Shown: positions 1 to 32,059 of the stretch, one piece after another
Position numbering within the stretch: the first letter of the stretch is position 1
How the letters are laid out: every line of letters starts with the position of its first letter
Source: a virus
Length of the DNA: 32,059 nt
Direction: 5' to 3' (one strand)
Virus record (IMG/VR): IMGVR_UViG_3300009124_000057
Coordinates: 1-32,059 of that record
Notes under the pieces: model-generated
Database searches by the model: none
What the model was told of the DNA's origin: nothing
What the model saw: only the letters and a program-made list of their open reading frames with translations
Position numbers and translations under genes: made by a program

Positions 1-224
1 CCTGGTAACATTGCTAAACCTTCGTGGGACCACTCAGGGTGACCATCAACCACGACATTATGTGGTGGTAGCATATTATTGATAAAATGTACAGATTCTC
101 CAGCATTGATTGATACCTCAGCAGGTTCAAATACCAAGTTGCCATTAGCACCCATCTGGACATCTACTGCCCATGCAGGAACAGCAAAAAACAATGTAGC
201 AAATAGAGCGATTAGAAACTTCAT
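1..224 (-). CDS. petE: Plastocyanin, 3'-truncated by the window edge
   Basis: Copper electron carrier of the thylakoid lumen, moving electrons from cytochrome b6f to photosystem I. Translating from the ATG at 224 gives 74 residues before the window ends. They include a hydrophobic signal peptide ending in PAWA with likely cleavage near residue 19, then the typical plastocyanin start (VQMGANGNLVFEPAEVSI) and the copper-ligand segment LPPHNVVVDG with its histidine. The C-terminal Cys, His and Met ligands lie outside the window, so integrity of the copper site cannot be judged. Phage-encoded petE is known in cyanomyoviruses and is thought to sustain electron flow during infection. It lies 88 bp downstream of the exported metallopeptidase-like gene on the same strand. 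The identification is firm; only completeness is unknown. Confidence 0.93.
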   Translation of the reverse strand, partial: MKFLIALFATLFFAVPAWAVDVQMGANGNLVFEPAEVSINAGESVHFINNMLPPHNVVVDGHPEWSHEGLAMLP

Positions 225-289
225 AAAAGTTTATGCGTCTAACCTATCTATCCGACCACATTGTTTTGGCGTTTGTTTGTAATGATAGT

Positions 290-316
290 TTTATAATTGT
301 GTTAGCATATGCTCAA
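290..316 (-). promoter_or_regulatory. Possible weak sigma70-type promoter for petE
   Basis: In the 88-bp gap before petE the minus strand has TTGAGC (311-316) and TATAAA (290-295) separated by 15 nt, shorter than the optimal 17. A 10-bp palindrome, AGCATATGCT, covers 304-313. This is a weak match in AT-rich spacer and could be chance; petE may simply be read from upstream. Confidence 0.25.
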
Positions 317-1002
317 GATTGTACGTCAATGTAACCGTTCTCTTCTAACCATTTGCGTGTGAGAGGAGTTGGTGTATAGTCTTTCCACATAGTCTTATTG
401 GCACATGATCGCAGTGCTTTCATAGTCATTCCCTCTGTCTTGCCTGCCCATGTCGCCTCTGCCTCCCATGGCACTGCTGACGCTGGATATGTTCGCTCTA
501 CCATTTCTCTCCACAACATAGGCACATCTTCCTCTGGCATGATAATAGCAATCATGCTATTCTTGATGCTACCTGCCATACAATCTTGTGCAGCGTGCCA
601 TCCTTCATGACGCATGACGCTCATCAATGTAGATGGGCGACCCATGTGTGATTTGTTCAAGAAGAATGCATTGCTCACAGTATGGTAGACACCACGATGT
701 CCGACTGGGAAGTATCTCTCATCAGCAAGATATACTTTGACACCAATTTGATTGAGTGTCATGAGCATATTGTTGAACTCTTGTGCTACTGGTGTGAATG
801 CTTCCACATTCTCATAGTTAGAACTAATGTCTAACATGCTGAACACTTCCTTCACATCTTTCTTACACTCGCGCATGAGCATACAACCCATGGCATCATA
901 AGAATAATAACCTTTGGTGATCTTATCCTCAGCAGCAGATGCTGAGAGACCATGTGCAGCACCAAATAATGCGCCAGCAAGAATTACATCGAATAGTTTC
1001 AT
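313..1002 (-). CDS. Exported HExxH metallopeptidase-like protein
   Basis: 229 aa. Residues 1-24 form a signal peptide ending ASAA, so the product is expected in the periplasm or thylakoid lumen of the host. The motif RHEGWHAAQDC at residues 131-141 is an HExxH zinc-binding site (H132, E133, H136), and E180 or E182 in PWEAEATW could be a third, gluzincin-type ligand. C40, C46, C141 and C200 could form disulfides, consistent with export. I do not recognise a named peptidase family, so the activity is inferred from the motif alone. The ATG overlaps the stop of the upstream oxygenase by 4 nt (ATGA), so it is probably translationally coupled to the oxygenase cassette. No transmembrane anchor is seen beyond the signal. 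Confidence 0.75.
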   Translation of the reverse strand: MKLFDVILAGALFGAAHGLSASAAEDKITKGYYSYDAMGCMLMRECKKDVKEVFSMLDISSNYENVEAFTPVAQEFNNMLMTLNQIGVKVYLADERYFPVGHRGVYHTVSNAFFLNKSHMGRPSTLMSVMRHEGWHAAQDCMAGSIKNSMIAIIMPEEDVPMLWREMVERTYPASAVPWEAEATWAGKTEGMTMKALRSCANKTMWKDYTPTPLTRKWLEENGYIDVQS

Positions 1003-1646
1003 AGTTTTACCAGGTTATGTTCGGTGTCTTGAATCGCACTCGCTGGCAAAACATCAATACCAATGCTAATACGTGGAACAAGAGAGTTTTTGTGTTGTGT
1101 AGACCAATGAATCAAATACTCAGGATAGAGTGACAGATATCCTGCTTTGTTTTCAACCTCAACAGCATCCAATCCAAAAGGATTTTGATAGAAATTAGAG
1201 GTCTTTTCACACTGTAGGATGAGATCTCCAGACAGAAAACTATACTCATCAAAGTTATGTTGATGAGGTTTGATTGCTTGACCACGCCGCAAGATAGAAC
1301 CCCACATTCTACCGTAGAGTTGCTCAGCATAGTTGGGATACATTTCTTTTATAGCATGTTTGACTGCTGTTTTGATCTGTGAGCATTCGGGATTATCCCA
1401 GTCAAACATATTATATGCTCTAAACTTTGCAGTTAGAGAGTCAGGACCCATACCAGTACCACCATCATCAGTATGATCCCTATTCTGTGCGATTATATCA
1501 CCTTCCTTTGATAGGATGGTTTGTGCTAGTTGAACACATTCTGTTGCGGAGAGGATGTTGCATCTCCACATCTTTGCACTATAACTAACTGCTGCTGGTG
1601 TTTGAGTTTTATTTGGTTGCTCAAACAAAGTTGTAACATTACTCAT
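999..1646 (-). CDS. 2OG-Fe(II) oxygenase-like protein (cassette member 4)
   Basis: 215 aa from the ATG at 1646. The frame is open to a TTG at 1670, but the ATG overlaps the upstream stop by 8 nt (ATGAGTAA), a normal phage junction, so I chose it. Likely iron ligands are in PHQHN (H128/H130) and in LIHW (H170), with the 2-oxoglutarate-binding arginine R182 in PRISIGIDV. This is the double-stranded beta-helix layout of the family often annotated as putative 2OG-Fe(II) oxygenase (TIGR02466-like). The reaction would be oxygen- and 2OG-dependent hydroxylation of an unknown substrate. It is the last of four such genes in a row and is coupled to the HExxH gene downstream. Confidence 0.75.
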   Translation of the reverse strand: MSNVTTLFEQPNKTQTPAAVSYSAKMWRCNILSATECVQLAQTILSKEGDIIAQNRDHTDDGGTGMGPDSLTAKFRAYNMFDWDNPECSQIKTAVKHAIKEMYPNYAEQLYGRMWGSILRRGQAIKPHQHNFDEYSFLSGDLILQCEKTSNFYQNPFGLDAVEVENKAGYLSLYPEYLIHWSTQHKNSLVPRISIGIDVLPASAIQDTEHNLVKL

Positions 1647-2352
1647 TTGGTGTTCTGATTCCCATCCCAACTAATGAATATCTATGAGTGTCTAGGAAGG
1701 ACTCCTCAGGAATATATGCCGAATGGAAATATCCTCCATCATATACAACACAACTATTATATTCAATCGGAACCATCGTGTCAAGTTTCCAATCATCATC
1801 ACCACGGAAACATTTCCATGGCACAACACTACTATTTGATTCTGGGAACAGTTGATCGTATTCTTCTTTGTTCAATTCAGTAACATATTGTTTATCCTTC
1901 CATTTCCAAAATGCTGTACCACCAACACCGTGAGACATCCACAAATTGAACACAAAATTGATGACATTCAGTCCACCCTCAGGGTCAACAAACACATCAG
2001 CATGTGGTTGTTCAGAGTTTTCTAGCATGGGCATATCACCCGTGAAAACATTAGTAAACACACGAATTGGTGCAAAATCTACATCTTGACGAATACGTTC
2101 AACAATAGTTGCAGCAGCATATGGTGGAATCTCTTGACGCCAACCAGGTGCAAATCCACCAGTACGTTTCCACTGTGTAGAGATTACTGGGAACTGTTCC
2201 ATCACCTCAACATACAGGTCAGGATTCTTTAGGAAGTCTCTATACATTTTGAAAGAATTCATCCCATCAACACTGACTGTTACCAGTTCAGTGTCAGGGT
2301 TGATCTCAACTGCTTTCAGAAACTTCTCTTCGTCGATCCAATTTAGAGTCAT
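1639..2352 (-). CDS. DUF6445-like protein, probable 2OG-Fe(II) oxygenase fold (cassette member 3)
   Basis: 237 aa. It differs in sequence from its three neighbours but shows the same active-site logic: an HxD motif in QPHADVF (H117, D119), a distal histidine in GYFHSAY (H210) and an arginine in HRYSLVG (R224). The segment NFVFNLW...GGTAFW between them fits the beta-strands of a cupin-like barrel. It resembles the DUF6445 family, from memory and not from a search. Substrate is unknown. The start overlaps the preceding oxygenase stop by 4 nt and its stop overlaps the next gene by 8 nt, so all are likely translated as a set. Confidence 0.65.
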   Translation of the reverse strand: MTLNWIDEEKFLKAVEINPDTELVTVSVDGMNSFKMYRDFLKNPDLYVEVMEQFPVISTQWKRTGGFAPGWRQEIPPYAAATIVERIRQDVDFAPIRVFTNVFTGDMPMLENSEQPHADVFVDPEGGLNVINFVFNLWMSHGVGGTAFWKWKDKQYVTELNKEEYDQLFPESNSSVVPWKCFRGDDDWKLDTMVPIEYNSCVVYDGGYFHSAYIPEESFLDTHRYSLVGMGIRTPNE

Positions 2353-3029
2353 TTTCTTACCACTTTGAATGAATATGTACCCCTGCTGTCTAGCACCTCA
2401 GGAAGCACGTTGAACGAAATACTAATACGATTGTCGGCATGACTGTTTTCATAACCGTGTAGCAGGTTAGACTGCCATAACAGCAGGTCTCCTTCATCGT
2501 TAGGAAGGATAGCACCAGTAGAATTATACTTGGTCTGCTTTGTTTCTGTCAATTCTAGATATGGTTTACTCATGGCACCAGGCACACCACCAGGGAATTG
2601 AAATCCTAGATGTGGGTGCTTGCCCTTTACAAAGTTTGCATAGTATGTACCACTGATGAACGAATTACTATGACAATGCATGAATTGGAATCCAGCATAG
2701 TCACACTTATTCAACCAACAGTCCGTGATAATTACACCCTCACACTTATAACCAAGAGTATTGTTGATGTAATCCATACAACAATCTTTGATCCAATCAT
2801 GGAACTTATCCCACCCAGGTTCTTCTAGAAGAGATTGACCAGCAGAATTGAAGTAATGCTCTAGATCAATAGAGTTACCATTCATTTTACTGATCTCGGT
2901 GTCACCATCATACTTCTCTAGTATCTCAAAAGATTTCTCTTTGACATCATCAATACCATTTTTGGGCATACGATAGATACCAATCGCTTGAGGGAAAACC
3001 TCAATCACATTTGCTGATTTTTGTTCCAT
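2349..3029 (-). CDS. 2OG-Fe(II) oxygenase-like protein (cassette member 2)
   Basis: 226 aa. The core motif FMHCHSNSFISGTYY (H118, H120) is followed by GDLLLWQSNLLHGYE (H191) and RISISFNVLP (R201), the expected spacing of iron ligands and the 2OG-binding arginine in the TIGR02466-like family. The N-terminal part is less distinctive. It is clearly paralogous to the upstream gene at 3031-3684, with HSNSF..SG and the SFN strand shared, so a local duplication is likely. It lies 1 nt from its upstream neighbour and overlaps the downstream gene by 4 nt. Substrate unknown. Confidence 0.8.
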   Translation of the reverse strand: MEQKSANVIEVFPQAIGIYRMPKNGIDDVKEKSFEILEKYDGDTEISKMNGNSIDLEHYFNSAGQSLLEEPGWDKFHDWIKDCCMDYINNTLGYKCEGVIITDCWLNKCDYAGFQFMHCHSNSFISGTYYANFVKGKHPHLGFQFPGGVPGAMSKPYLELTETKQTKYNSTGAILPNDEGDLLLWQSNLLHGYENSHADNRISISFNVLPEVLDSRGTYSFKVVRK

Positions 3030-3030
3030 A

Positions 3031-3684
3031 TCAAAATTCTAGACGATTTAGTGCAAAGTCATGTCCAAGTTTGCCTGTCATCCAGATGTTGAACGACACA
3101 CTATTTCTTGGTTTAGTAGTTTCAGAGGGTATTGTACTATGTTCTAACCAAGATGGAAAGATTAGCATCATACCTTTCTTTGGACGAATAACAATTTCAC
3201 CTGAGTTGAACTTATTAGTCTGTCTGATTCTAGGCATAATCTGATATCTAGAGGTCAGAGGATCAATAAACTTGATACTTCCTCCACCGTTATCACCAAT
3301 CTCTACGTTACCAGGATACCATACTCCAGAGAAGAATGAATTACTATGTGCATGTGTATGAATACCACCACCTTCATGCATAGCATTACCCCACATTGAT
3401 GTGATATATGGTTCAATATCCATATAACCACACTTATCCCAAACATTCATAACAGCACTAATAACTTTAGTGCAGAAGTTTTGAAACAATGGTTCAGTGT
3501 GAAGTGTATCTCTGGTAGAACATACACTCTGTTCATCACCAGGAGTTGCATCTTTATTCAGTTCTTTCACAATCTCAGGTTGTTCATCAACAACACACGA
3601 GAATTCAAACAAAGGAACTGAAAAAATTTCATGCACAAATGAGTCCATCGGTTGTGATGGACCCCCATAACTAAAATAAGACAT
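3031..3684 (-). CDS. 2OG-Fe(II) oxygenase-like protein (cassette member 1)
   Basis: 217 aa. The motif HTHAHSNSFFSGVWYPG (H109, H111, H113) supplies the first iron ligand region, PSWLEHST (H182) the distal histidine, and KPRNSVSFNIW (R193) the 2OG-binding arginine. The strand order fits a jelly-roll dioxygenase of the TIGR02466-like family. The start codon shares one base with the stop of the coiled-coil gene before it (TGATG), with a clear AGGAGG-type ribosome site just upstream. This strong site would load ribosomes for the coupled oxygenase genes that follow. Function in infection is unknown. Confidence 0.8.
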   Translation of the reverse strand: MSYFSYGGPSQPMDSFVHEIFSVPLFEFSCVVDEQPEIVKELNKDATPGDEQSVCSTRDTLHTEPLFQNFCTKVISAVMNVWDKCGYMDIEPYITSMWGNAMHEGGGIHTHAHSNSFFSGVWYPGNVEIGDNGGGSIKFIDPLTSRYQIMPRIRQTNKFNSGEIVIRPKKGMMLIFPSWLEHSTIPSETTKPRNSVSFNIWMTGKLGHDFALNRLEF

Positions 3685-4445
3685 CAGTCCTCCTTAGAAC
3701 TTTCAAGCATATTAGTGATGGGATTGTCACCACCAGTAATCATATCATGAAGTGGTACATTCAAAGTCTCTTCAATATTTTCCCAGGTAGGAAGTTTGAA
3801 GTTGTTAGGATCACGCAACAACTGGTTTGCAGCAGGTTGTAGGGCACGTTCAATCTTCTGAAGTTGAGCACCTAGCAGGTTACTATATTGGAAACCGACA
3901 GACAATGCTTTGAGTTGATCTTCCTCAGGCATCATAGAGATAGAGTCTAGGTTACCAACACTGATACGACCGAAAGACATCATGTCAAGTGCTGCTTGTT
4001 TGCCCATACGAGCAATCCAATACTTACGCTCTTCCTCTTCATCATCGTTCCAATAACGCAGGAGATCTTCTTCAGTCTCACACGATTCCTGTACTTGCGT
4101 GATAAAATCTTCGGATTCTTTTTGCTGACGCTTCAGTTTACGCTCTGCAATCTCAATATCGAGGACCTTATCTTTGTAATCGATCTCAAGAAGTTCACGC
4201 TCATAGTCATCTTCACACTCGTCAAGACGTTGCTGAATGTACTTTGCATGTACTTTCTCCTTCTCAAGTTCAAACTCAATCTTCTTTAGTGAGTGTGTAC
4301 GGTTTTCAAGTTCAAGCAATGCTTGTCTAACTTGACGATACTTAGTAACATGCGACTTACCAACAAAGATTTCGTTTTGGTACTTTGTTTGTCCGCCAGC
4401 ATACTTTACTGAGTAATCAAGAATCTGCTCAGGTGTTAGTGCCAT
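3684..4445 (-). CDS. Coiled-coil protein of unknown function
   Basis: 253 aa. Residues about 30-115 are highly charged with heptad-like spacing of hydrophobics (ELENRTHSLKKIEFELEKEK and onward), predicting a long coiled coil. The rest is mixed helix with a conserved-looking SFGRISVGNLDSIS segment. I recognise the type from cyanophage genomes, where it is usually hypothetical or virion-associated, but I cannot assign a role. It follows the 302-aa structural-type gene and directly precedes the oxygenase cassette with a 1-nt overlap, so it is probably cotranscribed with both. An assembly chaperone or fibre accessory protein is possible; nothing in the sequence decides this. Confidence 0.7.
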   Translation of the reverse strand: MALTPEQILDYSVKYAGGQTKYQNEIFVGKSHVTKYRQVRQALLELENRTHSLKKIEFELEKEKVHAKYIQQRLDECEDDYERELLEIDYKDKVLDIEIAERKLKRQQKESEDFITQVQESCETEEDLLRYWNDDEEEERKYWIARMGKQAALDMMSFGRISVGNLDSISMMPEEDQLKALSVGFQYSNLLGAQLQKIERALQPAANQLLRDPNNFKLPTWENIEETLNVPLHDMITGGDNPITNMLESSKED

Positions 4446-4474
4446 ATTGAAAAGATAACGATATATTATGTAGA

Positions 4475-5383
4475 TTAGAAGGCGAGACCAATTCCTAGGA
4501 TTTGTGTGCGGGTCTCTACACCAGTTTCGGCATCAATAACTAGTCTACCTTCATCAACTGCTTGAGTCTGAGGCATCTCAATATTGAAGTAATCTTCATA
4601 GAAGCGATTCATTTCTCGAATGGTTGTGCAGTTCTTGTATGCCTGCTTTACTTCTGCCATCTTCTGAAGGAGTTTAGTTACTTTAGTCTTGTGACTAACC
4701 CTGGCAGTGTTGATTTTAGCAACTATTTCTTCTACTGTCAACCCCCTAGCAGTAGCAAGTGCAGTCAAGATGGGCACCTCAGCAGTATTATCTGCTTCCC
4801 ATGCCTTTGCTTCTTCCCACTGATAAACAAATGTAACTTCTTCTAAAATATTGTTTAGATCGAGTTTTGATAATCTATTATCAAATTCTTCTTCTACAAC
4901 TGCTTTAGCAACTGCTTTCATTGCTAGAACTGTTGCATCCTTACGTTGTTGATCGAATGGGATAGCAACCTTTTCTCCAGGATTTTGATCTGGTTGTGTG
5001 ACTGTCAAGACAGTTGTTTGTGGATCAAATGCAAATAGTGTAGGATTCCAAGAGTTTGTAACACCACTCTCGTTATCTGGGTCAGTGTCAACACCACCAG
5101 CAGCAGTATTGTCTAAGATCTCACCATCACCCAAGTCGGTTCTAATCAGTTTGATTGTATCTCTTACCTCAGCAAAGGATCTAAATCCCTTACTTCCTAC
5201 CATCTCATTCAGAGTATAAAATCTATTTTGGGGATTTGTTAGACGATAAGTATCCTCAAAGATTGACTTGTTCGTTGTCGCAACAGAGAACGAAATCCAA
5301 TCTAGGACAGAGTAATAGTTGACGAACTCTTCTGGCATCGAGTTCATCCACTTTCCTGCTTTTGCGAGATAGTATGTACGCAT
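4475..5383 (-). CDS. Putative virion structural protein (302 aa)
   Basis: 302 aa with no signal peptide or membrane segment. The N-terminus has aromatic-rich segments (WMNSMPEEFVNYYSVLDWIS), the middle is Asp/Gly/Asn-rich around residues 85-130, and residues 150-270 look mainly helical. No enzymatic motif is seen. It sits 12 nt after the last fibre gene and before the coiled-coil gene, within the late block, which suggests a virion or assembly role. I cannot name a T4 counterpart. Confidence 0.65.
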   Translation of the reverse strand: MRTYYLAKAGKWMNSMPEEFVNYYSVLDWISFSVATTNKSIFEDTYRLTNPQNRFYTLNEMVGSKGFRSFAEVRDTIKLIRTDLGDGEILDNTAAGGVDTDPDNESGVTNSWNPTLFAFDPQTTVLTVTQPDQNPGEKVAIPFDQQRKDATVLAMKAVAKAVVEEEFDNRLSKLDLNNILEEVTFVYQWEEAKAWEADNTAEVPILTALATARGLTVEEIVAKINTARVSHKTKVTKLLQKMAEVKQAYKNCTTIREMNRFYEDYFNIEMPQTQAVDEGRLVIDAETGVETRTQILGIGLAF

Positions 5384-5395
5384 TGTTATTTCCTA

Positions 5396-6889
5396 TTAGT
5401 AAGAACCGAAACCACCGTAAGCACCAGTACCATCAGCGAGTGGTTCACCGCCGATTGCTTGATAACCAGAACCTGTGTAAGTCATGTAGGAGCGTGGAAC
5501 AATACCAGCACCAATCATGTCTCCTGCCTCTCTACCAATACCAGAAGAAGATCCAGGGATGCCCTTACGATATGTGATAGTAGAGTCAGCGAAGAGAACA
5601 GTATCAACGTAGTAGTAATAGATCCAAGAGTTGTTGTTCTGTGCTCCGTTATAGTTAGAGATACAGTAACCTTTGTTCATACCAGTGTGGTTGTTTTCTT
5701 CACCACCTGATTCGGGTTTGCTAATACCAGAACGTAGAATGACTGCATCAGAGTCACGACGCTTAGTAAGTGATCTGTTTCTGTTTCTACCCTCAGAAGC
5801 ATAGAAGAAACTAATTCTAGTACGCTGGTGCTTGTTCAGACCACCAGAGTTAGGTGCAGGAGCATAGTTGGACCATGCAGTATATGTCTCAGTGGCGAAT
5901 TCAAATCTATACTGACCTTCAGATACCCATGAGTGATACTCACCTTCAGCGTGTGCAACACGGTTGATGGATCCACTAATATCACTCAGCATAACCTCAG
6001 TGTTGAGATCGTGACGGTCAGTGTTACCATTACCAGAGGTAATGTATGCTCTGTTTCTACCGTTGTTTGTGTACCACTGGTTACCTAGGAAGTCAATCCA
6101 TGCACCAGAGTAAGATCTATTTCTCAGAGTGTTCCAGTTACCGTTTTGACCACGGTTTGTTTCCGTAATCATCGAGTATGAACATGTGTTTGCAACAGCA
6201 GGCAACCAAGAGTTAGCACAGTTGTATACAAAGATGTTGATACCATTCATCGATCCGCCGATGTATGCAGCAGATCTATCAATAACATCACCTAGAGATA
6301 GAGTAACGTCAGCAGAGTGAGTGGTACGGTTACCGTTACGATATGGAGCAGCACTCTTATATCCACCGATGGTATAACCACGGTTGATAATGTATCTAAA
6401 GGGCCACTGTGTGAGGTTTTCAAGTCTATAGTTAGAGTCTAGATCATGTGTCCAATATGCTTCATACTCATCATTGTTTCTGACGTTATCATCATCGTAT
6501 GCATTACCACTAGCACGACGACAACGAAGCACCGCACCTGAGGTATCATCATTCATGTCGGGGATACCACCACCAACATCTGCCCAAGCATTAGTAGCAT
6601 CGTACACCTCAACTTTACCAGTTGTGGTGTTATACCTCAGCATACCCTGAACAGGTGATCCAGGTCTCTGGGCATCAGTTCCTTTAGGCAGGACCATGCC
6701 ATCAGTAAGACCAGACATGTCGAAACCGACCGCTGGAGTGGTTGTACCAACGCCGATGCGATCATTCGTAGAGTCAACAAACAGGGTTCCACTGTCAAAG
6801 TTGAAACGACCAGCACTGTCAATCTCTAGTTCTGGGGATGCACCACCAGCAGTAAGACCCGATATTCTGTCAACATTTAGTCTAGACAT
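5396..6889 (-). CDS. Tail fibre/adhesin-like protein with unique C-terminal domain
   Basis: 497 aa. The N-terminus (MSRLNVDRISGLTAGG) and residues 67-107 (LPKGTDAQRPG, then GMLRYNTTTGKVEVYD) form the module shared by the five neighbouring fibre genes, probably for attachment or trimerisation. The remaining 390 residues are rich in Asn, Tyr, Arg, Ser and Gly, with no domain I recognise, ending in a Gly/Tyr-rich tail (GAYGGFGSY). That composition is typical of beta-rich receptor-binding tips. A late promoter (ATAAATA) stands 25 nt upstream of the start, so this gene can be expressed separately from the adhesins before it. Host receptor unknown. Confidence 0.75.
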   Translation of the reverse strand: MSRLNVDRISGLTAGGASPELEIDSAGRFNFDSGTLFVDSTNDRIGVGTTTPAVGFDMSGLTDGMVLPKGTDAQRPGSPVQGMLRYNTTTGKVEVYDATNAWADVGGGIPDMNDDTSGAVLRCRRASGNAYDDDNVRNNDEYEAYWTHDLDSNYRLENLTQWPFRYIINRGYTIGGYKSAAPYRNGNRTTHSADVTLSLGDVIDRSAAYIGGSMNGINIFVYNCANSWLPAVANTCSYSMITETNRGQNGNWNTLRNRSYSGAWIDFLGNQWYTNNGRNRAYITSGNGNTDRHDLNTEVMLSDISGSINRVAHAEGEYHSWVSEGQYRFEFATETYTAWSNYAPAPNSGGLNKHQRTRISFFYASEGRNRNRSLTKRRDSDAVILRSGISKPESGGEENNHTGMNKGYCISNYNGAQNNNSWIYYYYVDTVLFADSTITYRKGIPGSSSGIGREAGDMIGAGIVPRSYMTYTGSGYQAIGGEPLADGTGAYGGFGSY

Positions 6890-6913
6890 GAAATGTAGTT
6901 ACCTCTTCTTGTT

Positions 6914-6920
6914 TATTTAT
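6914..6920 (-). promoter_or_regulatory. T4-type late promoter (ATAAATA)
   Basis: Minus-strand CATAAATAA, ending 25 nt before the ATG at 6889. It matches the T4-like late consensus TATAAATA at 7 of 8 positions and overlaps the stop of the upstream fibre gene (6917-6919). Its distance to the gene matches the other late promoters in this window. Confidence 0.7.
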
Positions 6921-7990
6921 GACAATCCAGGTTCTTCCTCTCGGAAATAGAACTCCATATCCTGAACTGCATTATCAGGACCACGAGATGCTTCCAAATG
7001 CATTGGATCAGCGTGGAACCATTGGTTTGCCTGATAACCACCTTCATTGGTTTCCCAATACAGAATAGAACGACGAACTAGGAATGTTTCAAATGATCCC
7101 TGGTTGTCATTATTCTGGTTGAAACTAGAGTTCCATGCAATGCCAGGATATGATGGTCCATTCTCATAACGAACACGGTCTGCTTCACCTGCAATATAAT
7201 CTCTAGACACCAGACCCATTGGTCCCTTCTTACTCATCTTACACTTATAAATGACAGTACCAATGTTGTTATTGGGGAATGTCCAGTTAGTTTGATCGTT
7301 AGTATCAAACCTCTCAATGTCAGCAATTTCCCAGATAAAAATCTTACTTTGACACTCAGTACGACGTGCCATCATCTGACTTTGATCGCTTGCTCCATCA
7401 ATTGCTTTTGCAAAATCCATTCTAGAAAATGCAGTTCTATTGGTCTTTGCATTTGCCGAAATCTGTCCGTAAGTATTGAATAGTGGTAGATAGTTGCTAC
7501 CAACAGTGTTAGTCTTATTAGTATTGATCGTTCCTGCATATGCAACCATCATCCAACCACCACCATCAGTAGTCATATCACAGTAGACCTGAGTAGCAGG
7601 AAAACTATTACCATTAGCACCAGTTGGTTTGATCCAATAAACACCATCAGGAGCATTAGGATACTGTCTCTTGATAGCAAGTGCAGATGGTGCTGCTGTT
7701 GCTGCAGAAGTTCCCAGATTAGTGTAGGTTGAAGCTCCAGAACTAGCACCAATTTGTGCCCAAGCAGCACCTGTATAGACCTCAGTGCCACCTGAATCAG
7801 TATTGAATCGAATCATACCTGTAGTAGGTTGAGCAGGTCTCTCTGCCGTTGTTCCTGCAGGTATACTAAGAGTTGCTGTGGTGTCTAGTTTTAGATCACC
7901 CTGAATCTGTAGGTTTGCATTAGTAGGTACAACGACTCTAAACTCGTTATCCCCAGTTGCTTGGATTGAAGATACTCTAATTGTGCTCAT
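6917..7990 (-). CDS. Fibre protein with fibrinogen-like C-terminal domain
   Basis: 357 aa. Residues 1-82 carry the shared fibre module (MSTIRVSSIQATG; IPAGTTAERPAQP; GMIRFNTDSGGTEVYTG). From about residue 110 the segment PNAPDGVYWIKPTG followed by VYCDMTTDGGGWMMV is the hallmark start of a fibrinogen C-terminal-like fold, normally a carbohydrate or protein-binding domain. The rest has a Trp/Asn-rich pattern consistent with such a lectin-like tip. It likely recognises host surface glycans; this is inference from the fold. The start overlaps the preceding glycine-rich adhesin stop by 1 nt (TAATG). Confidence 0.8.
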   Translation of the reverse strand: MSTIRVSSIQATGDNEFRVVVPTNANLQIQGDLKLDTTATLSIPAGTTAERPAQPTTGMIRFNTDSGGTEVYTGAAWAQIGASSGASTYTNLGTSAATAAPSALAIKRQYPNAPDGVYWIKPTGANGNSFPATQVYCDMTTDGGGWMMVAYAGTINTNKTNTVGSNYLPLFNTYGQISANAKTNRTAFSRMDFAKAIDGASDQSQMMARRTECQSKIFIWEIADIERFDTNDQTNWTFPNNNIGTVIYKCKMSKKGPMGLVSRDYIAGEADRVRYENGPSYPGIAWNSSFNQNNDNQGSFETFLVRRSILYWETNEGGYQANQWFHADPMHLEASRGPDNAVQDMEFYFREEEPGLS

Positions 7991-9144
7991 TATAGTCTAT
8001 ACCTGATAATTACTATTCCAGTGCCACCAGCACCACCTCCGCCGCCGCTGCCAGAGTTGGTTGAACCTCCTCCACCACCACCGCCAGTGTTATCTACACC
8101 GCCAATACCCCCGTTGTTTCCACCAGGCGCACCACCATTTCCCCCGCCACCAGCACCTCCGAAACCACCTGTGTGAGCAGGGTCGTGCGAACCCCCTCCA
8201 CCACCGCCTGCATAATACTTATTAGCTCCAGATATTCTATATTGGAGACCAGTACCACCGTCTCCGCATTCACCAGAAATACTATTGTTTCCACCCGTAG
8301 ATGGACCCCAACCCCTGTTACCAGGCATCAAAGCACCGCCTCCACCACCTGCATTCCAGGTGTTTTCAGTGCCATAACCACCAGAAGTACCGAAACCACC
8401 AGAAGTAGATCCAGGTTGAGTTGCATCGCCACCATTTGCATCATATCTACCACCGCCGCCAGATCCACCATTGGAACCATTGTTCTGACCATCTGAACCA
8501 CCACCGCCACCACCTAAAGCAGTTACGGTTGTAAATCCTGTAGGACCAGTAATTGTAGTATTTCCACCATTATTACCACGAGCTCCAGCACCGCCACCGC
8601 CACCGCCAATAATGCCGACACCGACAGTATGAGCACCAGTTACAGGAAACTGGAAGGATGTTCCGAGACGTGGTAGTTCACCACCATAATAGACGACGCC
8701 TCCGCCGCCACCACCGCCTCCAGAGCGACCTCCGCCGCCTCCTCCACCACCAACCATCAATAGTTCAGCATAACCTGCTCTAGTGACGTTGAAGGTGCCA
8801 TTAGAGGTGAACATATGAGTACGCCACCCATCAAAGTCATAGACAAAGTTACCACCAGTTGCTGCCATACCCTGAGAGATATTGGTAGTAACTGTTAGAT
8901 CTTGCCACGCAGATCCATCATAAACCTGTGCTCCACCCTGAGTGGTGTTCCAGATCATTAGACCTGTTGGAGGAGCACTAATTGCGTTTCTTTGTGCATC
9001 TGTCAAAGATGGAAGTTGCATAGCACCGTTACCACAACGTGCATCAAGTTCTTGATTGATTGTCAACGTTGTACCAAAAGCAGTTCTCACAGTTCCAAGA
9101 CTCTGAGCAATCCCTTCCAATCCAGAAATGTATATTCTACTCAT
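7990..9144 (-). CDS. Glycine-rich adhesin-type fibre protein
   Basis: 384 aa. Residues 1-83 are a diverged copy of the shared fibre module (MSRIYISGLEG; LPSLTDAQRNA; GLMIWNTTQGGAQVYDG). From about residue 118 (MFTSNGTFNV, YAELLMVGG) it becomes a glycine-rich domain with more than a dozen poly-Gly runs separated by short variable loops, closing with GIVIIRYRL. This is the layout of glycine-rich receptor-binding domains (Gly_rich_2-like), and it is reminiscent of the polyglycine-II sandwich of T-even gp38 adhesins. The poly-Gly runs create triplet-repeat DNA. It is packed between two fibrinogen-like fibres, with 1 nt to one and a 1-nt overlap to the other. Confidence 0.85.
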   Translation of the reverse strand: MSRIYISGLEGIAQSLGTVRTAFGTTLTINQELDARCGNGAMQLPSLTDAQRNAISAPPTGLMIWNTTQGGAQVYDGSAWQDLTVTTNISQGMAATGGNFVYDFDGWRTHMFTSNGTFNVTRAGYAELLMVGGGGGGGGRSGGGGGGGGVVYYGGELPRLGTSFQFPVTGAHTVGVGIIGGGGGGAGARGNNGGNTTITGPTGFTTVTALGGGGGGSDGQNNGSNGGSGGGGRYDANGGDATQPGSTSGGFGTSGGYGTENTWNAGGGGGALMPGNRGWGPSTGGNNSISGECGDGGTGLQYRISGANKYYAGGGGGGSHDPAHTGGFGGAGGGGNGGAPGGNNGGIGGVDNTGGGGGGGSTNSGSGGGGGAGGTGIVIIRYRL

Positions 9145-9145
9145 G

Positions 9146-10069
9146 TTATTTTACCCAGAACCATCCATTTGCTTGACCAAATTGATCACTTCTCAGTCCG
9201 CAGTTTGTCCCCTGCTCAGGATGGCGGCCGTAAGCGAAATAAGTACCCCCACCTGTATGGTGATCTCCCATACCTCTAGTACCTGTGTTGGGATTTCTGT
9301 CTGAGAATTGTCCTTCATACTGGAGGGCGATGTTTGTACGAGCGTTTTGTCCACTTGCACTATTGAGTAGGTCAATAGTCATAGCATATGGGAAGAAGTG
9401 ATTCACAGGACCATAGTTAGAAGTCCAGTGACCAGACTCCAACCAATAAGGAGTCTGTCCTCTATATAGACTACTATTCCTCAGGTTCTGGATAAACGTA
9501 TCTGCCATCTTGATAGTAACCTGGGCATCATAGATAGGACCCTGTAACGTACTATCAGTTCTAGTAAATGTTCCAACTTGTCCGTTAGTAACGTGTGCTT
9601 GACAATCCTCTCGACGGATTACAACTGCACACGTCCAACCACCAGCATATCTACGATTATCAACATACATTCGATATGCTAAGTTTTCGTTGTTTGGTTG
9701 AATATAATAATATCCAGTCTCAAAACCAAAATAGTTTAGATGTTGCCCACTAGGAGCAGGATCAGCAACAGTTCCGAGAGTCGTTACACTAGTTGCACCT
9801 GATCCAGTAACAACCCAGTTAGTACCATCCCAAGATTCAACAACTTGTTCAGTCTCATTATAAAATAAAGAACCAACTCTAGTTCCTTTTAGTGGTCTAA
9901 CATTCTGAGGGGCATGTGGTAAAGGCAATCCAGCGTTTCCTGTCAATGAAAGATTGCCATCAACTTGTAGAGGATCATCAACATCTACATGGAATGCAGG
10001 AATGGTAGCACCATCGACAGTTGCAGAAGTCCCAAGACCCTGTATGTTCTGTACCTTTAGTGTTCCCAT
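9146..10069 (-). CDS. Fibre protein with diverged fibrinogen-like domain
   Basis: 307 aa. The N-terminus (MGTLKVQNIQGLG) and residues 48-88 (LPHAPQNVRPL, GSLFYNETEQVVESWDGTNW) belong to the shared fibre module. The segment FETGYYYIQPNNENL followed by MYVDNRRYAGGWTCAVV resembles the fibrinogen-like start seen two genes downstream, but with D-N-R replacing the D-M-T-T-D-G-G pattern, so the match is weaker. Its C-terminal region contains a His/Gly-rich stretch (GMGDHHTGGGTYFAYG) and ends in NGWFWVK. It is probably a receptor-binding tip. It overlaps the preceding short fibre gene by 1 nt (TAATG). Confidence 0.7.
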   Translation of the reverse strand: MGTLKVQNIQGLGTSATVDGATIPAFHVDVDDPLQVDGNLSLTGNAGLPLPHAPQNVRPLKGTRVGSLFYNETEQVVESWDGTNWVVTGSGATSVTTLGTVADPAPSGQHLNYFGFETGYYYIQPNNENLAYRMYVDNRRYAGGWTCAVVIRREDCQAHVTNGQVGTFTRTDSTLQGPIYDAQVTIKMADTFIQNLRNSSLYRGQTPYWLESGHWTSNYGPVNHFFPYAMTIDLLNSASGQNARTNIALQYEGQFSDRNPNTGTRGMGDHHTGGGTYFAYGRHPEQGTNCGLRSDQFGQANGWFWVK

Positions 10070-10500
10070 TATCTAACACTCCAACTTGCTCCGTTCTGAA
10101 CCGTAACAGTAAAGCCCGAGGAAATAGTTACTGGACCTGCAGTCATTCCGTTGGTAAATTCAGCACCAGTTTGTGTTCCAGTTGGTCCAACAGTTAGATT
10201 TTCATCGATGGTATTAGCATTGGTTCTAATAATACTATCCTCACCAATCGAAGGACCACCACCAGCGAGAGGGAACCAATTAGAACCCTGACCAGGTGCA
10301 GAAGGACGATAAATTTCGGCAGCAAGTAAATCACTGTTATATCGTACAGTACCATCATCAACACCCTCAGGTCGCTGATCGCTAGTACCAGAAGGCAAAG
10401 CAAGTACAGCGTTACCAGAAGAGTTTAGGAATTTTAGAGAGGAAATAATTGCAGCAGTTGACTGTGCAATATTATTACCATTGATTTTAGTAAGTGACAT
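10069..10500 (-). CDS. Short fibre protein consisting mainly of the shared module
   Basis: 143 aa. It has the shared N-terminal module (MSLTKINGNNIAQ; residues 35-80 with LPSGTSDQRPEG and GTVRYNSDLLAAEIY), followed by a short beta-rich end (GPVTISSGFTVTVQNGASW) common in phage fibre termini. It has no large tip domain. It is first in the adhesin operon behind a late promoter 23 nt upstream. It could be a capping or adaptor subunit for the longer fibres, or a fibre that lost its tip; neither can be settled from sequence. Confidence 0.7.
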   Translation of the reverse strand: MSLTKINGNNIAQSTAAIISSLKFLNSSGNAVLALPSGTSDQRPEGVDDGTVRYNSDLLAAEIYRPSAPGQGSNWFPLAGGGPSIGEDSIIRTNANTIDENLTVGPTGTQTGAEFTNGMTAGPVTISSGFTVTVQNGASWSVR

Positions 10501-10522
10501 ACCCGTACTAGATCCTTATTAG

Positions 10523-10529
10523 TATTTAT
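10523..10529 (-). promoter_or_regulatory. T4-type late promoter (ATAAATA)
   Basis: Minus-strand AATAAATACT, ending 23 nt before the ATG at 10500 and lying in the 32-nt gap after the 1252-aa gene. It probably drives the four coupled fibre genes from 10500 to 6917. A good late-promoter match at a spacing like that of the others. Confidence 0.7.
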
Positions 10530-10532
10530 TCG

Positions 10533-13500
10533 TCAGATAGGCATTTCGATGATGTGGACTACATCTCCATTAGAAGGAATTGTGCCCTGATCAAAGAGAA
10601 CGTTCGTGCCGTTAGAGTCAACGTTATAGTTAGTTCCTCCAATCTGTGCAACACCATTGATAAACACAAGTACAGAACTTGCAGTGTGCTGAACACCAGT
10701 ATATGCTGTAATTGCAAAGCTCTGAGTAGAACCGTTGGCAGCATATTCACGAGTGATGTACTTAGCAGGAGATACTGCACCACGACCAGTAACAGTTAGG
10801 TCACCATCAATGTAAGTGTTGCCATCAATAGTTACACGGTTTCCAGATGTAGCACTAGTACCAAAACCGATATGCTGTTCACCACTGAATGTCTGAATAT
10901 CGATGAATCCAGTGTCAGTTAGACCAAACTTTTTCCAGTTACCTTCATAATAAATCCAACCAAGATCTTTACCAGGTATCCAGTTGATGTTGTAAACTAG
11001 GTCACCATCAGCAGGAGTATCATAACCAGTGATGTTAGAGAAGTCAGGATTGCCCTGTGCATTCTCAGGTGCTAGTAGAGTCTGCTTGATAACAGTACCA
11101 TCTTGGTTGAAGTACGTCAGTTTCTTTGCCAGAATGTTATCGGTAAACGATGTCTGGTTCTGGAAAGTAACAGGACCAGCGAAGATAGATTCCAACTGGT
11201 TAGATGCACCACCGATGACGGTGAGTTTATCAGTCAGAACCAGTTCGGAGAACGTTTGAATGGTGGTATTCTCTTCACCAATAACGTTCAACTGTGCAAT
11301 ATCTTCGTTTGTGATCTGACCCGTAACTGGGTTGATGATCTGGTTACCAATGAACAGGTCACCGTTAGAGTTCAGACCAGAGTAGAATGCAACACCTGCA
11401 TCTTCTTTAGTAGACTGAGAGAACTTGATCTGATCTTCAGATAGAGTTTCAACCTGAGTCTGTGGGAATGCAGTCGAGTAGTTACCAGGACCGAAACCAG
11501 TATATTCAAACGTATGGTTACCAGAACGTAGAATGGAGTGTCTTCTCAGTTCTACAGGAATTGGCGCAACGTTGCCATCAGTATCAATTCTGATGGGGAT
11601 CTTACGAGTTTCTTCATCACCAAGACGTGCAGTTAGATTGATGTTAGACAGTCTTTGGTTGACAGAATCCCAGTTGGGTCTTGTACCAGGTTCTGCCCAG
11701 TTTGCATCTGCCAAGAGGAACAGAACTGCTTCCTTAGTGATGGAACGCTGTGGATCTTTGTTGTTTTCGGCAGGTGCGTTGCCATTCGTAGCATAAACCA
11801 GACCGATAGTTCTAATATCAGCAACAGAAACTGCTGCGGCAGGGTCTGCTACAGGGTTGTCTCTGTCGAATGATGGATATACTTCATTGATGTTCTGAGA
11901 GAATCTCTTGTCATCATAGTTAGAAGTTTGTGGTGTAATCGAAGCACAAAGTAGAGTCAGATAATAGATACCATCTGCTTCACCACGAACAAACCTTTGC
12001 TTGGTCTCAATATCGTAAACATAGAATGTTTTAGATAGATTATATCTTGTAGTGTCCGTGTTCAATGGTTGCATGACGAAACCAGAGATAGGAGAACGTG
12101 GCAGTGGCAATTGCTGCTCCTGAGGAATCACCATACGAACACGATATGTTCTGTCAACCAGGTTTCTTGCGTCAGGAACACGCTTGATAAATGTGGTTGG
12201 AGTGAAGTTTACATTATTATACTGAGTGTTAGTTGTGATAGTAGTGTAAATCTCATTGTCAGTGTTATCAACTGAGAGATACCAACCAGCAGGAGCACCA
12301 CCAGTAAATGCGTTACCATATACGCCAGGGTCATACTGTAGTGGAGATCCAGCAACACCAGCAGCAAGACCAGATACCGTAGGTCCGAATGGACTAATCT
12401 TTGCACTCTGTACGGTTGCTTCCTGTGCGCCTGCAGCAACCAATAGACAATTCAGTTTATCGGGAACTGCACTAGCACCTACACCATCTTGGCGAGCACC
12501 GATAACATAACCCTGAACCTTTGTGGTTGGAGGAGAATCTTCATTGGTATAACCATAGAGATACAATCTAGTACCAGGTGTTCCACCAACGTTAGACAAC
12601 TGTGCGTTGACAGTTTTAGTTCTCTGAATGTCAATGTTGACCCAGTTGATAGAAACTTCATCAACATCTGCTAGAGATTTGGGTGGAATGATATGAGTAA
12701 GTTGTCCTGCCTTATCTTTTGTAAATGCTGCTTGCTTGAAACCTTTGGATCTTAGAGCAACAGAACCAAAGTTAGAGTTGGAGTTGGTGATCGACATGTC
12801 AGCACCTGCCAATCCAACAAAGTGGTCGCCATATCCCACAGCGAACACCGAAACGACCTGAATAAATGCGTCGTTAGATGCTAGAACGTGAGTGTGTGAC
12901 CATCCCTTTCTATATCTTGCAAAACCATCTAGGTGAGCACCATCACCAGCAGTTGCTGCGAGGTAGTTGCCAGTTGATTCATCGAATCTTACAAATGCAC
13001 GGTCATCTTTTTGAAGAGATAGACCCGTGAACTGTGCCACAACCATCGATTTGAAACCAGTTGCTTTGCTACCATCAGCGTGCATACCGTTCATGCCCCA
13101 GACACTTCTCAGGGACAGGTTGAACATGTATGGCGATGCAGAGTCAACTGTATCGATCTCAACTTTTACAACGATGTTTGTACCAACTGCGTTACCTGTT
13201 GGTTCGCCTGCCATCTGATAGGTAAAGGTATTACCAGATGCAGATGTAACTTGGAACGAACCATTGTACAGTGATGCATCAACCTCACCAGATGTACCAG
13301 TAGAAGATGTAACACCACTGATGTTGACGTTTACACCAACAGAGAATCCATGCTCTCTTGGGTTGCCCAGTTCGTCAACAGTAATTGCAGTTGCAGTTTG
13401 ACCGTTACGAGTAATTTGTAGAACACGATATTCGTCGGAGATAGGACCAACGATTCTGTTTTCTTCGACTCTTGCCTGAATCTGGTCAGTACCAGGATCG

Positions 13501-14291
13501 CCAGATGTATCAGGAATTGTAGTAAATGCTTTCGATACTTTCTGGTAGTAAATGTCTAGGTCAGTTCTATCTTCAATACCAGAGACAGCACTATAGTCTG
13601 CTTCAGGTACTCTGCCCTGTGAAATTAGATCGGAAAGTGTGTTCGTACCATCAGCAAAACCAAATGCTGTTAGTTTGTGGTGCGAATAAGATGGTGGGAT
13701 AGTTTCAGTAGAGTCTGGTCTAAAATATACACCAGTGTCATCACCATCAAAGAAGGAGAACTGCCAGAAGTAACAACCACCAGTTACACTAAAGATGTTA
13801 CATGCAGAAGGAACCTGATCCTCAGTGTTGATATTCTTAGCAGCGTAGATAGTTGGATATGGAACGTACTTAGGAATGATCTTTGTTCTTCTCAGGTCAG
13901 AACCAACAATAGAACAACCTCTAGGAACAATAACACCACCCTCAATCGAATTGTACTTATACAAAACGTTGTTGGGTGATGTAATGTCAAAGTTGGAGTT
14001 TTCGTCCAGAGGTGCTACGTTTGTGTATAGCACATCACCTGGTCTGTTATCAATAACGTACTCTGAAGGATACAGATAAATCGAGAATGCATCAAATTCG
14101 TCGTTGGAAAGACCAACTCGATACGAGAAACGTGCCACCTCAAGAAATGCGCGTTGCAGACTCTTGAAAGGTCTCAACGAAGAGTTACCTCTGTTATCAA
14201 TAGCGTCCGAAGCGTCGAAATCGTCAGGGTTGACGTAGATAATACGACCCGTTCGGGACGTAATAATATTCTTGAGTCTTGTTAGTGACAT
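10533..14291 (-). CDS. Large virion structural protein, possible tailspike/fibre (1252 aa)
   Basis: 1252 aa, the largest late-block gene. The N-terminus (MSLTRLKNIITSRTGRIIYV) leads into a segment with SLRPFKSLQRAFLEVARF and YLYPSEYVIDN, similar in style to the start of pectate-lyase-like beta-helix proteins of phage tails. The middle is long and beta-rich without enzymatic motifs I can defend. The C-terminal third has a fibre-like region (TFSELVLTDKLTVIGG, VTIDGNTYIDGDLTVTG) and ends with a compact domain (VLVFINGVAQIGG). A late promoter lies 25 nt upstream. Likely a tail-fibre or baseplate-attached structural protein; glycan-cleaving activity is not evident. Confidence 0.7.
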   Translation of the reverse strand: MSLTRLKNIITSRTGRIIYVNPDDFDASDAIDNRGNSSLRPFKSLQRAFLEVARFSYRVGLSNDEFDAFSIYLYPSEYVIDNRPGDVLYTNVAPLDENSNFDITSPNNVLYKYNSIEGGVIVPRGCSIVGSDLRRTKIIPKYVPYPTIYAAKNINTEDQVPSACNIFSVTGGCYFWQFSFFDGDDTGVYFRPDSTETIPPSYSHHKLTAFGFADGTNTLSDLISQGRVPEADYSAVSGIEDRTDLDIYYQKVSKAFTTIPDTSGDPGTDQIQARVEENRIVGPISDEYRVLQITRNGQTATAITVDELGNPREHGFSVGVNVNISGVTSSTGTSGEVDASLYNGSFQVTSASGNTFTYQMAGEPTGNAVGTNIVVKVEIDTVDSASPYMFNLSLRSVWGMNGMHADGSKATGFKSMVVAQFTGLSLQKDDRAFVRFDESTGNYLAATAGDGAHLDGFARYRKGWSHTHVLASNDAFIQVVSVFAVGYGDHFVGLAGADMSITNSNSNFGSVALRSKGFKQAAFTKDKAGQLTHIIPPKSLADVDEVSINWVNIDIQRTKTVNAQLSNVGGTPGTRLYLYGYTNEDSPPTTKVQGYVIGARQDGVGASAVPDKLNCLLVAAGAQEATVQSAKISPFGPTVSGLAAGVAGSPLQYDPGVYGNAFTGGAPAGWYLSVDNTDNEIYTTITTNTQYNNVNFTPTTFIKRVPDARNLVDRTYRVRMVIPQEQQLPLPRSPISGFVMQPLNTDTTRYNLSKTFYVYDIETKQRFVRGEADGIYYLTLLCASITPQTSNYDDKRFSQNINEVYPSFDRDNPVADPAAAVSVADIRTIGLVYATNGNAPAENNKDPQRSITKEAVLFLLADANWAEPGTRPNWDSVNQRLSNINLTARLGDEETRKIPIRIDTDGNVAPIPVELRRHSILRSGNHTFEYTGFGPGNYSTAFPQTQVETLSEDQIKFSQSTKEDAGVAFYSGLNSNGDLFIGNQIINPVTGQITNEDIAQLNVIGEENTTIQTFSELVLTDKLTVIGGASNQLESIFAGPVTFQNQTSFTDNILAKKLTYFNQDGTVIKQTLLAPENAQGNPDFSNITGYDTPADGDLVYNINWIPGKDLGWIYYEGNWKKFGLTDTGFIDIQTFSGEQHIGFGTSATSGNRVTIDGNTYIDGDLTVTGRGAVSPAKYITREYAANGSTQSFAITAYTGVQHTASSVLVFINGVAQIGGTNYNVDSNGTNVLFDQGTIPSNGDVVHIIEMPI

Positions 14292-14315
14292 TTGTTATCT
14301 ACTATCCTTCAGTGT

Positions 14316-14322
14316 TATTTAT
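14316..14322 (-). promoter_or_regulatory. T4-type late promoter (ATAAATA)
   Basis: Minus-strand GATAAATAACAC, ending 25 nt before the ATG at 14291 and touching the stop codon of the upstream gene. It fits the late consensus at 7 of 8 positions. Confidence 0.7.
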
Positions 14323-15788
14323 CAACCGCCAGAAGCAGCGGCACCAGGTTGAGCATTCACATCAAAACTACGAAGTGTGATATCAGATGAAGAATCTTGG
14401 AATCCACTATAGTCAAACATAATGTTTTGTGTTGCAGCATATACGATCAATGCTTGACCAGGACCAATAACCAAAGATGTCAAACGAGTATCAGTACTGA
14501 TGCTCTTATCGTAGACAATCCAATCAGCATCAGAAACTGCTGTAGCAGCAACATCGACAGAACTGATAGTTACGGTAGAACGAGAACCAGCACCATCTGC
14601 AGGTACATCAAAGAATGTATCTGTAGCAACGAAGTCTGCAGATCCATCGCCAGTAGTTAGTTGCAGTGTTGTCCCAGTGTAATCTTGAACATATGCCCAC
14701 TTAGAACCAGCATTAGAATCCAAAGTGAATGTAGTCTGACCCAGGGTGATAGAATCACTAGAGTTTGTCCAGGTGCCTTTTACATCATAGACGTAAATGG
14801 TAGCATAGGAATATTCAGTGGAGAGTTGGAACGTTTGCTCACCACCACCTAGAGTACCATCGTTAGTGTCAAAGTAATAGTAAGTAGCATCGCCACCACC
14901 ATTCTGTGCCATGTCATACTGAACATATGCACCAGCAGTTCCAGCAGTGCCACTGGTTGTTTTGCCAGTAGTATACTCAACACCGTCGTCAGATGTACCA
15001 GCAGTTTCGTCAATACCAAACGTACCATTGATGGTAGTGGAGAGGGCAAACCCAACACCACTCATAGAAGAATCTTCTACAAAGAACTTATAAGTTCTAT
15101 CGAGAAGCAACGTAAGTGCCTCTGTTCTGCGAAGAGAGTAAGTACCACCAGAACCATTATCGGAGAATACTAGTTCAGTACGAGCAACACCAATACCACC
15201 AATAGCAACATCAGCAGTAGCACCAGATGTGCCACCAGTTACAGTGTCACCTTCCGCAAAAGAACCGCCAGTTAGAGGACCAACGTAGATAGTATCACCA
15301 CCGAAAGAACCAGCAATGATTTCATAAATTACACCAGATACACCACCAACACTAACGGTTTCACCAACAACAAATTCACCAGTTTGGTTTTCGAGTGAAT
15401 ATGTAGTTAGGGCAAGTTTCTTTACATAAAAATCTGTCGAGGGAGGAACATAATACGACTCCCAACGGAAAGAACTTTCACCATCATCAGAAGTAACCAA
15501 CTGACCAGGAGTGAAAGTATCATTCTGATCTGTCAGAGTTGGAATATTCTGGTCGAAAGTAAGAGTTCTATTTGTAATTACATCTCCCTTATGGAGAAGG
15601 TAAGTAGATGCATCGACTGTGCATTCTAGATCGAACTTTTTCACACCAACACGAACAGCAGCAGCGGTGCCATCATTGACCATATTCAGAACACCACTCG
15701 CAGAGGAGTCAATCGGTGCTCTATACAGTACAGTATTAGTCGCCGCTGCAGGTTTCGCTGATGCTAGTTTACCCGTAAGTGTTGCCAT
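14322..15788 (-). CDS. Putative virion structural protein (488 aa)
   Basis: 488 aa, very rich in Thr, Ser, Gly, Asp and Val, with low Lys. It contains internal Gly/Val repeats of the type FVVGETVSVGGVSG and FAEGDTVTGGTSGATADV, which are common in phage baseplate and fibre proteins. Tracts around residues 250-350 are Asp/Gly/Tyr-rich. No signal peptide or catalytic motif. It begins 5 nt after the upstream structural gene, so both are probably transcribed from the late promoter at 17145-17152. I cannot match it to a T4 gene. Confidence 0.65.
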   Translation of the reverse strand: MATLTGKLASAKPAAATNTVLYRAPIDSSASGVLNMVNDGTAAAVRVGVKKFDLECTVDASTYLLHKGDVITNRTLTFDQNIPTLTDQNDTFTPGQLVTSDDGESSFRWESYYVPPSTDFYVKKLALTTYSLENQTGEFVVGETVSVGGVSGVIYEIIAGSFGGDTIYVGPLTGGSFAEGDTVTGGTSGATADVAIGGIGVARTELVFSDNGSGGTYSLRRTEALTLLLDRTYKFFVEDSSMSGVGFALSTTINGTFGIDETAGTSDDGVEYTTGKTTSGTAGTAGAYVQYDMAQNGGGDATYYYFDTNDGTLGGGEQTFQLSTEYSYATIYVYDVKGTWTNSSDSITLGQTTFTLDSNAGSKWAYVQDYTGTTLQLTTGDGSADFVATDTFFDVPADGAGSRSTVTISSVDVAATAVSDADWIVYDKSISTDTRLTSLVIGPGQALIVYAATQNIMFDYSGFQDSSSDITLRSFDVNAQPGAAASGG

Positions 15789-15793
15789 TGTTA

Positions 15794-17113
15794 TTAGAAT
15801 CCAGCGTAGAAGAATTGTTGTTGTCTTGTTCTACCCGTCAGGGTAGCAGCACCGATACCAGCACCGAAGGTAACGTCGTCAAGAGTAACGTTTTCGGTAG
15901 AAAGTAGCGTTGCATCTGCGTTAGGGAAACTAATTGTTCTAGTCTCCGTGATATTATCTAGGTTGAAAACAACTGCACCAGAACCACCAAACGCAGGTCT
16001 GACGACAGGACTTAGAAGTGTTTTATTTCTAAGATCTTGTGCTGCTCTCTCGGTAACGAATACGTTGTTACCTCCTCCATTATTTAGCGCAGAGTTTGGA
16101 GGGAACTGATACGTTTCGTTCGTATTGTCTGTGATATTTTCCAGATCAAAGTTGATCTTTTTAGTGATCGTTGTTTCAGATGCAAAAATAGCATCTGCAT
16201 ACACCTTATTAGTAACTGTCTGAGTAGAATCAGTACCAAGAAGTGTCAAACTAATATCAGGAACTGTAAGAGTTCTATTTGCAGTCAGTGCAGAAGTATT
16301 GAATACTGCAGCAAACTCAGAATCGTATGTTTGTTGAGCAGTCAGTTGAACAAACTTTTTACCAAGAACAATCTGCTCTGCTTTTGTATCCAGAAGAGTT
16401 GAGTTGTTTGCGTTTGGTTCACCAGTTGTAGTAATAGCACCAGCATCAGGCAAGAAGTATGCTCTTCTAGTTGATACCGATTCAGTCCAATCAAGTTGGA
16501 AAATTGCTTCTTCAGTACCATCGACAAGAACAAAATCATCTTCACCAACAAGAATGGTTTTGTTTCTCAGTGTTTGCTGAGTGTCATCACCAATAAGAAC
16601 TGTGCCATTACCAGATGTGATTGGGGGTAAGTTGAAAATCTTAGTGCTAGCACCACTACCAATACCAGAGATCTCAAAACGTGCTTTCAAACCCTGAGAA
16701 TCTTCCAGGATAAATGCACCATCATCAACTCTACATTGCCCCGTAAATCTAACCGAACCTGTACCTTTGGGAGCAAGAACAATATCAGAGTTGTCAACTT
16801 CACTATCAAGTGCAGCAAGATAGTTTGATGTACTACCATCAGAGTTCAAAAGGCGTGTAAAATACACACCACCAGGACCCCAAGATAGACCCAGTTCATT
16901 ATATTGATTCTGGAACATGCCGCTATCACGATCCAGGTCAAAGGCAAGTCCAGGTGTCGCTTTCGACCCTGCTGATAATCCTCTGAATAACTGGTTGATC
17001 CTCGCTTTCCTGTTAGGAATTAGTGGATCTGATACAACGACAGGCAGAATTGCTTCCCCCGAAAGGTTAGCATCTGCAATATCAGATAATTGCGAAATCT
17101 TTTTGGTTCCCAC
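15794..17113 (-). CDS. Putative virion structural/fibre protein with NKT-type repeats
   Basis: 439 aa starting at a GTG (17113); no in-frame ATG is available upstream before the promoter, and the N-terminus MGTKKISQLSDIADANLSG looks like a genuine phage structural start. Residues 45-150 include DRDSGMFQNQYNELGLSWGP and a shaft-like region. From about residue 180 there are repeated units built around LRNKTI, VLGKKF, VTNKVY and LRNKTL, each followed by a beta-segment, as in trimeric phage fibre shafts. It is first in the late block behind a perfect TATAAATA promoter. Confidence 0.7.
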   Translation of the reverse strand: MGTKKISQLSDIADANLSGEAILPVVVSDPLIPNRKARINQLFRGLSAGSKATPGLAFDLDRDSGMFQNQYNELGLSWGPGGVYFTRLLNSDGSTSNYLAALDSEVDNSDIVLAPKGTGSVRFTGQCRVDDGAFILEDSQGLKARFEISGIGSGASTKIFNLPPITSGNGTVLIGDDTQQTLRNKTILVGEDDFVLVDGTEEAIFQLDWTESVSTRRAYFLPDAGAITTTGEPNANNSTLLDTKAEQIVLGKKFVQLTAQQTYDSEFAAVFNTSALTANRTLTVPDISLTLLGTDSTQTVTNKVYADAIFASETTITKKINFDLENITDNTNETYQFPPNSALNNGGGNNVFVTERAAQDLRNKTLLSPVVRPAFGGSGAVVFNLDNITETRTISFPNADATLLSTENVTLDDVTFGAGIGAATLTGRTRQQQFFYAGF

Positions 17114-17143
17114 GGATATTGTCAGGTACAGTTCTTACAAAAC

Positions 17144-18220
17144 CTATTTATACGGTCTGTAAATGTTCGCTAATCCTTCATACATATTCATCACTGACTG
17201 AGATGTATGAAAACCGTAAGTAATCATATTTGACCTCACATCTAGATCAATAATGTTCTGCAGTTCATGATCTTCTATGTAAATAGACTTTGCATATTCC
17301 CAGAACGGAGTATCATATACAGATCCATACTGATAGTGATACAAAATAAAGTTAGCATTCTGACAAATAGATCTGTGCATATTCTGAATAGCATCTTCTA
17401 TGGTCTGCTTTCCATGAATGGCATCCATAGTCTCATAGATCCATTGAATATATCCAGCAACTGAGGTTGCTTCCATCGGTTCAATGAAGAAGAATCTATT
17501 CCCGTTCAGGAAGATTCTGCCATCAATGACTGGGTTATTAGCACAATAATTCCTGAACGGGAATGTCTTAGATACACTATCAATGCCAAACTGATTGCGG
17601 AAGTTCATCTCTGCTTCTGCATCAGTAGTGATCGTATCATTATAAAGGTATCCATACTGAACACGATCATCCAAGTGAATGACAAAACACCATCCATCAG
17701 GAGTTGCCACTGTCCTAGTCCAGGGAATAGGTTCAGGATTAGGCATGTTTGCCAACATTACTTTGTTGAGAGGATTGGTTAGCATACTGTAGTCAGTATA
17801 GTCCTTTGGAAATCCTCTACAATCATAGATGTAATCTGCATCTATATCATCATACGATTCAACATGCTTCTGAATCGTAGGGAACAATCCTGTATAACAC
17901 ATCGATTCAGTAAATGCCTGAGGATCGAAATGCATTCCAACCTCATTGAAGTTGAATGGGTGGAACCAGTTGCCTTTCTTTCCCCAACCTTCATACATGA
18001 TACCCATCTTAGGGGTAGCATGGAAAGTATTATTTTCCCAGTTCAAACTCCAACCAAAAGTATCCGCTAAAAAACCTGTTAGACCAGGAAATGATCCAGA
18101 TCCAACAGGTTCGGTTGGGATATCTTTATCATAATAAAGTTCAACTTCTGCATCTAACGCCTTCCAGTGCAGTGCTGTTAGCACACCTGCAAGACCTTTA
18201 CCAAGAACAGCGATTTTCAT
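17144..18220 (-). CDS. Flavin-dependent halogenase-like protein
   Basis: 358 aa, shorter than the roughly 500-aa tryptophan halogenases. The N-terminal GKGLAG (residues 7-12) is a dinucleotide-binding glycine motif for FAD. The family motif FFFIEPMEATSVAGY starts at residue 233, equivalent to the usual FIEPLE-S/A-TS block. K71 in TPKMGI aligns by eye with the halogenating lysine. The WxWxIP motif is degenerate: GWCFVIH at residues 166-172 replaces the second Trp and the Pro, so halogenase or monooxygenase activity is uncertain. The ATG overlaps the stop of the 49-aa gene by 4 nt, tying it to talC. Halogenase-like genes are known in cyanomyoviruses; substrate unknown. Confidence 0.8.
   Translation of the reverse strand: MKIAVLGKGLAGVLTALHWKALDAEVELYYDKDIPTEPVGSGSFPGLTGFLADTFGWSLNWENNTFHATPKMGIMYEGWGKKGNWFHPFNFNEVGMHFDPQAFTESMCYTGLFPTIQKHVESYDDIDADYIYDCRGFPKDYTDYSMLTNPLNKVMLANMPNPEPIPWTRTVATPDGWCFVIHLDDRVQYGYLYNDTITTDAEAEMNFRNQFGIDSVSKTFPFRNYCANNPVIDGRIFLNGNRFFFIEPMEATSVAGYIQWIYETMDAIHGKQTIEDAIQNMHRSICQNANFILYHYQYGSVYDTPFWEYAKSIYIEDHELQNIIDLDVRSNMITYGFHTSQSVMNMYEGLANIYRPYK
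17145..17152 (-). promoter_or_regulatory. T4-type late promoter, perfect TATAAATA
   Basis: Minus-strand CCGTATAAATAGG, with the 8-mer ending 32 nt before the GTG at 17113. This is the full T4-like late consensus. It overlaps the stop of the halogenase-like gene (17144-17146) and marks the boundary between the early operon and the late virion block. Confidence 0.8.
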
Positions 18221-18366
18221 ATTGGTCGGGGATTTCCTCTAATATCAGCATTTGGCATCTCTGCCTGTGCAATTTGTTTTGCCTCGTGTTGATACAATGC
18301 TTCAACAATCCGCTTGTGATATTTAGTACTTCCTTCCAACCTATAGGTCACTTCCCACTTTCTCAT
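18217..18366 (-). CDS. Small conserved-type phage protein, 49 aa
   Basis: Translated by hand: starts MRKWEVTYRLEGSTKYHK, ends ADIRGNPRPI, 49 residues. Both ends are 4-nt ATGA overlaps, with the talC stop on one side and the halogenase-like start on the other, which argues strongly that it is a real, translationally coupled gene. It is basic and aromatic with no membrane segment. I recall similar tiny proteins in cyanophages but no function. Confidence 0.75.
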   Translation of the reverse strand: MRKWEVTYRLEGSTKYHKRIVEALYQHEAKQIAQAEMPNADIRGNPRPI

Positions 18367-19019
18367 AATCCTAATTTTGCCCAATCTTTTTCAAACTGTG
18401 CTAATCCCAAGTCAGTCAATGAATGTTGGTACATCTTTTCAAATAGTGATGGTGGCATTGTAACCACATCAGCACCATAGCAAAATGCTTTTTCAACATG
18501 TTGTACCGATCGTGTGGATGCTGCTAGAACTTCAGTTGTCATAACTGTTTGCCTTTCATAGCAATCAGCAATATCTTTGATTAGTCCTAGTGCATCAAAT
18601 CTCTGGTCTTCTACCCTACCAATAAAAGGTGAAACATAGGCAGCACCTGCTTTAGCAGCAAGAATTGCTTGTGAGACCGAGAAAATAAGTGTTACGTTTA
18701 CTGCGACTCCAAAGTCAGACAGTTGTCTACATGCTTTTAGACCTTCATATGTACATGGCACTTTGATAGTGACATTGTGCGACATATTATAGTAATCTTC
18801 TGCTTCCTCCAACATACCTTCAGCAGTTGGTGACATGACTTCAGCACTAATGCTGGCACCATATCCATCAAAAATGTCACAGATATCTCTAATGACTTCT
18901 TTTGGGTCTTTCCCATAAGATGCCATTAGAGTTGGATTTGTAGTCACACCGTCGATGAGTCCTGTTTCATGATACTTACGAATGACTTCTACGTCACTCG
19001 TGTCTAGAAAGATTCGCAT
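18363..19019 (-). CDS. talC: Transaldolase (TalC/fructose-6-phosphate aldolase type)
   Basis: 218 aa, full length for the short TalC/FSA-type transaldolases. MRIFLDTSDVEVI contains the conserved Asp, TTNPTL (26-31) the substrate-binding Asn, TIKVPCT the Schiff-base lysine K86, NVTLIFS a conserved core strand, and YVSPFIGR the phosphate-binding segment. It interconverts sugar phosphates in the pentose phosphate pathway. Cyanophages are known to use it to help supply NADPH and ribose for DNA synthesis while Calvin-cycle flux is blocked, partnering here with cp12. The start has a good AGAGGAG ribosome site. It overlaps the 83-aa gene upstream by 26 nt and the 49-aa gene downstream by 4 nt. Confidence 0.93.
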   Translation of the reverse strand: MRIFLDTSDVEVIRKYHETGLIDGVTTNPTLMASYGKDPKEVIRDICDIFDGYGASISAEVMSPTAEGMLEEAEDYYNMSHNVTIKVPCTYEGLKACRQLSDFGVAVNVTLIFSVSQAILAAKAGAAYVSPFIGRVEDQRFDALGLIKDIADCYERQTVMTTEVLAASTRSVQHVEKAFCYGADVVTMPPSLFEKMYQHSLTDLGLAQFEKDWAKLGL

Positions 19020-19245
19020 TTTTCTCCTCTTTTTCTAGTTTAGACAGGCGGAAATACATTTTATAGTATTTGGACCTCAAATTAGAAACTATTTCAAAGT
19101 CCTCCTTATCTATGTGATCTAGGAACCTACATACCCCCTCTAATTCGCTAATAAGTCTTAGTATCAAGATACTATCAAGTTTTTGTATATCGTAAGACTT
19201 TCTAAGCAGGGTATAGTTCGTTGTATCTGAGGAATCGTTTGACAT
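18994..19245 (-). CDS. Hypothetical protein, 83 aa
   Basis: 83 aa, mostly helical and charged, with a Leu-rich middle (LDSILILRLISELEGVCRFL) and a Lys/Glu-rich end. A strong ribosome site (GGAGGT) sits 8 nt before the ATG, which supports the start. It overlaps talC by 26 nt and the upstream small gene by about 44 nt. No function recognised. Confidence 0.6.
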   Translation of the reverse strand: MSNDSSDTTNYTLLRKSYDIQKLDSILILRLISELEGVCRFLDHIDKEDFEIVSNLRSKYYKMYFRLSKLEKEEKNANLSRHE

Positions 19246-19384
19246 TTGGTTCTACCTCCAAACTGTCACAAACTGCTAAGTATGATTCCCACTCACTCTG
19301 CAGATGCGAAGGAATCTGCACATGCAATGAGGTCGCATTCTCTGTGTCCGAGCATGAGGGATTTGAGTTCGACTGCTTTTTCAT
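19202..19384 (-). CDS. Hypothetical protein, up to 60 aa, start uncertain
   Basis: From the ATG at 19384 it encodes 60 aa, but the first 19 or so residues are Ser/Asn-rich and overlap the 100-aa gene by 92 nt. The C-terminal part (SHLQSEWESYLAVCDSLEVE, then RFLRYNELYPA) looks like a real folded small protein. A non-ATG start, TTG at 19327 or GTG at 19321, would shorten it to 39-41 aa and cut the overlap to about 30 nt. No function recognised. Confidence 0.5.
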   Translation of the reverse strand: MKKQSNSNPSCSDTENATSLHVQIPSHLQSEWESYLAVCDSLEVEPNVKRFLRYNELYPA

Positions 19385-19595
19385 ATTCTTTTTTGTGATG
19401 GTTGATTACATCATCGATGCAAGATAGAATCTCCTCATACGCTCGTCGTGGATCGACTTTCTCATCTTGGAGGTAATCATCGATGCAATCTTGCATACGA
19501 TCTTTACGTTGGACTTCATACTCTTTCTGCCAATAGTCATTGGGAACTTGAATGTCAGGGCGTCCTTCAACAGTCATGGGATCTCTCAGTTTCAC
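19293..19595 (-). CDS. Hypothetical protein, 100 aa
   Basis: 100 aa, acidic and helical, with charged repeats (QRKDRMQDCIDDYLQDEK) and a predicted helix pair around residues 55-85. Its ATG overlaps the preceding gene's stop by 4 nt (ATGA), indicating coupling. No motif or membrane segment; function unknown. The position in the early operon suggests a host-takeover or metabolic accessory role. Confidence 0.65.
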   Translation of the reverse strand: MKLRDPMTVEGRPDIQVPNDYWQKEYEVQRKDRMQDCIDDYLQDEKVDPRRAYEEILSCIDDVINHHKKEYEKAVELKSLMLGHRECDLIACADSFASAE

Positions 19596-19879
19596 TTGAT
19601 AATAGGGGAAGTGGGAGTAATGATCTTACTAAACATCTGGTTGTAATTTTGAGCAATTTCGTCTGCAACTTTACCAGTGAAGACTACAAATCGCTTGCTA
19701 ACAACAATCTCTTTTTGAGATTTATCGACAAATGGTGCCCAGGGAGCAAAACCAATTTGATTGTTCTGCGTAGGGACTGCTACGATAGGATCGGAGACAG
19801 TAATAGTGTCATCAGTTTCTTCAATAACGTCTGCAACGACTTCTTCGCCACCAGACATGCGGATCAAACGTACTGTCAT
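19592..19879 (-). CDS. Hypothetical small beta-rich protein, 95 aa
   Basis: 95 aa. The N-terminus (MTVRLIRMSGGEEVVADVIE followed by ETDDTITVSDPIVAVP) alternates hydrophobic and polar residues like a small Sm/LSm-type beta-barrel, but this is only a fold impression. It is widespread-looking for a cyanophage early gene. It overlaps both neighbours by 4 nt, a coupled chain. Function unknown. Confidence 0.65.
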   Translation of the reverse strand: MTVRLIRMSGGEEVVADVIEETDDTITVSDPIVAVPTQNNQIGFAPWAPFVDKSQKEIVVSKRFVVFTGKVADEIAQNYNQMFSKIITPTSPIIK

Positions 19880-20049
19880 AATTCGGGATACTTTATCAGA
19901 ATGTATTCTACGGTATTAGCAACATCAACCATCGCATCTTTTAGATCAGGTCTTTGACCCGATTCTTGCAAGACCGTACTTTTGCGTTCGTCGGTAAGAG
20001 TCCAACGCCACATTTGCATGAGGTTACAATACCATAGATTGATTTTCAT
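19876..20049 (-). CDS. Small phage protein, 57 aa
   Basis: Translated by hand from the ATG at 20049: starts MKINLWYCNLMQMWRWTLTD, ends NTVEYILIKYPEL, 57 residues. Trp/Met-rich N-terminus, then a short helix (DLKDAMVDVANTVEY). The stop overlaps the next ATG by 4 nt and the start is 6 nt after the 155-aa gene stop, so it fits the coupled operon. Function unknown. Confidence 0.7.
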   Translation of the reverse strand: MKINLWYCNLMQMWRWTLTDERKSTVLQESGQRPDLKDAMVDVANTVEYILIKYPEL

Positions 20050-20055
20050 TATAGT

Positions 20056-20523
20056 TTAGTTGAAGATTGCAGTCAAGTCTTCCACTTCAACTTCAGGGGG
20101 TTCACTACAAATAGATGTCCGAAGCGGTTCATCGTAAGGAAACATGTTAGACAGCAGATCCTTCCAGGCATAAACCTTCAAAGCATCTGGACTATCTAGG
20201 CGACGACCCTCTTTGATCTGGTTGAGGTGAAACGACATGTCATCAACAGTCTTTTCAATTTCTTTCTCAGTCATCTTAGCAAACAGAGGACTAGACTTAC
20301 GAACGAGGTCCCGATAATACACTAGGGTTTCTGCTTCGGGGTTTTCGTCATAAGTACGTTGCAATGCTTGGTTCAGCACAATGTCAACGTTATCGTAGAA
20401 TTCTTGAGTGTACATAGGACCATACTTCTCAAGAAGGAATTTCTTAGTTACACGACCACGGGAAGTACTCAGTGCTTCTTTATCGGGGATAATACCCAGA
20501 GGACGATTGACAGTAAGTGCCAT
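20056..20523 (-). CDS. Hypothetical protein, 155 aa
   Basis: 155 aa, largely helical and charged, with no signal peptide or catalytic motif. An acidic C-terminus (EPPEVEVEDLTAIFN) could be a protein-interaction tail. It lies immediately downstream of tRNA-Ala, separated by a stem-loop, so its message may be produced by tRNA processing from the longer early transcript. I recognise the type as a cyanophage hypothetical but cannot give a role. Confidence 0.65.
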   Translation of the reverse strand: MALTVNRPLGIIPDKEALSTSRGRVTKKFLLEKYGPMYTQEFYDNVDIVLNQALQRTYDENPEAETLVYYRDLVRKSSPLFAKMTEKEIEKTVDDMSFHLNQIKEGRRLDSPDALKVYAWKDLLSNMFPYDEPLRTSICSEPPEVEVEDLTAIFN

Positions 20524-20550
20524 AAGGATTCACAGATTAGTTAGGATTGA

Positions 20551-20570
20551 TCGCTATTTGCGAATAGCGA
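20551..20570 (-). repeat. 8-bp inverted repeat between tRNA-Ala and next gene
   Basis: TCGCTATT and AATAGCGA pair perfectly around a 4-nt loop, 1-2 nt beyond the tRNA-Ala 3' end. No T-run follows on the minus strand, so it is not a standard intrinsic terminator. It may protect the 5' end of the downstream message or guide tRNA trimming. Confidence 0.6.
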
Positions 20571-20571
20571 A

Positions 20572-20645
20572 TGGAGAATAGGAGACTCGAACTCCTGACA
20601 GCCTGCTTGCAAAGCAGGTGCTCTACCAAACTGAGCTAATTCCCC
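20572..20645 (-). tRNA. tRNA-Ala(UGC)
   Basis: Full cloverleaf on the minus strand. Acceptor GGGGAAT pairs with ATTCTCC (one G-U), anticodon stem CCTGC/GCAGG encloses loop TTTGCAA with anticodon TGC, and the T-arm is AGGAG-TTCGAGT-CTCCT. Discriminator base A; CCA is not encoded. Confidence 0.93.
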
Positions 20646-20649
20646 GAGG

Positions 20650-20723
20650 AGCCACAAGTCGGACTTGAACCGACGACCTACGGTTTACAAAACCGTTGCT
20701 CTATCCAGCTGAGCTATAGTGGC
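20650..20723 (-). tRNA. tRNA-Thr(UGU)
   Basis: Cloverleaf on the minus strand. Acceptor GCCACTA pairs with TTGTGGC except for a U6-U67 mismatch. Anticodon stem ACGGT/ACCGT holds loop TTTGTAA with anticodon TGT; the T-arm is GTCGG-TTCAAGT-CCGAC. CCA not encoded. Four nt from tRNA-Ala. Its 5' end overlaps the stop of the 54-aa gene by 10 nt. Confidence 0.9.
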
Positions 20724-20878
20724 GTGTCTTCAGTATATGTAGGAGGATGGAAAGCACAGTACTCATTGAAAGTGATTTTCATCTCTTTGTTAGTAAGGTT
20801 AGCATGTTTTGCTGCTTTTGGCAAGTTCCATTTTGCAGAAAACAGCATTTCCATTGACTTACGAGTTTCAGGACGCAT
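20714..20878 (-). CDS. Small phage protein, 54 aa, overlapping tRNA-Thr
   Basis: Translated by hand from the ATG at 20878: starts MRPETRKSMEMLFSAKWNLP, ends HPPTYTEDTPL, 54 residues. The segment AKHANLTNKEMKITF suggests a small helix-turn-helix-like fold, but this is speculative. Its start overlaps the upstream stop by 11 nt, and its last codons and TAG lie inside the tRNA-Thr gene, so tRNA processing would cut its message at the end. Function unknown. Confidence 0.65.
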   Translation of the reverse strand: MRPETRKSMEMLFSAKWNLPKAAKHANLTNKEMKITFNEYCAFHPPTYTEDTPL

Positions 20879-21089
20879 TTTCCTCCATAAATTGTTTCTT
20901 GAATTCTTCGACTTGCTCCATCACCTCATGTGGGACAGGAGCAGCAGTTTGAACGATAGGGCAAAGCATTACAGCAGAACCATCAGGTCTTTCGATACGC
21001 CAAATGCAACGGTTGCGTTCGCACATATCCACCATGAATTCTAGATACTGCTCTGCTTCTGCTTCAGTAACGCGAATGGGTTCGTTCAT
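20868..21089 (-). CDS. Hypothetical protein, 73 aa
   Basis: 73 aa with an excellent ribosome site (GGGAGG) before the ATG and a 4-nt overlap with the upstream stop. Contains three Cys (CERNRC, MLCPIV) and an acidic N-terminus (EAEAEQYLEFM). The Cys spacing is not a recognised zinc motif. Function unknown; early-operon member. Confidence 0.65.
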   Translation of the reverse strand: MNEPIRVTEAEAEQYLEFMVDMCERNRCIWRIERPDGSAVMLCPIVQTAAPVPHEVMEQVEEFKKQFMEENAS

Positions 21090-21403
21090 AATTTACCTCC
21101 CACAACACCACTATTTACAACGCGACTGTAATCATCAAGACTACCTTCTTGTATTGCTTTTAGATGGCAACGAGTGACATCTAAAACTGTTTGATACTCC
21201 AAACCAGTGATAAAATGCTGACCCAGAGGTTCTTTTAGGATGCTAGTGTGCATACCAAAACGAGTCTTTTTGATGTAAAAAGCATCATCAATCCATTCAA
21301 CATCTTCGGGGATGTCTTTTTCAACAGTGCCACCAAAAGAGGTGGAGAGTTTTGCTTTCACTTCTCGTTCTTGAGCAACTTCGAGCATTTCTTCGTGGGT
21401 CAT
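21086..21403 (-). CDS. Hypothetical protein, 105 aa
   Basis: 105 aa. Mixed helix and strand (GGTVEKDIPEDVEWIDDAFY; then HFITGLEYQTVLDVTRCHLK), with no signal or catalytic motif. Coupled by 4-nt ATGA overlaps at both ends within the early operon. No function recognised. Confidence 0.65.
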   Translation of the reverse strand: MTHEEMLEVAQEREVKAKLSTSFGGTVEKDIPEDVEWIDDAFYIKKTRFGMHTSILKEPLGQHFITGLEYQTVLDVTRCHLKAIQEGSLDDYSRVVNSGVVGGKL

Positions 21404-21585
21404 AACTTTACAGTATACATGTCGTCAGGAACTATGGCAGTGATTGACTGCCAGGTTTCGGTAAACCCTTCGTAACCTTCTTCATCCCATTTGAACTGAA
21501 CTTCTTTGTAGTCTCCCAGATCAGAATACATCTGAATTTTTCGTTCGGAGACGTTTACGATGACCTGCTCTAGAAAGTGTTCCAT
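21400..21585 (-). CDS. Hypothetical protein, 61 aa, first gene of early operon
   Basis: 61 aa from the ATG at 21585. The frame could extend to a GTG at 21618, but that lies upstream of the -10 of the consensus promoter at 21607-21635, and an AGGA ribosome site precedes the ATG, so the shorter start is favoured. The predicted transcript would start about 15 nt before the ATG. Begins MEHFLEQVIVNVSERKIQMY. Function unknown. Confidence 0.7.
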   Translation of the reverse strand: MEHFLEQVIVNVSERKIQMYSDLGDYKEVQFKWDEEGYEGFTETWQSITAIVPDDMYTVKL

Positions 21586-21606
21586 GGGTGTCCTGAGTAC
21601 CCACCT

Positions 21607-21635
21607 ATTATAGGGCACTCAGAGCAGCGTGTCAA
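21607..21635 (-). promoter_or_regulatory. Perfect sigma70-type promoter (TTGACA-17-TATAAT)
   Basis: Minus strand: TTGACA at 21630-21635 and TATAAT at 21607-21612, with exactly 17 nt between, in the 51-bp gap after the gp5-like gene. Both hexamers are consensus. The -10 sits inside a small palindrome (CCTATAATAGG). It should drive the early operon down through talC and the halogenase-like gene using the host vegetative sigma factor. Confidence 0.88.
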
Positions 21636-21636
21636 G

Positions 21637-24147
21637 TCAGTTCAGGTTGATGGTTGCACCAGAGATGATAACACCCGCAGTTCCAGTGAGGGTCATAGCT
21701 GCAGCTGCGGTGATAGTAACAGCAGCAGATGCTGTCATTGTAATAGCACCAGCACCAACAGCAACGTTGAAGACACCAGCAGCAACAGTAAACGATGCAC
21801 CTGCTGCAGCACAGTTCACAATGAAAGGACCAACAGTGTTGACCGAGAAACGTGGGATCGGGTCAAACGATGGTGCTGGCGTCAGAACATAGTCAACAGG
21901 ACCACCAACATTGGCAAAGATACCAGACTTTGCACGGGGTAGTTGTGGGAAGTTGATATTCTGGAACAATGTGGTGCAGGTTTCTGTAATTGTGTTGTTT
22001 GCAGAAAGAACAATGTCACCACCACGAAGGTTCATCGATGGAGAGTCGAGTGAAAGAGTGCCAGTAGGAGCATCAACTTTCACGTCCATGCCAGAGAGAC
22101 ATGTCTCAGTTGCGTTGACTTTGAAAGTACCACCAGAACAATTGATATCAACGTCAGAACCAAATACGAAACTGTGTTTTTGTGCTTTACTCGTGTTGCC
22201 TAGTTTCTTTCCAGCACCATCCTCAAGCATAGGAGCACCAACAGCGTTGACCATGATTGCACCGCCAACTTCCAGGTGAAGGTTACCATCAACCTTCAGG
22301 TGATAATCACCAGAAACAGTGTGGACTTCATCACCATGGATTAGATAACACAAATCCTTAGTTATGTCACATGTGTATGAACCTGCATAGGTAGAGTGGT
22401 CACCTACAATAGTCTTTTTATCGCCACTGGTAGTGCTTCTGCCCGTGATTTTTGCTGCATCAACACCAACTTTCTTTGCCTCATACTCTGCTGCCAGTTG
22501 ATCATCTTTCTTGATTGATGTATGGGTTGTGCCAGAAGGCAACACTGTAACCTGTGATTGTCTTCCAGGTATACCAGTATGCTGAACACTAGCACCACTC
22601 AACTCAGTTTTAGCACTAGTTAGATATGGACTAGATTCATTGAAAATTTGACTAATGAAGTCTGCAGCACCCTCACCACCGCCACTTTCAGATCCAAACC
22701 CAAAACCACCAATTCCACAATCAGATTTACCATTTAGAATTGCTGCTACTTGTTTAGATTCTTCATCACTAGCACAATAAGTAGTTCCCAAAAGTGGAAC
22801 CCAACCCTTATTTCTGCTATCCTGCCTCTTTCTATCACATCCCAAATCAAATAGATTCAGAAGCAACAGAATGATTTGGATAAAATCGGTCAAACCTAGT
22901 TTTTGAAGGTCGAAACCTTCAGCAAAGATTTTTGAACCCTGTTTCCAGGTGTCAATGATTTTCTTTGCGGCACCAATTGCGGCAACAATCGCTGCTGCTG
23001 CATTCACGATTTGAAGAACTTTACATACGATATCATTATATGCACTAATAAGAGATTGTGCCAAATCAGAAATTGCTTTGTTTGCAAGATCTACCCACGA
23101 CATTGCCTTACTGAGTGCCAAATCAATAAGTGATTCAAATGGGGAAATTGCAATTTGAGCAAAACTCAAGATGTTAGCATCCAATCCACACAACTGATCC
23201 AAAATCAGTTGAATTGCACTTTTGATAATAACCATCGTTGCGGTTGGAATGCCCGTAAATGATGCAATCAGAGAAGCACCTTTACTCAGCATACCCGCAA
23301 GTTCGTTCAGATACTCACGCATTGCAGCAACTGCCTGAGCACCTAAACCCATAAATGCGTTTTTCACGCCAGAAGTGATTTTTTCCAGTTGTACTGGAGC
23401 ACCGTCAGAAAGACGAATATAACCTCCGTCCTTTTTGACCAATCCAACAACTTGCTTTGCAACGTCCTCTACAAGAGACGTAATATGGTTGGTAAGACTT
23501 TTTGCAGGTCCACCAACACCATCTGCTGCTGCACGGGTTGTACTACTCAAACTAGTTGCAGCAGTTTTTGTACCAGTTGCGGTTTTGGTTCCTAGGTTAC
23601 TAGGATTGTCAGGACTGCTCTGACTTTGCTCTTTACTGGCACAAGTCTGAACTGAGTTATTTTGGTTTGCGTGAGTTTTGTCTTCATCGCCAATAACAGT
23701 GTTTGGACCCGTTGCAGTGGCATAATTGACCATTTTGCGGACGCCTTCACCAGTGAAGACAAACGTACTTTTGTCTCTAGACTCAGTATGCTTGATAACA
23801 CGCATAACGCCCATAACAACGGGCATTTGTGCTTCTTCGCCATCGAGGAAAAATCCCATTACGATAGCACCAGGTTGCAACTGACCAGAAGACTCACCCT
23901 GACCGTCATTACCTGCTTGGTTAGTAGGTTGCAAAACGATTGCCCATGGCATGTCCTCCGTTGGAAGATCTTTCCTAGATCCACCCTCAACGTTAGTATA
24001 CCAACCAAGAACCCTACACTTCACACGGTTGATTTCCAGTGGGTCTTGGTTATCCTCAACTTCACCAATCCACCACTGCATACCATCTTTACCCATGAAG
24101 TCATGACTTCTTTCTTTGGGGAAACCTTCTGTAGATGATACAGCCAT
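21637..24147 (-). CDS. gp5: Baseplate hub/central spike protein, gp5-like
   Basis: 836 aa. Residues about 15-130 (MQWWIGEVEDNQDP, GWYTNVEGG, MPVVMGVMR) match the OB-fold start of T4 gp5-type hub proteins. The C-terminal 200 or so residues alternate short beta-strands (YHLKVDGNLHLEVGGA, VTITAAAAMTLTGTAG), as expected of the trimeric beta-helix needle. In between is a long hydrophobic helical region (about 210-440) and a Gly/Ser region. I see no lysozyme domain, unlike T4 gp5, so cell-wall cutting may be provided by the GH19 and peptidase-bearing proteins nearby. A late promoter lies 28 nt upstream. Confidence 0.8.
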   Translation of the reverse strand: MAVSSTEGFPKERSHDFMGKDGMQWWIGEVEDNQDPLEINRVKCRVLGWYTNVEGGSRKDLPTEDMPWAIVLQPTNQAGNDGQGESSGQLQPGAIVMGFFLDGEEAQMPVVMGVMRVIKHTESRDKSTFVFTGEGVRKMVNYATATGPNTVIGDEDKTHANQNNSVQTCASKEQSQSSPDNPSNLGTKTATGTKTAATSLSSTTRAAADGVGGPAKSLTNHITSLVEDVAKQVVGLVKKDGGYIRLSDGAPVQLEKITSGVKNAFMGLGAQAVAAMREYLNELAGMLSKGASLIASFTGIPTATMVIIKSAIQLILDQLCGLDANILSFAQIAISPFESLIDLALSKAMSWVDLANKAISDLAQSLISAYNDIVCKVLQIVNAAAAIVAAIGAAKKIIDTWKQGSKIFAEGFDLQKLGLTDFIQIILLLLNLFDLGCDRKRQDSRNKGWVPLLGTTYCASDEESKQVAAILNGKSDCGIGGFGFGSESGGGEGAADFISQIFNESSPYLTSAKTELSGASVQHTGIPGRQSQVTVLPSGTTHTSIKKDDQLAAEYEAKKVGVDAAKITGRSTTSGDKKTIVGDHSTYAGSYTCDITKDLCYLIHGDEVHTVSGDYHLKVDGNLHLEVGGAIMVNAVGAPMLEDGAGKKLGNTSKAQKHSFVFGSDVDINCSGGTFKVNATETCLSGMDVKVDAPTGTLSLDSPSMNLRGGDIVLSANNTITETCTTLFQNINFPQLPRAKSGIFANVGGPVDYVLTPAPSFDPIPRFSVNTVGPFIVNCAAAGASFTVAAGVFNVAVGAGAITMTASAAVTITAAAAMTLTGTAGVIISGATINLN

Positions 24148-24174
24148 ATCAAATAAACAATGCGGGAGTACAGA

Positions 24175-24181
24175 TATTTAT
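24175..24181 (-). promoter_or_regulatory. T4-type late promoter (ATAAATA)
   Basis: Minus-strand GATAAATATC, ending 28 nt before the gp5-like ATG at 24147, in the 109-bp gap after tRNA-Val. That gap also holds poly-A/T tracts and a 6-bp hairpin (24238-24254) without a U-run. Confidence 0.7.
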
Positions 24182-24256
24182 CAAAAAACCTTACAGGTCA
24201 ATTTTTTGGCGGGATTTTTTTCTTGCCCTTTTTGGAATCAAAAGTCGATTTTGATA

Positions 24257-24328
24257 TGGGTGATGACGGGATCGAACCGCCGACAGCTTGCGTGTAAAGC
24301 AAGTGTTCTACCGCTGAACTAATCACCC
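24257..24328 (-). tRNA. tRNA-Val(UAC)
   Basis: Complete cloverleaf on the minus strand. Acceptor GGGTGAT/ATCACCC, anticodon stem CTTGC/GCAAG with loop TTTACAC and anticodon TAC, T-arm GGCGG-TTCGATC-CCGTC, discriminator A. CCA not encoded. The first six bases overlap the end of the cpeT-like gene. Confidence 0.93.
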
Positions 24329-24760
24329 GACACGTTTGAAGACAAAGTATTTTGTTTGTCCAAACACAGGTTTACCATTCCTGCTACCATAATCAAACAC
24401 TCGATAGTAATCACGAGTGACTTCAAGTTTAGTTTGAACTAGAACATCTTGTTTGTAACAAGTGCCCTGATCAGAACCATGCCATCCGTTTGGTTTTGGT
24501 GTGAGAATTATATCACAACCTGTTCGTATTGTCCAGGAGTGATCGTATGTTTCTAGTCTATAATAAGGTCCGTCCTTCACAAACTTATGAAACTGATCTC
24601 GGTAAGAGTTTTCGATCTTTTCTCTGTGTCTCCACGATCTAGATCTAAAACCACCATCAATGCGTTCCCACAAAATATGTATGTTAGAAAATTCTGTGGG
24701 ATTTGTAATACATTGATGTCGATTATTCCAGTGTCCTAGGAAATAATCTTCAATCGTCAT
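24323..24760 (-). CDS. cpeT: CpeT/CpcT-like protein
   Basis: 145 aa, shorter than cellular CpeT (about 200). The N-terminus (YFLGHWNNRHQCITNPTEF) and the following HILWERI strand resemble the CpeT/CpcT chromophore-lyase family, whose cellular members attach or handle bilins on phycobiliproteins; phage CpeT-like proteins are known in cyanomyoviruses. The rest is beta-rich (DHSWTIRTGCDIIL, GKPVFGQTKYFVF), fitting the family barrel. It overlaps cp12 by 11 nt and its stop lies in the tRNA-Val gene, so the three form one cassette. Assignment is from memory of the family pattern, without a search. Confidence 0.6.
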   Translation of the reverse strand: MTIEDYFLGHWNNRHQCITNPTEFSNIHILWERIDGGFRSRSWRHREKIENSYRDQFHKFVKDGPYYRLETYDHSWTIRTGCDIILTPKPNGWHGSDQGTCYKQDVLVQTKLEVTRDYYRVFDYGSRNGKPVFGQTKYFVFKRVG

Positions 24761-24977
24761 AAACTAAACACTCTGGCTCACTAGGGTTCTGATCACAATA
24801 AAGTTCCAATGGTGTTGGATCGTGGTGATCACCTGCTTCGATCTCTTCTTTGTGGTGCTCTACATACTCTTCCAAGTCATGAAGTTCACCTTCAATATGA
24901 CGACGCTGCTGGGGAGAAGTCGTAGGATTTGAAAGAATTTCCTTATCCTTTTCAATATGCTGTTCGATAGATTCCAT
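24750..24977 (-). CDS. cp12: CP12 Calvin-cycle inhibitor, C-terminal-pair variant
   Basis: 75 aa. The C-terminus LELYCDQNPSEPECLVYDD is the CP12 signature: two cysteines eight residues apart (C61, C70), then an acidic YDD end. CP12 binds GAPDH and phosphoribulokinase in an inactive complex. The N-terminal Cys pair of canonical CP12 is absent, so redox control would rest on the C-terminal pair. Cyanophage CP12 is known to divert carbon from the Calvin cycle to the pentose phosphate pathway, matching talC elsewhere in this window. It is first in a short sigma70-driven cassette. Confidence 0.9.
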   Translation of the reverse strand: MESIEQHIEKDKEILSNPTTSPQQRRHIEGELHDLEEYVEHHKEEIEAGDHHDPTPLELYCDQNPSEPECLVYDD

Positions 24978-24992
24978 CTCTATGCAAGTATC

Positions 24993-25011
24993 GTACTAAA
25001 CTATTTAGTAC
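24993..25011. repeat. 8-bp perfect inverted repeat at the cp12 promoter
   Basis: GTACTAAA and TTTAGTAC flank a 3-nt centre. The palindrome covers the predicted transcription start and overlaps the end of the -10 of the cp12 promoter, the position expected of an operator. It could instead form a hairpin at the 5' end of the transcript. Confidence 0.7.
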
Positions 25012-25038
25012 TATAGCATTATTTGGGCGAACTGTCAC
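25010..25038 (-). promoter_or_regulatory. Sigma70-type promoter with extended -10, for cp12 cassette
   Basis: Minus strand: GTGACA at 25033-25038 (5 of 6 to TTGACA), 17 nt spacing, then TATAGT at 25010-25015 preceded by TGC (extended -10). The -35 lies within the end of the gp27-like gene. It should express cp12, cpeT-like and tRNA-Val early. Confidence 0.75.
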
Positions 25039-26389
25039 GTACAAGTGACATTTTTGTTGTAGTTGTACCACCTCTATAATGATGTGTAAGACCACCAATC
25101 AACCACTTACCACTCCAACGTTGATCAGTTGGAATACGGTCAGATCCTAGATCTGGGTTAGACTTTGGCATAGTGATTTTCACACAGTAACCAGCATACA
25201 AATCCAAGTTACCAGGAACTTGTACCGCAATTTGTTGGTGCATAAAACTTCTGAACCTCAGATAGTTGTAAGACACTGCATCAACAACGTCTTTGTAGTC
25301 AGCACCACCAGCAGGGACTGGTTCTTCTGTTGGAGCACCAAATTGCTGAGAACCAAGTGGTTTTAGTTTTCTTCTTCTGGGAGTGGTCAAGTAAAACTCT
25401 AGTCTAGGAACATCATATGGCTTTTCCTTCTCCATGTGCTCCATGTAGTTCCACCAACTAATAATGTCATATTGCTCATTGCGTTGTGGTTTATCCTTTG
25501 ATTCTTTTTCGTTAGTATTACCCTTAGCAAGAGCAACAGGATCAAATGCTTGTGTCCAACCTGCCCAAGAACCATGACGAATGTTCTCAATCATGTTATA
25601 AGACTTTGGAAATGTAATTTTCTCAATAAGATAATCGTTTTCGTTAGAACTATTATCAGCGAGGTTCTTCTGTCCATAGACGTATTCATAAAGAGGTGGA
25701 ATGGGTCTCTTACAACTAGGACAATTTTGACCAGGAATAAACACGCCTGGTTTTTGTTTCTTTGCATCGATAATAATTTGATCCATCGATACGTAGTGGA
25801 AACCTAAAACATTTTCAAAGAAAATGTATCCACTCTGCTTCTTTCCACCTGTTTGTGCTTCACGAATAGACTTCTCTGCTAGGTAGTTGATGGCATTGAA
25901 TGGTCTCCAGTTTGGGGAAACATATATGAATTTTTCTTTAGTTGCTTCCATATATACTTGCTTACCAGTCTTGATGACATCCTTCATGATGTCGCAGACA
26001 TATTCATGCGTCTTCTTATCTTTGTAAGCCCCGAAATGATTTAGCATTTCGTTTCTAACAAACTCTTCAGATACCGCATGGATATTATAAACGTTTCTTT
26101 TTTCTCCTCTTACACGATCAGAAATTTTATAAACTTGAAATCTATATTGATATTTCTTCTGAACCGTTTCAATGTTGATTTTGATCATCTCACCGCCGCT
26201 GATCTTGGAAATAAAGTCACCAGCGTCATCAAAAACTAATGTACATCTCAGTCCAGGCATGTCAATACCTTCCTGAATAGTACATTCGAGGACATATTCA
26301 TCGACCTTCCATGTCTTTCCGTCAGGACCTCTTACTCCTTCAAATTCACATGTAAAATTTGTTTCGCCTGTTTGATTCTTGATATCCAT
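25019..26389 (-). CDS. gp27: Baseplate hub protein, gp27-like
   Basis: 456 aa. The N-terminal beta-barrel-type region (VDEYVLECTIQEGIDMPG, LVFDDAG) and the segment VYNIHAVSEEFVRNEM resemble the gp27/GpD hub family, which forms the trimeric torus around the gp5 spike. Its position one cassette upstream of the gp5-like gene supports this. A CPSC motif (C223, C226) followed by KRPIPPLY interrupts the middle, like a zinc-knuckle half-site; no second Cys pair is nearby. Longer than T4 gp27 (391 aa). The start is 4 nt after the large peptidase-bearing gene, and no late promoter is visible, so it is probably read through. Confidence 0.7.
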   Translation of the reverse strand: MDIKNQTGETNFTCEFEGVRGPDGKTWKVDEYVLECTIQEGIDMPGLRCTLVFDDAGDFISKISGGEMIKINIETVQKKYQYRFQVYKISDRVRGEKRNVYNIHAVSEEFVRNEMLNHFGAYKDKKTHEYVCDIMKDVIKTGKQVYMEATKEKFIYVSPNWRPFNAINYLAEKSIREAQTGGKKQSGYIFFENVLGFHYVSMDQIIIDAKKQKPGVFIPGQNCPSCKRPIPPLYEYVYGQKNLADNSSNENDYLIEKITFPKSYNMIENIRHGSWAGWTQAFDPVALAKGNTNEKESKDKPQRNEQYDIISWWNYMEHMEKEKPYDVPRLEFYLTTPRRRKLKPLGSQQFGAPTEEPVPAGGADYKDVVDAVSYNYLRFRSFMHQQIAVQVPGNLDLYAGYCVKITMPKSNPDLGSDRIPTDQRWSGKWLIGGLTHHYRGGTTTTKMSLVRDSSPK

Positions 26390-26393
26390 TCAG

Positions 26394-29300
26394 TTACACC
26401 CCAACTGCAAATAGTCCGAATCCAGGAGCATATAAAACCATGTCCTCTTCTTCCTCTTTACCACCACCTACAGGTATATCTATAGTGTTTGCTGGACCCT
26501 GACCGCCGCCGCTAGCAGTTTTCTGAGCAAAGGCCATTTGCTGTGCAGCAGAAGCATTGTTTACTTTGGTCTGCTGAACAAGTTTCATTGAAGCAACATT
26601 TTGATCTTCCTTCTTCTTGTTCTTCAGTTTACCCAGGTTCTCGGTAGATCCTTTGACACCAGAACTTTGCGTAGTAGCAGTTTGATTTCCATTCTTCAAT
26701 GGATCTACTGAGTGCTTTTCTCCAGGTTGTACTGCTTTGATCGTTGATGGATCAAGTTTGATTGGAGTTGAAGATGCTTCCGTTGCCTGTGCCTGTGGAG
26801 TAGCACTCGAAGGCGTAACATTAGCAGCAGGAGTAGCAGATTTTGCATCTATTGCTTCTCCTTTTTTCTTAGGAGTATTGGCAGGTGGTGGAGGTGCTGG
26901 TTTGCTTCCATCAGAATTCAAACCACCATAACGATCGCTGTCATCAAACAAACTCTTAGCAGCAGCACCTAGAGCAGAGTCCTCAGGCAATGAGTCGAGG
27001 AAACCTTTGATCTTATCCTTATTCTGTTGTTCTTGTGTCTTTGGTGGAGATGATTTATCACCACCAGGGGTGTCACCGCCAGTTTTGTCAGGGTCGCCAG
27101 GGTCTCCTGTTGCTTTTCCGCCTAGTCTAACACCAGCAAACCATTCTGTACCACCAAACTTATCCCAGTGAGGTCTGTACTGGAAACCCTTAGATGTGTT
27201 GTGATCATACTGGTTTCTCAGTCCATCATCTGCAGCAATACCAACGTGAGTAATTGCCCCTTTACCATATCTATTACCAGAATATTCTCTCCAAAGAATA
27301 ATATCACCTGCTTTGATCTTAGATCTATCTCTAATGATAGTACCCATGTCAGTACCACCAAAGGATGCAGCAAAGTTTCTTCCACTATACCCCGTTCCCT
27401 TTGGAGTATCTAAGTCACCTTTACCAGTTGTTTTATTAGCATATGGATGTCCTGCATTAGCAAGTGCTAGTCGTGTAGTAAAGGCACACATGTCACTAAC
27501 ACCACGCTTTGCGCCAATAGTTTTCTTAGCACCAGCAATAATTGCTTGAGCACTATCACTAACCTCACCACCCTCAGCATACTCACCGATTGGTCTGCGA
27601 CCATCACCACTGAACATCTTTTCTCTTTGTTCTTCTTCCCTCTTCGCAGAATTTGGATCTCTGAATCTACCGCCACGAGCAAAACCAATCAGTCCACCAA
27701 GTGCTTTTTTAGCAGTTTCTACTGGTGTTTTTGGTGTGTCTCCTGGTGCTTCTGGTGCTGCACCAGAGAAATCCATGCCAGGATTTTCATCAGAAAACAG
27801 ACTAGGAGCAGATGCAGCATCTCCGATACCAGAGAGAAACTCTAACGCTTTCTCATATCTGGTCTTTGGTTTCTGTTTCTCCTTTTTAGTATCATCACCG
27901 CCGCCGCCACCGCTGTCTCCATCCGACGTTCCACCTGCGGGGATAGGACCACTGCCAACTCCACCTTTAGTTGGAGCAAGCATTCTACCAGTACCAGGTC
28001 CACGGTCAACCCAAATGCCATCCATTAGAGACTTAGGATAGACAACCCCCGCACCCTTAGTATCTTTCTCGCCAGACAGGTTTGTAGATGCCCAACCACC
28101 TTTAGGAGTTGGGTTCAGTCTTCCCCAGGGATCGTTGACAACAATATCATTTCCTTTGTAACCAATACCAGCAACCATGTGACCACTGCCACTGTTATGC
28201 TGAAGACCCAGGATAACAGGTTTACCTGCATCAATTGCAGATTTGTATGCTCTATAGGAACCATTGTCACCACCAGATGCAGGAACACCAAAATTCTTCA
28301 TCGCTGGTGGGTGAGCACCCATAGCAGTGCTCAGACCATACTTCTGGCGGACTTTATTATACTCGTCTGGAGTAACAGTTTTTCCACTAACAGCAGAAAC
28401 TACCATCGCAGCAGATGTAGAGAAACACTGCGAGTCTCCACTCGTACCTAAACCATCGGTTTTGTTCTGCCTTTGGTTGAAGTATGGTACGCTAAGAACC
28501 TTTGCTCCTTTAGTGTTTGTCTTATCTCCGTCGTTCTTTTCTTTTCCGTCTTTGACCTTATCACCACTTATCTGAGCACCTGTTGCTGCTTTCAATAGAG
28601 CACCACCAGCAGCAAACTTGAATCCAGCAGAGGATGCTTCCTTTTCTCTACGTCCTGTTAGGTTCTTGTTACCTCTAGTTGCAGGAGTATCATAAGGGAT
28701 GACAAATGCATTACCACCACCAGATTTAGTAGCAACATACTCAGTACCGTGACCGATAAACGATACACTCTTACCACCATCTAGTGATACAGGATAACCT
28801 GTTTGCGGTCCCTGAATCCAACCACCACCTGCTTTCTTACTAAGACCAAAGAAACCTTTGATGCCTTCAAAAGCACCTTTAGCAGCACCAGCAACCTTAC
28901 CTAGAACGCCGCCAACCCCTTCACCGCCACTCTCCTTCGCCTTCTCAATATCTTTTTGCTGTTCAAGTTGCTGTTGTTTTTGTTCAGACTTCTGCTTTTG
29001 CTGTTGTTTTTTATCAAGTTGTTTTGCTTCAGCAAGACCAGCACCTTTCAATTTGCTGGTTACATTACTCTTCAGACCAAATGCTGATGCAATAGGAACA
29101 ACCAATCCCTCCATCACACCAACTAATAGTCCTCCACCTGGGACCTTAGCAAGAATCTTTGTGACGTTAGAAATAGCACCCAACACACCCAGACCAACTA
29201 CCTTCATAGGCAGTTGGAATAGTTTGGGTAGAAGTTTTGCTTGCTTCTTGTATGCTTTGGGGTCAATTACAGGAGCAAACTTACCAATGTACTTTGGAAG

Positions 29301-30647
29301 ATCGGACAGTGGTTTGAACTTCGCTGCCTTTGGTTTCTTGGGACCAGCAGATGCAGATGGTTTCTGCATCTTTGGTTTCTGTGCTACAGGTTTAGGTGTA
29401 GAACCACCTTCTGCTCTCTTTCGCAACATCCCACCGAGGGATGCCATCGGTGCTGGTGATGCTGGTTTAGATGGTGCTGCGGGTGCTGGGGAGTCTGGTT
29501 GTCCAGCAGATGCTCTAGGTGGGGCACCAGGTGCCGTAGGTGGTTGTGCTGGTTGAACACCACCTGTTTTTGTTGGTGGTCCTTCGGTTGCTGGTTGAAC
29601 GCCACCAGTAGGAGATGGTGTTGATTTTTCTTTTGCAGATGGATCTTCTGCTGCATCCATCAATGCAGATGCCTTAGCAACATCCTCAGAAAGTTTTGCA
29701 AGTTGTGCTTCTGCTTCCGCCTGATCTTGTGATTCCTGATCTTGGAATAGTGAGTCTAATTCTTTGAGTGCTTGACCTTCTTCTTCGTCTTCGCCACTAC
29801 TCATCATGGCATCGGCACCAGCACTCAATGCTATACCAGTGCCCGTGGTGATGGCAGCAGCAGTTAGTGCCTTACCAAGACCTCTCTTACCACCCAGTCC
29901 TTTGAGACCTTTGAAGGCACCTTTAGCAACTCTTGCTGCTAATCTCCCAGCAAATTGGGTCATTGCTTTGAAGAAACCTTTGAAGAGTCCAAAAACTGAC
30001 TTGACTACCCACTTGATAGCCTTACCGCCAAAGAGTTTCTTGAATGCTAGGAACGATGTTCCTAACGCTGCCATAAAGAGACCAAAGTTTAGGATCTCTT
30101 TCCAGAAAGGTAGTTTAGTAAACCCAGCAATCAGTTCTAGAGTTGTAAATACTGCACCCTCTACTATAGCAAATAAGAACTTACCAACCTCAGCAAGAGC
30201 ACCAACTATACTCTCAAGTTTCTTTTTGTTCTCTGGTTTACTGATCCAGTTCAGAACAGGAAGTAGAATCAATTTCTTGAAGATTCCACCAAACAACTGG
30301 ATGAATGCTGTCAGTCCACCAACAGCAAGAGCACCTACAGTTCCAGCAATAAAACCAGCACCACCTCTCTTCTTACCTTCTTTCTTTGGTGCCTCTTGCT
30401 GTGTTTTCTTTTCATCTTTAGCAATCTTCTGCTGCTTCAGAAAGTTACTAGCAGCAAGAGATGTGTACTCTTGAAGTTCTCTAGCAATAGCATTGACACC
30501 AGCACCTACACCATTGACTGCAGTCAATACTTTGTTGTTGCCAACCGAAAACAGGACGCCCTTCTTCTCCTCAACTTTTCCTACAAACTTGTAAAAGTTG
30601 ATCTTACGCTTTTTCTTAGCGTTATTTGCTGCCTGTTCGTTTGCCAT
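26394..30647 (-). CDS. Large virion protein with C39-like and NlpC/P60-like domains
   Basis: 1417 aa from the ATG at 30647; a TTG one codon earlier is not needed. The upstream stop overlaps it by 1 nt (TGATG). Residues 95-280 are hydrophobic and helical, 340-450 Pro/Ala-rich, 545-570 Gln/Lys coiled coil. Residues 718-885 (nt about 27993-28496) look like a C39-type cysteine peptidase: VPYFNQ, SQCFST (C741), SGHMVAGIGY (H823), VVNDPWG (D839). Residues 1034-1176 (nt about 27120-27548) look like an NlpC/P60- or CHAP-type peptidase: DMCAFTTR (C1054), GDIILW, ITHVGIAADDG (H1134). Two peptidoglycan-type peptidase domains in one tail protein suggest help with cell-wall passage. Confidence 0.75.
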   Translation of the reverse strand: MANEQAANNAKKKRKINFYKFVGKVEEKKGVLFSVGNNKVLTAVNGVGAGVNAIARELQEYTSLAASNFLKQQKIAKDEKKTQQEAPKKEGKKRGGAGFIAGTVGALAVGGLTAFIQLFGGIFKKLILLPVLNWISKPENKKKLESIVGALAEVGKFLFAIVEGAVFTTLELIAGFTKLPFWKEILNFGLFMAALGTSFLAFKKLFGGKAIKWVVKSVFGLFKGFFKAMTQFAGRLAARVAKGAFKGLKGLGGKRGLGKALTAAAITTGTGIALSAGADAMMSSGEDEEEGQALKELDSLFQDQESQDQAEAEAQLAKLSEDVAKASALMDAAEDPSAKEKSTPSPTGGVQPATEGPPTKTGGVQPAQPPTAPGAPPRASAGQPDSPAPAAPSKPASPAPMASLGGMLRKRAEGGSTPKPVAQKPKMQKPSASAGPKKPKAAKFKPLSDLPKYIGKFAPVIDPKAYKKQAKLLPKLFQLPMKVVGLGVLGAISNVTKILAKVPGGGLLVGVMEGLVVPIASAFGLKSNVTSKLKGAGLAEAKQLDKKQQQKQKSEQKQQQLEQQKDIEKAKESGGEGVGGVLGKVAGAAKGAFEGIKGFFGLSKKAGGGWIQGPQTGYPVSLDGGKSVSFIGHGTEYVATKSGGGNAFVIPYDTPATRGNKNLTGRREKEASSAGFKFAAGGALLKAATGAQISGDKVKDGKEKNDGDKTNTKGAKVLSVPYFNQRQNKTDGLGTSGDSQCFSTSAAMVVSAVSGKTVTPDEYNKVRQKYGLSTAMGAHPPAMKNFGVPASGGDNGSYRAYKSAIDAGKPVILGLQHNSGSGHMVAGIGYKGNDIVVNDPWGRLNPTPKGGWASTNLSGEKDTKGAGVVYPKSLMDGIWVDRGPGTGRMLAPTKGGVGSGPIPAGGTSDGDSGGGGGDDTKKEKQKPKTRYEKALEFLSGIGDAASAPSLFSDENPGMDFSGAAPEAPGDTPKTPVETAKKALGGLIGFARGGRFRDPNSAKREEEQREKMFSGDGRRPIGEYAEGGEVSDSAQAIIAGAKKTIGAKRGVSDMCAFTTRLALANAGHPYANKTTGKGDLDTPKGTGYSGRNFAASFGGTDMGTIIRDRSKIKAGDIILWREYSGNRYGKGAITHVGIAADDGLRNQYDHNTSKGFQYRPHWDKFGGTEWFAGVRLGGKATGDPGDPDKTGGDTPGGDKSSPPKTQEQQNKDKIKGFLDSLPEDSALGAAAKSLFDDSDRYGGLNSDGSKPAPPPPANTPKKKGEAIDAKSATPAANVTPSSATPQAQATEASSTPIKLDPSTIKAVQPGEKHSVDPLKNGNQTATTQSSGVKGSTENLGKLKNKKKEDQNVASMKLVQQTKVNNASAAQQMAFAQKTASGGGQGPANTIDIPVGGGKEEEEDMVLYAPGFGLFAVGV

Positions 30648-32059
30648 CAATACTTGCTAAAACGTCTTTGCTGCGAGGTTAGACCGACCTTTACATACAC
30701 TGGTGTAGGTGGTGCTTGTGGTCCTCCATTATTTATCGGTACTGGTAGTACACTTGGGATAGGAAGTACAGTTGGACTATCACTTTCTGCTTCCTGATTA
30801 GTTGTAATCATAGCAGAAGTTTGTTTGACGCCTGATGACTGTGGTGCAGGAGCAGTCAACTGAGGTGCAGTGCTTGTACTAGTACCTCTGATCTGTCTCA
30901 TTGCCCTTACAGTGGCAATCATCACTCTCCTTTCACGCTCTGCTTTGGGAGCATCCTTATACTGTTCTCGTGCTGCTCTTGCTGCGTTGAAAACACTCTT
31001 ATGTTTTGCACCAGGCATAGTTGGATCGAGCAGTCCTCGCAACTGTTTGATGCTCATGGTTTCTAGAGAACCACCAGAAGAGAACCTACGAATAGATCCA
31101 CCAGAAGAGAGCACAGGCATAGGTACTGCCATTGGCATTACGACAGGGGTGTTTCTAAGTCCACCACCAGCAGCAAAACGTGGAATAACTACACCACCAA
31201 GAGATGCATTCTGTTCTTTTTCATTGTCTGATGGTTCAGCATCTTTCTTCTGGATAGAAGGCATACCAGAATACTTTTTGAATTTTGCAATACGATCCTG
31301 CAGACCATTCAGTCCACCGTTGATATTGCGGGTGACCGTATTCATACCAGGCATTCCTTTCTGTGCGGCACCTCTGTTGACTCTATCCTTCCAGTATGCA
31401 AGTGCAACCTTCGCTGCGTTCTGTGGTTCAGCAAGTTTCTTTGGATTCTCAATAGCATCAGGTACGCCAATCATAGGACCGTACCTCTTATAATTTGCAC
31501 GACCTGTGATCTGGATATATCCCCTGCCTTTGAACCTTTTTCCGTCTCCAGCTTGAGTGTTTCCTAGATCAGACCTTCCTTCATAGTCGGCACCACTTGC
31601 AATTTCCTCCATATAGCGCCCTTCACCCGACTCATGACCCACCTGTGCCATGAACATGATACGCTCATTCTTATCGTGGATACCACCTTTGTTCATGGTC
31701 TCCACCATGAGTTTCAGATAGTCGGTATTGGTTAGGGAGATGTTTGCGGCAGAAGAATCTCCTCCTCCACCACCACCGCCTCCGCCGCCTCCGCCGCCGC
31801 CAGAAGACTCTTCCTCTTCTTCCTCTTCAGGTTCCTCTTCTTTTTTACCACCACCAAACAAAGAACCTAGTAGAGATGCTAATGGATTGGTTTGTGATTG
31901 TTCGTCTTTCTTGCCATCAACATCTTGAATTGAAGGCATCTTCACAGAGTCTGGTCTAGGCATTGCAAATCCATCAGCACCGAGAGCAGAAGCAATACTA
32001 TTCAATTCTCCTTTTACTGAAGACACACCAGGTACATTGCCTAGAGTATCAATCAGTGA
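30647..32059 (-). CDS. GH19 chitinase/muramidase-like virion protein, 5'-truncated
   Basis: The frame is open to the right edge (an internal GTG at 32026 is not a likely start), so the N-terminus lies outside the window. Counted from that GTG, residues 60-90 are a Lys/Glu tract then a poly-Gly linker. Residues 100-255 match GH19: AQVGHESGEGRY with probable catalytic E132, a second Glu near 140-141, then SDLGNTQAGDG, FKGRGYIQITG and ANYKRYG. GH19 in phages cleaves peptidoglycan glycan strands. The C-terminus (after 260) is Gly/Ser/Arg-rich and disordered-looking. It overlaps the next gene by 1 nt. Likely a baseplate or tail-tip lysozyme rather than the holin-dependent endolysin. Confidence 0.82.
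   Translation of the reverse strand, partial: SLIDTLGNVPGVSSVKGELNSIASALGADGFAMPRPDSVKMPSIQDVDGKKDEQSQTNPLASLLGSLFGGGKKEEEPEEEEEEESSGGGGGGGGGGGGGGDSSAANISLTNTDYLKLMVETMNKGGIHDKNERIMFMAQVGHESGEGRYMEEIASGADYEGRSDLGNTQAGDGKRFKGRGYIQITGRANYKRYGPMIGVPDAIENPKKLAEPQNAAKVALAYWKDRVNRGAAQKGMPGMNTVTRNINGGLNGLQDRIAKFKKYSGMPSIQKKDAEPSDNEKEQNASLGGVVIPRFAAGGGLRNTPVVMPMAVPMPVLSSGGSIRRFSSGGSLETMSIKQLRGLLDPTMPGAKHKSVFNAARAAREQYKDAPKAERERRVMIATVRAMRQIRGTSTSTAPQLTAPAPQSSGVKQTSAMITTNQEAESDSPTVLPIPSVLPVPINNGGPQAPPTPVYVKVGLTSQQRRFSKY
30730..30736 (-). promoter_or_regulatory. Possible internal T4-type late promoter
   Basis: Minus-strand GATAAATAATGG inside the 3' end of the GH19 gene, 83 nt before the ATG of the 1417-aa gene. 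The same 7-mer marks other late genes here, but this one is farther from its gene than the rest and lies in coding sequence, so chance is possible. Confidence 0.4.

Follow-up and report, generated by a model that had tools for sequence, protein, structure and literature searches.

A tandem of four oxygenase-fold genes behind the fibre genes

The window, the whole 32,059-nt stretch analysed (positions 1 to 32,059 of IMG/VR record IMGVR_UViG_3300009124_000057), belongs to a virus of marine cyanobacteria and carries four iron-oxygenase-type genes in tandem, immediately after the host-attachment genes. These genes, oxD, oxC, oxB and oxA, are part of an overlap-joined string. The coiled-coil gene at its head, cc, overlaps oxD by 1 nt, oxD and oxC are separated by 1 nt, oxC and oxB overlap by 4 nt (ATGA), and oxB and oxA by 8 nt, with the oxA start at ATG 1646. 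A further 4-nt overlap joins oxA to a gene for an exported HExxH protein. A strong Shine-Dalgarno sequence (AAGGAGGACTGATG) is present in front of oxD only. The first-pass annotation had given the four oxygenase-fold genes these coordinates and coupled junctions, and both were correct on re-checking.

Features of the locus (the Arg closing each motif is the predicted 2OG-carboxylate ligand)
Feature	Position	Strand	Description
exported HEGWH protein gene	313..1002	(-)	phrog_591; overlap-joined in the window, outside the conserved cassette
oxA	999..1646	(-)	divergent PF13759-like protein; H128xH130, H180, R192
oxB	1639..2352	(-)	DUF6445 oxygenase-fold protein; H117xD119, H210, R224
oxC	2349..3029	(-)	PF13759 oxygenase-fold protein; H118xH120, H191, R201
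oxD	3031..3684	(-)	PF13759 / TIGR02466 oxygenase-fold protein; H111xH113, H182, R193
coiled-coil gene cc	3684..4445	(-)	phrog_1409, T4-GC353; heads the string
fibre/adhesin genes	4475..14291	(-)	between halogenase and cassette; candidate substrates
fibre/adhesin gene	4475..5383	(-)	
fibre/adhesin gene	5396..6889	(-)	
fibre/adhesin gene	6917..7990	(-)	
fibre/adhesin gene	7990..9144	(-)	
fibre/adhesin gene	9146..10069	(-)	
fibre/adhesin gene	10069..10500	(-)	
fibre/adhesin gene	10533..14291	(-)	
shortened Trp-halogenase homologue	17144..18220	(-)	358 aa; upstream end of fibre genes; proposed associated part

The fibre genes match the phrog_529 tail fibre family (2050 bits) and related phrogs, and their order is the same in S-ShM2. 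At their opposite end lies a tryptophan halogenase homologue (PF04820, 92 bits), so that halogenase and cassette bracket them. This protein keeps the GxGxxG motif (GKGLAG) and the conserved Lys region; its WxWxIP motif is degenerate, and about 100 internal residues are absent when it is aligned to tryptophan 5-halogenase. A shortened halogenase is similarly placed in S-ShM2 and in three IMG/VR contigs bearing the cassette.

Both flanking genes had been described as joined to the cassette; the coiled-coil gene is not specific to it, and the HExxH gene does not belong to it. The coiled-coil gene (phrog_1409, 313 bits) is a common fibre-module gene whose family is found in 123 phage records. In P-HM2, S-RIM2 and S-CAM4, from three other genera, GC353 directly abuts GC354; in the window the cassette sits between these two, which makes it an addition, one that remains linked to the fibre genes. 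The putative metallopeptidase gene is genuine, with an HEGWH motif and a signal-peptide-like N-terminus, but its family occurs in 366 phage records at variable locations. In S-ShM2 it lies about 2 kb past oxA, behind petE and gnd. These two genes, talC and the HExxH gene are also found around the post-fibre place.

Family, fold and motif evidence

Scored against the curated Pfam cut-offs of 27 bits for PF13759 and 24 bits for DUF6445 (PF20043), oxD (75 bits) and oxC (52 bits) belong to the former and oxB (28.3 bits) to the latter, while oxA falls below the PF13759 cut-off at 23 bits. OxD additionally matches TIGR02466 at 82.7 bits, and its family profile matches the solved structures 3bvc and 2rg4. 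OxC and oxA match phrog_81 (144 and 64.5 bits), and oxB matches phrog_1644 (163 bits). From these sequence scores oxA is probably a distant PF13759 member. The family evidence for the four proteins is well above chance. Searching the sequences of the PDB with oxA or oxB yielded nothing relevant. AlphaFold models of these two, the weakest family members, showed the double-stranded beta-helix that had been predicted, matching 2OG oxygenases; for oxC and oxD the fold is assigned by profile only. The oxA model (pLDDT 82.7) is closest to 3bvc and 2rg4, then to ThoJ and PHD2, and its matches are mostly protein hydroxylases. The oxB model (pLDDT 72.9) is closest to prolyl-4-hydroxylases.

The iron and Arg motifs claimed for the four proteins were located in each. 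OxB has the HxD/E...H iron triad, with the HxD and distal His invariant across 11 phage and bacterial sequences. The other three have HxH...H where the canonical motif is HxD/E; 3bvc has the same HxH...H, and the oxC motif is invariant among five aligned sequences. In the Ahtivirus phages of the S-ShM2 clade the distal His of oxA is replaced by Tyr (YLTYW, against YLIHW in the window). The predicted 2OG-carboxylate Arg lies about 8–14 residues past the distal His and is conserved in each family. Since three of the four proteins carry HxH, and sister phages have lost the distal His of oxA, catalysis is not assured for each of them. The HxH proteins of the cassette share sequence, fold and the HxH...H...R pattern with PF13759 / TIGR02466 (2OG-FeII_Oxy_5), whose solved members, 3bvc and 2rg4, are titled uncharacterized bacterial proteins; we found no proven reaction for them.

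Relative to S-ShM2 the four genes have dN/dS of 0.10–0.18, with dS above 1 in three of the four. The cassette proteins are only about 15–27% identical to one another, which rules out a recent tandem duplication as their origin. Databases usually call the oxB family, phrog_1644, a 'minor coat protein'; the modelled fold and the motif instead indicate an enzyme, and DUF6445 thereby gains a likely enzymatic fold. Misleading labels, this one and 'DNA endonuclease V', thus sit on oxygenase-family proteins. A defence role was rejected, the sole relevant PADLOC match being a general CRISPR-associated 2OG model.

Conservation and position among cyanomyoviruses

The identical four-gene order occurs in the Ahtivirus phages S-ShM2, S-RIM14 and S-SSM2, where the preceding fibre genes match as well, and in seven IMG/VR contigs. 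The gene order is therefore kept in related phages, which leaves the first-pass annotation unrefuted on this point, and the cassette is not new. A scan with oxA as sole query gave no match among close relatives; an alignment-based scan recovered them. The S-ShM2 proteins are 62–85% identical to those of the window, and in every lineage found the four genes are tightly packed. The Ahtivirus phages differ in that their HExxH gene follows petE and other genes, whereas in the window it comes directly after oxA.

The location after adhesins is far from random. Of the 97 oxygenase loci in nine genomes, 40 fall in the 25-kb stretch that follows the phrog_693 fibre gene, where 13.4 are expected, and the other 57 lie elsewhere; none of 20,000 genome rotations, a null that keeps the clustering of loci, reached 40. 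Runs of at least three oxygenase genes number 6 against 0.46 under uniform random placement, a null that does not fully model hot spots. More distant relatives (S-SSM5, S-CAM8, syn9, P-TIM40, P-RSM6 and S-SZBM1) have differing oxygenase sets in a similar place, often alongside halogenases. A Nol-like carbamoyltransferase is encoded in some islands, and in S-SCSM1 there is an O-fucosyltransferase. Four oxygenases in a row are not exceptional: syn9 and Syn10 have about nine oxygenase-like genes right after fibre and fibre-assembly genes. That island includes PF13759 and DUF6445 members, but it also contains PF13640 genes and a gene for a JmjC/cupin protein. Its oxygenase genes have two full-length halogenases next to them, and it is not orthologous to the window cassette as a set.

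Eight full-length halogenases occur in 13 genomes, and every one has a PF13759 gene less than 5 kb away, where random placement gives a mean of 1.9 of the eight. VirX1 (6qgm), a solved viral halogenase, immediately precedes the oxygenase run in Syn10. MibH and KrmI act on ribosomal peptides. VirX1 groups with these two enzymes (PMC8269204), has an open active site and accepts many small aromatic compounds (PMC8407142), and a review lists no pathway for it. The cited literature gives no established natural substrate for cyanophage 2OG oxygenases or VirX1. Of nine bacterial DUF6445 copies, six have a Trp halogenase no more than about 5 kb away, and the two clusters examined also hold genes for TonB receptors, which are surface proteins. 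In Caulobacterales, DUF6445 proteins with the HxD...H motif of oxB adjoin PF04820 halogenases; unlike the window, these bacterial clusters have several full-length halogenases, and the PF13759 genes are at other genomic loci. Literature searches on phage tail-fibre hydroxylation and on DUF6445 found nothing relevant.

Possible roles of the cassette

The post-fibre position in close and distant relatives suggests, short of proof, that the enzymes chemically modify attachment proteins. We tentatively read the cassette, at slightly under an even chance, as a module for the oxidative modification of virion adhesins, the form taken in Kyanoviridae by a kind of modification island that recurs beside tail-fibre genes. 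The four non-haem-iron oxygenase-fold proteins have diverged from one another and are translated from a single coupled string immediately behind the fibre genes. We infer that they would act on newly made small fibres or adhesins, by hydroxylation or some other oxidation of side chains, before these are assembled on the virion. The shortened halogenase homologue possibly cooperates; however, it lies about 14 kb from the cassette. More doubtful is the broader proposal that cyanomyoviruses carry dedicated, interchangeable islands of non-haem-iron oxygenases, some of them also holding flavin halogenases of the VirX1 kind, for the chemical tailoring of their own tail-fibre adhesins. If true, adhesin tailoring would be a post-translational diversification of receptor binding, and the bacterial DUF6445–halogenase–TonB receptor clusters would be its cellular counterpart.

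Small molecules and polymers of the host surface are equally conceivable substrates. Sets of halogenases and oxygenases are usual in natural-product pathways, and the enzymes might form a biosynthetic-type pathway that works on a small molecule, from host or phage, or on a glycan of the host surface, sharing only late expression with the fibres. The range of VirX1 (PMC8407142) and the carbamoyl- and fucosyltransferases of some islands fit such a pathway, but the runs examined, the window cassette included, have no synthase or transporter, and the fibre-adjacent position recurs with non-orthologous enzymes; we consider it unlikely. The position could also reflect an insertion hot spot, each oxygenase having a separate, unrelated role. 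While the accessory genes around the post-fibre place and the variation of oxygenase sets between genera speak for mere co-location, the excess of runs, imperfect as its uniform null is for hot spots, the constant order and packing of the four genes and the halogenase association make it rather unlikely.

Sullivan et al. 2010 (PMC3037559) reported NtcA sites in each of 16 genomes, 14 of which have numerous 2OG-oxygenase genes, and proposed that these enzymes modulate 2-oxoglutarate and NtcA-based nitrogen signalling. A stoichiometric sink needs neither four enzymes so diverged nor a post-fibre place, and we regard this role as improbable. Action on DNA, as repair or base modification, is very improbable. 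It has been suggested for cyanophage 2OG oxygenases, as cited in PMC3037559. Neighbours at other loci bear 'DNA endonuclease V' labels that imply it, and the oxB fold matches include AlkB-like entries. However, those proteins under a 'DNA endonuclease (V)' label that were tested match PF13640 instead, with a score under its cut-off in syn9, the cassette has no DNA modification gene, and protein hydroxylases dominate the fold matches of oxA.

Cyanophages have many 2OG-oxygenase genes, and the statistical link of oxygenases and VirX1-type halogenases to tail-fibre genes reduces their role to a single testable question, whether virion adhesins are oxidised or halogenated. A collagen-like substrate was rejected, as the fibre encoded at 7990–9144 has a high Gly content (33% G) and a Gly_rich_2 match but on reading shows no G-X-Y repeats. 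Trp content is about 1.3–2.3% in most small fibres against 0.2–0.8% in other virion proteins, a weak hint to the substrate.

Gene order and junctions of the cassette

The window comes from a cyanomyovirus (Kyanoviridae) and covers a stretch of virion genes; its nearest isolates for positions 1-10,500 are S-ShM2, S-RIM14 and S-SSM2 (~81% nucleotide identity). On the minus strand, talC is followed by a shortened Trp-halogenase homologue, a virion structural gene and two large tail-fibre genes, then by small fibre-like genes, the coiled-coil gene, oxD, oxC, oxB, oxA, a predicted exported HEGWH protein and petE. The tight junctions described by the first-pass annotation are confirmed, with overlaps of 1, 4, 8 and 4 nt and a single 1-nt gap. 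A strong Shine-Dalgarno site occurs in the cassette at oxD only, consistent with translational coupling of the remaining genes.

Features of the window and of related genomes
Feature	Record	Coordinates	Strand	Remark
Exported HExxH (HEGWH) protein gene	window	313-1002	-	
oxA	window	999-1646	-	H180, predicted iron-binding distal His
oxB	window	1639-2352	-	DUF6445 (PF20043)
oxC	window	2349-3029	-	PF13759
oxD	window	3031-3684	-	PF13759
Coiled-coil gene (T4-GC353)	window	3684-4445	-	
Shortened Trp-halogenase homologue, 358 aa	window	17144-18220	-	FAD and Lys regions kept, ~100 internal residues missing
oxA counterpart	S-ShM2 (L001)	5823-6470		Tyr at H180
VirX1 gene	Syn10 (L137)	11997-13589		
'DNA endonuclease' or 'DNA endonuclease V'	S-SSM5 (L016)	4384-4902		matches PF13640
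same labels	cyanophage (L021)	1079-1678		matches PF13640
same labels	syn9 (L135)	12899-13417		PF13640, under family cut-off
same labels	syn9 (L135)	14022-14606		PF13640, under family cut-off

The expected conservation of gene order was also found: S-ShM2 and the seven IMG/VR contigs bearing a close oxB relative all share the order coiled-coil gene, oxD, oxC, oxB, oxA, with oxA identity falling to as low as 47%. By tblastn, close oxB relatives are restricted to 12 Ahtivirus-type records. T4-GC353 directly adjoins T4-GC354 in P-HM2, S-RIM2 and S-CAM4; in S-ShM2 the cassette and further genes intervene. Against S-ShM2, dN/dS is 0.10-0.18 in all four oxygenase genes, with dS above 1 in three of them. 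Membership of the HExxH gene in the cassette did not hold up, as it does not stay next to the cassette and varies in place across 366 records, lying ~2 kb past oxA in S-ShM2. Publicly available genomes already contain the cassette genes in this order, and three of the four oxygenase-fold genes carry a 2OG-oxygenase annotation in RefSeq.

Oxygenase-fold assignment of the four proteins

PF13759 (2OG-FeII_Oxy_5) membership is clear for oxD and oxC. OxA is a distant relative, under the Pfam cut-off and backed by a phrog_81 match; the top matches of its predicted model (pLDDT 82.7) are the PF13759 crystal structures 3bvc and 2rg4, followed by known hydroxylases. PF13759 proteins carry HxH at the place of the HxD/E of typical 2OG oxygenases, and none of the members found in this analysis has a known reaction. 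OxB belongs to DUF6445, which has no assigned function and carries the label 'minor coat protein' in phages. The oxB model (pLDDT 72.9, built on seven sequences) best matches prolyl-4-hydroxylases. The HxD and distal His of oxB are unchanged in all 11 sequences compared, from phages and bacteria; DUF6445 proteins are therefore most likely HxD...H oxygenases. S-ShM2 and two IMG/VR contigs (L025, L026) have Tyr in place of the distal His of oxA, and therefore oxA of this clade may be altered or inactive.

Oxygenase runs and halogenases near fibre genes

Four oxygenase genes in a row are not exceptional: runs also lie near fibres in S-CAM8, S-SSM5, syn9 and Syn10, and the arrangement in P-TIM40, P-RSM6 and S-SZBM1 resembles these. 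Pfam matches (PF13759, PF13640) or annotation assign an oxygenase fold to four successive genes near the fibres in S-CAM8 and S-SSM5, including one labelled 'DNA endonuclease' in each and, in S-SSM5, another labelled 'TPR domain protein'. About nine oxygenase-like genes follow a pair of fibre-assembly genes and a pair of halogenases in syn9 and Syn10; they include a JmjC/cupin protein and DUF6445, and one of them, gp46, lacks a Pfam match while several others match weakly. Several cyanophage proteins labelled 'DNA endonuclease' or 'DNA endonuclease V' match PF13640 (2OG-FeII_Oxy_3), both syn9 matches being under the family cut-off, and the label looks wrong. A gene labelled 'ferrochelatase' lies in or next to the runs of S-SSM5, S-CAM8, S-SCSM1 and syn9.

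Among 144 oxygenase loci in 13 genomes, six runs of at least three genes were observed versus 0.46 with random placement, clustering that may be inflated since the genomes were picked in part for oxygenase hits. Nine genomes have a strong phrog_693 fibre match; of their 97 loci, 40 fall within 25 kb downstream of that gene, a span of our choosing, versus 13.4 expected; none of 20,000 genome rotations, which keep clustering, reached 40.

Each of the eight full-length Trp-halogenase (PF04820) genes in the 13 genomes has a PF13759 gene at most 5 kb away (mean under random placement 1.9; 0 of 5,000 randomizations). Shortened halogenases showed no such proximity in these genomes, and in cassette lineages the shortened gene is ~14 kb off, at the opposite end of the fibre genes. 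Relatives of the window copy occur in 34 phage records, Campylobacter phages included. In four Caulobacterales genomes (L126-L134), a small, non-random sample, six of nine DUF6445 copies are ~5 kb or less from a Trp halogenase, and TonB receptor genes occur in two of the clusters examined; the PF13759 genes of these genomes lie elsewhere.

Proposed modification of newly made fibres

Of the readings considered, the evidence best supports one in which enzymes expressed beside the newly made fibres would modify them oxidatively. The folds, motifs, coupling, conservation, position and halogenase association were observed; the catalysis, substrate and timing are proposals. S-SCSM1 has 24 oxygenase genes of this kind, and the portion of its virion proteome account covered by this analysis (45 proteins, 13 of unknown function) names no oxygenase, which fits enzymes at work in the cell rather than packaged. 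The rivals to fibre modification are that the enzymes tailor a small molecule or glycan, that the genes merely co-locate at a hot spot, or that they serve 2OG/NtcA signalling or DNA repair.

We found no description of the fibre-halogenase-oxygenase association in the part of the literature searched. Syn10 CPUG_00131 matches VirX1 (PDB 6qgm) across its full length, and one halogenase of the syn9 pair is its positional counterpart. VirX1 is a solved iodinating halogenase for which a review entry gives no pathway (PMC8407142). Its gene in Syn10 lies between the fibre genes and the oxygenase-gene run, directly upstream of the run, a context suggesting where its natural substrate might be sought.
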